DNA of 64,000 nt. It comes from an uncultured Lachnospiraceae bacterium. GTDB taxonomy: Bacteria > Bacillota > Clostridia > Lachnospirales > Lachnospiraceae. The position numbers and the translations under genes were made by a program. Where the stretch lies: the NCBI GenBank assembly GCA_946546945.1, contig CAMNOU010000001.1, positions 62,001-126,000 of the forward strand, read 5' to 3'. Every line of letters begins with the position of its first letter. Positions within the stretch are counted from its first letter, which is position 1. This document shows, one piece after another, positions 1-64,000 of the stretch. The notes beneath the pieces were generated by a model, which saw only the letters and a list, made by a program, of their open reading frames with translations, had not been told where the DNA came from and made no database searches.

Positions 1-1
1 G

Positions 2-415
2 GTCAATGCGGAGCATTATTTTAAAGAATCGCAAATGTACGGTCTCGATAACGGAGAAAGCATGCAGACGGCTGTCCGCCGGATTCAGCAGCGGATGTAT
101 GAAGACATGGATGAAATCGATGCCCGGCTGCTGGATCTGAACAGGGATTATTATTCTATCCGCAGAAACGGACTGGTATTTTTCTGCCAGACGGACGAGC
201 GTGTGGACGAATCCCGCGCGGCGCTGGTCTATCTGAAGAACCGGATTTACTGGAACTATACGCGCAATGTTGAATATGTATTTTATCTGGTCCTGACGCC
301 AAAGGAACGGCGCTATCTGGGATGGTTCTATTATCTGGCGGATGTTTTTGCGGAACATCCTGACAGGCTGAGGGAGAATATTGAGAAAAAGAAACTGAAT
401 CCGATTGAGTTGTGA
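2..415 (+). CDS. C-terminal part of a possible PTS EIIA-like regulator domain (5' truncated)
   Basis: The frame is open from the left window edge, so the real start lies outside; an internal ATG is at position 35. About 138 residues are visible. The middle reads like the second half of a PTS EIIA type 2 fold: a hydrophobic strand (GLVFFCQ), a strand ending in YLKNRIYWN, then VEYVFYLVL and a helix (YLGWFYYLADVF). The position where an EIIA domain carries its phosphorylated Pro-His is occupied by Cys-Gln-Thr, so a phospho-acceptor role is doubtful. A domain of this kind often closes PRD-type transcription regulators. The gene sits 21 bases before the BMP-protein gene. The family call is tentative; it may simply be an unrecognised protein. 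Confidence 0.4.
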   Translation, partial: VNAEHYFKESQMYGLDNGESMQTAVRRIQQRMYEDMDEIDARLLDLNRDYYSIRRNGLVFFCQTDERVDESRAALVYLKNRIYWNYTRNVEYVFYLVLTPKERRYLGWFYYLADVFAEHPDRLRENIEKKKLNPIEL

Positions 416-436
416 TGAGAAAGGAAGATAACATTT

Positions 437-2362
437 ATGGCAGTAGATAAATATGATATCGCCGTGGAGGCCGGCAAAAAGGATGTGCAGAACCGTGCGG
501 CAAAAGGGGAGCCGACAGAACTGCCTGTCTTGGATCACATCCTTGCAGATGTAGAAATCAGCGGAGAGTTTCCGCTGGGCCTGATCGATATCCCGCTGGA
601 GCTGATTGCAGGGACGAAGACCGACGGGCGTGCCAATGCCTTCGCGCCGAACTTTATGCCGCTTTTGGGCAAAGGCTCCGAGTTCGCGATGAAGTGGAGT
701 TCGCTCTGCGAGGCGCATCTGAGGGAGGGGATCCATGATCCGATCAAGGCCTATGAATACATGAACCGGTATTATGTACTGGAAGGGAATAAGCGCGTCA
801 GCGTAATGAAGTATTTTGGCGCTGAGAGCATCACCGGGTATGTCACCCGTATCGTACCCGTAAGGGAAGATACGAAGGAGAGCCGCCTTTATTATGAATT
901 TCTGGATTTTTACCAGGATACGAACATCAATTACCTTATTTTTACCGAAGAAGGCAGTTACGCAAAGCTGAGCCGGATTCTGGGACACGCGAAACATACC
1001 CGGTGGAGCCTGGAAGAGCGGTACGAATTCCATTCCTGTTATAACCGGTTTTCTGAAAGTTATGAAGAACTGGGAGGAAAAGACCTGCCGCTCACGACCG
1101 GCGATGCCATGCTTGCCTATATTGAATTATTCGGCTATGAGGACATGAAAGATGCCGGGCCGGAAGAGATCCGCACAAATTTGCAGAAAATGTGGGATGA
1201 TATGACCGGCTCTTATATCGATCCGGTGCATGCGGTACAGTATGAACCGGCTCCAGGACAGAAGAAACGGATTCTTTCCCGGATCCTTTCCGCGAAAGAC
1301 GGCAAAATCACAAAAGTGGCTTTTGTGTATGGAGAGACTGCCGAAACCTCTGCGTGGTCCTATGCGCATGAACTTGGCCGGCTGTATCTGCAGGATGTTT
1401 TCGGCGAAAGTATACAGACCTCCGTGTATGATGGAATCAAGCGCTTCGAAGATGTGGAAGACGTCATTGAACGGGCGGTCGCAGATGGGAATGAGATGAT
1501 TTTTACGACGAAGCCGGAATTTTTGCCGGCAAGCCTGAAGGCGGCAGTCAATCATCCGGACGTGAAGATCTTGAATTGCTCCCTGAATGCATCGCACAAC
1601 AGCGTGCGGCCTTATTTTGGCAGAATGTTCGAGGCAAAATTCCTGTCCGGAGCGCTGGCGGGCATCATGACGGATACGGACAAAATCGGATATATCACAA
1701 ATTGTCCCATTCATGGGATGACGGCGGAAATCAACGCATTTGCGCGCGGGGTCAAGATGGTAAACCCGAAAGCAAAGGTATATCTGGAGTGGACCGCGGC
1801 CTTGAAAAATCAGGGAGTGGATCTGCTGGAACACTTCCTTTCCCTTGGGGCGACCTACATTTCCGCTCAGGACATCGCAGACCCCAGGTCAACCTCCAGA
1901 CAGTACGGCCTGTTCCGGGTCAATGGGGAGAAACCGGTGAACCTGGCGCTGCCGGTGTGGAACTGGGGAAAATACTATGAACTCATCATCCGAAGCGTCC
2001 AGAATGGCTCCTGGAATGCCGTGAAACAGGATGAGGAGGATGCCATCGTCAGCTACTGGTGGGGAATGTCCTCCGGGGTAATCGATCTGATTCTCTCCGA
2101 GGGGGTCTCCTCCGAGGCACGTCTCCTGATCCAGTCTCTGCGCAATTCCATGCAGACTTACGAAATCATGCCGTTTGACGGAGTGCTGATGTCGCAGAAC
2201 GGTATCGTTCCATCGGAGCATGCGCACAAACTGACAGCAAAAGAAATCGTTCAAATGGACTGGCTGGCAGACAACGTCATCGGGGAAATCCCCAAATTGT
2301 CCGAGCTGATTCCGGAAGTGCGGCCCCTGGTCTACGAAGACGGGGTATACAAACAAGAATAG
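437..2362 (+). CDS. BMP/PnrA-like substrate-binding domain protein with ParB-like N-terminus
   Basis: The protein has 641 residues. The first third contains a ParB/sulfiredoxin-like signature (YYVLEGNKRVSVMKYF, near residues 110-125). The second half, from about residue 290 (KITKVAFVYG), is a Bmp/Med periplasmic-binding-protein fold as in nucleoside-binding lipoproteins (PnrA). No signal peptide or lipobox is present, so the binding domain should be cytoplasmic. This is known in the family for fused or regulatory BMP proteins, but the ligand is unknown. No permease or ATPase follows: the next gene is convergent and only 22 bases away. I infer a cytosolic ligand sensor, perhaps for a nucleoside-like or sugar ligand. 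The start is supported by GAAAGGAAG upstream. Confidence 0.75.
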   Translation: MAVDKYDIAVEAGKKDVQNRAAKGEPTELPVLDHILADVEISGEFPLGLIDIPLELIAGTKTDGRANAFAPNFMPLLGKGSEFAMKWSSLCEAHLREGIHDPIKAYEYMNRYYVLEGNKRVSVMKYFGAESITGYVTRIVPVREDTKESRLYYEFLDFYQDTNINYLIFTEEGSYAKLSRILGHAKHTRWSLEERYEFHSCYNRFSESYEELGGKDLPLTTGDAMLAYIELFGYEDMKDAGPEEIRTNLQKMWDDMTGSYIDPVHAVQYEPAPGQKKRILSRILSAKDGKITKVAFVYGETAETSAWSYAHELGRLYLQDVFGESIQTSVYDGIKRFEDVEDVIERAVADGNEMIFTTKPEFLPASLKAAVNHPDVKILNCSLNASHNSVRPYFGRMFEAKFLSGALAGIMTDTDKIGYITNCPIHGMTAEINAFARGVKMVNPKAKVYLEWTAALKNQGVDLLEHFLSLGATYISAQDIADPRSTSRQYGLFRVNGEKPVNLALPVWNWGKYYELIIRSVQNGSWNAVKQDEEDAIVSYWWGMSSGVIDLILSEGVSSEARLLIQSLRNSMQTYEIMPFDGVLMSQNGIVPSEHAHKLTAKEIVQMDWLADNVIGEIPKLSELIPEVRPLVYEDGVYKQE

Positions 2363-2384
2363 CCGCGTACGATTGCCGGCGCTG

Positions 2385-3944
2385 CTACAGCAGATCCACT
2401 GTTTTCTTGAATTTTGCGAGATCCTGATCGAGATGCTGATACATCTCGACATAGTAAGGGTAGAGTGCGTCGTAGGCTTTTTCCCACTCGGGAACGGGCT
2501 CGATGATTTCCTTTACTTTGATGAGATCCTGAATGGTTCTGGTCAGGTCGGGGAAGACGCCGACGGCGTTTCCGGCAATCAGGACGTCGCCGAAGGGGAC
2601 ATCGCCGGATTTCTCATCCAGGATATAGACGGGTATGTGGAGCATGGATGCCTTGATCTGGTTCCAGGTGCGGCTTTTGGAACCGCCGCCGGTGATGCGG
2701 AGTGAGTTTGCCTGTCCTCCGTCTTCTTTCATGCAGCTCATCACATGGCGTACTGCGAATGCGGTGCCCTCGAAGATGGAGCGGATAAAATGCCCGCGCC
2801 TGGTCGCGAGTGTCATCCCGATGAACATTCCCCGCGCGTGTGAATTCCAAAGGGGAGCTCTTTCTCCCGCGACGAGATAAGGGAAGAACAACAGTCCTTC
2901 GGAACCCGGCTTTACATCCAGGGCAATCTGATTGATATAATCATATACATTGATGCCGAGCTTGTCTGCCTCGTTTTTTTCGTATTGGCCAATGGTGTCG
3001 AGATACCATTTGATGGAGGCTCCGGACGAACCGATCGGGCCGTCAAAGATATAAGGCATCGTCCGGATGGCGCAGGGCCTGGTGACGATGGGCGCGTCCG
3101 GGCGGCTCATGCCGGCAGCGCTGACAAAAAGCAGAGAAGTGGTTCCGGAGGATTCTCCGGCATCTCCAATCTGGCTCATGCCGGTGGCATACATGGAAGC
3201 CATGGCATCACTCGCTCCGGCCACGACAGGGATGCCGCTGATCAGACCAGTCTCGACTGCTGCTTCCGGCGTTACTCTGCCGATGATAGCGTCAACCGCC
3301 TTCGGCTGCGGGAGAATTGCGTTGAGATCGACACCGATGACATCGGCAATTTCTTCTGACCATTTCAGGGTGCTGATGTCCAGGCACTGGGTGCGGCCCG
3401 CGCAGTCCAGGTCAATCTCCATGGCGCCGGTCAGCTTATAGTTCAGATATCCGTTTGCCTGCAGGATGCGCCAGGTTTTTGCAAACAATTCCGGTTCATT
3501 TCTTTTGAACCACAGAAGCTTGTTCGGCAGAAAGGCTACGCTTGGCTGCCCGCCGATAATGGATACATAGTGATCAAAGCCCAGAGCATTGCTGATTTCT
3601 TCTACCTCGGCCGCCGATCTGGAATCCTGATAGATGATGGCATTGCGAAGGACGCTGCCGTCTTTCGCCAGCGGCAGAAGGGAGATGACCTGTGAACTGA
3701 TGCTGATGCCGCGGATGCGGTTCACCACTTCGGCTCCGGCCGCGCCGGTCATTTTCTTTAAGATGGCGACTGCATTGTCCCACCATTCCCGCGGATCCTG
3801 TTCGATCCTGTTCGGACCGGGAAAAATCAGATGGTTTGGTCTGGATGCGGTGGCGATGACATTTCCGGCGTCATCCATGATGTTTCCTTTGATATTGGTC
3901 GTGCCCAGATCAATGCCGAGCAGATAATTTTCTCTTAATTCCAT
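2385..3944 (-). CDS. FGGY-family carbohydrate kinase (xylulokinase-like)
   Basis: The protein has 519 residues. It opens with the actin-like ATPase phosphate-1 motif (LGIDLGTTNIKG) and has GESSGTTSLLF and the C-terminal RITGGGSKSRTWNQIKA motif of FGGY kinases. It should phosphorylate a ketose or sugar alcohol with ATP in the cytosol; the exact sugar cannot be read from sequence. It is transcribed divergently from the Zn-alcohol dehydrogenase operon across a 215-base region with two palindromes. This suggests joint control and one pathway: kinase, dehydrogenases, then the class II aldolase that would split the phosphorylated ketose. The RBS (GGGGGAGG) lies just ahead of the start. Confidence 0.88.
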   Translation of the reverse strand: MELRENYLLGIDLGTTNIKGNIMDDAGNVIATASRPNHLIFPGPNRIEQDPREWWDNAVAILKKMTGAAGAEVVNRIRGISISSQVISLLPLAKDGSVLRNAIIYQDSRSAAEVEEISNALGFDHYVSIIGGQPSVAFLPNKLLWFKRNEPELFAKTWRILQANGYLNYKLTGAMEIDLDCAGRTQCLDISTLKWSEEIADVIGVDLNAILPQPKAVDAIIGRVTPEAAVETGLISGIPVVAGASDAMASMYATGMSQIGDAGESSGTTSLLFVSAAGMSRPDAPIVTRPCAIRTMPYIFDGPIGSSGASIKWYLDTIGQYEKNEADKLGINVYDYINQIALDVKPGSEGLLFFPYLVAGERAPLWNSHARGMFIGMTLATRRGHFIRSIFEGTAFAVRHVMSCMKEDGGQANSLRITGGGSKSRTWNQIKASMLHIPVYILDEKSGDVPFGDVLIAGNAVGVFPDLTRTIQDLIKVKEIIEPVPEWEKAYDALYPYYVEMYQHLDQDLAKFKKTVDLL

Positions 3945-4017
3945 AAGATCCTCCCCCGATTTTTTTAGATTTGCAGTTCCCGAATATTCATTGTTTATAA
4001 ACGATGCGCAATCTTAA

Positions 4018-4033
4018 CTACATAATAATGTAG
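4018..4033. promoter_or_regulatory. Perfect 16-bp palindrome in divergent promoter region
   Basis: CTACAT-AATA-ATGTAG is a perfect inverted repeat with 6-bp arms around a 4-base centre. It lies between the FGGY kinase (leftward) and the Zn-alcohol dehydrogenase (rightward). It is a candidate operator for a dimeric regulator; the regulator is unknown. Confidence 0.4.
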
Positions 4034-4063
4034 CAAAAACAGGACAGAATCGCAATTGCCGCT

Positions 4064-4083
4064 TTGCCGTTACCTAACGGCAA
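4064..4083. promoter_or_regulatory. Perfect inverted repeat (9-bp arms), candidate operator
   Basis: TTGCCGTTA-CC-TAACGGCAA is a perfect inverted repeat centred at about 4073.5. It lies upstream of the predicted rightward -35 box, a position typical of activator sites. The adjacent TTTGCCGG and ATTGCCGC partly repeat one arm. It probably binds the regulator of the kinase and dehydrogenase operons, since it is shared by both directions. Confidence 0.5.
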
Positions 4084-4091
4084 TTTGAGGT

Positions 4092-4120
4092 TTGCCGGTG
4101 AAGACAAAATTCCGTATACT
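4092..4120 (+). promoter_or_regulatory. Sigma-A-type promoter for the Zn-alcohol dehydrogenase operon
   Basis: TTGCCG, a 17-base spacer and TATACT match the vegetative consensus. Transcription would start near 4127, about 30 bases before the first translated gene. Confidence 0.55.
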
Positions 4121-4159
4121 TAGAATCAGAAAATGTACAGAGGAAGGGAGAGAATGGTT

Positions 4160-5227
4160 ATGGCAAAAATGATGGCGGCAGTCATGCATGGGCCCAGCGA
4201 TATCAGATATGAGGAGGTAGAAAAACCAGCATGCCCGAAGGATGGGATCATCCTGAAGATTATGGCGGTCGGACTGTGCGGATCGGACATCCGTAATCTT
4301 ACCTCAGATTCCAGAAAAGGAAATTATCCTTTTATCTACGGACACGAGATTGTCGGCGTAGTCGATGAGATTGGGGAGGAAGAGACAAAATATCAGGTCG
4401 GCGACCGGTTATATCTGTTTCCGGGCACCTATTGCATGGAGTGTGACAGCTGCATCAGCGGTCATTCGGAGAACTGTGAGAATGAGCATGTGGCAAAGCT
4501 TGCCGGAACGGGCGGATTCGCTCAGTATATTGCAGTCGGAGGAGAGAAGATCAAATACGGCGGAATCTACCGCATTCCGGACGGTATCAAATACGAAGCC
4601 GCATCTCTTGGAGAACCCCTTACTTCTGTGTACGCGTGCGAAGATAACATCGAAGTGGGCTACAATGATGTTATTGTCATCATCGGAGCCGGTCCGATCG
4701 GCTGCTTTATGACAAAGCTTGCGAAACTGAGAGGCGCAAAGACCGTTATCATGATCGATATCAACCAGCTCCGCCTGGATCAGGTAAGACCCTTCGGCGC
4801 TGATTACGTAATCAACAGCAAAGAGGAAGATCCGGTAGAGGCTGTAAAACGGATTACGAACGGAAAGGGAGCGGACAAGGTGATTTCCGCAAATCCCTCT
4901 ACGGCAACACAGCAGCCTGCCCTGGAGATGGTCAGAAAAGGCGGCCTGGTCGTTTTCTTCGGCGGCGTTCCCAAGGGAGCCATGACAGAGCTGGATACAA
5001 ACCTGATTCATTACAACAACATCTGGATCAAAGGACATTTCGGAGCATCCTACATTCAGTCGAAGAAAGCTTTTGAGCTGGCCATTTCTCCGGAATTCAA
5101 CGCATCGGATTTCATCAGCTACAGACTTCCGCTGGAAGACATCAACAAAGGAATCGAACTGACCCGAAAAGATGCGATCAAGGTAGTGCTTTTCCCGAAC
5201 GGCATGAATCCGGACGGGGAAGAATAA
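4160..5227 (+). CDS. Zinc-dependent alcohol/polyol dehydrogenase (MDR family)
   Basis: The protein has 355 residues from the preferred ATG at 4160, 9 bases after GGAG; ATGs at 4154 and 4133 are in frame, but the latter precedes the ribosome binding site. The catalytic zinc site is visible (GLCGSD near residue 40, GHE near 65), as is a structural zinc cluster (CMECDSC followed by C after seven residues). The NAD-binding motif is GAGPIG. It resembles sorbitol, galactitol-1-phosphate or threonine dehydrogenases and should oxidise a secondary alcohol of a sugar or polyol with NAD(P). It is the first gene of a run that continues to the ThuA-like gene. Confidence 0.85.
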   Translation: MAKMMAAVMHGPSDIRYEEVEKPACPKDGIILKIMAVGLCGSDIRNLTSDSRKGNYPFIYGHEIVGVVDEIGEEETKYQVGDRLYLFPGTYCMECDSCISGHSENCENEHVAKLAGTGGFAQYIAVGGEKIKYGGIYRIPDGIKYEAASLGEPLTSVYACEDNIEVGYNDVIVIIGAGPIGCFMTKLAKLRGAKTVIMIDINQLRLDQVRPFGADYVINSKEEDPVEAVKRITNGKGADKVISANPSTATQQPALEMVRKGGLVVFFGGVPKGAMTELDTNLIHYNNIWIKGHFGASYIQSKKAFELAISPEFNASDFISYRLPLEDINKGIELTRKDAIKVVLFPNGMNPDGEE

Positions 5228-5270
5228 GACAGAAACGTAAGAGAAGGAATCATTGAAGGAGGTATCTATT

Positions 5271-7238
5271 ATGGCGGGCAAATATCCGGGAAAAGAGCTT
5301 TATCCTCATCTTTTTTCTCCGATCCGGATCGGAAATATCCGGCTGAAGAACCGTATCATTGCGGCGCCGACCAGTCCGAGCATGATGACCACGGAAGGTC
5401 ATTTTACACCGGAGATGGCTGCGTACCTGGAAGAAAAAGCATTAGGAGGCGCAGCGGTCGTTACGTACGGTGAGGCAATTCCTCATTCGGCGACCGGAAA
5501 GTCTCATAATAAGCAGCTGCAGCTGGATAAGTTCGGTGTGCGGCAGGGACTGGCGGAATCTACCAGAAGGATTCACAATGCAGGTGGGCTGGCGAATATC
5601 CAGCTGTCTCATGGCGGCATGTACGGAGGTCTTGCCTCAGTCGGCGGTGATGTCGGCACCTGCGAGGTGGCGTACGGACCGAGCGATATGACCATGCCGG
5701 CAGGTGAAGTGAAGGAGATGCCCAAAGAGCTGATCTATGAGATCATCGAATCCTATAAAAAGGCAGCGGTACTCTGTAAAGATGTGGGTTATGATATGGT
5801 GCAGGTTCACGCGGCGCACGGATGGCTGTTCAATCAGTTCCTCTCCCCGCTCTTTAATAAGCGTACGGATGAATTCGGAGGTTCTCTGGAAAACCGTGCC
5901 AGATTTCTCATGATGACACTGGATGCGGTCCGTGAAGGGGTCGGCCCGAGGTTTCCGATCGAACTGCGGATGAACGGGGACGATTTCCAGGAGGGAGGAT
6001 TAAGCCTTCCGGATTATGTGGAAGTTGCAAAACTGGTAGAAGATAAAGTAGACATGTTCAATATCTCCTGCGGGAACCATGAAGATCCGGCAATGTTCTG
6101 CAGGACACATCCCAACTCTTTCTTCCCGAGAGGAGTGAATGTATATCTCTCTGCAGAAATTAAGAAACACGTGAAAAAACCGGTTGCCTGTGTGGGATCC
6201 CTGAATGATCCGGCACAGATGGAGGAAATCATTGCTTCCGGGCAGGCGGATATGGTAGAGATCGGGCGCGCGCTCGTAGCCGATCCGTATCTCCCGAAAA
6301 AAGCACTGTGCGGACGGGCCGATGACATTTCACCGTGTCTCAGATGCTATGAGTGCTTTGGGGCGACCGGACAGCTGGAAATGATTAAATGTTCCGTAAA
6401 TCCGACTCAGGGGCAGCAGCTGCAGGCGAAAGAACCGCTGGCACCGGCTGCGGAAGTGAAGAAAGTACTGGTCGCAGGCGGCGGCCCGGCGGGCATGCAG
6501 GCGGCGATCACAGCGGCAAAACGGGGACATGATGTGACTCTGGTGGAAAAAGCAGAGAAGCTGGGAGGAAACCTTTATCCGGCCGGATCCGCGTTCTTTA
6601 AGAAGGACATCCTGCTTTTGTGTGAAGTGCTGAAGCGCAGAGTGGATGAAGCCGGTGTGAAGGTCGTATTGAATACAGAAGTCACCCCGGAATATGTGAG
6701 AGAGTTTGCTCCGGACACTTTGTTTGTGGCCATCGGTTCCAGTGAGTTAAAGCCGCCGATCAAAGGCATTGACGGGGACAACGTGGTGATGGCGATTGAA
6801 GCAGAACTGCATCCGGAAAAGCTTGGAAAGAGAGTCGCTGTGATGGGCGGCGGCCTGGTTGGAGCAGAAGCGGCATGTTCCTTTGCCCATGAGGGAAAAG
6901 AGGTTTCCATTATCGAGATGAAGGATGATGTGGCGCTGGAGGTCAATTCCTTCTACAGAGGAGGCCTGATGCCGCATGTACATGAGAGCGCAAAGCTTTA
7001 TGTCAAAACAAAAGTAAAAGAAATCACACCGGACGGCGTGCTGGTGGAGAACGCTGACGGAGAATTTCTGGTTGAGGCGGATACGGTTGTCTGTGCGCTG
7101 GGATTTCGGGCGCCGTATGATGCGGTAGACGCGCTCTGCAATGAAGCGGATGATGCCCGTATTATCGGCGACTGCAAAAATGTGGCTATGATCTATCAGG
7201 CGATGGATGCCGGATACTGGGCAGCAAGGGCTCTTTAG
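5271..7238 (+). CDS. NADH:flavin oxidoreductase, 2,4-dienoyl-CoA reductase type (old yellow enzyme + FAD/NAD domain)
   Basis: The protein has 655 residues from ATG 5271, chosen because AAGGAGG (5256-5262) sits 8 bases ahead; an upstream TTG would fall inside that site. The N-terminal half is an FMN TIM barrel with the family signature HAAHGWLFNQFLSP..N.R.DEFGGS.ENR. A CLRCYEC...KCSVNP cluster follows, for one [4Fe-4S]. The C-terminal half has two dinucleotide folds (VAGGGPAGM and VMGGGLVGAE). The family includes 2,4-dienoyl-CoA reductase, BaiCD/BaiH and the ene-reductases that start flavonoid or isoflavone reduction in gut anaerobes. It should reduce an activated C=C bond with NADH. Its place among sugar genes is unusual and leaves the substrate open. 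Confidence 0.88.
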   Translation: MAGKYPGKELYPHLFSPIRIGNIRLKNRIIAAPTSPSMMTTEGHFTPEMAAYLEEKALGGAAVVTYGEAIPHSATGKSHNKQLQLDKFGVRQGLAESTRRIHNAGGLANIQLSHGGMYGGLASVGGDVGTCEVAYGPSDMTMPAGEVKEMPKELIYEIIESYKKAAVLCKDVGYDMVQVHAAHGWLFNQFLSPLFNKRTDEFGGSLENRARFLMMTLDAVREGVGPRFPIELRMNGDDFQEGGLSLPDYVEVAKLVEDKVDMFNISCGNHEDPAMFCRTHPNSFFPRGVNVYLSAEIKKHVKKPVACVGSLNDPAQMEEIIASGQADMVEIGRALVADPYLPKKALCGRADDISPCLRCYECFGATGQLEMIKCSVNPTQGQQLQAKEPLAPAAEVKKVLVAGGGPAGMQAAITAAKRGHDVTLVEKAEKLGGNLYPAGSAFFKKDILLLCEVLKRRVDEAGVKVVLNTEVTPEYVREFAPDTLFVAIGSSELKPPIKGIDGDNVVMAIEAELHPEKLGKRVAVMGGGLVGAEAACSFAHEGKEVSIIEMKDDVALEVNSFYRGGLMPHVHESAKLYVKTKVKEITPDGVLVENADGEFLVEADTVVCALGFRAPYDAVDALCNEADDARIIGDCKNVAMIYQAMDAGYWAARAL

Positions 7239-7267
7239 GAATAAAAAGCAAGGAGGTAGAAATCATC

Positions 7268-8416
7268 ATGGCATATGAATTCTTTGTTCATACCGATCTG
7301 GTCTTCGGGAAGGACGCGGTCAAGGCTCTGCCGGGATTGCTTGAAAAAGATCAGGTAAAAAATGTACTGTTCATCTACGGCGGCAGTGCAAAAAAGGCCG
7401 GAACGGCAGACCAGGTCCTGGAACAGATCAATAAGGTAGAAGGTGTCAGGGTAACCATTTTTGACGAGGTGGAACCGAACCCTTCCAATACATTCATTGA
7501 AAAGATTTATAACACCGCAAAGGAAAATGACGTACAGGGCTTTGTTGCTCTGGGCGGCGGTTCCTGTATCGATGCGGCAAAGGCAGCGGATGTGCTGATG
7601 ACAAACCCCGGTCCGATCGGACAGTACGGGGGGATCGGGATGGTAAAGAATCCCATTCTTCCGCTGATCGCAATACCGACAACGGCCGGAACATCCAGTG
7701 AAATCACCAATGTGACGGCGCTGACAGACACGGAAGCAGTCTGCAAGTATGTCGTGATTGATAACAAGATCGTGCCGACCCATGTGATCTGCGATCCGGA
7801 ATATACAAGGACCATGCCGAAAAGTGTCACAGCGGCAACCGGCATGGATGCGATCACACATGCGGTGGAAAGCTATATATCCAATATGGCGACGCCGCTG
7901 ACCCGTTACAATTCCCTTCAGGGGCTGAAGATCTTTTATGAGAATCTCCCGAAGGCAGTTGAGAACGGCGATGATATGGAAGCGCGTGAGAACATGATGC
8001 TCGGATGCATCATCACAGGGTTCGGATTCTCGAATGCGAACCTGGGACTGGTTCACGGAATCGCGCATACCTTAAGCGCCCATTTCCATCTGGCTCACGG
8101 CATGGCCAATGCGGTTGTACTGCCTTATGTCATGGCCTACAATGCGCCGACCTGTCCGGATGAGATGATCGAGCTGGCAAAGGCGATCGGTCTGCCGATG
8201 ACAGGAGAAAAGGAAAAAGATATGTACGCGCTGTCCGATGCGCTGCTTGCGATGACAAAGAAGCTGGGCATCAAAACACTTTCCGAGCAGGGCATAAAAG
8301 AAGAGGACTTCGCTATGCTGGCAGATGATGTGTTAAAAGAGCCGGTACTGAACTTCAATCCGCGCCAGGGCGTGACAAAGGAAGATGTTATCGAACTGCT
8401 GAAAAAAGCTTACTAA
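7268..8416 (+). CDS. Iron-containing (group III) alcohol dehydrogenase
   Basis: The protein has 382 residues, the usual size. The family features are a GGGSCIDAAKA nucleotide motif near residue 98, IPTTAGTSSE near 140, and iron ligands in TGMDAITHAVESY and GLVHGIAHTLSAHF...AHGMANA. It is a cytosolic NAD(P)-dependent aldehyde reductase or alcohol dehydrogenase. Beside a FucA/AraD-type aldolase it most resembles the lactaldehyde reductase role (FucO-like), removing the aldehyde the aldolase releases. AAGGAGG lies ahead of the start. Confidence 0.87.
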   Translation: MAYEFFVHTDLVFGKDAVKALPGLLEKDQVKNVLFIYGGSAKKAGTADQVLEQINKVEGVRVTIFDEVEPNPSNTFIEKIYNTAKENDVQGFVALGGGSCIDAAKAADVLMTNPGPIGQYGGIGMVKNPILPLIAIPTTAGTSSEITNVTALTDTEAVCKYVVIDNKIVPTHVICDPEYTRTMPKSVTAATGMDAITHAVESYISNMATPLTRYNSLQGLKIFYENLPKAVENGDDMEARENMMLGCIITGFGFSNANLGLVHGIAHTLSAHFHLAHGMANAVVLPYVMAYNAPTCPDEMIELAKAIGLPMTGEKEKDMYALSDALLAMTKKLGIKTLSEQGIKEEDFAMLADDVLKEPVLNFNPRQGVTKEDVIELLKKAY

Positions 8417-8419
8417 GGA

Positions 8420-8441
8420 ATCTCTGATCAACATCAGGGAT
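8420..8441 (+). other. Intercistronic hairpin
   Basis: ATCTCTGAT-CAAC-ATCAGGGAT forms a 9-bp stem with one G-U pair directly after the Fe-alcohol dehydrogenase stop codon. There is no T-tract, so mRNA processing or 3'-end protection is more likely than termination. Confidence 0.45.
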
Positions 8442-8494
8442 GCTCCTGAAATAAAATAATAAGAAAACATAGTAGAAGAAAGGAAAATAGGATT

Positions 8495-9154
8495 ATGCTG
8501 TATGAAGAGACAAGAAAAGTAGTATTAGAGGCAATTTTAGAGGCTGTTGAGCAGGGATTGATCAACGGAACATCCGGAAATATCGCAATGCGCACACCGG
8601 AGAACCCGAACATCGTAGCGATCACACCGAGCGGTATCTCCTATACGGGCATGACACCCGGTGATATTGCAATCGTTGAGATGAAAGAAGACGGTACGAA
8701 TGAATGGATCGACGGACCGTACAAACCCTCTTCTGAGGTTCCGATGCATACTGCTGTTATGCGTGCAAGACCGGATGTAAATGCAACCGTCCATACCCAC
8801 AGCATGTATGCGACGATCTGTGCAATGGGCGAGAATCCGGAATTAAAACCGATCACCCCTCCGCAGTGTGAATTCACACCGGTAGGCATCGTAAGCTTTA
8901 CTATGCCGGGCTCCAATGATGTTGCTGACAAGGTAGTAGAAGCGATTGGCGAAAAAGGCCGTGTATGCCTCATCAAGAATCATGGAATGTTCTCCGTAGG
9001 AAAGAACATGAAGGGCGCTATGCATGCAACCGTTTATACAGAGGAAATGGCGCAGACAACCGTAATCGCAAAGACACTCGGCAACTATGAGCCGATGCCG
9101 GAGGAAGCGGTTCTGAAGATGCAGGCTTTGATTGCAGCTGATCAGGCAGTATAA
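8495..9154 (+). CDS. Class II aldolase/adducin family protein (FucA/AraD-like)
   Basis: The protein has 219 residues, as in L-fuculose-phosphate aldolase and ribulose-5-phosphate 4-epimerase. NGTSGNIAMR near residue 27 is the phosphate loop, EVPMHTAVMRARPDVNATVHTHS near 75-100 carries the active-site Glu and the HTH zinc ligands, and a further His follows in KNHGMFSVG. It should split a ketose 1-phosphate into dihydroxyacetone phosphate and an aldehyde, or epimerise a pentulose phosphate. With the FGGY kinase and Fe-alcohol dehydrogenase, an aldolase role is the better fit. Confidence 0.85.
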   Translation: MLYEETRKVVLEAILEAVEQGLINGTSGNIAMRTPENPNIVAITPSGISYTGMTPGDIAIVEMKEDGTNEWIDGPYKPSSEVPMHTAVMRARPDVNATVHTHSMYATICAMGENPELKPITPPQCEFTPVGIVSFTMPGSNDVADKVVEAIGEKGRVCLIKNHGMFSVGKNMKGAMHATVYTEEMAQTTVIAKTLGNYEPMPEEAVLKMQALIAADQAV

Positions 9155-9159
9155 TCCCT

Positions 9160-9176
9160 GTACGCCTGATGCGTAC
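9160..9176 (+). repeat. Short GTACGC palindrome between genes
   Basis: GTACGC-CTGAT-GCGTAC forms a 6-bp stem, followed by TTGA. Similar GTACG(C/T) palindromes ending in GTACTTG occur at 32721-32737 and 41756-41778, which suggests a small dispersed palindromic repeat. Confidence 0.35.
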
Positions 9177-9213
9177 TTGAACTGAGTGATGATTGAGAAG
9201 GAGAAAACCTATT

Positions 9214-10269
9214 ATGAAGAAAAAACTGGCATTATGTACTCCGATTCCGGAGAAGGAGATGGAGTTAATCAATGAGTACTGCGATGTGACGATCTGCGGA
9301 GAGTTAAAACACGGCAAGGGAAATGTCACAGAAGAGATGACAAAGGAAGAGTGCATGGGTCACGAGATCGTTGTTCTCGGTGATGAGTATGCAGGTACAG
9401 ATACCATCAACGCATGGGTAGAATCCGGAATGAAGTTCATCGGCGTTGCCAAGGGAACACCGGTCACGGTTGACCATGACGCAATCAAAAAAGCAGGTCT
9501 TCAGCTTTGCTATACACCGGGAAGAAATGCGGTGGCGGTTGCGGAATTCTGCATCGGTCTGATGATTGCTTCCACCAGAAATCTTGCTTTGAGCTGCACC
9601 GGCCTTCAGAAGGGAGAACATCTCGGCGCTCCGGTCGAGGACATCTATGATGTTCCGGATGTCAAGAATGTAACATGGGGACCGCTCGATGAGAATCATC
9701 CGTACACAGATTACGGCATTGGCTTTGAGTTATACGGCAAAAAGCTTGGTATCGCAGGCTACGGCGCGATCGGACGTGAAGTAGCAAAGCGCGCGATGGC
9801 ATTCGGCATGGAGATTCTGGCTTATGATCCGTACCTGGCAGCAGACAAGATCGAAGCGACAGGAGCGAAGGCAGTGGATCTGGACACCATGCTCTCACAG
9901 AGTGATATCGTCAGCATCCATCTTCCGGTGCTTCCTTCCACAAGAGGCATTGTAAACAAAGACTGGTTCTCTAAAATGAAGCCGACAGCGTATGTTGTCA
10001 ATACGGCGAGAGCGGCAGTGATCGATCAGAAAGATTTTGTGGAAGCGCTGCAGAACAAGGTCATCGGGGGAGCGGCAGTCGATGTATACTGGCAGGAGCC
10101 GGTTCCGGCAAACCATCCTCTTCTCAGCATGAGGAATGTGACCTGCACACCGCATTACGCAGGACTGACACAGGATGTGGACGGATGGTCCGGGCGTCTG
10201 ATCGCGGAGGATGTTACCGCATACTTAAAGGGAGAGCCCTTCAAGCATGTGTGGAATCCGAAAAATTAG
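9214..10269 (+). CDS. D-isomer specific 2-hydroxyacid dehydrogenase family protein
   Basis: The protein has 351 residues from ATG 9214, placed after GAGAAGGAG. The Rossmann motif is GIAGYGAIG near residue 178. The catalytic triad is recognisable: Arg in NTARAAVID, Glu in YWQEPVPANHPL and His in TPHYAG. It should reduce a 2-keto acid or oxidise a D-2-hydroxy acid with NAD(H), as do phosphoglycerate, glyoxylate and lactate dehydrogenases. In this operon it may act on a sugar-derived keto acid; the substrate is not deducible. Confidence 0.85.
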   Translation: MKKKLALCTPIPEKEMELINEYCDVTICGELKHGKGNVTEEMTKEECMGHEIVVLGDEYAGTDTINAWVESGMKFIGVAKGTPVTVDHDAIKKAGLQLCYTPGRNAVAVAEFCIGLMIASTRNLALSCTGLQKGEHLGAPVEDIYDVPDVKNVTWGPLDENHPYTDYGIGFELYGKKLGIAGYGAIGREVAKRAMAFGMEILAYDPYLAADKIEATGAKAVDLDTMLSQSDIVSIHLPVLPSTRGIVNKDWFSKMKPTAYVVNTARAAVIDQKDFVEALQNKVIGGAAVDVYWQEPVPANHPLLSMRNVTCTPHYAGLTQDVDGWSGRLIAEDVTAYLKGEPFKHVWNPKN

Positions 10270-10289
10270 GATTGCGGCACGTACATTTT

Positions 10290-10320
10290 CAGGGAGACTG
10301 TATCCGGTACAGCCTCCCTG
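10290..10320 (+). other. Intercistronic hairpin before the ThuA-like gene
   Basis: A 13-base stem with one mismatch (CAGGGAGACTGTA against TACAGCCTCCCTG, loop TCCGG) ends 18 bases before the next start codon. No T-tract follows. Confidence 0.45.
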
Positions 10321-10338
10321 TCAGCATGGAGGCAGCAA

Positions 10339-11181
10339 ATGGAAAAAATACAGGTATTGCTGGTGACCGGACTGGTCACCGCGGAGCATCAGTTCCGGGT
10401 AACGAATGAAAAACTGAGAACCCTTCTGGAGTCTACAGGCAGGTTTCACGTGACGATCACAGAAGCATTTCAGGGAATTTCGGAAGAGTTCCTAAAGCCC
10501 TTTGATGTGATTCTGCTGAATTATGATGGCAAGACATGGCCCACCGATCATGCGGTTCGGCTGGGCGAAACCAGCGAAGAGAGTATCTGCCGGTTTGTTA
10601 GAGAAGGCGGAGGAATCGTTTTTTACCACTCCACAATCTGGCTGGATGAAGACTGGCCGGACGAATGGCGCAGGCTCATGGGCGGATGGTGCACGATGAA
10701 AGACGGGCGCCGCGCACCGGCGGATGACCTGATTGTGAAGACGGTCGATCCGGAGCATCCGATCGCAAAGGATGTCAAAAAAGAGTGGATGACAGTGATC
10801 GAGGATCTTTTCACACCGGTGCATTTTCATCCGGAGAGTGACGTGCATGTGATCGAGGCGGTGCGGGATGATATCAGCTATTATCAGGAACTGTTCGACC
10901 GGGGACTTTTCCCTCCGAAACATCATCCGGTCCATATTCCGGGAGGAAAGTTGGAGAATATGCCCGGTGTGAATCAGGATACGCCGGTCATGTGGACGAA
11001 CCGGTATGGCGATGGCCGGGCCTTTGTGACCACCATCGGCCACGGACCGGGGACATGGGAGAGATTCAGTTTTGTTACGTTGTTCGTGCGGGGCGTTGAG
11101 TGGGCTGCGACCGGGCAGGTGACGCTGGATGCTCCTGACCGGAGCGGGGAAAACCGGCTGAAGCAGTGGCCTTATTATTAA
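10339..11181 (+). CDS. ThuA-like domain protein
   Basis: The protein has 280 residues with a class I glutamine-amidotransferase-like fold. It has the VTGLV start, LLNYDGKTWP, a GGGIVFYHST nucleophile-elbow region, and HHPVHIPGG and TTIGHGPGTW near the C-terminus, all typical of the ThuA (trehalose utilisation) family. These proteins accompany Gfo/Idh/MocA enzymes in 3-keto-sugar pathways, but their catalytic role is poorly defined. It is the last enzyme of the operon that starts at 4160. Confidence 0.75.
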   Translation: MEKIQVLLVTGLVTAEHQFRVTNEKLRTLLESTGRFHVTITEAFQGISEEFLKPFDVILLNYDGKTWPTDHAVRLGETSEESICRFVREGGGIVFYHSTIWLDEDWPDEWRRLMGGWCTMKDGRRAPADDLIVKTVDPEHPIAKDVKKEWMTVIEDLFTPVHFHPESDVHVIEAVRDDISYYQELFDRGLFPPKHHPVHIPGGKLENMPGVNQDTPVMWTNRYGDGRAFVTTIGHGPGTWERFSFVTLFVRGVEWAATGQVTLDAPDRSGENRLKQWPYY

Positions 11182-11222
11182 GCATGCTGTAAAACAACAA
11201 AGAGTGAAGGAGCGACAGGGTT

Positions 11223-11624
11223 TTGAACGAGAATTTTGATAATGATGACCGCAGGCGTTTAGAGGAAAAAAGGAAAAAGCGCATGGCGCGCGAAGAGAAA
11301 AAGGAACAGAAAAGAGAAAAAAGCAGCCCGCGCAGAGAGAAAAATCTCATCGGCCTGATTGGTTTTATCGTCGCCTGCAATGCTTTCTGGATCAGCTTTA
11401 CCGGATGGTACATCTGGCTGGATGTGATCGCGCTGGTGATGTGTGTGATCGGACTGCTGCCGAACCGTCCTCAGAATATCAAAAAATACCTCGCGCTGTT
11501 CGGTGCAGCCATCGCGGTGATCGCCATGTTTAATGCAGTGCGCGTTTCCAATCAGTGGGTGGTCGATGATTCGGGGACTTCCGGAAGTTCTGCTTATTCG
11601 GTGGAACAGACAGTGGAAGAATAA
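11223..11624 (+). CDS. Small membrane protein with charged N-terminus
   Basis: The protein has 133 residues. TTG 11223 is the chosen start because AAGGAG lies 10 bases before it; the first in-frame ATG would lose 20 residues and lacks such a site. The first 40 residues are almost entirely charged (runs of Arg, Lys and Glu), followed by three hydrophobic segments near residues 42-58, 60-78 and 90-108, and a short acidic tail. I do not recognise the family. It may be the last gene of the 4160 operon. Confidence 0.6.
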   Translation: MNENFDNDDRRRLEEKRKKRMAREEKKEQKREKSSPRREKNLIGLIGFIVACNAFWISFTGWYIWLDVIALVMCVIGLLPNRPQNIKKYLALFGAAIAVIAMFNAVRVSNQWVVDDSGTSGSSAYSVEQTVEE

Positions 11625-11756
11625 ATGTCATGTGTTTTTCGCAATATATTCAGTAAAATATTAAAACATTTTAAAAATCATTAAGATTCCGTTTTTGAAA
11701 CTCAAAAAAAGAGAGTTCCGGAAAATGGAATCGGGTTAAAAATCAGGTATATGAAA

Positions 11757-11783
11757 ATCACAGGATATTATATAATCTGTGAT
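11757..11783 (+). promoter_or_regulatory. TATAAT -10 box inside an inverted repeat
   Basis: ATCACAG and CTGTGAT are perfect 7-bp inverted arms 13 bases apart that enclose a perfect TATAAT at 11771-11776. The next gene starts 34 bases later. No convincing -35 box is visible, so this is a candidate regulated promoter. The 192-base gap is otherwise A/T-rich. Confidence 0.45.
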
Positions 11784-11816
11784 ATGTAGGAATTATTCAT
11801 AAAGGAGGCCAGTGAA

Positions 11817-13277
11817 ATGAGAGAGATGGATACACAGATTTGCGTCATTGCGGCAGGACCGTCCGGATTGGCGGCAGCATGCCAGGCGGCGGAGGACGGC
11901 GCGAAGGTGATCGTTGTTGAAAAGGCAGCCAGTGTAGGCGGTGCTGCCAATATGGGAATGGGCCCGCTGGGAATCGGAACCAAATATCAGCAGAAACAGA
12001 TGATAGAGATTTCTGTTGAAAAAGCATTTAATATGTTTATGGAATATACCCATTATAACGTAGATGCCAGAATGGTAAAAAGGTACTTTGCGCAGTCGGC
12101 GGAGACCATTGAATGGCTTGAGGATATGGGAGTGGAATTCGAGGGAGCGTTCCCCTATTTCCCGAAGGCAGAGGCTACCTGGCATATTGTAAAGACAGGA
12201 AAAGAGATCGGACCGCGTGCCGCTTCCGTGATGAATAACGCCATGTACAATCATGCGCAGGAACTTGGTGTAGAAGTCCTTTTAGAGACGCCGGCCAAAA
12301 AGATCATCCTTGAAGATGGAGAAGTGACAGGAGTCCTGGCTGTGGACAAGGACGGAAAAGAGATCCGGATCAACTGCGACGCTGCAATCATCTGCACCGG
12401 CGGAGCAGGCGCGAACCCCGAGATGATCAAACAGGAGACCGGGTATATTTTCGGACAGGATATGTTCAACTTCGCGATCCCGGGCCTGATGGGAGATGGC
12501 CTGAAGATGGCATGGGAAGCAGGTGCGGCCAAGACACCGGTCCGTATTGAGCATGCTGCAGGAATCGAGATGGCCGACAATCTTCCGGCAAGTATCAGCA
12601 ATGTGTTCTATCAGCCGAACCTTCTTGTAAACGCGCACGGACTGCGTTTCATGAATGAGGAGCAGATGCAGAATACAACATTCCTTTCCAATGCGGTATC
12701 CCATCAGAAGGACCGCCGCGGATACATCATCATCGATTCTTCTATTCTGCGCTACTACCGCAAAAACGGGGTGGATGTGGTGAGCCTTGTGCGTATTGAT
12801 CCTTCGGTAGGAAGTGACTTTGATGAGGGCTTCCGGATTATCGAGGAAGAGGGACGTACCGCATTTGCAAAAGCAGACACCATTGAGGAACTGGCTGAGA
12901 AGATGGGCATCGATGTAGATAATCTGCTTGACACGGTGGATGACTATAACGATTTCTGTGATACCTATGATGAAGAGTTCTTCAAAGACAGAAAGTATAT
13001 GCGCCCGATTGAAAAAGCACCGTTCTACTGTGCAACGATCGTACCGGGCGGATACGGAACTGTCGGTGGTATCCGGATCAATGAAAACTGTGAAGTTCTG
13101 GACAATGATTTTGAACCGATTCCGGGACTTTATTCTGCAGGCGCTGATTCGAACAACCTCTATGATGACAGCTATATGTTCCTTCTTCCCGGAAATTCCA
13201 TGGGCTATTGTGTGAATTCCGGACGTATTGCGGGCATGGAAGCAGCCGCATATGTGGAAGATTTCGAAGAAGACTAA
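11817..13277 (+). CDS. FAD-dependent oxidoreductase, fumarate-reductase flavoprotein family
   Basis: The protein has 486 residues with an N-terminal FAD dinucleotide motif (AAGPSGLAAACQAAEDGAKV), VGGAANMGMG, and a capping domain. At the C-terminus GGYGTVGGIRIN and NSMGYCVNSGRIAGMEAA close the FAD site. There is no covalent-flavin domain and no signal peptide, so it is cytosolic. Relatives reduce enoate, ketosteroid or other C=C bonds. It is a monocistronic unit with its own promoter and terminator, set between the sugar operon and the regulator pair. A role in reducing an aglycone is possible but unproven. Confidence 0.82.
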   Translation: MREMDTQICVIAAGPSGLAAACQAAEDGAKVIVVEKAASVGGAANMGMGPLGIGTKYQQKQMIEISVEKAFNMFMEYTHYNVDARMVKRYFAQSAETIEWLEDMGVEFEGAFPYFPKAEATWHIVKTGKEIGPRAASVMNNAMYNHAQELGVEVLLETPAKKIILEDGEVTGVLAVDKDGKEIRINCDAAIICTGGAGANPEMIKQETGYIFGQDMFNFAIPGLMGDGLKMAWEAGAAKTPVRIEHAAGIEMADNLPASISNVFYQPNLLVNAHGLRFMNEEQMQNTTFLSNAVSHQKDRRGYIIIDSSILRYYRKNGVDVVSLVRIDPSVGSDFDEGFRIIEEEGRTAFAKADTIEELAEKMGIDVDNLLDTVDDYNDFCDTYDEEFFKDRKYMRPIEKAPFYCATIVPGGYGTVGGIRINENCEVLDNDFEPIPGLYSAGADSNNLYDDSYMFLLPGNSMGYCVNSGRIAGMEAAAYVEDFEED

Positions 13278-13323
13278 AAAAATACGGCCCGGGGGTTTTT
13301 GAAATAACCCCCGGACTTTTTTT
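13276..13323. terminator. Bidirectional intrinsic terminator
   Basis: The stem CCGGGGGTT/AACCCCCGG (13289-13297 with 13306-13314) is followed on the plus strand by seven T and preceded by seven A. It can therefore terminate both the flavoprotein transcript and the convergent regulator transcript. Confidence 0.85.
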
Positions 13324-15742
13324 ATTCAAATTGTTTTTCCAGATTGATCAGAATCACTGCATGGGGCTCCATCTCCAGAGTAAAGGAAAGTGTCCCGGAG
13401 GTATTGGTCAGATAGCTGATCTCCAGCCGGGGATTGGCTTCTTTTCTATAATAGTCGATTTCTTCTGCCTGCATATTCATGATCAGAAATTCCAGTTCCG
13501 AGGGAGACGTTTTCCCGTGATTTAAGATGTGAATAAACTTATCCAGAATGCTGCCGTAGGAGCGGTTCAGGACATAGAGCATGCATTTGTATCTTCCCGT
13601 CGGAAGATCGTGCATATGAATCCGGGTCTGCTTCACATCCGCGTCTTCGAATACTTCATAAGTGTTGCCAATGGGAAGCGGTTGATTATAGGTAAAGCAG
13701 AAATTGTAATTGTAGTGGGTATAACAGCAGGTAAGGACCTGATATTTGTTTCGTCCGTTGGTAGCTGCGATATAACCGGGACCGGCCGTGACCAGTCTGT
13801 TTTTTAATCTGGAAAGAAGCTCGTAGGCGAAATAACCGGCATTCGGAATGCCATGCTGCTCCAAAAGACCCATGCCGGTGGCATACCGGAGCGGATCGGT
13901 TACGATGTCAAACGATATGTCCGCGAAATACCAGTAGGCGATGCAGCTGGTCTTCCGGAACAGTGCCAGTGACTGACGGCAGATAAAAGCAGCCTGAAAG
14001 GCAGAGGCGGCTATATAGTTCAATCCGTATATTCCGGAATTAAACTCTGTAACATAAAGCGGAACATCCTCCGGCGCAGAAGCCGTGAGGATTTTTTTAT
14101 ACTGGTCAAAAATGTTAGACGGGAAGTCCGGATCTGTCGACAGTGATAAAAAGGTATTCCGCGGGGTCTGCCCGTGGTTATGTACATATTCTCCCGGAGC
14201 ATAGCAGTAGATATAAATGGAAAAGAAATCAGGTACGATCTGCCGTTTTTTCATTTCCTGTATCAGAGCTTCAAACTGCTGCATATTGGATGCGGTATTG
14301 AAGCCCGGACCTCCTACAGCACAGTCCGGCAGATATTTTTTGACCACATGCCGGATCGCACTGAATTTATCCCAGTATTCCTGCGGAGTTTCCAGATATT
14401 TCAGATCCTCATCGTGTTTTGCCCAGATTTCAAACCGCCATTTCGATACTTCACTTTCTCCGTAACGATAGATATAATGTTTGAACAGTGCTTCCAGCGC
14501 ATGCAGAACTTCGGGAAGCGGTTTTTCAGGCGCAAACAGTTCTTCCGGGCTGCGGAATGCCTCCGGAGTCAGGCTTGTCTTTGGCGGTTTATAGCATACA
14601 TCAATAAAAGGAATCAGATGTGCGCTTCTGAAAAAATCAAAAATCATGTCCAGATTGGCAAAGTTGTAATCCTCTGTGTCCGGAAGATATTCCATGATGT
14701 TATAATCAAAAATATTTTCAAAACGGACATACCGGAAATGCAGTTTTTTCTGCGCGCTCAGAAGAGCATCGTGCAGGGATACCGACAGAGCGTTGGAGAG
14801 AACGCCGATGTTGATCGTATCCAGCCATGAGGGATAATATTCTTCGCTGTCGCGGAAGGATATATGGAGCGGCTCCGACTGGCCGGAACCCGGTTTTTCC
14901 GTATTTTCGGAAAAGAAGTGTCCGGTTTCTGCTGACTTGGGACTCTGTGCATGTTCCTTGCGGTAAGAAGTGGGGGAGACCTCGTATACCTCCCGGAAAA
15001 GTTTGTTGAAGGCCGAAGCATTCGAAAAGCCGTTGTTAAAAGCAATCTCCGCGATGGAATGGCCGGTATTGATCAATTCGTCAAATGCGTGCTGCAGCCG
15101 GACTTTGTTCAGGTATTTGTTGAAGGTGATGCCCATGTACTGTCCCATGAATTTGGAAAGATACTGCGGGGACAGGAACATTTCATCCGCAAGATCCTGA
15201 AGGAAGACCGGGAGGTGGTAGTGCTGATCGATGTACTGGCGGATGCTCTCGATTCTTTTTTCAACGTAGCGGAGATTCTCGCCGGGCGTCTCGTGATCGA
15301 CCGGAACGAGAAATGCGGGAAACAGGACGTCCAGAAGCTGATACAGTTTGGAAATGAACGCGAACTGACGGTTCTCATCTGTATACAGGATGCCAAGCTG
15401 CTCCAGCGTATGGCGAAGCGCAGTGAAATCATCCTTTTTCCCGAGGGATGAATTGCATTCCAGCTGCATGCCGGAAGGGATATAATTATCCAGAAAGGTT
15501 TTCCGGCATCGGAATAAGAAGGCCTGGTTCCGGGAGAGGAACTGGAACGTATATTCTTTTTGGGGGTGCAGCAAAATGATGTCGTCCTGAGCGAGCACAT
15601 ATTTGCTGCTGCCATCCAGAATGTGAAAAGCTCCGTATTGGACAAGCAAAAAGGTATAGTCCTCGTGGGAACAGGTCTGGGTCGTATTGACAGAAAACAA
15701 TTTCGCCTCAAAGGGTTCGGCAACTCTGCTGGTAATATACAT
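13322..15742 (-). CDS. AraC-type regulator fused to a GH39-like domain
   Basis: The protein has 806 residues. Residues 10-80 form a cupin-like sensor. Residues about 160-263 form the double HTH of AraC proteins (LADEMFLSPQYLSKFMGQYMG and IAEIAFNNGFSNASAFNKLF). Residues about 300-800 resemble GH39 beta-xylosidases, with the TIM-barrel stretch RYVRFENIF and the nucleophile region LYVTEFNSG. The acid/base motif W.FE.WNEP reads WRFEIWAKH near 435-443, so the catalytic Glu is missing. The domain probably binds a sugar rather than cutting it. It lies 12 bases downstream of a paralogue in one operon, divergent from the importer it likely controls. Confidence 0.85.
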   Translation of the reverse strand: MYITSRVAEPFEAKLFSVNTTQTCSHEDYTFLLVQYGAFHILDGSSKYVLAQDDIILLHPQKEYTFQFLSRNQAFLFRCRKTFLDNYIPSGMQLECNSSLGKKDDFTALRHTLEQLGILYTDENRQFAFISKLYQLLDVLFPAFLVPVDHETPGENLRYVEKRIESIRQYIDQHYHLPVFLQDLADEMFLSPQYLSKFMGQYMGITFNKYLNKVRLQHAFDELINTGHSIAEIAFNNGFSNASAFNKLFREVYEVSPTSYRKEHAQSPKSAETGHFFSENTEKPGSGQSEPLHISFRDSEEYYPSWLDTINIGVLSNALSVSLHDALLSAQKKLHFRYVRFENIFDYNIMEYLPDTEDYNFANLDMIFDFFRSAHLIPFIDVCYKPPKTSLTPEAFRSPEELFAPEKPLPEVLHALEALFKHYIYRYGESEVSKWRFEIWAKHDEDLKYLETPQEYWDKFSAIRHVVKKYLPDCAVGGPGFNTASNMQQFEALIQEMKKRQIVPDFFSIYIYCYAPGEYVHNHGQTPRNTFLSLSTDPDFPSNIFDQYKKILTASAPEDVPLYVTEFNSGIYGLNYIAASAFQAAFICRQSLALFRKTSCIAYWYFADISFDIVTDPLRYATGMGLLEQHGIPNAGYFAYELLSRLKNRLVTAGPGYIAATNGRNKYQVLTCCYTHYNYNFCFTYNQPLPIGNTYEVFEDADVKQTRIHMHDLPTGRYKCMLYVLNRSYGSILDKFIHILNHGKTSPSELEFLIMNMQAEEIDYYRKEANPRLEISYLTNTSGTLSFTLEMEPHAVILINLEKQFE

Positions 15743-15754
15743 AGAGATCCTCCT

Positions 15755-18187
15755 TTAATCGGGTGTCCTTTCAAGCGTAATAAAACAGATTTCATTTCGG
15801 CTGACCGTTTCATCTATCTGAACAGATCCGGCGGCTGTCTGGGATGTGATGGTCATGGCAGGGACGCAGATCTGTTTCAGATGATTAAGCTCAAAGTCAT
15901 TCAGGTTGAGCGAATGGTCCAGTTTTCTCCATTCATGGAAAATAGAACCATGATCCGCGTTTTCAAGGTGATGCGCTATTTTGTAAGTGCCGGGCCGAAG
16001 TCCGTTCAGGCGCAGAGTAAGAAAAAGCGGTTTGGTATCCTCCAGTGCCGTCTCCGGATATTTTTCGATATCATAGAAGGACGGGTGATGACAGAAATTG
16101 GAAAGAAAATGGGCATAGTTATAAATCAGAATCTGATATCTGTCATTGCCGGAAGCCGTTATGATACACTGACTGTCCTGGTAGATCAGACGGTCTCCGA
16201 GCATGGAAAGGAAACCAAATGCGTGAAAGCCGGGTTTCTTGATCCCCAGACGGCTGATGATTCCGTTCCCTCCGAAGAGAAATGCGTTGTTCCCCGGGTA
16301 TTCATTTGCATAGTCCGTGGTCAGAAAATAACCCATGGCATCCACTTTGTCCCAGTTGTCCAGGCTCTGCTTCAGAATAAACATGGCCTGATACATGGAA
16401 TCATTGAAGGTGTTGTCAGGAGCGATATAGGTGCTGTATTCGGTAATGTACAAAGGAAGTTCGCCCATATGATTCTTCCGGCAGATCTCACGAAGTTTCG
16501 CAACTCTGTTCCGGAAAAAATCAGGATCATCCTCCAGTTCCACCTGTGTCCGGCGGCTGCCCGTCAGGATCTGCGGAGTCTTAAAGGAATAGATATAGAC
16601 GGATATAAAATCCGGATACAGCTGCGCGGCATGCAGGTGACTCAGGACCCGGTCAAAATGTTCGGAAGGAGTAAAACTGTTGTATCCGGGAGCACCTGTC
16701 TGCGCATCCGGAACGATGCTTTTGACAATGCTGTACAGAGTTTGAAAGCGCTTCACATATTCCTCCGGACGTTCTACTTCACTCAGATCAATGCTGCTGT
16801 AACGCATCCAGAGTTCAAATTTCCACGTAGAAACCTCTTCATAGCCGTAATGATTGACACAGGATTTCAGCAGCTCAAAGACAAGTTCGCCGAAAATCTG
16901 ATCCAGTGTATCCGGATTCCCGAGCGTCAGTTTCCCGTCCGGAAGATAGATGTCCGGTGATTTGTCTCCCAGGTCGAACAGCGGCTTCAGGCCAAGGCTG
17001 AGGATGAAGTCGATCACTTCAAATACCCGGGACAAATTAAAGGAATGCTTTCTTCCCTTTTGGAAGTAAGTGGAGATCAGAGACAAAATATTGGTCACTC
17101 TGCCATACCGGAAGTGAAGCTGACTCTGAAGCATCGTCAGATGTTCGCGGAAGGTAGGCATTTCAAAGTTCCGGGCGGTTCCGAGATTGATCAGCTCCTG
17201 CCATGTCGCGTGTAAAGAGGAGGTGTCCCTGACAAAGCAGACAATGTCTCTGTGCTGCGGATTCCGGATCACGGCGGGAGAACTGCCTGCATCGGTATGG
17301 ATGCTGTTGCTTAGATAATCGCGGATCACGGCAGGGTTAGTAAACGGATTGATGGATTTAAAGTTATCCGAAAAACCGCTCCTGTAATGCGTTCTGTATT
17401 GTTCCGGCGTGGTCAGGAACTTTTTCTGAAAGGCTTTCTGAAAGGAAGCCTGATTGGAAAAACCACACAGAAAACCAATCTGATCTCCCGGCAGATCTCT
17501 GTATTTCAGATAATTACATGCAGAATTGAGCCGGAGCTGATTCAGGTAGGTATTAAAGGTTTCCCCGGTCTGTTTTTTGATGAAATTCGACAGATACTGC
17601 GGCGTATAACTCATGTAATCGGCGGCATCCTGCAGTGTGATCTGAGACATGTGGTTGGCCTTCAGCCAGGCTTTCAGCTGTGTCAGCTTCATCTTCTGCT
17701 TATCCGTATTCTTCCCGGCGGAAGCCTCCGCATGCGGTTGAACCAGACAGTTCGCTTTTAACAGATGGAACACCTGATAGATCTGATGAAGGATCAGAAA
17801 GCGGTTTGTCTCCTGATCAGCCGTGTGGGCCATGGACAGTCTGACGAGTGCCGAAAAAATATCTTCATTATAAGAAGCGGGCGTCAGTACAGAATTGCAG
17901 GAAAGTTTTTCAAAATCCTCTGCAAACTGATCGGTAAAAAAAATATAATCAAAAAAAACAGTGAGGCACAGAGCTTTTTTGTCACTGCTCATCTGACAGT
18001 GCCCGGGATCTTTCATAAGAAGGAAGTCGCCGCTTTTCATGGTGCCGTAGAATTCGCGGAAATGGACCCGGGCATCGCCCTGAAGGATGCATAAAAAAGA
18101 GATGCCTTCATTATGAAAGGATTTGTCATAGTCTATATTGAACAAAAAAGAGGAGGACAAGGCCTCTTTTGTGGTAACAATGTCCAT
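15755..18187 (-). CDS. AraC-type regulator fused to a GH39-like domain (paralogue)
   Basis: The protein has 810 residues with the same architecture as its downstream neighbour: a cupin-like N-terminus, AraC HTH (LQDAADYMSYTPQYLSNFIKK and QIGFLCGFSNQASFQKAFQK, about residues 185-270), then a GH39-like barrel. The acid/base motif is again lost (WKFELWMRY where W.FE.WNEP is expected), while LYITEYSTY keeps the nucleophile Glu. Sequence divergence from the neighbour is large, so the duplication is old and the two may read different ligands. It is divergent from the solute-binding protein gene. Confidence 0.85.
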   Translation of the reverse strand: MDIVTTKEALSSSFLFNIDYDKSFHNEGISFLCILQGDARVHFREFYGTMKSGDFLLMKDPGHCQMSSDKKALCLTVFFDYIFFTDQFAEDFEKLSCNSVLTPASYNEDIFSALVRLSMAHTADQETNRFLILHQIYQVFHLLKANCLVQPHAEASAGKNTDKQKMKLTQLKAWLKANHMSQITLQDAADYMSYTPQYLSNFIKKQTGETFNTYLNQLRLNSACNYLKYRDLPGDQIGFLCGFSNQASFQKAFQKKFLTTPEQYRTHYRSGFSDNFKSINPFTNPAVIRDYLSNSIHTDAGSSPAVIRNPQHRDIVCFVRDTSSLHATWQELINLGTARNFEMPTFREHLTMLQSQLHFRYGRVTNILSLISTYFQKGRKHSFNLSRVFEVIDFILSLGLKPLFDLGDKSPDIYLPDGKLTLGNPDTLDQIFGELVFELLKSCVNHYGYEEVSTWKFELWMRYSSIDLSEVERPEEYVKRFQTLYSIVKSIVPDAQTGAPGYNSFTPSEHFDRVLSHLHAAQLYPDFISVYIYSFKTPQILTGSRRTQVELEDDPDFFRNRVAKLREICRKNHMGELPLYITEYSTYIAPDNTFNDSMYQAMFILKQSLDNWDKVDAMGYFLTTDYANEYPGNNAFLFGGNGIISRLGIKKPGFHAFGFLSMLGDRLIYQDSQCIITASGNDRYQILIYNYAHFLSNFCHHPSFYDIEKYPETALEDTKPLFLTLRLNGLRPGTYKIAHHLENADHGSIFHEWRKLDHSLNLNDFELNHLKQICVPAMTITSQTAAGSVQIDETVSRNEICFITLERTPD

Positions 18188-18337
18188 CTGAATGGAATCC
18201 TTTCTTATTCACTGGTAAGAATGAATGGTTTTATACAGGAAGTCTATCATAAAAATCTTAACTTGTCAGCCTTAAAATTAAGATAAAAAGGGTGAAAAGA
18301 AAAAAACGACGGAAAAGAATCAAAAAGTAAAGTCAAA

Positions 18338-18366
18338 TTGACGAAACAGAGTATAAAAAATAAAGA
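18338..18366 (+). promoter_or_regulatory. Candidate promoter for the sugar importer operon
   Basis: TTGACG, 17 bases, then TAAAGA gives a strong -35 and a weak -10, the usual form of an activator-dependent promoter. Alternative TATAAT boxes lie at 18386, 18405 and 18415 without good -35 partners. The 249-base divergent region is very A/T-rich and holds nothing else I can name. Confidence 0.4.
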
Positions 18367-18436
18367 TAATCCGGGAGGTTTTTTTTATAATGAAAGCACA
18401 TTCTTATAATATTCTTATAATGAGGAGGAGAAAAAC

Positions 18437-20026
18437 ATGAAATTGAGAAAACTTGCTTCAATTCTTCTTGTTGGCGCGATGGCATCTGCTTTACTGGCAG
18501 GCTGCGGCAGCGCTGCGACTGAGGAAGAAGCTGCACCGGGCGGCAATGCCGGTACAAGTGCAGAGGCGGAGACAGAAGAGGCGGAAGCGTTTACAGGCTT
18601 TGATGAGACTGAGAATATTGAGATGTACGGCCTGAGCTTCTATGGAGACAATGGTCTGACTGAGGTTATGGATGCAGTCAATGCAATTACAGAAGAACAG
18701 ATCAATGTACATGTAAACTTCACACCGATGGATGTTGCTACCTATATGGAGCAGATCGGACTTATGCTTTCCGGCGGAGAGTCCTTCGATCTGGTTATGG
18801 CAACAGCAATCCCGGTTGTTTCCTTCGGTACCATGCAGTCCCAGAATCAGCTGATGGACATCACAGAGTATATGGATGAGTATGCACCTGAACTTCTGGA
18901 AAAAATGGAAGAGTATATGCCGGCTACCACAGTAGATGGCAAGATTTATGGTGTTCCCTGCTACCGTATTTACAACTCCAGCTACTATGTGATCATGAGA
19001 AAGGACGTTCTTGATCAGCTGAATCTTACCGAGCAGGCACAGGCAATTGCAAGCTGGTCTGATTTCAAGGCGATTCTTGAGCAGGTAAGAGATGCGCAGG
19101 ATTCTCTTCCGGAAGAAATGAGAACCAACGCAATGATCTCCAACCAGGATGCACAGGGTACTGTATTTACAGGTCAGTATTCTGACATCGCTGCAGATGC
19201 ATTTGCAGATGACTTTGGTTTTGAGACACTTTCCGATACAAACAAGATCATCTATGTTGATGAAGAAGGAAAAGTTCAGAACTACTTTGCAACAGACGAT
19301 TACAGAGCAACCGTTGAGCGTGCACATGAGTGGCATGAGGCAGGCCTGATCTACAAGGATGCGGCTACATCCGACGAGACAGGTGATACCCTGATGAGAA
19401 ACGGCATCACATTCTCTTATGTAGTAACTTCCGAAATCGGTGTTGAGCAGGCAAAAGCTGCTGCAACAGGCCGTGAGATCATTGCAGTTCCGATCCATGA
19501 GATCCCGGTACAGACTTCCGTAGGTAACCAGTGGGCATGGTGTGTTCCGACTACATCCGAGCATCCGGAAGCAGCTGTTGCATTCCTGAACCTGTGGTAC
19601 AACAGCCCTGAACTTGAGAACCTGTTCGTATTCGGTATCGAAGGCAGAGACTATGAGCTGAATGATGCAGGCGAGGCAGTTCTCAAAGAGGATCATCAGT
19701 GGCAGTGGGATGACTTCTTCTCAGGCGATCAGTTCCTTGCATATCCGAAGGAAGGTTCCGGGGCTGATTTCCGTGAAGTATCCAAGGCAAGCCTGGATGA
19801 AGCAACCATCTCTCCGTACTATGGATGCACTGTAAACACAGACCCGATCGCAAACGAGCTGACTGCTCTTTCCAACGTATTAAAGAAATACGAGGCAGGT
19901 CTTGAAAGCGGTACAACAGATCCTTCCGGCATCGACCAGATGCTTTCCGAGCTTGAGAGCTCCGGTATGCAGACTGTTCTGGATTACTATCAGGAGCAGC
20001 TGGATGCATGGCTTGCAGAGCAGTAA
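18437..20026 (+). CDS. ABC transporter sugar-binding lipoprotein (LplA-like)
   Basis: The protein has 529 residues with a lipoprotein signal peptide ending in LLAGC (Cys about 23) and an acidic linker. A type 1 extracellular solute-binding domain with a DUF3502-like C-terminal half follows. This form is typical of the large LplA/YtcQ binders that work with LplB/LplC permeases and a shared ATPase encoded elsewhere; no ATPase gene is present here. It should capture an oligosaccharide or glycoside outside the membrane. It is the first gene of the long operon and is followed by a strong hairpin. Confidence 0.88.
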   Translation: MKLRKLASILLVGAMASALLAGCGSAATEEEAAPGGNAGTSAEAETEEAEAFTGFDETENIEMYGLSFYGDNGLTEVMDAVNAITEEQINVHVNFTPMDVATYMEQIGLMLSGGESFDLVMATAIPVVSFGTMQSQNQLMDITEYMDEYAPELLEKMEEYMPATTVDGKIYGVPCYRIYNSSYYVIMRKDVLDQLNLTEQAQAIASWSDFKAILEQVRDAQDSLPEEMRTNAMISNQDAQGTVFTGQYSDIAADAFADDFGFETLSDTNKIIYVDEEGKVQNYFATDDYRATVERAHEWHEAGLIYKDAATSDETGDTLMRNGITFSYVVTSEIGVEQAKAAATGREIIAVPIHEIPVQTSVGNQWAWCVPTTSEHPEAAVAFLNLWYNSPELENLFVFGIEGRDYELNDAGEAVLKEDHQWQWDDFFSGDQFLAYPKEGSGADFREVSKASLDEATISPYYGCTVNTDPIANELTALSNVLKKYEAGLESGTTDPSGIDQMLSELESSGMQTVLDYYQEQLDAWLAEQ

Positions 20027-20067
20027 GAGAGACATCAGACATTTAGATGAGAAGATATGAATGACAG

Positions 20068-20097
20068 TATCCGGCCGGACAGTGATCCGGCCGGATA
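20068..20097 (+). other. Very stable hairpin after the binding-protein gene
   Basis: A perfect 12-bp stem (TATCCGGCCGGA / TCCGGCCGGATA) has a 6-base loop and no T-tract. Placed between binding protein and permease, it is the classical arrangement for 3'-end protection or processing that gives more binding protein than permease. Confidence 0.6.
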
Positions 20098-20173
20098 GTA
20101 TCAAGCGAAACTTGAATTTAGGGAGACTAGAGTTTTGAGACTTATGTAGGGGATTTTCTGTAAGGAGATTATT

Positions 20174-21508
20174 ATGAATAACAAAAATATGTCGAAACTG
20201 GCATCTCTGAAGATTAAAATCATACCCCTGGCGCTGGCTGTAATCACACTGATCACATTGGTAATGCCGTATGCGACATATAAGTATCGTTCCCATACCT
20301 ATGCAGTGAAAGGAATCGGCCTTCTGACAAAGGCGACGATCTGCGGCGGCAAGATTACCATTCCGGTATCTCCTTTCCCTGTAGTGATGGTGGTGGCAGC
20401 GGTGCTTATCATTCTCATGGCGGTCTTCGCTGTGAAAAAACCTGCACTGAGCCTGGAAGTACTGACGATCGCGTCGGTAGCCGGCGTGATGTCGACATTC
20501 AAGATGGCGACAGGCATGTCAAAGGTGATTCCGGACGCGAAGAGCGTAGGGTCCTCCACCGGTGCTTTGGTGGCACTGATCCTGTTTATCCTGATTTTAA
20601 TCATAGGACTGTGGGAATTAAAAGAGTATAAGATACTGGGCGCACTGGATTTCATGTGCATTCCGGGTATGTTATACCTGCTGATCAACAACTACATACC
20701 GATGTTCGGTATTTACATTGCATTTAAGAAAGTCGATTATTCAAAAGGTCTGTGGAACAGTGACTGGGTCGGAATGACGAACTTCAAATATCTGTTCGCT
20801 TCCTCAGATGCTTTTATCATAACAAGAAATACATTACTTTACAATGTGGCTTTCATTGTACTCGGACTGCTCACCGGAATCATCGCAGGTATCTGTCTGG
20901 CTGAACTGTTCAGCAAAGTGGCGCAGAAGTTTTATCAGACAACGATCCTTCTGCCGCAGCTGATTTCCATGGTCATCGTATCCTATATCGTTTACGGTTT
21001 CCTGAGCAACGAAAGCGGTCTTCTGACCAAAGCCATGGGAGGTACGATCAACTTCTATGCTACGCCCAAGGTATGGCCGTTCATCCTGATTCTGGTCTAT
21101 ATCTGGAAACAGCTGGGCTACAACGCGATTGTATTCCTGTCCTCGATCGTTGGTATTGACAAGAGCATGTACGAGGCTGCCCGTGTAGACGGCGCAACCA
21201 AGATGCAGCAGATCATGAGAGTGACGATCCCGCAGCTGAAGCCGACGATCATCACCCTGTTCATCCTGCAGGTCGGCCGAATCTTCTATTCCGATTTCGG
21301 TCTGTTCTATCAGGTTCCGCTGGATGCCGGCGCGCTCTACAACGTGACCAATACCGTAGATACTTATGTATACCGCGCATTGCTGGTAAATAATAATATT
21401 TCTACCGCATCAGCGGCAAGTACCTATCAGGCAATCGTAGGTTTCGCAATTGTGTTTGCTGTAAACATGATCATCCGGAAGGTTGACCGGGAGAACGCAA
21501 TGTTCTAG
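20174..21508 (+). CDS. ABC transporter permease (LplB-like) with an N-terminal membrane extension
   Basis: The protein has 444 residues, about 140 longer than usual LplB permeases. The extra N-terminal part (about residues 1-155) has four hydrophobic segments. The canonical permease follows (MLYLLINNYIPMFGIYIAF...), including the EAA loop YEAARVDGATKMQQIMRVTIPQLKPT. It forms half of the membrane channel of the importer. The ribosome binding site AAGGAG supports the start, so the extension appears genuine. Confidence 0.88.
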   Translation: MNNKNMSKLASLKIKIIPLALAVITLITLVMPYATYKYRSHTYAVKGIGLLTKATICGGKITIPVSPFPVVMVVAAVLIILMAVFAVKKPALSLEVLTIASVAGVMSTFKMATGMSKVIPDAKSVGSSTGALVALILFILILIIGLWELKEYKILGALDFMCIPGMLYLLINNYIPMFGIYIAFKKVDYSKGLWNSDWVGMTNFKYLFASSDAFIITRNTLLYNVAFIVLGLLTGIIAGICLAELFSKVAQKFYQTTILLPQLISMVIVSYIVYGFLSNESGLLTKAMGGTINFYATPKVWPFILILVYIWKQLGYNAIVFLSSIVGIDKSMYEAARVDGATKMQQIMRVTIPQLKPTIITLFILQVGRIFYSDFGLFYQVPLDAGALYNVTNTVDTYVYRALLVNNNISTASAASTYQAIVGFAIVFAVNMIIRKVDRENAMF

Positions 21509-21526
21509 GAAAGGGGGATTGACATT

Positions 21527-22471
21527 ATGGCTAAAAAAAGTGTAAAAGAAGCAAATAAAAATATTGATGTTGATTCCGGCGTAAGAGGTGCCAGTGATAA
21601 GCGGTTCCAGATTGTGCTTCATGTCATCCTGATCATCATGACTGCAGCAGCAATCCTGCCGTTTGTGCTCCTGGTTGCTTCATCACTTACGGATGACGCA
21701 ACACTGATGAAATTCGGTTACAATTTCTGGCCGAGGAAGTTCTCCGGCTATGCATACAGCTACCTGTTCCACTCCAACGGAAGAAGCGTGTTCCATGCGT
21801 ATGGAATTACGATCATCATTACGATCGTCGGTACGATTCTTTCCCTGCTGGCAGGCCCCATGCTTGGCTATGCTTTGTCCAGAAGAGATTACAGCCGCGG
21901 AAGAGTACTCACATTCCTTGTGTTCTTTACCTCGCTGTTTAACGGCGGTCTGGTTCCTTCCTACATCATGTGGACACAGACCTTCCACGTGAAGAATACG
22001 ATTTTTGCGCTGATTTTCCCGACGCTTCTGTTCAACAGTTTTTACATTATTCTGTATAAGAATAACTTTGCGACGAATATCCATCCCGCCCTCATTGAGG
22101 CGGCCAAGATCGACGGTGCCGGCGAGTGGTACATCTACTTCAAGATCATATTGCCGCTGTCGCTTCCGATTCTGGCTACGGTAGGGCTTCTGGTTGCATT
22201 GGGATACTGGAATGACTGGCAGAACGGTCTGTACTTTATCTCGGATAAAAACCTGTACTCGCTGCAGCAGCTGTTGAAGAGTATCATTGATAATATCAAG
22301 GCGATGGCATCTGTCAGCACGGGATCCGTTGCGGACGCGGTTGCGAAGCTGCCGAGTAACTCGATCCGTATGGCGATGGCTGTTGTCGGCGTTATTCCGA
22401 TCATGGCGCTGTATCCTTTCTTCCAGAAGGCATTCGTTGCAGGTATCTCACTTGGCGGCGTAAAGGAATAA
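21527..22471 (+). CDS. Carbohydrate ABC transporter permease (LplC/YtcP-like)
   Basis: The protein has 314 residues with six predicted membrane helices and the EAA loop IEAAKIDGAGEWYIYFKIILPLS. The C-terminal GGVKE is typical of this permease class. It pairs with the preceding permease, 18 bases away, to import the ligand of the 18437 lipoprotein. Confidence 0.9.
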   Translation: MAKKSVKEANKNIDVDSGVRGASDKRFQIVLHVILIIMTAAAILPFVLLVASSLTDDATLMKFGYNFWPRKFSGYAYSYLFHSNGRSVFHAYGITIIITIVGTILSLLAGPMLGYALSRRDYSRGRVLTFLVFFTSLFNGGLVPSYIMWTQTFHVKNTIFALIFPTLLFNSFYIILYKNNFATNIHPALIEAAKIDGAGEWYIYFKIILPLSLPILATVGLLVALGYWNDWQNGLYFISDKNLYSLQQLLKSIIDNIKAMASVSTGSVADAVAKLPSNSIRMAMAVVGVIPIMALYPFFQKAFVAGISLGGVKE

Positions 22472-22484
22472 AGAGGGGATTGCT

Positions 22485-22820
22485 ATGACAAACAAAGAAG
22501 TTGTCCGGGCCATGTATGATGAGTTTTTCAACGCGCATGATATATCGGCGGCAGAGAAATATGTAAAAGAGGATTATATCCAGCATAATCCCGGCGTCGG
22601 GCAGGGAAGAGCTGCCCTGATGGAAGGGTTTGCAAAGAAATTTGAGATGGAGCCCACGTTTCACCTTGAGATCAAGATGATGATCGAAGAAGATGATAAA
22701 GTGGCAGTCTATCTGAAAAATGTGGATCCCGAGGGAAACACGAAAGCCAGAGTGGTAGATATCTATCGTCTGGAAGATGGTAAGTTAGCAGAGCACTGGG
22801 ATGTCCTGATGCCTGTATAA
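22485..22820 (+). CDS. SnoaL/NTF2-like small protein
   Basis: The protein has 111 residues with a cone-shaped NTF2 fold pattern: VRAMYDEFFNAHD, YVKEDYIQHNPGVGQGRAAL and VVDIYRLEDGKLAEHWDV at the end. The family includes ester cyclases, ketosteroid-isomerase-like proteins and dehydratases that act on keto compounds. In this operon it could isomerise or hydrate a keto-sugar or enone intermediate, but that is inference. It starts 13 bases after the permease. Confidence 0.75.
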   Translation: MTNKEVVRAMYDEFFNAHDISAAEKYVKEDYIQHNPGVGQGRAALMEGFAKKFEMEPTFHLEIKMMIEEDDKVAVYLKNVDPEGNTKARVVDIYRLEDGKLAEHWDVLMPV

Positions 22821-22843
22821 TTAAGAAATGGAGGATTACGAAA

Positions 22844-23959
22844 ATGAAAAACGGAAAAGTTCAGATCGGTATTGTAGGATGCGGCGGAATCGCGAATCAG
22901 AAACATATGCCGGCAATGAAGGCAAACGCTGACCTTTGTGATATTATTGCATTCTGCGATATCATTGAAGAGCGCGCAATCAAAGCAAAAGAAGATTTCG
23001 GCACACCGGATGCAAAAGTATATACGGACTATAAAGAGCTGGTTAAGAATCCGGATATCGATGTTGTACATGTACTGACACCGAACGTTGCTCACTGCCC
23101 GATCACCGTTGCTGCATTTGAGGCCGGCAAGCATGTACTGAGCGAGAAGCCGATGGCTCACAATACTGCAGATGCACAGAAGATGATCGATGCATGGAAG
23201 AAGTCCGGAAAGAAGTTCACGATCGGATATCAGAACCGTTTCCGTGAAGAAGTTATGAACCTCCATGCAGCATGCGAGAAAGGGGAACTCGGTGAGATCT
23301 ATTACGGAAAAGCACACGCAGTTCGCCGCAGAGCAGTTCCTACCTGGGGCGTATTCCCGAACAAGGCTCTTCAGGGCGGCGGTCCCCTGATCGACATCGG
23401 AACACATGCGCTGGATATCACCTTATGGTGCATGAACAATTACAAGCCGGTTAGCGTTACAGGTTCTGTATATTACAAATTAGGCCATATGCCGGAAGCA
23501 GTAGAAGGAAACCTGTTCGGACCATGGGATCCGGAAACTTATGAGGTAGAGGATTCCGCAATGGGATTCATCAAGATGGAAAACGGAGCTACCATTGCTC
23601 TGGAAGCATCCTGGGCACTGAACATGCTTGATTCCAGAGAAGCATCCACCACACTTTGCGGAACACTGGCAGGCGCAGAGGTTCGTTCCGGCATGAGCTA
23701 CAGCAAGAACGAGCTGATCTACAACCGCGGCCGCAACGGACAGCTGATGCAGGAGACCATTTCTCCGGTAGGTCAGGTCGCATACTTCGGCGGCGGCGGA
23801 AGCGCAGAAGGCGTTGCTGAGAACAGACAGTGGATGGAAGCAATCATCAACGATACTGAGCCGTTGGTAAAACCTGAGCAGGCATTTGTTGTTACACAGA
23901 TTCTTGAGGCAATCTATGAGTCTGACAAACAGGGTAAAGAAATTTACTTAAATAAATAA
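22844..23959 (+). CDS. Gfo/Idh/MocA family oxidoreductase, candidate glycoside 3-dehydrogenase
   Basis: The protein has 371 residues. The N-terminal Rossmann domain has GCGGIANQKHMPA, the catalytic Lys lies in EKPMAHN (101-103), and the sugar-binding Asp184 and His188 lie in LIDIGTHALD. Cytosolic NAD-dependent members oxidise sugar hydroxyls; DgpA/CarA-like steps in C-glycoside breakdown make 3-keto-glycosides. Placed between the importer and the C-glycosidase-like pair, it is the best candidate for that oxidation. A terminator follows. Confidence 0.85.
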   Translation: MKNGKVQIGIVGCGGIANQKHMPAMKANADLCDIIAFCDIIEERAIKAKEDFGTPDAKVYTDYKELVKNPDIDVVHVLTPNVAHCPITVAAFEAGKHVLSEKPMAHNTADAQKMIDAWKKSGKKFTIGYQNRFREEVMNLHAACEKGELGEIYYGKAHAVRRRAVPTWGVFPNKALQGGGPLIDIGTHALDITLWCMNNYKPVSVTGSVYYKLGHMPEAVEGNLFGPWDPETYEVEDSAMGFIKMENGATIALEASWALNMLDSREASTTLCGTLAGAEVRSGMSYSKNELIYNRGRNGQLMQETISPVGQVAYFGGGGSAEGVAENRQWMEAIINDTEPLVKPEQAFVVTQILEAIYESDKQGKEIYLNK

Positions 23960-23970
23960 TAATGTCGCTG

Positions 23971-24006
23971 AAGGGCTGCTTAAGATTCTTATCCGGCAGC
24001 CCTTTT
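23971..24006 (+). terminator. Intrinsic terminator after the Gfo/Idh/MocA gene
   Basis: A 9-bp stem AAGGGCTGC/GCAGCCCTT with a 16-base loop is followed by TTAT. The short T-run suggests partial read-through into the next gene. Confidence 0.6.
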
Positions 24007-24037
24007 ATGTATATGATTCAGAAAGAAGGAGAAAAAA

Positions 24038-24958
24038 ATGAAATTAGGATTTGTCAGCGCTATTTTGGATCAGAGCAGCTTTGAAGAGATGATGGATATT
24101 GCCGGCGAGCTTCAGTTCGAGTGCGTGGAAGTTGCATGCTGGCCGCAGGGAAAGGCAGAAAGAAGATATGCAGGAGTCAGCCATATTGATGCTGAGCGTG
24201 TGAATACAGATGATGCTTACGCAAAGCATATCCTGGATTATGCGGCGCAGAAGGGCGTGGAGATCTCTTCTCTTGCATACTATCCGAATACTCTGGATCC
24301 GGATCCGGAGAAACGCAGTACGGCAGTGGAGCACTTAAAAGAGCTGATCAAAGCGAGTGCGAAGCTTGGCGTGAATATGGTCACGACCTTTATCGGACGC
24401 GACCAGTCAAAGACAGTGGAGGAGAACCTGGAAATCGTGAAGGAAGTATGGCCTCCGATCATTGCCCTGGCAGAAGAACAGGGTGTGAAGGTGGCAATTG
24501 AGAACTGCCCGATGCTGTTCGGAACGGATCAGTGGCCGGGAGGACAGAACCTGATGACGACTCCCGCGAACTGGAGAAAGGTATTTGAAATCCTTCCGAG
24601 TGACAATTTCGGCATCAATTATGATCCGTCTCATTTTGTATGGCAGATGATCGATTACATTAAGCCGATCTACGAGTTCAGGGACAAGATCTTCCATGTA
24701 CACTATAAGGATATCAAGATCTATCCGGACAAACTTCAGGAAGTGGGCATCATGGGGTATCCGCTTGACTTTATGTCTCCGAAGCTTCCCGGATATGGAG
24801 ATGTAGACTGGGGCAAATATGTATCTGCCTTGACAGATATCGGCTATGACGGCTATACTTGTATCGAAGTTGAGGATAAATTCTTTGAGGGAAGCCAGAA
24901 GAAGGTACTGGATTCTCTGAAACTCTCCAGAAATTATATGAGAAATTTTGTCATCTAA
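24038..24958 (+). CDS. Sugar phosphate isomerase/epimerase family TIM barrel
   Basis: The protein has 306 residues of the xylose-isomerase-like / AP endonuclease 2 barrel. Metal-ligand candidates are Glu155 (AIENCP), Asp196 and His199 (NYDPSHFVW), His222 (HVHYKD) and Glu277 (CIEVED). Members act as keto-sugar isomerases, epimerases and, in 3-keto-glycoside pathways, hydratases of 2-hydroxy-3-keto-glucal. Its place between a candidate 3-dehydrogenase and the C-glycosidase-like pair fits a hydratase or isomerase step. A strong terminator follows. Confidence 0.83.
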   Translation: MKLGFVSAILDQSSFEEMMDIAGELQFECVEVACWPQGKAERRYAGVSHIDAERVNTDDAYAKHILDYAAQKGVEISSLAYYPNTLDPDPEKRSTAVEHLKELIKASAKLGVNMVTTFIGRDQSKTVEENLEIVKEVWPPIIALAEEQGVKVAIENCPMLFGTDQWPGGQNLMTTPANWRKVFEILPSDNFGINYDPSHFVWQMIDYIKPIYEFRDKIFHVHYKDIKIYPDKLQEVGIMGYPLDFMSPKLPGYGDVDWGKYVSALTDIGYDGYTCIEVEDKFFEGSQKKVLDSLKLSRNYMRNFVI

Positions 24959-24966
24959 ATAAAAAA

Positions 24967-25000
24967 TGTTCAGAGCCTGAAATACGGCTCTGAACAATTT
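24967..25000 (+). terminator. Intrinsic terminator
   Basis: A perfect 11-bp stem TGTTCAGAGCC/GGCTCTGAACA with an 8-base loop is followed by ATTTT. It separates the importer block from the alpha/beta pair, so the downstream genes may have another promoter or rely on read-through. Confidence 0.7.
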
Positions 25001-25024
25001 TGACCGGAATGTTGGAGGAATCAT

Positions 25025-25477
25025 ATGTTTGATCAGTATCTGATAGAAAAAGACAGTCTTCAGAATGTGGTGGAAGACGGAAAAGTGACCGGTTTTAAGT
25101 TTGGCGTACGCATAGCGGATTACCGGGGCTGTTTTTTATCGCTGCATAACGGATATTACATTACCTGCGACGGAGTGGAATACCCGAAGGAACTGCAGAG
25201 ATTTGAAATCAACGGGAAAGCACCGCGTGATTTTGAAGAGATAAAGACTTGTGTCTGGGAACACTGGGACTATGACGATACCGGATATGTGTATGTGACC
25301 AAAGAAGGCGGGCTTACTCCGGGAAAACATACGATCGGTCTGCAGCAGTCCATTCTGGCACAGTACGGCTACATGCCCTGGGATGAAGAATGGGTAAAGA
25401 ACCCGCCGGTTCCGGGAAGGGGCGCTTCCGGGAAGACGGATGTAGTCTGCATGTTCGAGATGGAATTACAGGAATAG
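25025..25477 (+). CDS. C-glycoside deglycosidase beta-subunit-like protein (DUF6379)
   Basis: The protein has 150 residues, predicted all-beta. The layout matches the small beta-sandwich subunit of C-glycoside deglycosidases (DfgB/CarC-type): FKFGVRIADYRG near residue 25, GYYITCDGVEYPKELQRFEINGKAP in the middle, HTIGLQQSILAQYGYMPW and a C-terminal FEMELQE. In that family the beta subunit completes the active site of the TIM-barrel alpha subunit, which cleaves 3-keto C-glycosides. The gene ends 12 bases before exactly such an alpha-subunit-like gene. The assignment is from memory of the family and needs a profile search; the pairing makes it credible. Confidence 0.72.
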   Translation: MFDQYLIEKDSLQNVVEDGKVTGFKFGVRIADYRGCFLSLHNGYYITCDGVEYPKELQRFEINGKAPRDFEEIKTCVWEHWDYDDTGYVYVTKEGGLTPGKHTIGLQQSILAQYGYMPWDEEWVKNPPVPGRGASGKTDVVCMFEMELQE

Positions 25478-25489
25478 GAGGGCGGAAAG

Positions 25490-26536
25490 ATGGCAATCAA
25501 AAGAGGCGTATCATTATACAGTTATCAGCAGGAGCAGTTTTTCCGCAGGATGACCTGGAAGGACCAGATCAGGGAAGTGCATGACAATCTGCATACTGAC
25601 GGCATCGAGATTATCGATGAGGCGGTGATCCGCAGATATCCGTTCCCCTCCGATGAATTTATTTTTGACTGGAACAGCTATATGGCGCGTTACAACATGA
25701 ATGCAGTGACGATGGATATTTATCTGGATGTGCATCAGTTCCGCGATCATGTCATGAATCACGCGGAGGCCGCTGAACGGCTGAAAAATGATATTAAGAT
25801 CGCTTCCAGAATGGGCTTTAAGAATGTGCGCTGCCTGTGCCTGGTGCCCACAGATGTGATCGAGATGGCTCTGCCGACAGCGGAAAAATACGATGTGCGC
25901 ATTGGGAAGGAAATCCATGCGCCGCTTCCGATCAAACCAGGTCTGACGCACAAAAACATTGACCCGGTGATGGATCCCAGAATGGTAGATCAGATGATTG
26001 AGATGATTGAACGCACCGGCACAAAACATGCCGGACTGGTGCCGGATTTCGGTATTTTCCAGCATTCGCCTACAGATCTGGCCATTGCTTACTATAAGCG
26101 TGTGATGAATCCGGATATGATCGACTTTATCCTGGAAAAGGCACAGGAAGGACTTATGGCGGGCGATATCGCTCCCCTGCTGGATGAGAAGTTCCCGGGG
26201 CACAAGATGAATTTCATGACGCTTGGAAGTCTTGTATTAAAGGAATCCAGCGCGAAGCCGGAAGATATTAAGGATATTATTCCTTATATCGTCAGCATTC
26301 ACGGCAAGTTCTATCATATGACCGAGATTGAAGGAAGGCCCGGGCAGTATGAGGATAAAGCCATCGACTATGAAACACCGATCCGGTATCTGAAGGAGTG
26401 CGGATTTGACGGATATATTGATTCTGAGTTTGAGGGACAGCGCTACTGTCAGGATGGCGGCGTGGATCAGATGATCGATGAGGTAGAACAGGTGCGTCGG
26501 CATCATGAAATGCTTACCCGTCTGATCGGAGAATAA
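25490..26536 (+). CDS. C-glycoside deglycosidase alpha-subunit-like TIM barrel
   Basis: The protein has 348 residues and is a sugar phosphate isomerase/epimerase-fold protein. Candidate Mn-binding residues are Glu141 and His143 (GKEIHAP), Asp186 (VPDFGIF), His271 (IHGKFYHM) and Glu313 (DSEFEGQRY). Long relatives of this type, always beside a DUF6379 partner, form the alpha/beta enzymes that cut the C-C bond of 3-keto C-glycosides by base-catalysed elimination (DfgA/CarB-type). Enzyme specificity, C- versus O-glycoside, cannot be read here. AGGAGGGCGG precedes the start. Confidence 0.75.
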   Translation: MAIKRGVSLYSYQQEQFFRRMTWKDQIREVHDNLHTDGIEIIDEAVIRRYPFPSDEFIFDWNSYMARYNMNAVTMDIYLDVHQFRDHVMNHAEAAERLKNDIKIASRMGFKNVRCLCLVPTDVIEMALPTAEKYDVRIGKEIHAPLPIKPGLTHKNIDPVMDPRMVDQMIEMIERTGTKHAGLVPDFGIFQHSPTDLAIAYYKRVMNPDMIDFILEKAQEGLMAGDIAPLLDEKFPGHKMNFMTLGSLVLKESSAKPEDIKDIIPYIVSIHGKFYHMTEIEGRPGQYEDKAIDYETPIRYLKECGFDGYIDSEFEGQRYCQDGGVDQMIDEVEQVRRHHEMLTRLIGE

Positions 26537-26548
26537 TGAGGTAGTGAC

Positions 26549-27268
26549 ATGGGTTTTCTGAGCTTCAACAGCCCGTTTGTTCAGGGATTATATAAAATTG
26601 CGAATATGATTCTGGTGAGTCTGATGTGGATCCTTTTTTGTATTCCGGTATTTACGGCAGGCGCATCGACGACTGCGCTGTATTATACCGTGCAGAAAAA
26701 TATCAAAAACAACAGAGGCGATTCCTGGAGCTGTTTCTGGCAGAGCTTTAAGGCAAATTTCAAACAATCTGTGCTGATCACACTCATTTTTATTGTGATC
26801 GCAGCCATTCTGCTGACGGATATCTCCATTTTGAATACGCTGACGGAAATGGGGAAGACAGCCGGTTACGCACGTATTTTCTTTTATGTAGTCCTCGGGG
26901 TAGTGTGTGTATACGCGTTTTGGGTCTTCGCCTATATCGCGCGTTTCAAAAGTACCATCAAAGACACCCTGAAAAATGCAATGGCTCTTGCGGTCATGCA
27001 TTTCCCGGTCACCATTGTGGTCGCTGCGATCGGTGCATTTTCCATCTTCCTGATCTGGCTTGTCCACGTGGCGGTTGTGATCATGCCCGCGGCAAGCGTC
27101 GTGATGATGAGTATCTTTACAGAGAAGGTCTTCCGGCTGTACATGACAGAATCCGATAAACGCGATGAGGATGAGCGCAACATGGAATGGCACGATGACT
27201 ATGAAGATGCGCCGGGAAAATTTGACAGAAATGGCGGGAAGAAGAGCTTGTGGAAAAGAAAAAGATAA
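26549..27268 (+). CDS. YesL family membrane protein (DUF624)
   Basis: The protein has 239 residues with about five hydrophobic segments (near 15-40, 75-95, 105-130, 150-170 and 172-195) and the family's opening GFLSFNSPFVQGLYKIANMI. YesL proteins recur in Firmicute sugar operons next to LplABC-type importers and their function is unknown. The charged C-terminus overlaps the next gene by 19 bases, which implies translational coupling. Confidence 0.82.
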   Translation: MGFLSFNSPFVQGLYKIANMILVSLMWILFCIPVFTAGASTTALYYTVQKNIKNNRGDSWSCFWQSFKANFKQSVLITLIFIVIAAILLTDISILNTLTEMGKTAGYARIFFYVVLGVVCVYAFWVFAYIARFKSTIKDTLKNAMALAVMHFPVTIVVAAIGAFSIFLIWLVHVAVVIMPAASVVMMSIFTEKVFRLYMTESDKRDEDERNMEWHDDYEDAPGKFDRNGGKKSLWKRKR

Positions 27269-27906
27269 CAGAGGGCATGACCGGCAGGCAGAAAGCCGCC
27301 TGGTTCTGGTATTATTACAAATGGTTTGTGATCCTGGCTGTCGGACTGGGGCTGTTCGCCGTGTGGGGCGCAGTTTCGGTACACAGAGAATATAATAAAG
27401 AGTATATTGCAAACGTACAGTTCGTAAATTGCGAGACCTATACGGTGGATCAGAGCGATTATTTCGACCGGTTTCTGAATGAATACGGATATGAGGAAGA
27501 TACATTGATCGGTGTGGATTCCACGGTAGAAGTGAATCTGGACGGAGGGGGGCAGTCTTCTGCCTCCGGTCTTCAGGTTCTCGCGGCCATGTTCCTGACC
27601 GGAGAGATGGATCTTTTTATATCCGATGAGCCTCTGTTTGCTCTGGAGTGCGAAAAGAATGCGTTCGCTGATTTAAGGACCGTGCTCACAGAAAGCCAGC
27701 TGGAGACGTATGCGTCTTCCCTTTATTATGCCGAAAATCCGGAAACCGGAGAACAGGTTCCGTGCGGCCTGTATCTGGCAGACACCGCGGTGTGCCGGAC
27801 AGAACAATTCTACCGTGCGGAGGATTCCCCGGTGATTGGGGTCGCGAGCCAGTCACAGGCAGCGGAAGAGGATGTTGTCCGGCTGCTGGAATACTTCATG
27901 AAATAA
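27250..27906 (+). CDS. Membrane-anchored extracytoplasmic protein, unknown
   Basis: The protein has 218 residues from GTG 27250 (alternative ATG 27277). A Lys-rich N-terminus and one membrane segment (WFVILAVGLGLFAVWGAVSV, about 25-45) are followed by an acidic domain outside the cell. Stretches such as MDLFISDEPLFALEC suggest a binding-protein-like lobe. I do not recognise a characterised family. Overlap with YesL suggests the two act together. Confidence 0.6.
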   Translation: MEKKKITEGMTGRQKAAWFWYYYKWFVILAVGLGLFAVWGAVSVHREYNKEYIANVQFVNCETYTVDQSDYFDRFLNEYGYEEDTLIGVDSTVEVNLDGGGQSSASGLQVLAAMFLTGEMDLFISDEPLFALECEKNAFADLRTVLTESQLETYASSLYYAENPETGEQVPCGLYLADTAVCRTEQFYRAEDSPVIGVASQSQAAEEDVVRLLEYFMK

Positions 27907-27934
27907 AAAGCAGGAAAAGAGGGTTCCCTGGAAG

Positions 27935-28630
27935 ATGAAACAGAAAAAGAAATTAACGATTGTACTTGTTATTGTGATCGCAGCCGTCATTGCGGCAATC
28001 GCTGCGGTGGTGCTGATCAGGAAAAATACACATGCACCGGCCCCTGAACAGACGGCGGCTGACCTGATCCGGGATACAGCTGATCTGGCTGTCGCGGAGG
28101 CTTATTGCTGTGATCTGACCGTGTACGGCGACGACAACACAAAGCTTTGGGTATGCTTTGACGAAGAAAAGCAGGAATTCGTCAACCGCGTCGGGGATGA
28201 GCCCGCGCTGCAGGGAGTTTATACACTGAATGGAAATGAGATCATTACCACTGCTTCCGATGAAGATGGGAATGAACTGGCTTCCATCAGATATATCCTG
28301 GATGACAGGTACCTGCTGATCGAAGATGGCATGTACTCCGGGGATATCCCTGAGGGAGAAACGTTCGATGCTTCCGCAGAGAAAACGGACAGTTCGGGAA
28401 TGCTGATTCGCTATACCTTTCAAAAGGACGGCACCTATACCTGTCTGGAGGTCCCCGCAGGAAAGTCGGAAAAAGAAGGAACCGTTATGGAGGGAACCTA
28501 TAAAAAGAATGGAAATCTGATCGAGAGGACCCTGAGCGGCAACGAAATGATTCCGTTTTATGTATATGCCGGTCATCTGTTCCCGTCCTATTACGTGGAG
28601 ACAGAGGCACCGGAATTCGATGAAAAATAA
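27935..28630 (+). CDS. Membrane-anchored extracytoplasmic protein, unknown
   Basis: The protein has 231 residues with an N-terminal anchor (residues about 7-28, Val/Ile/Ala-rich) after KQKKK, then a soluble, mainly beta domain with a repeated pattern: GVYTLNGNEIITT near 90 and GTYKKNGNLIERT near 190. It is similar to small lipocalin- or meander-like repeat proteins. It has no enzyme motif. It sits between the YesL pair and the glucokinase in the same direction. Confidence 0.55.
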   Translation: MKQKKKLTIVLVIVIAAVIAAIAAVVLIRKNTHAPAPEQTAADLIRDTADLAVAEAYCCDLTVYGDDNTKLWVCFDEEKQEFVNRVGDEPALQGVYTLNGNEIITTASDEDGNELASIRYILDDRYLLIEDGMYSGDIPEGETFDASAEKTDSSGMLIRYTFQKDGTYTCLEVPAGKSEKEGTVMEGTYKKNGNLIERTLSGNEMIPFYVYAGHLFPSYYVETEAPEFDEK

Positions 28631-28664
28631 AGATAGAAAAAACGAGAGTGGGAGGAGAATTGTT

Positions 28665-29600
28665 ATGAAAAAATATGCCTTTGGAGTTGATATCGGAGGA
28701 ACGACCGTAAAAATGGGCTTTTTCTCTGTTTCCGGAGAACTCCTGGACAAATGGGAGATCAAGACCGATACATCAGATGCCGGAAAAAACATTCTTCCGG
28801 ACATCGCAGCCTCCATCAAAGACAAACTGGAGGCAGACCATATCGCGGCTGAAGAAGTCAGCGGGATCGGAATGGGCATACCGGGACCTGTCGATGACGA
28901 GGGCAATGTGCTGAAATGTGTCAATCTGGGATGGGGTGTATTTAATGTGGAGAAGGAGATGACAGATCTGACCGGAATCCCTGCAAAAGCCGGCAATGAC
29001 GCGAATGTTGCCGCTCTCGGAGAGATGTACCAGGGAGGCGGAAAAGGTTATTCCAATGTCGTTATGGTCACGCTGGGAACCGGCGTGGGCGGAGGCATCA
29101 TCCTGAACGGAAAGATCCTGTCCGGAACCCACGGAGCAGCCGGCGAGATTGGACATTTCCCGGTCAATGACGAGGAAACAGAGTGTTGCGGATGCGGCAA
29201 GAAAGGCTGTCTGGAGCAGTATGCCTCTGCGAACGGAATCGCGAGAGTCGCAAGACAGAGACTGGCAGCGACCGAAGACGAGACCGTTCTTCGCAGCCTG
29301 GAGACGGTTACATCGAAGGATATCTTTGATGCTGCCAAGGAAGGAGATGCATTTTCCCTGCAGCTGGTGGATGATCTGGGCCGCATGATCGGAAAGGCAT
29401 GCGCCAATATCGCAATCGTAGTGGATCCGGAGATCTTTGTCATTGGCGGCGGTGTATCAAAGGCAGGAGCAATCCTGACCGATGTCATTGAGAAATATTA
29501 TAAAGAATATGCTTTTCATGCATCCCGTGAAACCAGGATCAGCCTGGCTACGCTTGGTAATGATGCAGGCATCTTCGGCGGAGTGAAGATGGTACTCTGA
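28665..29600 (+). CDS. ROK family glucokinase
   Basis: The protein has 311 residues from ATG 28665, set by GGGAGGAG upstream; an open frame extends further 5' but lacks a site. The ATP motif is GVDIGGTTVKMGFF, followed by GNDANVAALGE with the catalytic Asp, then GTGVGGGIILNGKI. The ROK zinc cluster is EIGHFPVNDEETECCGCGKKGCLEQYAS (as pieces: GHF, CCGCGKKGC). It should phosphorylate free glucose, the expected end product of the deglycosylation steps, linking this operon to glycolysis. Confidence 0.92.
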   Translation: MKKYAFGVDIGGTTVKMGFFSVSGELLDKWEIKTDTSDAGKNILPDIAASIKDKLEADHIAAEEVSGIGMGIPGPVDDEGNVLKCVNLGWGVFNVEKEMTDLTGIPAKAGNDANVAALGEMYQGGGKGYSNVVMVTLGTGVGGGIILNGKILSGTHGAAGEIGHFPVNDEETECCGCGKKGCLEQYASANGIARVARQRLAATEDETVLRSLETVTSKDIFDAAKEGDAFSLQLVDDLGRMIGKACANIAIVVDPEIFVIGGGVSKAGAILTDVIEKYYKEYAFHASRETRISLATLGNDAGIFGGVKMVL

Positions 29601-29654
29601 TGCCGTAAGCGGTGCCCTTTGCCGAAGCAGAACTGCAAAAGCAAAAATATACGC

Positions 29655-29697
29655 AAAAATAATGCGCTTCACAAATCTGTGAGGCGCATTATTTTGT
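29655..29697. terminator. Bidirectional intrinsic terminator
   Basis: The stem AATGCGC-TTCAC / GTGA-GGCGCATT (29661-29690) has an A-run before it and ATTTTG after it. It lies between the convergent glucokinase and MATE genes. Confidence 0.75.
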
Positions 29698-29704
29698 TCC
29701 CGAT

Positions 29705-29743
29705 TCAACAATCCTTCTTCGTCATGAGTCCAAACTCGCGACG
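29705..29743. repeat. 39-bp repeat copy A (3' end of the MATE gene)
   Basis: This 39-base stretch, starting at the MATE stop codon, is repeated without mismatch at 41664-41702. It includes the codons for the C-terminal FGLMTKKDC. Being within the intact gene, this is probably the original copy. Confidence 0.85.
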
Positions 29744-31039
29744 GATCAGGACGGCCCCCAGAAGGAAACTGATTACGTCCGCGGCCGCCTGTGTCCAGAG
29801 GATTCCTTCATATCCCCACAGTCTTGCGAACAGGAAGAATACGATCAGGAAGACATACCCCTGCCGGCTTGTAGAAAGAACCAGTCCCTGAAGCGCCTTC
29901 CCGAGCGAAAGGAAGATGATCATGATGAAGATGCTCATGGACATGAAGACAATCGTAATACACAAAAGCCGGATCATATGTGCGCCTGTCGTGATGATCA
30001 TCGGGTCTTTTAAAAACAGGGACATCAGCTGCGGTGCAGCAAGAAGAACAGCAGTGGTGACAATTCCGGACAGAATCAAAAGGAATACAAATATCTGACG
30101 GATCAGTTTCATCATGCGCTCACGTTTGCCTGCGCCATAGAAATAACCGATGATTGGCTGAGATCCAAAGATGAAGCCTACCAGAACCAGAACCGCAATG
30201 CTGTTTACTTTGAGTGCAATGCCCATGGCAGCGATTTTATCATTTCCATAAGGAAGGAGATGGTGGTTCAGAACCATCTGACAGATGCTCTGGGTAATAT
30301 TTGCGATTCCGTTTGAAATGCCGAGTGCCAGGCACTCCCATGCCCATTTGCCCGGCAGACGCATCATGCGCGGATCCAGGGAATAGTGCTGTGTTTTTTT
30401 CAGGATGATCAGAATATAGTAAACATCAGTAAATACATAGCCAATGACCGATGCGATCGCGGCACCGGCTGCACCCAGTCCAAGGAGTGAGATGAAAATC
30501 GGATCCAGGATAATATTGATGACGACTCCGAGAATCGACCCGATCATGGACTCCTTTGCCAGACCTTCCGCCCGAAGCTGATTGGAAGGGATAAAGGATA
30601 CCACGATGAGAGGGGCACCGATGGAAAGCCAGGTGTAGTAGGGGATGGCATGCGAAAGGGTATCGGCATCCGCACCCATGGCCAGAAGGAGCGGATGACG
30701 GAAAAGCAGCAGCACAACGGCAGCTGCGGCACCCGCAAGGAGTGCCGTGTAGAAAGAAAACGATGTCACCCGCCGGACTCCTTTGTAATTCTGCATGCCT
30801 AAAAGACGTGAGATCAGGGAACTGCCCCCCTGGGCAAAAATATTTCCAAGTGCCATCAACAGCGTAAAGACTGGTGCGCAGATGGATACGCCGGCGACCA
30901 GCAGTGTGTTCTGCGTGGCGGAAATGAACCAGGTGTCAGCTATATTGTAGATGATGCTCACGACAAGGCTTAAGACCAGGGGCAGAGATAATTCGATATA
31001 TACTTTGAAGCTGTCTTCTCTTTCAAAAACATTTGTCAT
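29705..31039 (-). CDS. MATE family efflux transporter
   Basis: The protein has 444 residues with twelve predicted helices in two halves and the typical opening LSLPLVLSLVVSIIYNIADTWF. The family exports drugs, flavonoids and other organic cations against Na+ or H+. The gene follows the sigma-54 activator by 22 bases in the same direction, so it is probably co-transcribed with the regulator. It may export a product or toxic aglycone of the pathway; that link is inference. Confidence 0.88.
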   Translation of the reverse strand: MTNVFEREDSFKVYIELSLPLVLSLVVSIIYNIADTWFISATQNTLLVAGVSICAPVFTLLMALGNIFAQGGSSLISRLLGMQNYKGVRRVTSFSFYTALLAGAAAAVVLLLFRHPLLLAMGADADTLSHAIPYYTWLSIGAPLIVVSFIPSNQLRAEGLAKESMIGSILGVVINIILDPIFISLLGLGAAGAAIASVIGYVFTDVYYILIILKKTQHYSLDPRMMRLPGKWAWECLALGISNGIANITQSICQMVLNHHLLPYGNDKIAAMGIALKVNSIAVLVLVGFIFGSQPIIGYFYGAGKRERMMKLIRQIFVFLLILSGIVTTAVLLAAPQLMSLFLKDPMIITTGAHMIRLLCITIVFMSMSIFIMIIFLSLGKALQGLVLSTSRQGYVFLIVFFLFARLWGYEGILWTQAAADVISFLLGAVLIRREFGLMTKKDC

Positions 31040-31061
31040 TGCCAGGATTCACTTTCTGTAT

Positions 31062-32576
31062 TTACTCTTTTTTTCCGGGATAATCAATATGGTACTGTTT
31101 GATCTTCCGCGATATGGTGGACGCATTGATGTTCAGCTTTTTTCCCGCTTCCCTTAAGCTGCCGGAACTTTGCAGGGTCCGCTCCAGAAGCTGCTTTTCA
31201 AACTGCGCGACGGCATTATTGAAATCCTGATCGGAGGCCAGCTGGCTCTGCTCCGCAGAAATATTTAAGAGGCTTGTGATGATACTGTCATCGACATGCC
31301 CGATGCCGGCGCTGCAAAGGACCAGATACTCAATGATGTTTTCCAGCTCCCGGATATTGCCCGGCCAGTGGTATTGCCGCATAAATCCGTACTGCCGCTC
31401 AGTCAGCGAAAAAGTGCTGTCATATTTTTTCGTAAAGACATCGATAAAGTGCCTGCAGAGCGCTTCTATATCAGCGCTTCTCTCTCTTAAGGGAGGCACC
31501 TGGATCGGGATCACGTTCAGCCGGTAGTACAGATCCTGGCGGAAGGTTCCGTTCTCGATCTTTGCCTTCAGATCCGAGTTGGTGAGGGCCAGAAAACGGA
31601 TATCCAGTTTGATGGTATGAGAACCTCCGATTCTGGTGATTTCCTGCTGCTGAATGGCCCGAAGAAGTTTGACCTGCAGATCCATCGGCATGTCGCCAAT
31701 CTCATCGAGCATCAGCGTACCGTGATTTGCCATCTCGAACAGGCCGGTCTTTCCTTTGGCACTGGCGCCGGAGAAGGCCCCTTTTTCATAGCCGAAGAGT
31801 TCAGATTCCAGCAGGTTGGGAGGAATGGCGGCGCAGTTGATCTTGATGAATGGTTTTTTACTGCGCTTGCTGAGTTTGTAGATCTCATCTGCGATGACTT
31901 CTTTTCCGCAGCCGGATTCTCCGGTGATCAGCACGGTCGCATCGGACGGGGCGATATGGCTGATCAGAGTCCAGATGTTTGAAAGGGTCGTGTCTTTACC
32001 GATCAGATCAGAAGACAAGTGCTCATTGGCAGATTTTTCTATGTTTTTTTCATTCGCATTCTGCAGTTCCTGAAGGAAGGTGTCAAAATCATTCCGCAGA
32101 GATTTCAAAGTGACGATCGGCCGGCTGCAGGCAACAACCTGATGCAGATTCCCTTCGCTGTCAAAAATCGGCGTTCCCGACACATACCCCATCAGCGGCT
32201 CCCCCGAAGCGTAGGTGGTGGAGAGACGGAAAGCGGATTTGTGTGTCTTTAAGACATCCGGAACCGCGCCTCCTGTAAATATTTTGTCAGAGCCGATCAG
32301 ATCATAGACATTATGGTCAAGAACCTGGTCTGCGCGGATGCCGGTATTGCGTGTATAAGCCGGGTTGACATAGATGACGCTGCCGGTATTGTCGGTAATA
32401 AAGATGCTGTCATCCAGGGTATCAATAATCTCCTTGAAATCAATCCCGCTCCGGAAAAAATAATCCAGATCACGGTCGATTTTTTCAAGTTCCTCACATA
32501 AGGTATCGTCCGATATTTTTGAAATAACATCCCGGAGTTTTTTTCGGATTTCACTAATGGTCTGATATTGATTCAT
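31062..32576 (-). CDS. Sigma-54-dependent transcriptional activator (PAS-AAA+-Fis HTH)
   Basis: The protein has 504 residues. A PAS domain lies near 45-155 (DDSIFITDNTGSVIYVNPAYTR). The AAA+ domain has Walker A GESGCGKE (219-226), loop 1 GAFSGA (266-271, a Thr-to-Ser variant of the usual GAFTGA) and Walker B GTLMLDEIG (286-294). A Fis-type HTH closes the protein (LREAGKKLNINASTISRKIK). It should respond to a small ligand through PAS and remodel RpoN-RNA polymerase at -24/-12 promoters. The ideal target lies about 0.7 kb away at 33301, with an inverted-repeat enhancer at 33200-33231. Confidence 0.93.
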   Translation of the reverse strand: MNQYQTISEIRKKLRDVISKISDDTLCEELEKIDRDLDYFFRSGIDFKEIIDTLDDSIFITDNTGSVIYVNPAYTRNTGIRADQVLDHNVYDLIGSDKIFTGGAVPDVLKTHKSAFRLSTTYASGEPLMGYVSGTPIFDSEGNLHQVVACSRPIVTLKSLRNDFDTFLQELQNANEKNIEKSANEHLSSDLIGKDTTLSNIWTLISHIAPSDATVLITGESGCGKEVIADEIYKLSKRSKKPFIKINCAAIPPNLLESELFGYEKGAFSGASAKGKTGLFEMANHGTLMLDEIGDMPMDLQVKLLRAIQQQEITRIGGSHTIKLDIRFLALTNSDLKAKIENGTFRQDLYYRLNVIPIQVPPLRERSADIEALCRHFIDVFTKKYDSTFSLTERQYGFMRQYHWPGNIRELENIIEYLVLCSAGIGHVDDSIITSLLNISAEQSQLASDQDFNNAVAQFEKQLLERTLQSSGSLREAGKKLNINASTISRKIKQYHIDYPGKKE

Positions 32577-32676
32577 ATGAACCTCCTCTTATTAAGAGTT
32601 CCTGATTTTCAGTATAACAAGCAGAGCGGAATTTGTAAATCTATGTTGAAAAAGGCTTTTTTCGGAATTGTAAATC

Positions 32677-32692
32677 CGGCATGAAATTTGTA
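32677..32692 (+). promoter_or_regulatory. Possible weaker sigma-54 promoter before the CsoR-like gene
   Basis: CGGCATG-AAAT-TTGTA resembles the -24/-12 consensus with GG and GT ten bases apart; the -12 GC is GT here. It lies about 85 bases before the CsoR-like start. It is less convincing than the site at 33301. Confidence 0.3.
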
Positions 32693-32718
32693 TACTTATC
32701 TTTAAGGAGACTGACATC

Positions 32719-32739
32719 AGGTACGTCTCGGACGTACTT
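32719..32739 (+). repeat. GTACGTC palindrome in leader
   Basis: The perfect 7-bp stem GTACGTC-TCG-GACGTAC, extended by a G-U and an A-T pair, lies in the CsoR-like leader. It is related to the palindromes at 9160 and 41756. Confidence 0.4.
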
Positions 32740-32777
32740 GCCGGTTTTGAAATAAACTTAAAATGATGAGGTGTAAA

Positions 32778-33182
32778 ATGCAGAAGGATATAACGAACAA
32801 GATTATCGGTAAAAATAATGCAGAAAACGTTCATGAGGAATCCGGTTACCCTCAAACACATCTGCATGAGCATGAACACGGGCATGACCACACGCACCCG
32901 CATGAGCACGGGCACGATCACATTCACCCGAATGCCAAAGCAGTTTCTAACCGTCTGGCCAAAGCCATCGGACATCTGGAAGCGGTCAAGCGAATGGTGG
33001 ACAGGGGCGAGGACTGTTCTGAAATTCTGGTACAGCTTGCGGCGGTGCGTTCCGCGATCAACAATGCAGGAAAAGTCATCCTAATGGATCACCTGAATCA
33101 TTGCATGGTGGATGCAGTTGAAGATGGAGACCTGGAGAAGCTGAAAGAGTTCAGCGAAGCCATCAAGATCTTTATAAAATAA
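32778..33182 (+). CDS. CsoR/FrmR-family metal-sensing regulator with a His-rich N-terminus
   Basis: The protein has 134 residues from ATG 32778, chosen for GAGGTG upstream; ATG 32763 would add five residues without a site. Residues 28-50 have His at every second position (twelve His). The CsoR-family helical core follows, with metal ligands Cys80, His105 and Cys109 at the exact Cys-x24-His-x3-Cys spacing of copper-sensing CsoR. It should be a tetrameric repressor that releases DNA on Cu(I) or a similar metal; the His tail may bind Ni or Zn. No metal transporter is adjacent, so its target here is unclear. It may regulate the neighbouring enzymes. Confidence 0.82.
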   Translation: MQKDITNKIIGKNNAENVHEESGYPQTHLHEHEHGHDHTHPHEHGHDHIHPNAKAVSNRLAKAIGHLEAVKRMVDRGEDCSEILVQLAAVRSAINNAGKVILMDHLNHCMVDAVEDGDLEKLKEFSEAIKIFIK

Positions 33183-33199
33183 TCCAGTTTGATTTCCAA

Positions 33200-33231
33200 T
33201 CTGCAACAGAAATACGCTCCCATGTTGCAGA
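33200..33231. promoter_or_regulatory. Inverted repeat, candidate sigma-54 activator binding site
   Basis: TCTGCAACA and TGTTGCAGA are perfect 9-bp inverted arms with a 14-base spacer, so the half-sites lie about 23 bases (two helical turns) apart. The site ends about 70 bases upstream of the -24 box, the usual enhancer distance for Fis-type activators such as the one encoded at 31062-32576. Confidence 0.7.
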
Positions 33232-33300
33232 AATGAAACACAAAATATGTAAAGAGACAAAAAAAGCCCGAAAAACGGGTGTTTTCCGGGAATGAAAAAC

Positions 33301-33316
33301 TGGCACAGGAATTGCG
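33301..33316 (+). promoter_or_regulatory. Sigma-54 (-24/-12) promoter
   Basis: TGGCACA-GGAA-TTGCG matches the RpoN consensus at all fixed positions except the last base. The invariant GG (33302-33303) and GC (33314-33315) are exactly ten bases apart. Transcription would start near 33327, 52 bases before the cyclase-family gene. Confidence 0.85.
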
Positions 33317-33378
33317 CTATACTATTGTGACAATAAAGAAACCTGCAGAATATAGAAAAATATGAAAAGGAGAAAAAC

Positions 33379-34263
33379 ATGAGATTCGAAAACACAATGG
33401 AATGGCACAAAGCCTATGATTCAAGTATTTTTGACATGTTCAAGGGAAAAACCTTCGAACTTCTGGATCTTTCGAACCCGTTCGGAAGAGGAAATCCGCT
33501 CTGGCCTTCAAATGGAGATTTCCACATTGACAGAGTGCAGCACATGCCGATGCACTACCGTTTGCTGCAGACCTTCAATGATTTTCATATGCATAATTCC
33601 ACACATGCGGACTCTCCGTCCCATGTCATCCCGGAAAGCCCCTATACACATGAGCTTCCTCTTGAGAACTATCTGGGCGAGGCTGTATGTCTGGACATCC
33701 CGAAGGGGAAATGGGAACTAATCACGGTGGAAGATATTGAAAACGCCGCAAAGAAAGTGGAAGGCGGCATCAAAGAGGGAGACTGGGTTCTTCTGAACAC
33801 CGGTACACACAGACGCTGGGGCGAGAATGATGATTACTTCGGATACAGCCCGGGACTTTCCATCGAGGGAGCAAACTGGTTTGTAGAGCATCATGTAAAG
33901 GGTGTTGGCTTTGACATGCAGGCAATCGACCATATCCTCTACACTTATGCGGCTGAGCATGGCCCCGGACCTTATGTTCCCAGAATTGTGGAAGAGTATG
34001 AGAAAGAGTTTGGACATCCGGCAAAAGAGGATTTCCCGGAGTGGGAGCCCTGTCATGACATTCTCTTAAGAAACAACGTCATGGGTATCGAGAACCTGGG
34101 CGGAGATCTGGATAAGGTTACCAATCAGAGATTCCTGTTCTGTGCATTCCCGCTTCGCTGGTACATGGGAGACGGCACAATCGTGCGTGCCGTTGCGATC
34201 GTACCTTCTGACCGTATTGACAGAAGCGTTCCGGACAAAGAATATCCGTATGGAGTATTTTAA
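33379..34263 (+). CDS. Cyclase-family metal-dependent hydrolase
   Basis: The protein has 294 residues of the kynurenine formamidase-like cyclase family (PF04199). The metal motif HxGTHxDxPxH reads HNSTHADSPSH near residues 73-83, with Ser in place of Gly. The family hydrolyses amides, lactones and cyclic diketones; a member opens dihydrophloroglucinol in anaerobic phloroglucinol breakdown. As first gene after the sigma-54 promoter and ahead of a hydroxyacyl dehydrogenase and a thiolase, a ring-opening hydrolysis is plausible, but the substrate is unproven. Confidence 0.8.
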   Translation: MRFENTMEWHKAYDSSIFDMFKGKTFELLDLSNPFGRGNPLWPSNGDFHIDRVQHMPMHYRLLQTFNDFHMHNSTHADSPSHVIPESPYTHELPLENYLGEAVCLDIPKGKWELITVEDIENAAKKVEGGIKEGDWVLLNTGTHRRWGENDDYFGYSPGLSIEGANWFVEHHVKGVGFDMQAIDHILYTYAAEHGPGPYVPRIVEEYEKEFGHPAKEDFPEWEPCHDILLRNNVMGIENLGGDLDKVTNQRFLFCAFPLRWYMGDGTIVRAVAIVPSDRIDRSVPDKEYPYGVF

Positions 34264-34317
34264 AGTATTTAAAAAAGAAAAAAAGTGTTCTCTTCTTACT
34301 CACTTTTTAACAGGAGC

Positions 34318-34338
34318 GGCGCCGGCATGACCGGCGCC
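34318..34338 (+). other. G/C-rich intercistronic hairpin
   Basis: The perfect 8-bp stem GGCGCCGG-CATGA-CCGGCGCC, followed by only three T, lies between the cyclase and dehydrogenase genes. It may attenuate transcription or protect the upstream mRNA. Confidence 0.5.
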
Positions 34339-34371
34339 ACTGTTTGAAAAAGAGCGGAAAGGAAATAGGAA

Positions 34372-35316
34372 ATGAGTGTGAAAAAAAACATTGCCGTTCT
34401 CGGCGCCGGCAAAATGGGCCTGGGCATCGCCCAGCTGTTTGCCGTGAAGGGGCATACGGTAAAAGTGATCTATGTATATGATGACAAGAAGCGCTATAAT
34501 GCAGCGGAAGTGATCCGCGGCAATCTGTCTGTGCTGGTGGAGGAAGAGGTCCTGACACAGAAGGATGCGGACGAGGCGCTCGAAAGAATCAGTTTCGTTG
34601 ATACGATTGAGGAAACGGCTGACTTTGCAGATATCGTGTTCGAGGGGATTATTGAAAATCTGGAGATCAAACAGGATTATTTCGCAAAGATGGATGCAAT
34701 CTTCCCGGAATCTACGATCCTGGCGACCAATACATCGGCAATCAGTGTTACGGAAATCGCTGAGAAATCCGTACATAAAGAGAGAATCATCGGAACCCAT
34801 TACTGGAATCCGGCTTATCTGATCCCGCTGGTAGAAGTGGTGAGAACCAAATACGTATCCGAAGAGACGGTAAAAGCAACGTATGAGCTGCTGGAAGAAG
34901 CCGGTAAAAAACCGGTTATTGTCAAAAAAGATGTTCCGGGATTCCTGGCCAACCGTATGCAGCACGCTCTCTTCCGGGAGGCATTGTCCATTGTAGAGAA
35001 TGATATTGCAAGCCCGGAGGATGTAGACAAGGCAATCAAATATGGATTTGGCATGCGTCTTGGCATCTGTCCGCCGATTGAAGTGATGGATATGGGCGGG
35101 CTTGATCTGACCTATGCGATTCATGAATACTTATTCCCGCACATCGAAAACTCAACCAAACCGTCAAGGCTTCTCACAGAGAATATTGAGAAGGGAAATC
35201 TCGGATTCAAGAGCGGAAAAGGTATTTTCGAGTGGCCCAAAGAGGCGGTAGAGAAAGCGAACAAAGATCTGATCGATGGTCTGATCAAAGTGGCGAAAGC
35301 TCTGGACAGATTATAG
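34372..35316 (+). CDS. 3-hydroxyacyl-CoA dehydrogenase family protein
   Basis: The protein has 314 residues, as 3-hydroxybutyryl-CoA dehydrogenases. The NAD motif is VLGAGKMGLGIAQ, the catalytic His lies in GTHYWNPAYLIPLVEVV near residue 142, and KKDVPGFLANR precedes the helical C-terminal domain. HYWNP instead of the usual HFFNP is common in members acting on free hydroxy acids (carnitine, gulonate or 3-hydroxy-5-oxohexanoate dehydrogenase types), so the substrate may not be a CoA ester. It lies 16 bases before the thiolase gene. Confidence 0.87.
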   Translation: MSVKKNIAVLGAGKMGLGIAQLFAVKGHTVKVIYVYDDKKRYNAAEVIRGNLSVLVEEEVLTQKDADEALERISFVDTIEETADFADIVFEGIIENLEIKQDYFAKMDAIFPESTILATNTSAISVTEIAEKSVHKERIIGTHYWNPAYLIPLVEVVRTKYVSEETVKATYELLEEAGKKPVIVKKDVPGFLANRMQHALFREALSIVENDIASPEDVDKAIKYGFGMRLGICPPIEVMDMGGLDLTYAIHEYLFPHIENSTKPSRLLTENIEKGNLGFKSGKGIFEWPKEAVEKANKDLIDGLIKVAKALDRL

Positions 35317-35332
35317 GGAGGATAAGACAGAA

Positions 35333-36511
35333 ATGAGAAATGTAGTTATTGCAGCAGGATGCAGAACCCCGATCGGAACAATCGGCGGTCAGTTCAAGAC
35401 CCTCGTGCCGTCTGAACTGTCTATCCCGGTCATGCAGAATCTGGTAAAGCGCGCAGGGATTGATCCTGCCATCATCGAAGATGTCATCTGGGGATGCAAC
35501 TACCAGAGAACTTATAAAGAAAATAATCTGGCCCGCGTGGCAGCCGTAAAAGCAGGACTGCCCGTGACGGTTCCGGGCATTACGATTCACAGAAACTGTA
35601 CCTCATCCATGTCGGCAATCCAGTTTGGATTTTATCAGATCAAAGCCGGCGAGGCAGACTGTATCATGGCCGGCGGCGCAGACAGCATGAGTACGGCTCC
35701 GCACATGGTATTCAATGCCAGATACGGACAGAAATACGGCCATATGGAACTTCGTGATTCCATGTGGGATTCTCTGACGAACCTCGGCGTAGGTCCTGCC
35801 ATGGGCATTACGGCAGAGAATGTTGCAGAAAAATACGATGTTACAAGAGAGCAGATGGATGCGTATGCTCTGCGCTCTCAGCAAAGAGCTGTCGCAGCGA
35901 TGGATGCCGGTAAGTTCGAAGAAGAAATCATCCCGATCACGGTCTCATCCAGAAAAGGCGACAAGGTCTATACCACAGATGAATACCCGAAACGCGATGC
36001 CACGCTGGAGGGACTGCAGAAGTTAAAACCTGCCTTTAAAGAGGACGGAAAAGTAACGGCCGGCAATGCTTCCGGTATGAACGACGCTGCTTCCGGCGTG
36101 ATCCTGATGGAAGAGGAGAAGGCGAAAGAACTGGGCTGCCCGATCCTGGCACGCATCCTGAGTGTGGCAACCACAGGAGTGGAACCGGAGCTGATGGGGA
36201 TCGGTCCGATCAGTGCGACAAGAAAGGCGCTTGACAAGGCGGGACTTTCCATTGACGATATTGATCTGTTCGAGATCAACGAGGCATTTGCTTCTCAGTG
36301 CCTGGCGTGTCAGAAGGAGCTTGGCATACCGGACGGGAAACTGAATGTCAACGGAGGAGGAATCTCACTCGGCCATCCGGTGGGTGCAACGGGTTCCAGA
36401 ATCGTGATCTCTCTCATGTATGAGATGAGACGCCGCGGCAGCCGTTATGGTGTTGCGACACTCTGTGCCGGCGGCGGCATGGGGACGGCGGTATTAATTG
36501 AGACCTGTTAA
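35333..36511 (+). CDS. Thiolase family protein (acetyl-CoA acetyltransferase-like)
   Basis: The protein has 392 residues with the full thiolase signature: nucleophile Cys89 in HRNCTSSMSA, GGADSMS, NVNGGGISLGHPVGATG with the active-site His, and the second Cys in LCAGGGMG. It should cleave a 3-ketoacyl-CoA with CoA, releasing acetyl-CoA, or run in reverse. With the preceding dehydrogenase it forms the oxidation and cleavage half of a beta-oxidation-like sequence. No acyl-CoA ligase or CoA-transferase is seen nearby. Confidence 0.9.
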   Translation: MRNVVIAAGCRTPIGTIGGQFKTLVPSELSIPVMQNLVKRAGIDPAIIEDVIWGCNYQRTYKENNLARVAAVKAGLPVTVPGITIHRNCTSSMSAIQFGFYQIKAGEADCIMAGGADSMSTAPHMVFNARYGQKYGHMELRDSMWDSLTNLGVGPAMGITAENVAEKYDVTREQMDAYALRSQQRAVAAMDAGKFEEEIIPITVSSRKGDKVYTTDEYPKRDATLEGLQKLKPAFKEDGKVTAGNASGMNDAASGVILMEEEKAKELGCPILARILSVATTGVEPELMGIGPISATRKALDKAGLSIDDIDLFEINEAFASQCLACQKELGIPDGKLNVNGGGISLGHPVGATGSRIVISLMYEMRRRGSRYGVATLCAGGGMGTAVLIETC

Positions 36512-36571
36512 CTGTTTTACATGAAAAGTTACGAGACCTGTTCAAGCAAAATTTTGTAGGAGGATAGTGGA

Positions 36572-37867
36572 ATGGCGAAAAAATCATTAGTGGCACTTGC
36601 AAAAAGTCCTGACATCCAGGCAAACGTGACCAGAGTATTTGATCTGATGGGCGGAGTAGAGCATGTCATCAGAAAAGGCTCTACAGTTGTTCTGAAACCG
36701 AATGCGGGTCATGCGGAGCCCCCTGAGACATCTGTCTGCACCAATCCGGAAGTGGTTCGTGCGGTCATCCGCGAGGTGAAGAAAGCAAACCCGAAGAAGA
36801 TTATTGTTGCCGAGGCAGCAGCAATCGGATGTGACACCATGGAATGCTTTAAAGTCAGCGGAATCGCTGCAGTTGCTGAGGAAGAAGGAGTTGAACTCAG
36901 AGACATCAAGCGGGATAAGGATCTGGTGAGAGTCGCAGTGCGTGACTACCGTTCCAATATTGATTTTGTCATGCTTCCCGAATTTCTGATCGGCGCGGAT
37001 CATCTGATCAATCTTCCGATCCTGAAGGCGCACGCGAGCATGGTGTTCTCAGGCGCTTTAAAGAACATCAAAGGGGTTGTCCAGGATAAGGTTCATATGC
37101 AGATGCATCAGCAGAATCTGACCATGGCTATGATGGATGTATGGTCTGCCTGCCGCGCGGATATCAATATCATGGATGCAATGCGCGCAGCCAGCGGATA
37201 CAGCCCGCATATGCCGGTACCGATCGAGACAAACATGATTCTCGGTTCCAAAGATCCGGTAGCGATCGACCGTGTTGCATGTGAAGTCACCGGTATCGAT
37301 ACTTCTGCCGTAGATTACTTTAAGGTGGCAGAAGAAACCGGCCTGGGTAATTATTCCATGGACATGATCGATGTAGTCGGTGATTCTATTGAGGACTGTT
37401 ATAAGAAGATGTGGATTCCGTACATTGGCGATATGAGCACACGCTGGCCGGAATACGATGTGAGATGTGAGGGCGCATGCTCCAGCTGCCAGGCTCTTCT
37501 CGCCATCAACATGGAAGAACTGAAAGCAGTTGATGAGTATGAGAAAAATAAAGGCATGACCATTGTCATCGGCGGAAAGAATGAGATTCCGAAAGATATT
37601 CCGGACGAAAAGATCGTGCTTCACGGCAACTGTACGAAGAAATACCTGAAAGATCATCCGAATGCTTACTGGATTCTCGGATGTCCTCCGAATGAGCCGG
37701 CTCTGTATCTGACCGTTCAGAGAAAAGAAGTCATCAACGGTATGGGAGATCAGGAAGAAGAGATCATTCGCCCCTGCATGGCAAGAGACGCCAAGGTATG
37801 GCATGACTATGTATTTGAGGCAGCGGAGCAGTATTACAGGGATCATCCGGATCACAAAAAATCGTAA
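36572..37867 (+). CDS. DUF362 domain-containing protein
   Basis: The protein has 431 residues. The DUF362 signature is present: VVLKPNAG near residue 40, LINLPILKAHASMVFSGALKNIKG near 145-170 and GSKDPVAIDRVACEVTG near 230. A Cys cluster (CEGACSSC) and further Cys (GNCTKKY, LGCPPNE) lie in the C-terminal third and could hold an Fe-S centre or metal. The family has no firm biochemical role. A second DUF362 gene lies at 45186. It is the fourth gene of the sigma-54 operon. Confidence 0.8.
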   Translation: MAKKSLVALAKSPDIQANVTRVFDLMGGVEHVIRKGSTVVLKPNAGHAEPPETSVCTNPEVVRAVIREVKKANPKKIIVAEAAAIGCDTMECFKVSGIAAVAEEEGVELRDIKRDKDLVRVAVRDYRSNIDFVMLPEFLIGADHLINLPILKAHASMVFSGALKNIKGVVQDKVHMQMHQQNLTMAMMDVWSACRADINIMDAMRAASGYSPHMPVPIETNMILGSKDPVAIDRVACEVTGIDTSAVDYFKVAEETGLGNYSMDMIDVVGDSIEDCYKKMWIPYIGDMSTRWPEYDVRCEGACSSCQALLAINMEELKAVDEYEKNKGMTIVIGGKNEIPKDIPDEKIVLHGNCTKKYLKDHPNAYWILGCPPNEPALYLTVQRKEVINGMGDQEEEIIRPCMARDAKVWHDYVFEAAEQYYRDHPDHKKS

Positions 37868-37881
37868 AAATGAATGGAATA

Positions 37882-37921
37882 AGAATAATCCGACGATAAA
37901 GGATGGTCGTCGGATTATTCT
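37882..37921 (+). other. Long perfect hairpin
   Basis: A 15-bp perfect stem (AGAATAATCCGACGA / TCGTCGGATTATTCT) with a 10-base loop ends 25 bases before the next gene. No T-tract follows, so it may be a processing or stability element rather than a full terminator. Confidence 0.55.
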
Positions 37922-37946
37922 GATAAGATGGGAAGGGAATTAATCT

Positions 37947-38216
37947 ATGAACGGGTATGTATATGTGGAAATGGACGAGCGTCTGCGCGAACTTCTGAAT
38001 ATAATTTTTGACGATGATTTTATGAAAGAAAATACGAACTTTGAAAATTTTGAAGGCTTTCAGTATTCCAGCGCGGTCATCTGCAACTGGAATGCGGAGC
38101 ATATGGTCTATGCACAGCTTTTAATGGACAATTTTGTGAAGGAAAGCACACGATTTGGCACCTGGGATGAGATGGTGATCACGGCAACAGACCGGAAATT
38201 CAAGGCAGAAGCCTGA
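37947..38216 (+). CDS. Small acidic protein, unknown
   Basis: The protein has 89 residues starting MNGYVYVEMDERL, acidic and soluble, with no membrane segment and no metal motif. AAGGGAATT upstream may serve as ribosome binding site. Codon use looks normal. I do not recognise the family. Confidence 0.55.
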   Translation: MNGYVYVEMDERLRELLNIIFDDDFMKENTNFENFEGFQYSSAVICNWNAEHMVYAQLLMDNFVKESTRFGTWDEMVITATDRKFKAEA

Positions 38217-38388
38217 GAGGATAATATTTTATAAAGAATATTGCTCTTTTTGCCCAACCTTTGCTGAAGCAAATGGAAAAGGTAAAAATGTGATCAGGTT
38301 TTTGTTATTTATTGAAAAGAAAATAAAAATCGCATGATTTATAATATACAAATAAACACCGCTGGTACGCAAAGAAAGGAGACTTTAG

Positions 38389-39375
38389 ATGGTAGTTTTA
38401 GGTATTTCATTTGGACGAAAGAACGGAAACTCGGATATTCTTGTTAAAGAAGCATTATACGGCGCGCGAGAAGCCGCGCCGGAAGCAGAAATAAAATTCA
38501 TCAACACATGCAATATGAACATCGGCAGATGCAGGGGATGCGGTGCCTGTTCGACGATGCTCGAAAGAGGAAAGGACAATGACTGTGTTTTCAAAGATGA
38601 CTTCCAGGCACTGGAAGAAGAGGTCAGAAAAGCGGATTGCCTGATCGTTGGCGCCCCGGTCTATGTGCTGCAGCCGGTCGGCCAGTTCAAGGACTTTGTG
38701 GACCGTTTCTCCTGCCGCCATGATTACTCGGCAATCACATGGGTGCTGGATAAACGCAGAACAGGAGAGATGCCGGGAGATCCGGATGCGTTCCCGATGG
38801 AGCGTCTGAAAAAACGTACGGTATCTTATATCTCCATCGGCGGCGCTTCCACAGAAAACTGGACCTCCATGGGAACGGCCAGCCTGCATCTCTTCGGATT
38901 TCCTCCGATGATGAAGGTGATGGGAAATTATAACGCGAACAGCATGGGAACGATCGGGAATCCTTATATTGACGATCAGCTCATTGAAAATATGCATGAG
39001 ATGGGCAAACGTACGGTGCTCGGTTATGCCGATGACTCCGTCAAATTCTTTGAGCCGGCCAACAAACCGAAAGGAGTCTGCCCGGTCTGCCATCAGAGCC
39101 TGATCACCGTGCTTCCGGGAACCACAAAAGTGGAATGTCCGATCTGCGGAATCGAGGGAGAACTCTCTATCGAGGACGGAGCTGTCAAAGTGGAATTTTC
39201 CGAGGCACAGCAGAACCGTGCGCGCGGTACTTTTGCGGGACTCCGTGAGCATACAACAGAGATCCAGGGATTCGGTTCCATCTGCGGCCCGAAGATCATG
39301 GCAAACAAAGAGAAACTGGATAAGCTGATGGCTGAGCGGATCAAAGGTTTTGAAGATCAGATTAACCGCAAATAA
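38389..39375 (+). CDS. Flavodoxin-like NAD(P)H/FMN reductase with iron-sulfur and zinc-ribbon-like cysteines
   Basis: The protein has 328 residues. The N-terminal flavodoxin fold begins VVLGISFGRKNGNSDILV, and the Cys motif CNMNIGRCRGCGAC is typical of iron-sulfur flavoproteins. A C-terminal extension has two CxxC pairs (CPVC near 229 and CPIC near 249), like a rubredoxin or zinc ribbon. It should pass electrons between FMN and an Fe-S centre or a partner enzyme. It sits in the sigma-54 operon and could feed a reductase step. AAAGGAG supports the start. Confidence 0.82.
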   Translation: MVVLGISFGRKNGNSDILVKEALYGAREAAPEAEIKFINTCNMNIGRCRGCGACSTMLERGKDNDCVFKDDFQALEEEVRKADCLIVGAPVYVLQPVGQFKDFVDRFSCRHDYSAITWVLDKRRTGEMPGDPDAFPMERLKKRTVSYISIGGASTENWTSMGTASLHLFGFPPMMKVMGNYNANSMGTIGNPYIDDQLIENMHEMGKRTVLGYADDSVKFFEPANKPKGVCPVCHQSLITVLPGTTKVECPICGIEGELSIEDGAVKVEFSEAQQNRARGTFAGLREHTTEIQGFGSICGPKIMANKEKLDKLMAERIKGFEDQINRK

Positions 39376-39454
39376 TTAAAATAAAACCTGTTCTCCGGAC
39401 GAAAAATAGATTATAATAAAAGTACTATTATGAAAAGGTAACAGGAGGTACAAA

Positions 39455-40507
39455 ATGGCAAAGTTCAAGTTTGGAATCATTGGATTTGGTTTTATGGGGC
39501 ATGAGCATGCGAATATGCTTGCGAATTTCCCGGATGATATCGAACTGGTCGCTGTCGCAGACACAAATCCGGATCAGCTGACAGATGCGCCGGAGGGGGT
39601 TCATACCTATGCATCCGCAGATGATCTGATCGCGAATGAGACATTGGATACGGTGATCATTGCTACGCCGAACCCGTCCCACATTGAGATGGTGAAAAAG
39701 ACAGCGGCAGCAAAGATCAATACGATCTGCGAAAAGCCGGCTGCAATGTCTGTAGCTGAGTTTGATGAGATGGTGAAAGTGACAAAAGAAGCAGGAATCC
39801 TTTTCACGATCCATCATCAGAGAAGATGGGATTATGACTATCGCATCATGAAGGAAGTTTATGACAAACACATGGTCGGCGATGTCTATGTGATCAAATC
39901 TCAGCTGTACGGCGTAAACGGAAATATGCATGACTGGCATATTTATCCGGAGATGGGAGGAGGCATGCTCTATGACTGGGGCGTACATCTCATCGACCAG
40001 ATGCTGAATATGGTAGATTCCGAAGTGGACTCTGTATTTGCTGACGTGAGAAACGTCATTAATAAAGAGGTTGATGACTACTTCAAGATTCTTTTTGAGT
40101 TCAAGAACGGTGTTCTGGCAGAGATTGAGCTGGGAACCTATTATCTGACCCCGAAGCGCGCATGGTTCATGGGCGGCAACGGCGGAAGCGCAATTATCGA
40201 CGGATTTGCGGGAGAGGGGACCATTGTACATACGACCCGTCTTCTGGAGAACGTTCCAGGCAAGATCACGATGACAGCAGCAGGTCCGACCAGAAGCTTT
40301 GGACCGCCAGCACCGGGAGTTCTGTATGAAGAACCGCTTCCGGAAGTGCATGTATCACACAAGAACTACTGGGAGCATTATCTGAAAGCGCTGCGCGGTG
40401 AGGAAGAACTTATGATCCAGCCGCAGCAGGTTCGCCGGGTATTGAGCATCATGGATGCGATCCGTGAGTCCGGAAAGACGCACGAAGCGATTCGTTTTGA
40501 ACATTAA
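39455..40507 (+). CDS. Gfo/Idh/MocA family oxidoreductase
   Basis: The protein has 350 residues with the Rossmann motif GFGFMGHEHANML, catalytic Lys in CEKPAAMS (93-95) and the Asp174/His178 pair in YDWGVHLID. It is a second such enzyme besides that at 22844 and only distantly similar. It should oxidise or reduce a sugar or inositol hydroxyl with NAD(H), and could reduce 3-keto-glucose back or oxidise another glycoside. It is the last gene before a terminator, so it belongs with the 33379 operon or has its own start. Confidence 0.85.
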   Translation: MAKFKFGIIGFGFMGHEHANMLANFPDDIELVAVADTNPDQLTDAPEGVHTYASADDLIANETLDTVIIATPNPSHIEMVKKTAAAKINTICEKPAAMSVAEFDEMVKVTKEAGILFTIHHQRRWDYDYRIMKEVYDKHMVGDVYVIKSQLYGVNGNMHDWHIYPEMGGGMLYDWGVHLIDQMLNMVDSEVDSVFADVRNVINKEVDDYFKILFEFKNGVLAEIELGTYYLTPKRAWFMGGNGGSAIIDGFAGEGTIVHTTRLLENVPGKITMTAAGPTRSFGPPAPGVLYEEPLPEVHVSHKNYWEHYLKALRGEEELMIQPQQVRRVLSIMDAIRESGKTHEAIRFEH

Positions 40508-40516
40508 AACAAGGAC

Positions 40517-40549
40517 GACGGCAGGGCAGTTTGCTTTGCCGTCTTTTTT
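40517..40549 (+). terminator. Intrinsic terminator
   Basis: GACGGCA/TGCCGTC with a 13-base loop is followed by six T. It ends the operon that begins at the sigma-54 promoter. Confidence 0.85.
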
Positions 40550-40558
40550 AGGAGAGGC

Positions 40559-41638
40559 ATGAAAACAGTTGCAATCATAGATGAATTTGAGAGAGTAGAT
40601 GAGGCAAAAAGGGAGCAGATCCGGCAGATCCGGGATCTTACCGGGGCAGATTATGTGGCGGCAGTGATGAGCGGAAACTACCTGCAGCGCGGTGTCCCGG
40701 CAGAAGAATCCAAGCACATCCGCGCGCAAAAGGCGGTCGAAGCCGGTGTGGATGCGGTCTTTGAGCGGCCTGTTTTTACCGTTCTGTCAGGTCTGGATAC
40801 CTATGTGCCCAGCGGGATCGCCCTGCTGGAGAAGTTAAACGGGATTGATGAACTCTGTATTCCTTCCGGAATCGATGAGCCGGATCTGGTAAACAGACTG
40901 ACGCTCTATCTGTTCGCGGAAGGAAAAGAGTATCAGGATCAAATACGCAGGCTGCGCGGGAAGGGACTGGATTACTATGAAGCGCAGGCGGCAGTTCTGG
41001 AAGGGGAATTTTCCGGATCGTATCCGGAAATCGGACAGGAAATGAGAAAACCTGTCAATTACGCTGCCTTTGAATGCCTGAAATCACTGAAAAGGATGTA
41101 CAGCAGTATAAAACCGGCGCTGCTCCCGGAAGACTTCTTTGACAATCGGGTCACCGGAAGTGCGCAGGACGGGGATATGCTGCAGAAGATTTTTCCGTTC
41201 ATAAAGTATGAGATGCTTCTGATCAGTGAGAAGATGACACAGATCTACGGGGGCAGCACTGTGCTGGCAAAACAGCTGCTTGCTCATATTGAGCAATATG
41301 ATGATTGCGGGCAGTTTGTACAGGCAGTGGGCACGCAGGAACATTCGCAGGAGAATATTCACCGCTTCCTGCTGTGCATGCTTCTTGGAATCGGAAAATC
41401 TGATATTGCCATGAGCCGCATGTATGATTCCGCTCCTTATGCGAGACTGCTTGCCTCCTCTGCCGGAAGCAGCGCGTTTCTCGCCGATTTAAAAGCCGGG
41501 AGCAGGATTCCGGTCATCACGGATATCAAAAAGGAATATGCGTCTTTGGATGCTACCTGCAGATCCCTGCTGGATATCGATATCAGGGCATCAAAAATTT
41601 ATAAAGCCTTCAAAACTTCGTCGCGCGGATTCCCGTGA
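40559..41638 (+). CDS. TmcAL-like nucleotidyltransferase-family protein lacking the HxGH motif
   Basis: The protein has 359 residues. It aligns by eye with tRNA(Met) cytidine acetate ligase TmcAL/YlbM: MSGNYLQRGVPAEESKHIRAQKAVEAGVDAV near 40-70 is the conserved SGN.VQRG..A...K..R...AL..GAD.V block. The opening NPFHNGH that binds ATP is replaced by FERVDEAKR, so adenylation is unlikely. The last codons run into an inverted repeat and hairpin of the scar at 41605-41715, and the C-terminus (KTSSRGFP) looks truncated or replaced. It is probably a diverged paralogue. Confidence 0.7.
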   Translation: MKTVAIIDEFERVDEAKREQIRQIRDLTGADYVAAVMSGNYLQRGVPAEESKHIRAQKAVEAGVDAVFERPVFTVLSGLDTYVPSGIALLEKLNGIDELCIPSGIDEPDLVNRLTLYLFAEGKEYQDQIRRLRGKGLDYYEAQAAVLEGEFSGSYPEIGQEMRKPVNYAAFECLKSLKRMYSSIKPALLPEDFFDNRVTGSAQDGDMLQKIFPFIKYEMLLISEKMTQIYGGSTVLAKQLLAHIEQYDDCGQFVQAVGTQEHSQENIHRFLLCMLLGIGKSDIAMSRMYDSAPYARLLASSAGSSAFLADLKAGSRIPVITDIKKEYASLDATCRSLLDIDIRASKIYKAFKTSSRGFP

Positions 41639-41652
41639 CTTCAGTCGTGGGA
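41631..41652 (+). mobile_element. IS200/IS605-like terminal hairpin remnant
   Basis: TCCCGTGAC-TTCA-GTCGTGGGA forms a 9-bp stem (two G-U pairs) with the ACTTCAGTCGTGGG wording common at right ends and omega-RNA 3' ends of IS605/TnpB elements. It is followed by TTATCAAC. No tnpA or tnpB frame is nearby, so only an end would remain. Confidence 0.45.
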
Positions 41653-41663
41653 GGAAGCGCTTA

Positions 41664-41702
41664 TCAACAATCCTTCTTCGTCATGAGTCCAAACTCGCGA
41701 CG
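41664..41702. repeat. 39-bp repeat copy B (displaced MATE gene 3' end)
   Basis: This copy is identical to 29705-29743, about 12 kb away, in the same orientation. It directly follows the IS605-like hairpin. On the minus strand it would encode only the last dozen MATE codons and a stop, so it is a fragment, not a gene. Confidence 0.85.
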
Positions 41703-41755
41703 AAGTTTGAAGCCTCCGGCGGATCGCAGGCGCGCAAGAGGAAAGCGCGCCGCGG

Positions 41756-41778
41756 CAAGTACGCCCGAGGCGTACTTG
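41756..41778 (+). repeat. Perfect 10-bp-arm palindrome
   Basis: CAAGTACGCC-CGA-GGCGTACTTG lies in a G/C-rich stretch just upstream of the GH43 gene. It resembles the palindromes at 9160 and 32721. Confidence 0.6.
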
Positions 41779-41817
41779 ATCGGATGCCGGCAATCAATAT
41801 AGAAGAAGGTGATTCTG

Positions 41818-43488
41818 GTGCAAAAAGACAGGACACAACACATCATTCAAAATCCAATCATTCCGGGATTTTATCCGGATCCGTCCATCTGCAGAGCAGA
41901 GGACGATTTTTATCTCGTTTGTTCCAGCTTTGAGCTGTATCCGGGTATTCCGGTTTTTCACAGCAAAGATCTGGCGCACTGGGAACAGATTGCCTGTGCA
42001 ATGACAATGGACAATGGTTTTCATGTGAAGGCAGATATGGGAAACGGCGGAATCATGGCACCCACGATTCGTTACAGGGACGGACTGTTTTATATTATCT
42101 GCTGTAATTTCGCGGACAGGGGGACGTTCTATGTGACAGCCGAAGACCCTGCGGGGCCCTGGTCAGAGCCAAACTGGATCGAAGATATTCCGGATCTCGA
42201 CTGTTCGCTTTTTTTTGACAGGGACGGGAAAACATGGATCGTTTATCCGGGGAACGATGAGAACGAGGATAATCACCGGGCCATTTTCCTTTCGGAATAT
42301 GATCTGGATCATAAGAGAGTCTGCAGTGAACCAAAAAAAATCTGGAACAGTGCCTTGCGGAAAGCATGGGCGCCGGAAGCACCTCACATATATTATATTG
42401 GGGAGTACTACTATCTGATGATCGCGGAGGGGGGAACGGAGCATTTCCACTCCGTCATGATTGCGCGAAGCAGCAGTGTGGATGGCTGGTATGAGGGCTA
42501 TCCGGGAAATCCGGTCATGACGCACCGCCATCTGGGATATCACTATCCGATTGATAATGCAGGCCATGCGGATCTTGTCGATACACCGGACGGGAATTGG
42601 TACGCGGTCCTGCTGGCATCCCGTATCATAGAAGGCCAGTACCGGAATCTGGGAAGAGAAACCTATCTCTGCCCGGTGGAATGGGAACGCGGATGGCCGG
42701 TCTTCAGCCCGGGAACGGGGAAAATCGAATGGGAATACCCGGCAGATCCGGCGCTTCCGTGGACGGAGTACGACCCGGAGCCGGAAAGGGAGGATTTTGA
42801 TGAGGATCATCTCGCTTTCTGCTGGAACTTCTGGGGAACGCCCTATCAGGATTTCTGGAAAATAGAAGACGGATGCCTGAAACTGAAATGTCTGGCACGC
42901 CCTTTTGTCAGAAAGCTTACCGGATTTCATCCCGGACAGCCCGATATGAGCCGGGATGATGGTATCAGTTTTCTGGGCAGGAGACAAAGGGAAATCGATT
43001 TTACGGCAACCCTGAAAATGACGTTTAACCCGCAAAACAGGGAAGCAGCCGGGTTCGTCATCATGCAGGCTGTCAACCACCAGTTCCGTCTGGAAAAGAT
43101 CAGAAATGAAGGCGGCTGCGTGCTGCGGCTGGTACAGGTGACGACGAAACAGAAGGGCCTGCCTTTTCTGCCGGGATACGAGGCTGACACAACGCAGATT
43201 ATACTGGAGCAGAAACCGCTGAACGGATCGGAGGCTGAGACAGCACAGGAGCGGGGGACGGATTCCGGTCTCGTGCTGCGGCTGGAAGCAAAGGGGCAGA
43301 ACTATAATTTTTATTACGGGACGGATGAGGAGCATCTGGAACCTTTCTTCCTTCATGCGGATGCGAAGGTCATCAATCCGGAGGAAGTTGGCGGCATGAC
43401 AGGAACCGTGATGGGGATGTTTGCGACCGCGAACGGAGAAGAAAGCGAAAACGCGGCATTCTTTGACTGGTTTGAAATAAAACAGTAA
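41818..43488 (+). CDS. GH43 family glycosidase (beta-xylosidase / arabinofuranosidase type)
   Basis: The protein has 556 residues from GTG 41818, just after GAAGGTGAT; a GTG nine bases upstream is in frame but overlaps that site. The five-bladed propeller has the catalytic base Asp in IIPGFYPDPSICR, the middle Asp in IPDLDCSLFF and the acid Glu in AWAPEAPHIYYI. From about residue 330 a concanavalin-like beta-sandwich follows, as in GH43 enzymes acting on arabinoxylan oligomers. No signal peptide: it acts on imported oligosaccharides. The non-ATG start beside a rearranged upstream region is notable. Confidence 0.85.
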   Translation: MQKDRTQHIIQNPIIPGFYPDPSICRAEDDFYLVCSSFELYPGIPVFHSKDLAHWEQIACAMTMDNGFHVKADMGNGGIMAPTIRYRDGLFYIICCNFADRGTFYVTAEDPAGPWSEPNWIEDIPDLDCSLFFDRDGKTWIVYPGNDENEDNHRAIFLSEYDLDHKRVCSEPKKIWNSALRKAWAPEAPHIYYIGEYYYLMIAEGGTEHFHSVMIARSSSVDGWYEGYPGNPVMTHRHLGYHYPIDNAGHADLVDTPDGNWYAVLLASRIIEGQYRNLGRETYLCPVEWERGWPVFSPGTGKIEWEYPADPALPWTEYDPEPEREDFDEDHLAFCWNFWGTPYQDFWKIEDGCLKLKCLARPFVRKLTGFHPGQPDMSRDDGISFLGRRQREIDFTATLKMTFNPQNREAAGFVIMQAVNHQFRLEKIRNEGGCVLRLVQVTTKQKGLPFLPGYEADTTQIILEQKPLNGSEAETAQERGTDSGLVLRLEAKGQNYNFYYGTDEEHLEPFFLHADAKVINPEEVGGMTGTVMGMFATANGEESENAAFFDWFEIKQ

Positions 43489-43504
43489 AACGGGGGGACA
43501 GAAG

Positions 43505-44461
43505 ATGAAGGTATTGATTATTTATTACACGCAGTCCGGCAACACACAGATGGTCGCAAAGCAGATTGCCAGAGGCGTCAGGAGTACCGGCGCCGAAGTG
43601 ACGCTGATGCGCCTGAAAAATGTGAACTATGAAATGATGGATGAGTATGACCTGATTGGCTTCGGATCACCGGTATGGAAGGCAGACACGCCAAACATGC
43701 ATGGGTTCATTGACAAAATGCCGGATCAGAAAGGAAAGCACTGCTTTGCCTTTAATACCCATGGGACTTTGCCGCATCTGTATTTCCCGATTGTGATTCC
43801 GAATCTGAAAAGTCACGGGCTTGTGCCCATCGGATATAAGGGGTGGTACGGGGACGTCAATATGCCCGGCATGCCGAAACCGTATTATACGGCCGGCCAT
43901 CCGGATGAGATCGATCTGGCAGAGGCAGAAGCGTTCGGGCGGGAGATGGCGGAAAACAGTCCGAAGATCGCCGCCGGGGATACTTCTTTGATCTATCCGG
44001 ATCCGGAGTTGAACGACAAGGTGCTGGAGCAGGCAATGATCTGTTCCAACATGCTGCTCTGTCCGACCAATCCGCAGGGAGCATTTTATCGCAACCCTGA
44101 AAAATGTCAGTATCCGAAGTGTCATGTCTGTATGGACAACTGCATGATGGGCTATATCGACCTGTCTCAGGACCCGCCGCGCTTTGGCAACCGCGGTTTT
44201 CAGTGTGATGACTGCCACGAATGCTCGTACTGTTTCATGATCTGCCCGTTCGGTGCAGTAGAAAACAGCAATCCGGAACAGTTTGAACAGGAGAGGGGCA
44301 GACGGCATCTGAACTTCGAAGTGATGCTGGACCGGGACGAGGCAGAGGGAACCTTCCGCCGCCTGATACCGGTCGAAGAGGTGGGATTTGATACCCCGTA
44401 TGTCTTCTGGCATCCCGAGAGACCCTACCTGAAAGTACCGAAAGAAGATCATGAGATATAA
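43505..44461 (+). CDS. EFR1-type flavodoxin-ferredoxin fusion protein
   Basis: The protein has 318 residues. The N-terminal flavodoxin domain has the FMN loop YYTQSGNTQMVAK. After residue 190 come CQYPKCHVCMDNC and CDDCHECSYCFMICP, which fit two [4Fe-4S] centres. Such proteins are cytosolic electron carriers or flavin reductases. It lies 17 bases after the GH43 gene, an odd partner for a glycosidase, and may serve a reductase elsewhere in the window. A terminator follows. Confidence 0.83.
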   Translation: MKVLIIYYTQSGNTQMVAKQIARGVRSTGAEVTLMRLKNVNYEMMDEYDLIGFGSPVWKADTPNMHGFIDKMPDQKGKHCFAFNTHGTLPHLYFPIVIPNLKSHGLVPIGYKGWYGDVNMPGMPKPYYTAGHPDEIDLAEAEAFGREMAENSPKIAAGDTSLIYPDPELNDKVLEQAMICSNMLLCPTNPQGAFYRNPEKCQYPKCHVCMDNCMMGYIDLSQDPPRFGNRGFQCDDCHECSYCFMICPFGAVENSNPEQFEQERGRRHLNFEVMLDRDEAEGTFRRLIPVEEVGFDTPYVFWHPERPYLKVPKEDHEI

Positions 44462-44467
44462 GACCCG

Positions 44468-44499
44468 GGCGCATGCATTTGCTGCATGCGCCTGTTTTT
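44468..44499 (+). terminator. Intrinsic terminator
   Basis: The perfect 10-bp stem GGCGCATGCA/TGCATGCGCC with loop TTTGC is followed by TGTTTTTG. Confidence 0.85.
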
Positions 44500-44507
44500 G
44501 GTATACT
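44479..44507 (+). promoter_or_regulatory. Candidate promoter for the rhomboid gene
   Basis: TTGCTG, 17 bases and TATACT lie 32 bases before the start codon. The -35 box overlaps the preceding terminator stem. Confidence 0.4.
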
Positions 44508-44538
44508 GTTAAGATAACAAAGAAAGGAATACAGGTCT

Positions 44539-45141
44539 ATGAGAGAAAGAAAGGTACAAAACCCTTACCTTACACCGGTCAATCTGATCTTTGTCCTGAT
44601 CAATGCGGCAGTATATTTCATACTGGAGATCATCGGTGATACAAATGATGCCTATTTTATGTATCTGCATGGCGCAATGTACCCGGATGCGGTGCTTCAC
44701 GGTGAGTATTACCGTCTCCTGACATCAGCCTTCATTCATTTTGGACTGAACCATCTGATAAACAATATGATTCTTCTGATTGCGCTCGGCAGTTATCTCG
44801 AGCGTGCATTCGGAAAAATCAAATATACCATTCTTTTTCTGGCATGTGCCGTGGGAAGCAGCCTGGTTTCCATGGGACATATGATCCACACCGGAACCTA
44901 TGCCGTCTCCGGCGGAGCATCCGGCGTCGTATTCGGTGTGATCGGAGCATTGCTTTTTCTCGTTCTGAAATACAAAGGACGGTTTGAAAATCTCACACTG
45001 GGACGTTTCGTGCTGATGATGGCATTGTCTTTATATTATGGATTTTCCACCGTCGGAGTGGACAATGCAGCCCATGTGGGCGGTCTGATTATTGGATTTG
45101 TTCTCGGGGCACTGTTCGGAAGCCGGCGCATCAGGAAATGA
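44539..45141 (+). CDS. Rhomboid family intramembrane serine protease
   Basis: The protein has 200 residues with six membrane segments. The catalytic Ser lies in SGGASGVVFGVIGALL near residue 133 and the His in NAAHVGGLIIGFVLG near 180; the HFGLNHLINNMILL loop is typical. It should cleave membrane proteins within the bilayer. It has its own likely promoter and is probably unrelated to the sugar genes. Confidence 0.88.
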   Translation: MRERKVQNPYLTPVNLIFVLINAAVYFILEIIGDTNDAYFMYLHGAMYPDAVLHGEYYRLLTSAFIHFGLNHLINNMILLIALGSYLERAFGKIKYTILFLACAVGSSLVSMGHMIHTGTYAVSGGASGVVFGVIGALLFLVLKYKGRFENLTLGRFVLMMALSLYYGFSTVGVDNAAHVGGLIIGFVLGALFGSRRIRK

Positions 45142-45185
45142 AAAAACTGGATGGATGAGACATCTAAATTGCAGAGGAGACAAGA

Positions 45186-47796
<2,611 letters not shown>

Positions 47797-47872
47797 GAAG
47801 TGAGAGTTCAAGAATTGTACAGTAACAAAAAGAATGAGTGTATTATCCGACAACTCAGCCGGAATCTGTTGG

Positions 47873-47901
47873 TTGATTTCCATGGATGCAAAAGTTACAA
47901 T
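47873..47901 (+). promoter_or_regulatory. Promoter of the metA gene
   Basis: TTGATT, 17 bases and TACAAT precede the start by 38 bases. The leader is too short for a SAM riboswitch, and none is visible. Confidence 0.6.
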
Positions 47902-47939
47902 AGATGTATTATTCAGAAATAAGAAGGAGGAATATCGAT

Positions 47940-48866
47940 ATGCCAATTAAAATACCGGATTCGCTGCCGGCTACCGCAATACTTGAAAGTGAGAATATCT
48001 TTGTCATGACGGAGTATCGCGCGATGCATCAGGATATTCGTCCTTTAAATGTGCTGATCCTGAATCTCATGCCGACAAAGGAAGTGACGGAAACCCAGCT
48101 TTTGAGAAAACTTTCCAACACTCCGCTTCAGATTAAAGTTGAGTTCCTGCAGACGGCAAGTTATCAGTCACAGCATGCGAGTGCAGAACATATGAAGTCG
48201 TTTTACACAACATTTGAGAAGGTGAAGAATCGCTGGTTCGATGGCATGATCATCACAGGAGCACCGCTTGCCTTTGTCGACTATGAGGACGTGGACTACT
48301 GGCAGGAACTGTGCGCGATTATGGAGTGGAGCAAGACTCATGTACATTCCACCATGCATATCTGCTGGGGAGCTCTGGCTGGGCTGTATTACCACTATGG
48401 AATCCCGAAGATCGAGTACGCAGAAAAACTTTCCGGCGTTTATCCGAACCGGGTTTTAAAGAAAAGCTCACCGTTGTTCCGTGGCTTCGATGACATCTTC
48501 ATGGCACCCCATTCAAGAGAAGTAGGTATCACTGCTGAGGATGTGGCAAAGGTTCCGGAACTGGAACTGATTGCTGACTCCGATGCAGGCGGCCCTACCA
48601 TCCTGAAAACCACTGACTCGAAACACTTCTTTGCACTTTGCCATCTGGAGTATGACTGGGATACTCTGAAACTGGAGTACGAACGTGACCTGGAGAAAGG
48701 GATCCATCCGCATGTTCCGGTGAACTATTTCCCGGATGATGATCCTGCACAGCGCCCAATCGTGCGTTGGAGAAGTGCCGGACAGTTGTTGTTCTCGAAC
48801 TGGCTGAATTATTACGTCTACCAGACGACACCGTATGATATCGGGAATAAGTTTGAAAAGCAGTAG
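47940..48866 (+). CDS. metA: Homoserine O-acyltransferase (MetA family)
   Basis: The protein has 308 residues from ATG 47940, nine bases after AAGGAGG. The catalytic residues fall at their standard numbers: Cys142 (HICWGAL), His235 and Glu237 (CHLE). It transfers an acyl group from CoA to L-homoserine in methionine synthesis. Residue 111, which separates acetyl-specific (Glu) from succinyl-specific (Gly) enzymes, is Ala (GAPLAFV), so the acyl donor is uncertain. It has its own promoter and is followed by a small hairpin. Confidence 0.93.
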   Translation: MPIKIPDSLPATAILESENIFVMTEYRAMHQDIRPLNVLILNLMPTKEVTETQLLRKLSNTPLQIKVEFLQTASYQSQHASAEHMKSFYTTFEKVKNRWFDGMIITGAPLAFVDYEDVDYWQELCAIMEWSKTHVHSTMHICWGALAGLYYHYGIPKIEYAEKLSGVYPNRVLKKSSPLFRGFDDIFMAPHSREVGITAEDVAKVPELELIADSDAGGPTILKTTDSKHFFALCHLEYDWDTLKLEYERDLEKGIHPHVPVNYFPDDDPAQRPIVRWRSAGQLLFSNWLNYYVYQTTPYDIGNKFEKQ

Positions 48867-48892
48867 GGACTGAAAGCAAATCTCTTCAGGAC

Positions 48893-48912
48893 TGATAACC
48901 TTTTGGTTATCA
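48893..48912 (+). other. Hairpin after metA
   Basis: TGATAACC-TTTT-GGTTATCA forms an 8-bp stem 26 bases after the metA stop. There is no following T-tract. Confidence 0.45.
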
Positions 48913-48946
48913 CACATCCTGTAAAGATATTTCACAAACAGCAAAG

Positions 48947-49013
48947 CCTCCCATATAATCAAAATATAGACATATTGCGCGCAAATAGTTCATTATTTTG
49001 ATTGTATGGGAGG
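48947..49013 (+). promoter_or_regulatory. Long hairpin that hides the ribosome binding site of the MFS gene
   Basis: A 20-bp stem with a single G-U pair joins 48947-48966 to 48994-49013, with a 27-base loop that holds TTGCGCGCAA. The right arm ends in GGGAGG, the ribosome binding site of the gene starting at 49023. The left arm, CCTCCC, is its complement. Five T follow, so the structure could also terminate transcription. It is a strong candidate for a regulated leader. Confidence 0.75.
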
Positions 49014-49022
49014 TTTTTGTTT

Positions 49023-50306
49023 ATGAAGAAGATATCCATTGGCCTCAAAGGCTGGATGATGTGCATCTATGGGCTGTTGGCGGTTTTTGCCAGTACGGCC
49101 TTCAAGGATTCTATGAATGTTGCAGTCATGGACTTTGGCGAGCTGTACGGCTGGGACCGGACGTATATGCTTTCCCTTCAGTCCTTTGGAGCAATAACGT
49201 TTGCGGCACTTTCTTTCCTGCTTGGTCTGCTGATTGCCAAAGGACGTATCAAAATCCGCCCGCTGATTCTGTTTTCGGGCATTCTTTATGCGGTGACCAT
49301 CGGACTCTGGGGCATTGTCAGCAATCTGACTCTGTTCACGTTCTTTTATTGCCTGATGACCGTCGGATACAGCGTATGGATGTATCAGGCAAACAGTACG
49401 CTTTTCGCGAACTGGTACCCGCGAAAAGTCGGTTATGTAATGGGGATTGTCACCATCGGATTTGCAGCCGGGTCGGCGTTTGGTTCCGTTCTTTATTCTA
49501 TCCTGCGAGAAGCCGTGGGATTCCGGATGACCTATATTATTTATGGGATTCTGGTATTGGCAATAACATTTTGGGGATTCTTCGGATTCACCGAATATCC
49601 GGAGGAATGCGGGAGATTTCCGGACAACGATAAGAACTTCAGCCGGGAGAAGGCAGCAGCTGAGCTGGCAGAACTCAAGGCGGAAGAGGCGACCAGCCCG
49701 TGGCAGATCGGCCGTGTTCTGAAATGCCCGCAGATGTGGTGTATTGGTGTATCGATTGGAGTGCTGGTCCTGGTGGCAAGTGGTTCCATGGGACAAATGG
49801 TCGTGCGTTTCATGATGGGAGGAATTCCACTTGAGAGTGCCGTCAAACTCATGATGATTGTGGGACTGGCAAACGGCATAGGAAGTTATCTCTTCGGACT
49901 TCTTGACAGCATGACAAATGTCAGTGTTGCCATCAAAACCTGCCTCACCTTCATGGTTGCTGCCTGTCTGCTTTTCTCCGTCAACTCCTATGTGACCATG
50001 GTGATCGGAGCATGCATGATCGGGGTTTCCCTGGGCGCTGCCTCCAACTTCTCACCCTCCATTGTCATGGAGCACTGGGATCGCAGGAGCTTTAACAAAG
50101 TCTATTCCACGACAGTTGTGATTCAGCAGGGGATTGGCGCCTTCGGGGCAGTTACGGTGGCCAATTTGGCAGCAAGCGCCAGCTACTCCTTTGCCTTCCG
50201 GATTCTGGCAGTTGCCTGTGTGGGTGCTCTGATCTGGTTCTTTACTCTGAAAAAAGGCTTTGCGAAAAAGTACGAAGAAAAATTTGCGGCGGAAGATGCC
50301 GCTTAA
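49023..50306 (+). CDS. MFS transporter (oxalate/formate antiporter-like)
   Basis: The protein has 427 residues from ATG 49023, nine bases after GGGAGG. It has twelve predicted helices, with an acidic central loop after helix 6 (AELAELKAEEATSPW). The pattern MDFGELYGWDRTYMLSLQSFG and the central loop resemble MFS carboxylate carriers, but the substrate is unknown. The 3' end overlaps the convergent LysR gene by four bases. Expression is probably controlled by the preceding hairpin. Confidence 0.83.
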   Translation: MKKISIGLKGWMMCIYGLLAVFASTAFKDSMNVAVMDFGELYGWDRTYMLSLQSFGAITFAALSFLLGLLIAKGRIKIRPLILFSGILYAVTIGLWGIVSNLTLFTFFYCLMTVGYSVWMYQANSTLFANWYPRKVGYVMGIVTIGFAAGSAFGSVLYSILREAVGFRMTYIIYGILVLAITFWGFFGFTEYPEECGRFPDNDKNFSREKAAAELAELKAEEATSPWQIGRVLKCPQMWCIGVSIGVLVLVASGSMGQMVVRFMMGGIPLESAVKLMMIVGLANGIGSYLFGLLDSMTNVSVAIKTCLTFMVAACLLFSVNSYVTMVIGACMIGVSLGAASNFSPSIVMEHWDRRSFNKVYSTTVVIQQGIGAFGAVTVANLAASASYSFAFRILAVACVGALIWFFTLKKGFAKKYEEKFAAEDAA

Positions 50307-51208
50307 TCAACGGTGAAACCATACAAATTCCCTTCCGGCTTGGAAGATTGAAGAATCCTGATCAGTTCGGAAATATAAGTATTCAGGAATTGATGTTTCT
50401 TCCATACCAGATAGAAATTTGTTGTCAGGGGAAGCTCAAGTGCCCCGATTTCAGCGGAATGAAAGCTTTCGTTGAAGGCGGTTCCAAGCGTGAAACCGCG
50501 GTTTCCCTTCAGGTATAGCCGAACAGATTCATAATTGCGCAGCCCTACTTTTTCCGGGTCAAAGCCGAGGAGGGGAAAAAGAATCCGGTCGCACCTGGCA
50601 CGGTAGTCCTTCGTAAAACCCTCAGAATAGAAGAAGGCACTGTCTCTGAAATCGTCAAAACAGGGGACGTGGCCGTCCCGGAAGGCCGGATGTTTTGCGG
50701 AGGCAATCAGGTAAAGCGGGACATTCTGATAAATCATGACATGAGAATAATCACCCTCCGGGAGTTCTGTTTCGCTGCAGTAGACCAGCTGGTCATGGTT
50801 CAGGGAGGAGAGAATCTCCTTTTGCTGGATGGACTGCGTAAACATTTCTGTCGGGCGGATGCGCTCCTGGAAAAGATCCATCGCGTGAAAAAGTTCATCC
50901 GGAAGGGTATTGCCCTCAATAAAATTCAGATCCAGCCTCTGCAAAAGAGTCAGATGCCGGATCTGTTTTTTTGCTGATTCCAGATCCTGGGTGCAGCGCA
51001 TGACGCATTCATAAAGAATTTTTCCGGCCGGAGTCAGCGTAAGATTCTTTGTGCTGCTCTTGTCAAATAAGGAAGTACCCAGCTCCACTTCGAGCGCTTT
51101 GATATGTTTGCTGACGCCTGGCTGTGAAATGAAAAGTTTCTCGGCAGCCCTCGTATAATTCAGTTCCTGAGCAACGGTGATAAAACATTGAAGTCCCGGA
51201 AAAGTCAT
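50303..51208 (-). CDS. LysR family transcriptional regulator
   Basis: The protein has 301 residues with an N-terminal winged HTH (FPGLQCFITVAQELNYTRAAEKLFISQPGVSKHIK in overlapping pieces, residues 4-38) and a LysR effector-binding domain. It is the last gene of a leftward group with the UroD-like and nitroreductase genes, and may regulate them or the convergent MFS gene. Confidence 0.9.
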   Translation of the reverse strand: MTFPGLQCFITVAQELNYTRAAEKLFISQPGVSKHIKALEVELGTSLFDKSSTKNLTLTPAGKILYECVMRCTQDLESAKKQIRHLTLLQRLDLNFIEGNTLPDELFHAMDLFQERIRPTEMFTQSIQQKEILSSLNHDQLVYCSETELPEGDYSHVMIYQNVPLYLIASAKHPAFRDGHVPCFDDFRDSAFFYSEGFTKDYRARCDRILFPLLGFDPEKVGLRNYESVRLYLKGNRGFTLGTAFNESFHSAEIGALELPLTTNFYLVWKKHQFLNTYISELIRILQSSKPEGNLYGFTVD

Positions 51209-51310
51209 TCGTCTATTCCTCCTGAAAATTGCCCGGCTTAATATGGTTGATATGATGATTCATTCTAGCATAGGTTCCGGATTCAGACAAGAAAAACGAA
51301 GCTGTCCGCC

Positions 51311-52267
51311 TCAGTAAAGATATTTCATGCCATATCGCACCATCTCGTCCTTTGCGATTTCAAATTTCGTCTCGTTTGTCGGAATATAGTTCGGGATATA
51401 GGCACCGCCGGCCGCATTTGCATCGATGGCCCTGCGTACTTCGGCCCGGATCATTTCCTCTGTCGTATCCGGCGCATCAATCATCTGGTTATCCAGACCG
51501 CCGATGAGGCAGATGGCATTGCCGATTTCTGCCTTGAGAGCCGGAATATCATTGCACACGTTTAGCGGACTCAGGGCATCTACTCCGATTTCTGCCAGGT
51601 CTTTTACGATGGGCATGACATAGCCGCAGGAATGATGCTCGTAGATCATCCCCAGACTGTGAATGTGATCCGTGAAGCGTTTTTCGAGAGGTTTGAAAAA
51701 TTCTCTCCACATTTCCGGATCGATCTGCATGTTGCTCTGCATGCCCCAGTCATCCTGCATCTGGATGATATCCGGATGTGCTGTTTCATACAGTTTGTCA
51801 ATACAGGCAATCTTGTAGTCTGCCACAGCATTCAGAAAATCATGAATTTCATCCGGCGTTTCATAAAAAGAACACAGAGAATTCTCGAAACCGGCCAGGT
51901 AGTGCATCCGTTCAAAAGGGCCGGAGAGTATCAGGCCGTAGATCACTTTGTCGGAGCGATCCTCTGGAATCATGGACTTGGTGATCTCCCAGGGGAGTGT
52001 GCTGACATCCGGAATCCGGATGTGCTCCTGCCAATCCTCAAAATCTTCGATCAGCTCACCTCCGGGGACAGGCGTAGGGCCATTAAATCCGGGATTTCCT
52101 CCTGAAAAATGCCATTTGACGCCCCAGGCATCCATACCCTCACCGGGCGCCCCGATATAGTTTTCACCAATGACCAGCGTGCCGGCCATGACCGCTTCTG
52201 AACAGGGGACAAAATCCTGATGCTGCCTTCTGTAGGCGGCGAGTACACATTCTTTCATTGTCTGCAT
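51311..52267 (-). CDS. Uroporphyrinogen decarboxylase-family protein, probable methyltransferase
   Basis: The protein has 318 residues of the UroD/MtaA fold. The motif YEHHSCGYVMPIV near residue 210 is the His-x-Cys zinc site of corrinoid-dependent methyltransferases, not present in true UroD. DDWGMQSN and FYETPDEI are typical of the group. Relatives move methyl groups in anaerobic O-demethylation of methoxylated aromatics. No corrinoid protein gene is adjacent, so partner proteins must be elsewhere. AAAGGAG lies nine bases before the start. Confidence 0.78.
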   Translation of the reverse strand: MQTMKECVLAAYRRQHQDFVPCSEAVMAGTLVIGENYIGAPGEGMDAWGVKWHFSGGNPGFNGPTPVPGGELIEDFEDWQEHIRIPDVSTLPWEITKSMIPEDRSDKVIYGLILSGPFERMHYLAGFENSLCSFYETPDEIHDFLNAVADYKIACIDKLYETAHPDIIQMQDDWGMQSNMQIDPEMWREFFKPLEKRFTDHIHSLGMIYEHHSCGYVMPIVKDLAEIGVDALSPLNVCNDIPALKAEIGNAICLIGGLDNQMIDAPDTTEEMIRAEVRRAIDANAAGGAYIPNYIPTNETKFEIAKDEMVRYGMKYLY

Positions 52268-52290
52268 AGCTGCATTCTCCTTTCGATTTC

Positions 52291-52328
52291 ATCTCAGTGT
52301 GAGAGTCTCCCGCTTCTTAAGTGGCGGG
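52291..52328. other. Structured sequence between two leftward genes
   Basis: CTCAGTGTGAG is followed by CCCGC...GCGGG around a CTTAAG centre. Seventeen bases (on the minus strand CTCTCACACTGAGATGA) recur at 60600-60616. It may be a leader hairpin of the UroD-like gene or a remnant of a small repeat. Confidence 0.4.
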
Positions 52329-52344
52329 TAATGACTAGCTCGGC

Positions 52345-53202
52345 TCAGAGGAACCGCACTCTGTGAATCCTGGCGCCGTCTTCCCGCTGCACCCCTCTGG
52401 CATATTCGATTTCGGGATACCCGAAGCCCATCAGGACGCCGATATAGTGATCTTCCGGAATCTCAAGGATGCCTTCCAGTTCCGGGATATGGTGCATGAT
52501 GTGATGCGGAAAGCCGAGATAAACGGTGCCGAGTCCGTGAGCGTTTGCGAGCAGTTCAAAATATGCCAGAGCCATACTTGTATCGATGGCGCAGGTGTTG
52601 AATTTGCGGGGCATATGGGGGATGAACAGGTGCGGTGCGCTGCAGAAGAACATATCGCCGTTCATGGCCTGCTCTTCGCGGCTTTCCATAATGCGCAGGC
52701 TCTCTTCATCCCAGGAGTAGGGATACTCTTTGCGCTCTTTCATTTTCTGATAACCGGACCGGATGCGCCCGAGGAGCTGCCGGACATCTTCGATTCTGTC
52801 AATGACGGTGTATTCGACCGCCTGTTTATTTCCGCCTGACGGCATATTGGAGAGAATGTGAAGGAGATGACGGGTCAGCTCCGGATCTACATTTTCCTGC
52901 CGGAAATGTCTGCAGGAGCGGCGGTTTGCCACGAGTGCGTCCAGGTCGTCAGCAATCTGACGGCCGGGAGGAAGCAGACTGTCCTCCGGATGTTTTCCAA
53001 GCACACGGATCGCGCCGGCCGGACAGACAGCGAGACAGTGCTGGCATTTCCAGCATCCGTACCAGTTCAGTTCCGAAACAGGTTTCGAGAAACATTTTCC
53101 GTTTTCATCAAGATCAAGAAGCATGGCCGGACATACTTTTTTGCAGAGTCCGCATCCGATGCATTTGGATGTGTCCGCTTCAAACAGATTTTTATTTTCC
53201 AT
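52345..53202 (-). CDS. Nitroreductase with N-terminal ferredoxin domain
   Basis: The protein has 285 residues from ATG 53202 (AAAGGAAA upstream); an in-frame TTG 29 codons earlier lacks a site and would add a hydrophobic stretch. The first 60 residues hold two cluster motifs, CIGCGLCKKVCP and CWKCQHCLAVCP. The FMN nitroreductase fold follows (NRRSCRHFR and HGLGTVYLGFPHH). It should take electrons from ferredoxin or its own clusters to reduce a nitro or enone substrate. Confidence 0.88.
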   Translation of the reverse strand: MENKNLFEADTSKCIGCGLCKKVCPAMLLDLDENGKCFSKPVSELNWYGCWKCQHCLAVCPAGAIRVLGKHPEDSLLPPGRQIADDLDALVANRRSCRHFRQENVDPELTRHLLHILSNMPSGGNKQAVEYTVIDRIEDVRQLLGRIRSGYQKMKERKEYPYSWDEESLRIMESREEQAMNGDMFFCSAPHLFIPHMPRKFNTCAIDTSMALAYFELLANAHGLGTVYLGFPHHIMHHIPELEGILEIPEDHYIGVLMGFGYPEIEYARGVQREDGARIHRVRFL

Positions 53203-53234
53203 AAGAGATGTTTCCTTTACAAAAGATTTTGTTA

Positions 53235-53263
53235 TTGCTTTCAGGGATATGATAGCATAAAAT
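53235..53263 (+). promoter_or_regulatory. Promoter of the osmolyte transporter operon
   Basis: TTGCTT, 17 bases and TAAAAT lie about 60 bases before the permease start. A nearby imperfect inverted repeat (TTGGAGCA...TGTTCCAA, 53270-53289) could be an operator. Confidence 0.45.
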
Positions 53264-53322
53264 AACAGTTGGAGCACATTTTGTTCCAAAACAGGAAACT
53301 TAAATTCAGGATGAAATAAAAG

Positions 53323-53967
53323 ATGGAGTTTTTAAAAGAAGTAGTATTTGTTCTGGCAGAGCGCAGGGGATGGTTCCTGACGCTTTTGCTGCAGCATCTG
53401 GGACTGGCTGCGGTCGCGATTATTCTGGTCACGGCCATTGGCCTTTTCCTTGGGATATGGATAGCAGAAAGAGGAAAAATCGCGCCGGTCGTGCTGACCA
53501 TTGCGAATGTATTCTATACAATACCCGCTATCTCCCTTCTGGGCATCCTGATTCCGTTTACCGGAATCGGAAACCGGACGGCACTGATCGCATTGACGCT
53601 GTATGGCCTGATGCCGATGATCCGGAATACCTATACAGGGATCCGCGGAGTAAGCAAAGATGTCATCCTCGCTGCGGCCGGAATGGGCAGCACAAGGATG
53701 CAGATTCTGTTCCGGATTAAAATACCGCTGGCAATGAGCGTCATTATAGCGGGACTTCGAAACGTTGTGGTCATGACCTTTTCCGTGACCGCGATTGCGG
53801 CTTTTATCGGGGCAGGCGGCCTGGGCGTCGCGATTTACAGAGGAATCACCATTTACAATCCGGCACTGACATTTGCCGGCAGCGCGCTGATCGCAGTGCT
53901 GGCCCTTGTCTGTGACCTGATTTTGGGAAACATAGAAAAAAGACTGAAGAAAAAGGAGACGTTTTAG
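53323..53967 (+). CDS. ABC transporter permease, OpuCB/glycine-betaine type
   Basis: The protein has 214 residues with six membrane segments. The permease loop has the pattern VILAAAGMGSTRMQILFRIKIPLAMSVI. It is the size of OpuCB/YehW permeases. It is the only permease in the operon, so it probably forms a homodimer, whereas OpuC systems usually have two. Confidence 0.88.
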   Translation: MEFLKEVVFVLAERRGWFLTLLLQHLGLAAVAIILVTAIGLFLGIWIAERGKIAPVVLTIANVFYTIPAISLLGILIPFTGIGNRTALIALTLYGLMPMIRNTYTGIRGVSKDVILAAAGMGSTRMQILFRIKIPLAMSVIIAGLRNVVVMTFSVTAIAAFIGAGGLGVAIYRGITIYNPALTFAGSALIAVLALVCDLILGNIEKRLKKKETF

Positions 53968-53969
53968 AA

Positions 53970-54944
53970 ATGAAAAAGAAAATGCAGAAAATTCTGCCGC
54001 TTGCCGTTGCGGGAGCGATGATATTGGGAATTGCAGGATGCGGGTCTTCCGCAAAGCAGCCTGCATCCGGTCAGGGGACAGCAGACAGTGCAGCTGCAGA
54101 AACGGCTGCCGCATCGGATTCCGGACAGGATGCGATTCAGATTGCGACCAAACCCATGACCGAACAGTTTATTCTGTCTGAGATGCTGAAGCTGGTGATT
54201 GAGAAAGAGACCGGTTATCCGGTGGAGATAACCAAGGGAATCGGAGGCGGTACCAACAATATCATGCCTGCGATGGAAAAGGGAGAGTTTGATCTGTATC
54301 CGGAATATACCTCGAGCGGCTATGTCATGGTGCTGAAACATGATGCGAGTCAGGCGACAGATGAGGAGATTCAGGAGACATTAGATCGGGAATATGCGGA
54401 AAAATATGACATGAGCTGGGTGGGATCCTATGGATTTAACAACACCTATGCCGTAGCGGTAAGTACGCAGGCCGCAGAGCAGTACCATTTAAAGACCACC
54501 TCGGATCTGGCGCCTGTTTCCGGCGAACTCATTTTCGGAGGAAACGGAGACTATATCGAGCGCGCGGACGGATTCCATCTGGTCTGCGATACCTATGGGC
54601 TGGAGTTTAAGGATGTGAAGGATGTTGATATCGGACTGAAATATGAAGCATTGTTTCATGGGGATATCGATGTGACGAATGGATTTACAACAGACGCTCA
54701 GTTGTCTGATGACCGGGTGACGGTTCTGGAGGATGACAAGCATCTGCAGGTCAATTACTTCTGCTCTACAGTCGTTCGCAATGAAGCGCTGGAAGAATAC
54801 CCGGGCCTTGAGGAGGCGATTCACAAGCTTGATAACTGTCTGAGTGATCAGGAAATGGCTGCTTTAAACGCAAAAGTGGAAATTGACGGAGAGGATGAGG
54901 CAGATGTGGCGCAGGCTTATCTGACCGAAAAGGGAATCTTATGA
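53970..54944 (+). CDS. Glycine betaine/osmoprotectant-binding lipoprotein
   Basis: The protein has 324 residues with lipobox GIAGC (Cys about 24), then the OpuAC-like binding domain (KPMTEQFILSEMLKLVIE, FDLYPEYTSSGYV, and ADGFHLVCDTYGLEFKDVKDVDIGLKYEAL). In this family the site binds quaternary amines such as choline or betaine; related members bind ergothioneine. It starts two bases after the permease stop and overlaps the ATPase gene by four. Confidence 0.9.
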   Translation: MKKKMQKILPLAVAGAMILGIAGCGSSAKQPASGQGTADSAAAETAAASDSGQDAIQIATKPMTEQFILSEMLKLVIEKETGYPVEITKGIGGGTNNIMPAMEKGEFDLYPEYTSSGYVMVLKHDASQATDEEIQETLDREYAEKYDMSWVGSYGFNNTYAVAVSTQAAEQYHLKTTSDLAPVSGELIFGGNGDYIERADGFHLVCDTYGLEFKDVKDVDIGLKYEALFHGDIDVTNGFTTDAQLSDDRVTVLEDDKHLQVNYFCSTVVRNEALEEYPGLEEAIHKLDNCLSDQEMAALNAKVEIDGEDEADVAQAYLTEKGIL

Positions 54945-55666
54945 TCCGTATGGAACATATCCGGTACAGCTATGGGGAGACCCCTGTGCTGGATGATTTT
55001 GAACTGCATGTGAAAAAAGGAGAATTCCTGACCGTGATCGGGCGCTCCGGCTGCGGCAAGACGACCATGCTGCGGCTGATCAACGGACTTCTGATGCCGC
55101 AGCAGGGGAAGGTCTTTGTGAACGGCAGGGATATTTCAGAGACGGATCTGATTGCTCTTCGGAGAGGAATCGGCTATGTGATCCAGAACCGCGGCCTTTT
55201 TCCGCATATGACGGTTGAGAAAAATATTACCTATGTGCCTGTGATCAGCGGGCACAGGGACCGGAAGAAAAACCATGAGCTGGCACTGCGGCTTTTGAAA
55301 ACCGTGGGGCTGGAAGAGGAAATGTATGACCGTTATCCGTCGGAACTCTCCGGCGGGCAGCAGCAGAGAGTCGGGCTTGCGCGGGCGCTGGCCTGCAGTC
55401 CGCAGATCATGCTGATGGATGAACCCTTCGGGGCGCTGGATGAGATCACGCGTCAGACGATGCAGGATGAGATTTCAGGGCTTCAGAAGGAAATGGGGCT
55501 GACGATTGTATTTATCACGCACGACATCCGTGAGGCGATGAAGCTGGGAGACCGTGTTCTGGTCATGGACGGCGGCAAAACGGTGCAGCTGGCATCGCCC
55601 CGGGAGATCCGGGAGAACCCGGCCAATGATTTCGTGCGCAGCCTGACGGGAGCACAGGCAATCTGA
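54941..55666 (+). CDS. ABC transporter ATP-binding protein, OpuCA type
   Basis: The protein has 241 residues. Walker A is GRSGCGKTT near 38, the signature is LSGGQQQRVGLARALA near 140 and Walker B is IMLMDEPFGALDEIT. The C-terminal CBS domains of longer OpuCA proteins are absent, so osmotic gating by CBS is not expected. The start overlaps the lipoprotein stop (ATGA). Confidence 0.92.
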   Translation: MIRMEHIRYSYGETPVLDDFELHVKKGEFLTVIGRSGCGKTTMLRLINGLLMPQQGKVFVNGRDISETDLIALRRGIGYVIQNRGLFPHMTVEKNITYVPVISGHRDRKKNHELALRLLKTVGLEEEMYDRYPSELSGGQQQRVGLARALACSPQIMLMDEPFGALDEITRQTMQDEISGLQKEMGLTIVFITHDIREAMKLGDRVLVMDGGKTVQLASPREIRENPANDFVRSLTGAQAI

Positions 55667-55746
55667 GCCTGGTAAAGCCGGTAAAGCGCTGTGACAGCCC
55701 GAAGAGAACAAAGACCCCTTGAAATTTGCTGAAATAATGGACATCT

Positions 55747-56823
55747 ATGAGAAAACAAATACTGACACTTCATACAATCTCACATGCGTTCACAGATATG
55801 GCCTGTGCAGCCCTGATTGGCAGGATCGCCTCCGCATACCTGACAGACGGGCTGGTATTTGCGGTCATCGTACTTTATGATTTTGCGGCCTTCTGTCTTC
55901 AGCTGCCCTTTGGAATGCTGCTGGATAAACGGCCGGATCTGAAAAGAAAATATTTCGCGGGAAGCGGCATGCACCTGATTGCGATTGCCATGATTGTTTT
56001 TGCGGCCGGGGGAGATCTGTTTCTGTACAAAACAGTGATTGCCTCCGTCCTGGCTGCAGCAGCCGGGGTGGGAAACGCCCTGTTTCATATCGGAACCGGT
56101 GTGGATACGCTGGAACATTCCGGCTGGCCGGTGAAGGCGGCGCCTGTCGGAATCTTCGTATCATCCGGCGCACTGGGACTTTATCTGGGCTCGAGAGCCA
56201 GCGGATCAGGCATGCTGTTTCTGTGGCTGATGACAGGAACCATGGCGCTTTTCGGGATACTGGAGTATTTACATCGGGAGAGTCCGCCTGCGAAGAGAGA
56301 GTGGAAGACGGGGAGGCTTTCTTCTGTTTTATCCCGAAATGCTTCAGCCATCGCGCTGCTTCTGCTCTGCGTGATCGTATACAGAAGCTTCCTGGGGTTT
56401 GCCATGAAATATACATGGAAGGTGGATTTTGTCACGGGATTGATTGCAGTGTGCGGTATTGTCCTGGGAAAGGCAGCCGGAGGCATTCTTTCAGATCGTT
56501 TCGGCCTGAGAAAAACCATGACGGTGTGCCTGGCAATCTGTGCGGGAACAGCTGTGTTTTCAGAACATTCGGCGGCAGCCGGTGTGATGACTCTGTTTTT
56601 GTTTAACACCACCATGCCGGTCGCCATGGTGGGACTGGCCCGCGTATTTCCCAAAAATCCGGGGCTGGCATTCGGACTGAATACCGCTGCGCTTTTCATC
56701 GGTTTTGCGATCCATCTGCTGACCGGCGGGCAGGCAGCCTCATGGCTTCTTGCCATTCTCATACTGGTCAGTCTGTTCGTCCTCTACCGGGCGCTTGCAC
56801 CCCTGGAGGATCAGACATGTTAG
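55747..56823 (+). CDS. MFS-like membrane transporter
   Basis: The protein has 358 residues with about ten to eleven hydrophobic segments and internal MFS-like motifs (GMLLDKRPDLKRK after segment 2 and GGILSDRFGLRKT near 245). Its substrate is unknown. No clear ribosome binding site is seen before ATG 55747. It overlaps the next gene by seven bases. Confidence 0.72.
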   Translation: MRKQILTLHTISHAFTDMACAALIGRIASAYLTDGLVFAVIVLYDFAAFCLQLPFGMLLDKRPDLKRKYFAGSGMHLIAIAMIVFAAGGDLFLYKTVIASVLAAAAGVGNALFHIGTGVDTLEHSGWPVKAAPVGIFVSSGALGLYLGSRASGSGMLFLWLMTGTMALFGILEYLHRESPPAKREWKTGRLSSVLSRNASAIALLLLCVIVYRSFLGFAMKYTWKVDFVTGLIAVCGIVLGKAAGGILSDRFGLRKTMTVCLAICAGTAVFSEHSAAAGVMTLFLFNTTMPVAMVGLARVFPKNPGLAFGLNTAALFIGFAIHLLTGGQAASWLLAILILVSLFVLYRALAPLEDQTC

Positions 56824-57179
56824 CGGGAATACTTTTTGCCATAGCGGAGAGCTTCCTTTTTACGATGGTTTTGGAGTGGACCGCAGCATGGTTTCTGGGC
56901 TGCAGCTGGAGAAAAGATTTCCGGCACATTCTGCAAATCAATCTGATCACAAATCCGGCCGTCGTGCTGGTTTTCAACCTGATCTGGATGTCGGGAAGTC
57001 AGAAGGGGGCCTGGAGCCTTCTTGCAGTCCTTGAAATCCTTGTTGTCCTTCTGGAGGCCGTAATGATCCGGGGATGGATGAAAAAGGAATGGAGAGAGGC
57101 ACTGCATTTGTCTTTTTTTATGAATGGAATATCGGCGCTGACCGGTATTGCCATAACGATTCTCAGAAATCTGATTTAA
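56817..57179 (+). CDS. Small integral membrane protein
   Basis: The protein has 120 residues from ATG 56817, after GGAGGATCAG, with about four hydrophobic segments (near 3-22, 38-55, 62-82 and 98-115). I recognise no family. Overlap with the preceding transporter suggests a joint function. Confidence 0.65.
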   Translation: MLAGILFAIAESFLFTMVLEWTAAWFLGCSWRKDFRHILQINLITNPAVVLVFNLIWMSGSQKGAWSLLAVLEILVVLLEAVMIRGWMKKEWREALHLSFFMNGISALTGIAITILRNLI

Positions 57180-57221
57180 ATAGAAAACAGAAATCGAAAG
57201 AGAGAAAGGAGGATTCTATCA

Positions 57222-57437
57222 ATGAAAAACTTAAGATTACGGATCGGGAAAATGCTGTCGGCTGCGGGTGCATTTCTGTTCTGGTTCCTGCTTGGAACGA
57301 ATCAGGCATTCGCTGACCTGGCTGAACCGGGGATTCTCCCGCGAAACGGTGCGGCTCCCAAAATCATTCTGGGCATCATCATTGTCCTGGTGGTTGTTGT
57401 GGTACTCATCATTGTGAAAAAAACAAGAAAAAAATGA
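57222..57437 (+). CDS. Small secreted/anchored protein
   Basis: The protein has 71 residues: a signal peptide (cleavage likely after NQAFA), a short Pro/Gly linker, then a C-terminal membrane segment rich in Ile and Val ending KKTRKK. AAAGGAGG precedes the start. The function is unknown; it may be a partner of the two membrane proteins upstream. Confidence 0.65.
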   Translation: MKNLRLRIGKMLSAAGAFLFWFLLGTNQAFADLAEPGILPRNGAAPKIILGIIIVLVVVVVLIIVKKTRKK

Positions 57438-57464
57438 CCGGATTGCGGTCAAAGGAGAAGTGTA

Positions 57465-57944
57465 ATGGCTTTCAGAAAAATGAGAAGATTCAAGCAGAAA
57501 ATCAGTGATGAGGAGTGTGCGCGGATTCTGAAGGAAGAGCCGAGAGGCGTTTTGTCGATGCTTGGTGATGACGGATATCCTTATGGAATCCCGCTGGACC
57601 ACTGGTACTGTGAGGAAAACGGGAAACTGTATTTTCACTGTGCCAAAGCGGGACATAAGATCGATGCCATTACAAAATGTGACAAGGTCAGCTACTGTGT
57701 CTGTGACAAAGGATACCGGAAAGAGGGCGAGTGGGCGCTCAACATCAGAAGCGTCATTGTTTTCGGACGGATGAAGCTGATTACCGGGACCGAAAAGAAA
57801 CGGGAAATCTGCACGAATCTGTGCCGTAAGTTTACCGATGATGAGGAATACCTGCAAAGAGAACTGGCGCATTTTCTTTCCGGAGTGCTCTGCCTGGAAC
57901 TGACGCCGGAGCATGTGAGCGGAAAACTGGTCAATGAATCGTAA
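57465..57944 (+). CDS. Pyridoxamine 5'-phosphate oxidase family protein (Nim-like)
   Basis: The protein has 159 residues of the split-barrel flavin-binding fold. FRKMRRFKQKISDEECARIL, GVLSMLGDDGYPYGIPLDHWY and HCAKAGHKIDAI are typical of NimA-like proteins, which bind FMN or heme. It may reduce nitro compounds or act as a flavin sensor. It has a clear ribosome binding site (AAAGGAG) and is followed by a strong bidirectional terminator. Confidence 0.87.
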   Translation: MAFRKMRRFKQKISDEECARILKEEPRGVLSMLGDDGYPYGIPLDHWYCEENGKLYFHCAKAGHKIDAITKCDKVSYCVCDKGYRKEGEWALNIRSVIVFGRMKLITGTEKKREICTNLCRKFTDDEEYLQRELAHFLSGVLCLELTPEHVSGKLVNES

Positions 57945-57947
57945 ATA

Positions 57948-57991
57948 AAAAGAAATAGCATCGGCCCCCGGGCACAGATGCTATTTCTTTT
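57948..57991. terminator. Bidirectional intrinsic terminator
   Basis: A perfect 15-bp stem AAAAGAAATAGCATC/GATGCTATTTCTTTT has a 14-base loop. The A- and T-rich ends serve both the Nim-like gene and, from the other side, argS. Confidence 0.85.
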
Positions 57992-58031
57992 GTTGTGTCA
58001 TAGGAAATTGCGATTTCCCATGACACAACAA
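57990..58031. repeat. Long near-perfect hairpin
   Basis: A 19-base stem with a single mismatch (12 bp TTGTTGTGTCAT/ATGACACAACAA, then 6 bp) has the loop TGCG. It abuts the terminator and lies just after argS. A small mobile palindrome or a second terminator are the options. Confidence 0.7.
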
Positions 58032-58048
58032 ACGCTCCGCTAAGGATG

Positions 58049-59797
58049 TTACATCCTCTCCGGAGCTTCAAACCCAAGGAGTTCGATTCCCTGCTCCAGT
58101 ACTTTATAGGTCAGAATGATCAGGGCCAGATAGCTTTCTTTGACCTTCGGATCGCTTTCCTTCAGGATATTATTGCTGTGATAGAAGGCATTCAGTGCAT
58201 TGGAAACCTCATAGATGTACTGACATACCTTATGCGGTGCGTTTTCGCGGCAGGCCTGCAGCATGTTTTCGCTGAAGGATGTGATCTTCAATTGCAGTTC
58301 TTTTTCACTGTCTGAGTGATAAGCAGAAATCATCAGGTCGTTCTTGTCCAGATGGTCGATCATCCCGTTTTTCCGCAGGATAGATTTGATGCGGACCATG
58401 GTATACAGGATGTAGGGACCGGTGTTTCCCTCAAATTCACAGAAGCGCTCAATATCAAAAATATAATCCTTGGATGCCTGATTGGAGAGATCCCCGTATT
58501 TGATCGCGGACAGAGCGACCTTCTCTGAAATCTGTCTTTTTTCATCCTCAGAGAATGCATCATCTTTCAGTTTTTCATAGATGGAATCCTGTGTGTCGGC
58601 AATCAGTTTTTCCAGACGCATGACACCGCCATCTCTGGTCTTGAAAGGCTTTCCGTCTTTTCCGTTCATGGTGCCGAAACCGACAAAGACAAGTCCGGTG
58701 TCATCAGATACGATGCCGGTCTTTCTTGCACAGCGGAATACCTGCGTAAAGTGCATCTCCTGACGCTTGTCCACAACATAGATGACTTCCTCCGGGTCAT
58801 ATTCCCTGCGGCGCTGGACCAGCGTAGCCAGATCGGTCGTCGCATACAGGTAAGCACCGTCGGATTTGACGATCAGGCAGGGAGGAATCTCTTTTTTATC
58901 TGTCTCTTCTTTGACATCCACAACAAGGGCTCCGTTGCTGACATAGGCGAATCCCTTTTCCTTCATCTCTTCGACCATGTCCGGAATGAAATCCTGGGCA
59001 TCGCTTTCTCCGTTCCAGAGATCAAAATGCACATTCAGCTTTTCATAATTCCGGATCAGGTCGGCGACGGAGATCTCAATGATCTTCCTCCATACGCCAT
59101 AGTAGGCAGGATCCTTCAGCTGCAGAAGACGAGTTGCTTCATGCGCTTTCGCGGCAAACTCCGTATCGGTCTTTGCGCGCTTGCTGGCGGCGGGGTATAC
59201 TTCTTCCAGAACGGATACCGTGATCCCGGCTTCGTCAAGGGATTCCAGTTCAAACAGATCCGGATGCGTCTCTTTGAGAGATTCAATAATCAGACCCATC
59301 TGATATCCCCAGTCTCCGAGATGTACATCGCCGATTGTGTTATACCCGCAGAATTTCCGGATCCTCTTGATACTTTCCCCGATGATCGCCGGGCGCAGAT
59401 GCCCGATGTGGAGCGGTTTTGCCACATTCGGTCCGCCGTAATCAATGATAATGGTATGGCCTTCACCGATCTGGTCAACACCGTAGGACGGCTCTTTTGC
59501 CATGCGGTTCAGGTAATCTGCCAGATAGTCCGGCGCTACGTTCATATTGATAAATCCGGGCTTTACGACCTCAATCATGGAAAAAACCGGGTTTTCCTTC
59601 GCTTTCCCTACAACATCCTCAGCAATCATAAAAGGAGCTTTGTGGTAAAGCTTTGCTCCGGTCATGGCGCCGTTGCACTGATATTCACAAAGATCCGGGC
59701 GATTGGACAGGGTGACTTTTGCGAGAGATTCGTCATAGCCGCAGGCCTGAAAGGACTGCTTTAATACGGATTCCAGTTCACTGATGATTGTTTTCAT
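58049..59797 (-). CDS. argS: Arginyl-tRNA synthetase
   Basis: The protein has 582 residues. The class I HIGH motif is in NVAKPLHIGHLRPAIIGE near residue 130. The KMSK-equivalent is the ArgRS variant FKTRDGGVMRLEKL near 388. The N-terminal Add1 domain and the C-terminal DALR-type helical domain with an R-M end are present. It charges tRNA-Arg. No T-box leader is seen upstream. The coding end forms a hairpin with the following bases (58034-58066). Confidence 0.95.
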   Translation of the reverse strand: MKTIISELESVLKQSFQACGYDESLAKVTLSNRPDLCEYQCNGAMTGAKLYHKAPFMIAEDVVGKAKENPVFSMIEVVKPGFINMNVAPDYLADYLNRMAKEPSYGVDQIGEGHTIIIDYGGPNVAKPLHIGHLRPAIIGESIKRIRKFCGYNTIGDVHLGDWGYQMGLIIESLKETHPDLFELESLDEAGITVSVLEEVYPAASKRAKTDTEFAAKAHEATRLLQLKDPAYYGVWRKIIEISVADLIRNYEKLNVHFDLWNGESDAQDFIPDMVEEMKEKGFAYVSNGALVVDVKEETDKKEIPPCLIVKSDGAYLYATTDLATLVQRRREYDPEEVIYVVDKRQEMHFTQVFRCARKTGIVSDDTGLVFVGFGTMNGKDGKPFKTRDGGVMRLEKLIADTQDSIYEKLKDDAFSEDEKRQISEKVALSAIKYGDLSNQASKDYIFDIERFCEFEGNTGPYILYTMVRIKSILRKNGMIDHLDKNDLMISAYHSDSEKELQLKITSFSENMLQACRENAPHKVCQYIYEVSNALNAFYHSNNILKESDPKVKESYLALIILTYKVLEQGIELLGFEAPERM

Positions 59798-59831
59798 GTA
59801 TTCACTTCCTTATTCTTTTGCGTTGGGCAGT

Positions 59832-59860
59832 ATTATAACATTATTTGTTTTATATTGCAA
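59832..59860 (-). promoter_or_regulatory. Promoter of argS
   Basis: On the minus strand TTGCAA, 17 bases and TATAAT lie 35 bases before the start codon, a near-consensus vegetative promoter. Confidence 0.75.
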
Positions 59861-60049
59861 TTTGATTCAGCGTATTCAGGCAAATTCCCAAAATGCGCAA
59901 AAACGCATGAAACAGAGTAAAATGTATCAAGTTTGTAACTTTTTGTTAATAATTTGAAAAAAATGTCGAGAAATACTGTACATTCATCGAAAGATAGTAT
60001 ATACTATATCTTGTGGTCAAACACAAATACGGGTTGGAGATGTTGTGGT

Positions 60050-60553
60050 ATGAATCAATTCTCTGGAGAAGAGAATAAAGGACAATATTGTAAATTTGTG
60101 CAGACTGCCAATGGTTCCTATGTGCTGCAGCCGGTGAAGGTACCGGCACATGTGATTGCGGAGCGCGCTGAGAGAGTGCGCAGACGCGAGATTCACCGCC
60201 ATGTTGAGAAGAACAGGCGCAGGGCACAGGAACTGAGCGGCAGGACGATCGCTTTTCTTTCTGCAGCACTCGGGTTGTTCGTTATTGTATGCTGCCTGTA
60301 TCTGGGAGTCCAGAATAAGGTAAATACCAGAATGACAGAGATTGCGGCACTGCAGACACAGATCGAACGCCTTTCGCAGGACAACGATGTTGCTGAGAAA
60401 CGTCTGGCTATGACGGAGAACATCAATGAGATCGAGACCGAGGCGAGAGACAGACTGGGGATGCAGGGGATCCGGCCGGATCAGATCGTATATTACGCCA
60501 GCGAGAACAGCGATTACATGTTACAATATTCCAGTGTTAAGGAAGCCGAATAA
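60050..60553 (+). CDS. Septum formation initiator / DivIC-FtsB-like protein
   Basis: The protein has 167 residues from ATG 60050 with GGAG ten bases upstream; a longer upstream open frame lacks a site. A basic, Arg-rich cytosolic stretch (about 45-70) precedes one membrane segment (FLSAALGLFVIVCCLYL, about 75-95). A coiled coil follows outside (about 105-145), with ETEARDRLGMQG, a FtsB/DivIC-type end. It should help assemble the division septum. Confidence 0.8.
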   Translation: MNQFSGEENKGQYCKFVQTANGSYVLQPVKVPAHVIAERAERVRRREIHRHVEKNRRRAQELSGRTIAFLSAALGLFVIVCCLYLGVQNKVNTRMTEIAALQTQIERLSQDNDVAEKRLAMTENINEIETEARDRLGMQGIRPDQIVYYASENSDYMLQYSSVKEAE

Positions 60554-60570
60554 TGGCTGCATTCAAGTCT

Positions 60571-60614
60571 CGCTCGCGGAGCGTTTATCTCAGTGGGGTC
60601 TCTCACACTGAGAT
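60571..60614 (+). other. Two adjacent hairpins after the DivIC-like gene
   Basis: CGCTC-GCG-GAGCG (60571-60583) and a 9-bp stem ATCTCAGTG/CACTGAGAT (60587-60614) lie in tandem before the terminator. Part of the second stem is shared with 52290-52306. A short structured RNA is possible. Confidence 0.5.
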
Positions 60615-60618
60615 GAGA

Positions 60619-60659
60619 CCGTCGCATGAATGATCAGAGGATCATGCGGCGGTTTTTTT
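60619..60659 (+). terminator. Intrinsic terminator
   Basis: CCG-T-CGCATGA pairs with TCATGCG-G-CGG across a 13-base loop, followed by seven T. It ends the DivIC-like transcript. Confidence 0.85.
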
Positions 60660-60663
60660 CCGT

Positions 60664-61467
60664 TCAGCCGAGCATGACATCCAGAAGCATCATGACCGCA
60701 AAGCCCAGGATAATTCCCGCCGTGGCCAGATAGGGCTGCTCTTTTCGGCTTGCCTGACATTCCGGGATCAGTTCATGGACAGCGACAAGGATCATGGCGC
60801 CGGCAGCGAAGCCGAGCGCGCAGGGGAGAATCTTTGTAACGGAAATCACCAGAGCCGCTCCGATTACGCCGGCTGCGGGCTCGACGAGTCCGGAAGCCTG
60901 CCCGCAAAGGAAACTTTTCCTCCTGCTGTAGTTTTCCCTTCTCAGGGGAAGGGACACACAGGCGCCCTCCGGGAAATTCTGAAGAGCGATGCCCACTGCA
61001 ATGGTGATGGCCCCCATCAGATCTTCAAATCCGTGCGCTTTGTTCTGAAGCGAACCGAAGGCAACCCCCACGGCCAGCCCCTCCGGAATATTGTGGAGGG
61101 TGATCGACAGAATCAGCATGAGCACACGATTATCGGATGCTTCTGATTGTTCCGGAATATCTGTGATTTTTTCTCTCATATAAGAAACTATTTTATCGGA
61201 CATCCACATAAAGAGAGCGCCGATGATAAAACTGCCCGCAACCATCACAGGCGCAGGAAGTGTACAGGAGGACTCTGCAAGCTCCAGCGCGGGCTGCAGC
61301 AGGGACCAGAAACTGGCAGCAATCATGACCCCTGCGGAAAACCCGAGCATCAGATTCAGAAGTTTTGTATTTGTGCTTTTAAAGAAAAGGACAGTTGCTG
61401 CTCCGAGAGCCGTTGCGGACCAGGTGCCTAAAGTGGCAAGCAGCGCCAGAAACACATAATGATTCAT
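60664..61467 (-). CDS. ZIP family metal transporter
   Basis: The protein has 267 residues with eight helices. Helix 4 carries HNIPEGLAVG and helix 5 QNFPEGACVSLPL, the metal-binding pair of ZIP proteins (the second with Asn in place of His). It should import Zn, Fe or Mn. No good ribosome binding site precedes the start. It has no evident link to the CsoR-like gene. Confidence 0.9.
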   Translation of the reverse strand: MNHYVFLALLATLGTWSATALGAATVLFFKSTNTKLLNLMLGFSAGVMIAASFWSLLQPALELAESSCTLPAPVMVAGSFIIGALFMWMSDKIVSYMREKITDIPEQSEASDNRVLMLILSITLHNIPEGLAVGVAFGSLQNKAHGFEDLMGAITIAVGIALQNFPEGACVSLPLRRENYSRRKSFLCGQASGLVEPAAGVIGAALVISVTKILPCALGFAAGAMILVAVHELIPECQASRKEQPYLATAGIILGFAVMMLLDVMLG

Positions 61468-61544
61468 CAGAAAGAAAAGCTTTTTTTATGAAGGATATGA
61501 AAGCATTGGAATAAATATGACATCAGACGTTTTGGCGTAGAATG

Positions 61545-61587
61545 GAAATGACGACAGAGAATCATCTCTGCCGCCATTTCCGTTTTG
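61545..61587 (+). other. Orphan terminator-like hairpin
   Basis: GGAAATG/CATTTCC with inner pairs and CAGAGA/TCTCTG (two mismatches), loop ATCA, followed by GTTTT. No upstream gene reads in this direction, so it may end a short leader or RNA. Coordinates may be off by one base. The remaining divergent gap (61468-61745) has a TATAAT at 61635-61640 but no good -35 box. Confidence 0.35.
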
Positions 61588-61745
61588 TGTGTTTGAGAGT
61601 TGTAAAATAGTGATTTATAATTTCATTCCTTAGTTATAATAGCATATCTGTTTTTATTAGTAAAATTGAAAAAAATGATATGACAAATCAGTTTTTTTGA
61701 TATATAATGGAAGTCACTTTGGTGATACGGGATGGTGATTTTTCT

Positions 61746-62630
61746 ATGGAGATTCGGAATGTAAAGACCTTTATCCGTGTGGCGGAAATCGGCAATTTTT
61801 CCAGGGCGGCATCGGATCTGGGGTATGCGCAGTCTACGGTAACGGCACAGATCCAGGCGCTGGAGAAGGAACTGGGAGTGACGCTTTTTGAGAGGAACGG
61901 GAAGAGGGTCTCCCTGTCGGCGGCAGGCAGAGAGTTTCTGGAGTATGCTTACGATATGCAGCGCTGTGAAGCGATGGCACTGGATCATTTTTCGCAGGAA
62001 AGAGAACCGCACGGCCAAATAGCAGTGGGTGTGATGGAGACAATCTGCGCGTCTCATTACGGAAAGATTTTCCGACAGTTCCGGGAGGAATTCCCGAAGG
62101 TGGATCTGAAGGTTGTGGTGGCGACGACGCTGGATTGCATGGATCTTCTGGAACGGGGAAAACTGGATGTGATCCTGACGGTTGATAAGAAAATCTATCA
62201 TCCGAACTGGGTGACCGTTCACGAGATCCCTACGGAAATCTGCTTTTTCTGTTCATCAGATCATCCGTTTGCAAACCGGCGTGATGTGCCGCTGGCCAAT
62301 CTGATCCGGGAGAATTTCATACAGATTGAGGCGGGCTGTAATTACCGGCAGGCCTTTGAACAGTATCTGGATGACAGGGGCAAAACAATCGACAATGTCT
62401 TCGAGATCGGTTATACGCGGCTGATCATTGATGCTGTGGCGGCAAACCTGGGCGTGTCTTTATTGCCGCGCTTTACGCTGGATGAAAATCTGAAAAAAGG
62501 AAAGATTGCAGTATTCACAGTGAAAGAGTATAGTATCTCTATGCTGATGCAGGTAATCTACAGTGAAAACCGCTGGCTGACGCCTGCTCTGTCTGCTTTT
62601 CTGCGGACCGCAAAAGATGTTTTGATATAG
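61746..62630 (+). CDS. LysR family transcriptional regulator
   Basis: The protein has 294 residues from ATG 61746, where the HTH starts (MEIRNVKTFIRVAEIGNFSR). HTH: AASDLGYAQSTVTAQIQALE. The effector domain contains CASHYGKIF and the usual DLLERGKLDVIL. Upstream codons are open to 61707, but the protein family begins here. Its target may be the divergent ZIP gene or its own promoter. Confidence 0.87.
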   Translation: MEIRNVKTFIRVAEIGNFSRAASDLGYAQSTVTAQIQALEKELGVTLFERNGKRVSLSAAGREFLEYAYDMQRCEAMALDHFSQEREPHGQIAVGVMETICASHYGKIFRQFREEFPKVDLKVVVATTLDCMDLLERGKLDVILTVDKKIYHPNWVTVHEIPTEICFFCSSDHPFANRRDVPLANLIRENFIQIEAGCNYRQAFEQYLDDRGKTIDNVFEIGYTRLIIDAVAANLGVSLLPRFTLDENLKKGKIAVFTVKEYSISMLMQVIYSENRWLTPALSAFLRTAKDVLI

Positions 62631-62645
62631 AAAGAAAGGGTTTTT

Positions 62646-63797
62646 ATGAATAAGAAGGAAATATCAGAGATCAGGAAATTATTTACAAAGGAACGCTGCT
62701 GTATTAACCGGCTGACCGGGTGTTATGTAGATGCGGATAAGAATAAGGTACTGGAGTTCCGAGAGGCCTTTGGCTCACTCCCGGAGGAAGAAATGTATAA
62801 GTATCTGGATATCTTCCGCAAGGCTTTGTCCGGCTCGATTGGCAAAAACCTGTTTAACATGGAGTTCCCGCTGGAGCAGGAAATGGGAGAGGGTACGCAA
62901 AAAGGGCTTCTGACACTGCGTGACAGCGGGCTGAAGGAGGAAGCGGTTCTGGAAGCTTTTTATGACCGCATGATCGAGACCTGGTATCACCCGGAGAACT
63001 ATCTGATCTTGCTGATTCACGGATCTTATGATATTCCCATGCGCACGTCAGATGGTCTCGAGATGGATGACGCGTCGGATTATGTATACAATTTTATTAT
63101 GTGCTGCCTGTGTCCGGTCACTCTTTCGAAGGCGGGGCTTTGCTATAATGCGGAGACCAACAGCATTACCGACCGTATCCGGGACTGGATCGTGGATATG
63201 CCGGAGCAGGCATTTCTTTTCCCGGCCTTCAACGACAGGAACAGCGATGTGCACAGCCTCCTTTATTTTTCCAAAAACACAAAGGAACTCTGTCCGGAAA
63301 TTACAGAACAGCTTCTGGGGTGTGTACAGCCTCTGCCGGCAGTACAGCAAAAAGAATCTTTTCAGGCAATCATTGAAGAGACGCTGGGGGACGAATGCGT
63401 GTATGATGTGGTCCTCAATCTCCATGAGAACTTAAGTGAGATGATTGAAGAGAATAAAGACAATCCGCAGCCGCTGGAGCTGGATAAGGCCGGTGTGCGG
63501 AGCCTGCTGGAAAGAAGCGGAGCGCCGCAGGAAAATATGGAGCGCTTTGAAGAGCAGTACGATGAGGAAATCGGCGCAAATGTGACGATTATGGCCAATA
63601 ATATTGCTGACGTGAGAAAGTTTGAGGTGAAGACTCCGAATGTGACGGTAAAGGCAAGCCCGGAATGCGCGTCCATGATGGAAAAACGCATGATCGACGG
63701 GATTATGTGCCTGGTCATCCCTCTGACAGATGATGTGGAGGTGAACGGGATCCATATCAGCGGGGAGGCTTCCGATCATGCAGAAGACGTTTTATGA
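62646..63797 (+). CDS. DUF4317 family protein
   Basis: The protein has 383 residues with the family opening MNKKEISEIRKLFTKERCCI and GCYVDADKNK. It is acidic, soluble and without known catalytic motifs. DUF4317 is widespread in Lachnospiraceae-like Firmicutes and uncharacterised. GAAAGG lies just before the start. Its end overlaps the next gene by 20 bases. Confidence 0.85.
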   Translation: MNKKEISEIRKLFTKERCCINRLTGCYVDADKNKVLEFREAFGSLPEEEMYKYLDIFRKALSGSIGKNLFNMEFPLEQEMGEGTQKGLLTLRDSGLKEEAVLEAFYDRMIETWYHPENYLILLIHGSYDIPMRTSDGLEMDDASDYVYNFIMCCLCPVTLSKAGLCYNAETNSITDRIRDWIVDMPEQAFLFPAFNDRNSDVHSLLYFSKNTKELCPEITEQLLGCVQPLPAVQQKESFQAIIEETLGDECVYDVVLNLHENLSEMIEENKDNPQPLELDKAGVRSLLERSGAPQENMERFEEQYDEEIGANVTIMANNIADVRKFEVKTPNVTVKASPECASMMEKRMIDGIMCLVIPLTDDVEVNGIHISGEASDHAEDVL

Positions 63798-64000
63798 CAG
63801 ACTGTCGGATCCTTTTCGAAGAGATCCGGAAAAAGCCGCGAGGCTGAATAAGATCAACACACTCATTACCAGAGCGTGTTATGTGATCTATCCTGCAATC
63901 CTTTTCTGGCTGGCCGTGACGAAAGATCCCCGGTTTTTCAGAGCCTTTCTGGTGCCCTGCATCAGTTTTATTGCAGTCAGCCTCTTTCGAAAGGCCTGCA
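63778..64000 (+). CDS. PAP2-like membrane phosphatase, N-terminal part (3' truncated)
   Basis: The frame starts at ATG 63778 within the end of the DUF4317 gene and stays open to the right edge. The 74 visible residues include QKTFYDRLSDPFRRDPEKAA, a hydrophobic segment (VIYPAILFWLAVT), and end in SLFRKAC, just where PAP2-family proteins read RK..NAPRPYE. The catalytic part lies outside the window, so the name is provisional. Confidence 0.6.
   Translation, partial: MQKTFYDRLSDPFRRDPEKAARLNKINTLITRACYVIYPAILFWLAVTKDPRFFRAFLVPCISFIAVSLFRKAC

Follow-up and report, generated by a model that had tools for sequence, protein, structure and literature searches.

C-C glycosidic bonds are resistant to ordinary glycosidases, and it is gut bacteria that determine which plant C-glycosides become available to the host as aglycones. 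In Dorea sp. strain PUE, which acts on puerarin with DgpA-DgpB-DgpC (PDB 7xr9, 7bvr), a DgpA-type oxidase stands beside the alpha/beta subunits of a C-glycoside deglycosidase (CGD). Other CGDs include DfgA-DfgB of Eubacterium cellulosolvens (EuCGD, PDB 7bvs) and the enzyme of Deinococcus aerius (PDB 8qvc, 8umc). For A. tumefaciens, a four-step route of oxidation, elimination, hydration and reduction (GlycDH-AtOGE-AtHYD-Gfo) is described in PMC10628242. We analysed a stretch of 64,000 nucleotides from an uncultured, probably gut-dwelling Lachnospiraceae bacterium (the window), in which a DgpA-type gene likewise lies beside CGD alpha/beta genes. The locus appears to encode a non-hydrolytic route for aromatic-aglycone beta-glucosides, most likely C-glucosides, split by a CGD of a separate clade, a reading to which we assign a probability of roughly 0.77. 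The features concerned are the following:

13322..15742, minus strand: fusion of an AraC-type regulator and a GH39-like domain, a candidate sensor/regulator (Pfam HTH_18 2.7e-22, Glyco_hydro_39 4.5e-36)
15755..18187, minus strand: another AraC-GH39 fusion regulator, transcribed divergently from the transporter genes (Pfam Glyco_hydro_39 2.8e-35, HTH_18 1e-17)
18437..20026, plus strand: solute-binding lipoprotein of an ABC importer (SBP_bac_8 3.3e-21, DUF3502 2.4e-19; lipoprotein from the N-terminus in the sequence)
20055..20110, plus strand: RNA hairpin after the solute-binding protein gene (-29.1 kcal/mol, z -6.87)
20174..21508, plus strand: ABC importer permease 1 (BPD_transp_1 4.7e-14)
21527..22471, plus strand: ABC importer permease 2 (BPD_transp_1 1.5e-12)
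22485..22820, plus strand: SnoaL/NTF2-like protein (SnoaL 2.3e-20)
22844..23959, plus strand: predicted DgpA-type glycoside 3-oxidoreductase, Gfo/Idh/MocA (PDB 7xr9 DgpA 618 bits, E 5.7e-185; 9m3d DgpA1 485 bits)
23955..24025, plus strand: hairpin downstream of dgpA that has a U run and resembles a terminator or attenuator (-20.8 kcal/mol, z -3.33; not in the terminator-scan list)
24038..24958, plus strand: probable 2-hydroxy-3-keto-glucal hydratase, AP_endonuc_2 TIM barrel
24955..25015, plus strand: hairpin between the hydratase and CGD beta genes (-20.7 kcal/mol, z -6.24; terminator-like on the minus strand)
25025..25477, plus strand: predicted CGD beta subunit with catalytic Tyr33 (CGDB PF19906 6e-38; PDB CGD beta chains)
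25364..25435, plus strand: clade-specific beta loop following the position of EuCGD Pro115, residues about 114-137 (stretch-length counts)
25490..26536, plus strand: predicted CGD alpha subunit, TIM barrel, metal-dependent lyase (PDB CGD matches; seven conserved residues)
26327..26344, plus strand: clade-specific 6-residue alpha insertion, residues 280-285, after the HxK metal ligands (stretch-length counts)
26549..27268, plus strand: DUF624/YesL (MusI-like) membrane protein (DUF624 2.8e-18; MusI 7.2e-26, under its cut-off)
27250..27906, plus strand: membrane-anchored protein without a Pfam match (N-terminal hydrophobic stretch in the sequence)
27935..28630, plus strand: membrane-anchored protein with a weak NlpE-like match (8.1e-4, under cut-off; N-terminal hydrophobic stretch)
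28665..29600, plus strand: ROK glucokinase (TIGR00744 8.6e-93; sole TIGR00744 match in its own genome)
29640..29705, plus strand: hairpin closing the gene block (-25.7 kcal/mol, z -5.81)
39455..40507, plus strand: second Gfo/Idh/MocA protein, candidate 3-keto-glucose reductase (gene linkage of relatives in other genomes of the genus)

Relevant genes thus also lie outside 18437-29600, namely the two AraC-GH39 regulators (13322-18187, minus strand) and the second Gfo/Idh gene (39455-40507).

Profile matches agreed with the gene identities, order and coordinates that an earlier sequence-only reading had given across 18437-29600, and the gap of 12 bases that it noted between 25025-25477 and the TIM barrel at 25490-26536 was borne out. 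Its assignments of the oxidoreductase (a close homologue of DgpA along its full length, with 618 bits for residues 5-363), of CGD alpha/beta (PDB CGD matches) and of the glucokinase (TIGR00744 over cut-off) hold. It had also proposed a full route from import to glucose 6-phosphate. There is good support for a 3-keto route leading to glucose 6-phosphate, but import cannot be called full: the ABC sugar importer is represented by its solute-binding protein and two permeases, and a Pfam scan found no importer ATPase gene among the 12 genes of 18437-29600. The internal hairpins speak against the single operon first envisaged for this interval; three of them, which follow the solute-binding protein gene, follow dgpA and precede the beta gene, suggest together with a promoter-like site at 24830-24859 (sequence scan) that it may comprise more than one transcription unit.

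From gene content, homologies, conserved residues, clade, insertions and linkage, we infer the import, the reactions and the substrate class as follows. The glycoside would enter via the ABC importer and be oxidised at glucose C3 by the 22844 product, a predicted DgpA-type enzyme, with bound NAD+. CGD alpha/beta (25490 and 25025) would split the resulting 3-keto-glycoside by metal-assisted beta-elimination, with alpha His143 taking the C2 proton and beta Tyr33 holding the ionised aglycone, to yield free aglycone and 2-hydroxy-3-keto-glucal. Addition of water to the latter by the 24038 protein would give 3-keto-glucose, which could be converted to glucose by DgpA itself or by the second Gfo/Idh (39455), resetting the NAD, and the ROK kinase would then form glucose 6-phosphate. 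Relatives of the 39455 product (52-56%) sit after dgpA and hydratase genes in five out of five other genomes of the genus with a close dgpA.

The likeness of the 25025 product to DUF6379 was rightly seen: its family is PF19906, 'C-glycoside deglycosidase beta subunit', and its PDB relatives are named DUF6379. The beta-family match on which the earlier reading had staked its proposal is strong (PF19906 6e-38, over cut-off), and each of the 17 fold-search matches at E <= 0.001 was a CGD. The alpha product matched 8qvc (170 bits), 9m3b (138), 8qrz (119), DfgA (118), for which a homology check had been proposed, and DgpC (104); the CarC-type 7dnm reached only 83.6 bits, and AP_endonuc_2 stayed below its Pfam cut-off (28.7 vs 31.1). 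Matching metal residues had been noted in this barrel before; E141, H143, D186, H271, K273, E313 and E315 were conserved in 55/55 alphas and correspond to E147, H149, D179, H269, K271, E305 and E307 in AgCGD2 numbering, while beta Tyr33 occupies the position of PuCGE Tyr39 by PDB alignment. Judged by homology and conserved residues, the two products are CGD beta and alpha, with metal-dependent cleavage of 3-keto C-glycosides as their predicted activity.

C-specificity does not follow from this homology, since PuCGE also cleaves 3-keto-phlorizin, an O-glucoside (PMC10628242, PMC13273386). Of the plant C-glycosides or other 3-keto-opened glycosides initially put forward, the 3-keto route stands and C-glycosides are the presumed substrate. 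It is conceivable, albeit unlikely, that the same enzymes have an aromatic O-glucoside as physiological substrate, with C-glycosides a side activity at most: PuCGE is reported to act at comparable rates on 3-keto-phlorizin and 3-keto-nothofagin (1.25 and 0.64 U/mg, PMC13273386), and D3dgpA is described as oxidising many O-glucosides, most of the 3-oxo products falling apart unaided (PMC11239390). However, if such products decay without an enzyme, selection for alpha/beta would be better explained by C-C bonds. Moreover, the beta tyrosine is reported to matter mainly for C-C cleavage, the Y39F exchange cutting O-cleavage 2.4-fold and nearly abolishing C-cleavage (PMC10628242), and the equivalent Tyr33 was conserved in 50/50 betas.

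Beyond what had been proposed, the CGD of the locus falls, in a sequence tree, into a clade of its own (support 100/100), apart from the rows standing in for the DgpBC, DfgAB, P581a DgpBC1 and Deinococcus types. These stand-ins were chosen from PDB matches, with D. aetherius taken for D. aerius by eye, and the tree holds no CarBC-type (Arthrobacter/Microbacterium) row. The tree and the pair counts cover 36 of the 55 alpha ORFs: 12 of 13 from the clade, which omits the second of the tandem copies in G086 C5, and 24 of 42 others, hand-picked from those with a paired beta rather than taken as all such. Residue and insertion counts were redone for the complete sets of 55 alphas and 50 betas, and the C7 beta, outside the 50, was aligned separately. 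Two genome surveys each reported 299 genomes, whose handles agree as far as they were listed. The beta stretch 111-143 measured 33–35 residues in 12/12 clade betas and at most 22 in the 38 others; at a 13th clade locus (G785, from another family), the beta loop is present and the alpha is cut off before the insertion. The alpha stretch 274-292 measured 19 residues in 13/13 clade alphas, 12–13 in 41 of the 42 others and 21 in one. The aglycone side of the clade CGDs therefore seems rebuilt (beta loop, alpha insertion), and thus an aglycone other than those of DgpBC and DfgAB is expected. Clear sequence marks that predict this difference set the CGD of the locus in a subfamily for which we found no tested or solved member in the open-access literature, using searches not worded for the clade itself. 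Gln317, in the place of PuCGE Tyr303, is not a private mark (13/13 clade alphas but also 4/42 others), and a beta more conserved than its alpha, seen in 61/66 clade pairs, also occurred in 8/10 of the 24k type. The C1:38951 copy resembled the D. aerius type by its PDB score (230 bits), yet its group and the D. aetherius row stay apart in the tree.

Bergenin is the lactone of a 4-O-methylgallic acid C-glucoside. A tentative and rather doubtful narrowing is that the clade acts specifically on C-glucosides whose aglycones are of the gallic-acid type, chiefly bergenin. In Novosphingobium resinovorum SA1, a beta-propeller lactonase and a hydratase-like barrel accompany the clade CGD pair, and 1.4 kb beyond them lie a VanB-type reductase, a Rieske oxygenase and a gallate dioxygenase; the set reads as a path that opens the lactone, cleaves the C-C bond, O-demethylates the product and then cleaves the gallate ring. 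The Pantoea clade member has a lactonase too. The DgpA of Dorea MRG-IFC3 is reported to oxidise bergenin (PMC11239390), yet this puerarin-cleaving gut strain does not convert it, which calls for a separate lyase. Gallate specificity of the clade would make the rebuilt aglycone site, with its beta loop and Asp/Asn32, an adaptation to gallic-type aglycones. However, the lactonase/gallate context appeared in only 2 of 12 clade loci, with no lactonase in eight stretches (20–36 kb) at same-family clade loci and no recognised gallate genes at the Niallia or window locus. The lactonase was also rejected as a same-family marker, given that PF10282 was found in seven of eight genomes, always on contigs other than those of the CGD loci, and is thus probably housekeeping.

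The 24038 product, previously called isomerase-like, is better read as a probable 2-hydroxy-3-keto-glucal hydratase. AtHYD is its closest structure of known function, sharing the fold and leading the next family by some 3 Z units, with only 26% identity in the structural alignment; SCO6571 is closer still, and we found no function for it. The fold list also includes YcjR, a 3-keto-sugar enzyme. That the product is instead a 3-keto-O-glycoside lyase or sugar epimerase seems improbable given the lead of AtHYD and the tight linkage of this gene type to dgpA across many genomes, which fits the hydration step. Relatives were absent from the eight same-family stretches (20–36 kb) around clade CGD genes, and the type was missing altogether from G268, G290 and nine other of the 32 DgpA genomes. 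AtOGE, the eliminase of A. tumefaciens, did not appear in the fold rows listed for 24038, which excludes nothing. As a candidate for the hydration step linked to DgpA, this family makes the whole sugar path in anaerobes directly testable.

It is very improbable that alpha/beta acts on another 3-keto sugar compound, as an epimerase, hydratase or disaccharide lyase, for although YcjR and other 3-keto-sugar enzymes belong to the barrel superfamily and the aglycone side is rebuilt, the catalytic residues and beta tyrosine are all conserved, DgpA adjoins, and neither alpha nor beta had a PDB match outside CGDs at E <= 0.01. YesL and the 27250 and 27935 proteins were rejected as a general glucokinase block: none was present within ~1.5 kb of 19 other ROK loci of the genus, which leaves them as no more than candidate members of the pathway. 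A modular design is suggested, in which one oxidase-hydratase-reductase-kinase core is served by interchangeable lyases.

A search for related loci among genome contigs brought up just one short, weak match (31 residues, 44%). Relative to Dorea sp. strain PUE, the locus has a close DgpA (618 bits) and a remote alpha/beta (104 and 38 bits) that shares the catalytic residues and beta tyrosine of DgpBC; the nearest relative of DgpC in this genome is not the locus alpha but another one, encoded at C1:18195 (341 bits). EuCGD likewise shares its family, fold and catalytic set with the locus CGD, and the nearest relative of DfgA in the genome is the C19 copy (570 bits), not the locus alpha (118 bits). 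The D. aerius CGD gave the best PDB sequence match of the locus alpha (170 bits), while in its relative from D. aetherius, which lies outside the clade, both the alpha insertion and the beta loop are missing. All four steps described for A. tumefaciens match those proposed here, although that pathway is reported to use a flavoprotein dehydrogenase and an eliminase described as having no sequence kinship to CGDs (PMC10628242). Several DgpA and DgpBC sets are reported for Catenibacillus, with many CGD copies per gut genome, as here, and in C. scindens, C. faecavium and C. tixagia, dgpA is reported away from dgpBC (PMC11170127). Unlike those three species, the locus described here keeps dgpA, hydratase, CGD and glucokinase together.

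Re-examination of the genes between 18437 and 29600 bore out the gene list of the sequence-only reading, and the locus is a real, mostly complete predicted 3-keto-glycoside pathway of the DgpA/C-glycoside deglycosidase (CGD) kind. The small protein at 25025-25477 (beta), proposed to be DUF6379-like, matches the Pfam family PF19906, 'C-glycoside deglycosidase beta subunit' (6e-38; 129.6 bits, the cut-off being 27.6), and its seven distinct PDB sequences at E <= 0.01 are all CGD chains. The TIM barrel at 25490-26536 (alpha) scores 28.7 for AP_endonuc_2, slightly below the Pfam cut-off of 31.1; the eight distinct PDB sequences that it matches at E <= 0.01 are likewise all CGD chains, the top one being 8qvc from Deinococcus aerius with 170 bits. 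The oxidoreductase at 22844-23959 is of the DgpA type, with 618 bits for DgpA (PDB 7xr9), 485 bits for W974-1 DgpA1 and 107 bits for the next-best PDB match, far behind. The ROK protein exceeds the NCBIfam glucokinase cut-off and is the sole match to that model in the source genome.

The metal residues also match. Mori et al. 2021 (PMC8563793) describe E147, D179, H269, K271 and E305 as metal ligands of AgCGD2 and H149 and E307 as its catalytic residues; the window alpha has E141, D186, H271, K273 and E313, and H143 and E315, at these positions. All seven columns are invariant in 36/36 alphas of the first alignment and 55/55 of the full set. Tyr33 of the window beta, kept in 50/50 betas, is the counterpart in the PDB alignment of PuCGE Tyr39, on which C-C cleavage is described as depending and C-O cleavage far less (PMC10628242, PMC13273386).

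The proposal of a single operon was not supported as stated. Gaps within blocks range from -19 to 34 bases, but larger ones follow the solute-binding protein gene (18437-20026; 147 bases) and dgpA (78) and precede beta (66), each with a stable hairpin (z -6.9, -3.3 and -6.2, respectively), and a promoter-like site (24830-24859, matching 11 of 12 consensus positions) lies within the candidate hydratase gene (24038-24958). We therefore do not call the locus a single operon; promoter-like sites numbered 26 against 17.3 expected by chance and are thus weak evidence. The claim of a full import-to-glucose-6-phosphate route was well supported for the 3-keto steps down to glucose 6-phosphate but not for full import, since none of the 12 genes encodes an importer ATPase. 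Importers of this kind often have a common ATPase. Two more binding proteins, ~61% identical to that of the window, are encoded on contig C1 of the source genome (51353-53056 and 57130-58716), and C1:1-145000 contains only one permease pair of the window type; several binding proteins may use one channel. A SnoaL-like gene (22485-22820) sits between the importer and dgpA; of 19 ROK glucokinase loci in the genus, four have a relative of it nearby, as does a CGD locus in genome G002.

Five homologous AraC-GH39-type regulators (785-840 aa) are encoded on C1 beside CGD or binding-protein loci:
13322-18187, minus strand: two regulators, GH39 by Pfam
C1:19182, C1:33412 and C1:53229 of the source genome (G000): three regulators, GH39 by homology
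The two window regulators have MR and AK in place of the catalytic Asn-Glu of GH39 enzymes, but all five keep the Thr-Glu site; because of this pattern, they may be sugar sensors that have lost hydrolytic activity.

Judged by its sequence, the window CGD is a member of a subfamily separate from the DgpC, DfgA, P581a and D. aerius types. In a maximum-likelihood tree of 36 alphas, 12 loci formed one clade (support 100/100), apart from the stand-in rows for these four types, the tree having no CarC-type rows. Any order of joining between clades is tentative, given weak deeper forks (48/90) and a long-branch warning for five rows, one of them in the clade (G268). At E <= 1e-60, the window alpha has orthologues in 8/397 family and 2/391 class genomes, the source genome included in both; the 19 other genomes of the genus have none, their best match being 32% identical (E 4.0e-33). 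On plasmids, relatives are present in three named organisms, Niallia sp. Man26 (45%), Novosphingobium resinovorum SA1 (41%) and Pantoea piersonii (38%). We found no characterised member of the subfamily in the open-access literature.

Clade alphas carry a 6-residue insertion directly behind the HxK metal ligands (13/13), giving a stretch of 19 residues versus 12-13 in 41/42 alphas outside the clade and 21 in one. In beta, the stretch 111-143 has 33-35 residues in 12/12 clade members and 14-22 in 38 others; in a further non-clade beta (contig C7) it has 28, of unrelated sequence. The clade-specific loop in this stretch starts where YMPP of the C19 beta aligns, the second Pro being number 115, in a numbering taken from sequence alignments as common to the C19 and EuCGD betas. 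In the beta model (pLDDT 88.7, 20 sequences; 68-75 in mid-loop), the loop leads from strand 100-110 to strand 142-148, the final two of the chain. The residue preceding Tyr33 is Asp or Asn in 12/12 clade betas, and Tyr (31), Ser (3), Thr (2), Ala (1) or Trp (1) in 38 others. The PuCGE oxyanion pocket is described as Tyr303 plus Tyr39 (PMC10628242); the Tyr303 position is Gln317 in 13/13 clade alphas and Gln in 4/42 others. In 61/66 clade pairs, conservation is higher in beta than in alpha (means 65.1% vs 55.0%), as it is in 0/28 pairs of the 38k type and in 1/10 of the Dgp type, but this is not unique to the clade, as the 24k type shows it in 8/10.

The source genome has six PF19906 places, four of which fall in a 70-kb part of C1. 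Their PDB scores clearly assign three of the five other alphas to described types: C19 (DfgA, 570 bits), C1:18195 (W974-1 DgpC2, 412 bits; DgpC, 341 bits) and C1:23283 (P581a DgpC1, 428 bits). C7 (DfgA, 251 bits) and C1:38951 (D. aerius CGD, 230 bits; its own group in the tree) are more distant, and the window copy has the weakest best score of the six, 170 bits. Besides the window's close DgpA, the genome encodes another at 42%; one oxidase may, we infer, serve several lyases. D3dgpA is described as accepting many C- and O-glucosides (PMC11239390).

DgpA relatives (61-76%) share a stretch with the clade pair in genomes G129, G382, G340, G310, G391 and Niallia; window-permease relatives do so in G382, G086 (C3) and G310, with permease 2 also in G785, and AraC-GH39 homologues in G310, G340 and Niallia. 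No hydratase relative was found in eight same-family stretches around clade CGDs; G129, G086 and G310 have one elsewhere in the genome. The Novosphingobium CGD is surrounded by a GMC oxidoreductase, a lactonase, Gfo/Idh and a hydratase-like barrel (30% to the 24038 product), followed 1.4 kb further by a VanB-type reductase, a Rieske oxygenase and gallate dioxygenase; the Pantoea CGD neighbours a GMC oxidoreductase, a lactonase and a glucokinase. Bergenin as clade substrate would be a guess from these neighbourhoods, its basis thin because the lactonase occurs in 2/12 loci and the gallate genes in 1/12.

The window also encodes, at 2385-10266, an FGGY kinase, zinc and iron alcohol dehydrogenases, a BaiCD-like enoate reductase, a class II aldolase and a D-2-hydroxyacid dehydrogenase. 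Relatives (65-81%) adjoin the clade CGD locus in G129, so these genes may be part of the same metabolism. In G086, one clade beta precedes two tandem alphas (L097:10025-12757).

G129 encodes natural beta-alpha fusion CGDs (L094:3980-5371 and L095:2440-3924), as in Microbacterium testaceum 8qrz. Consecutive genes at 33379-36511, for a cyclase-family protein, a 3-hydroxyacyl-CoA-dehydrogenase-like protein and a thiolase, are similar to those described for DPGC, TfD and thiolase in anaerobic phloroglucinol degradation (PMC10470551), and the genome has three BKACE (TAL family) genes in other places; the aglycone ring is possibly consumed too. The chemistry is an established one; what is new is the variant form of the lyase and the linkage seen for the candidate hydratase.
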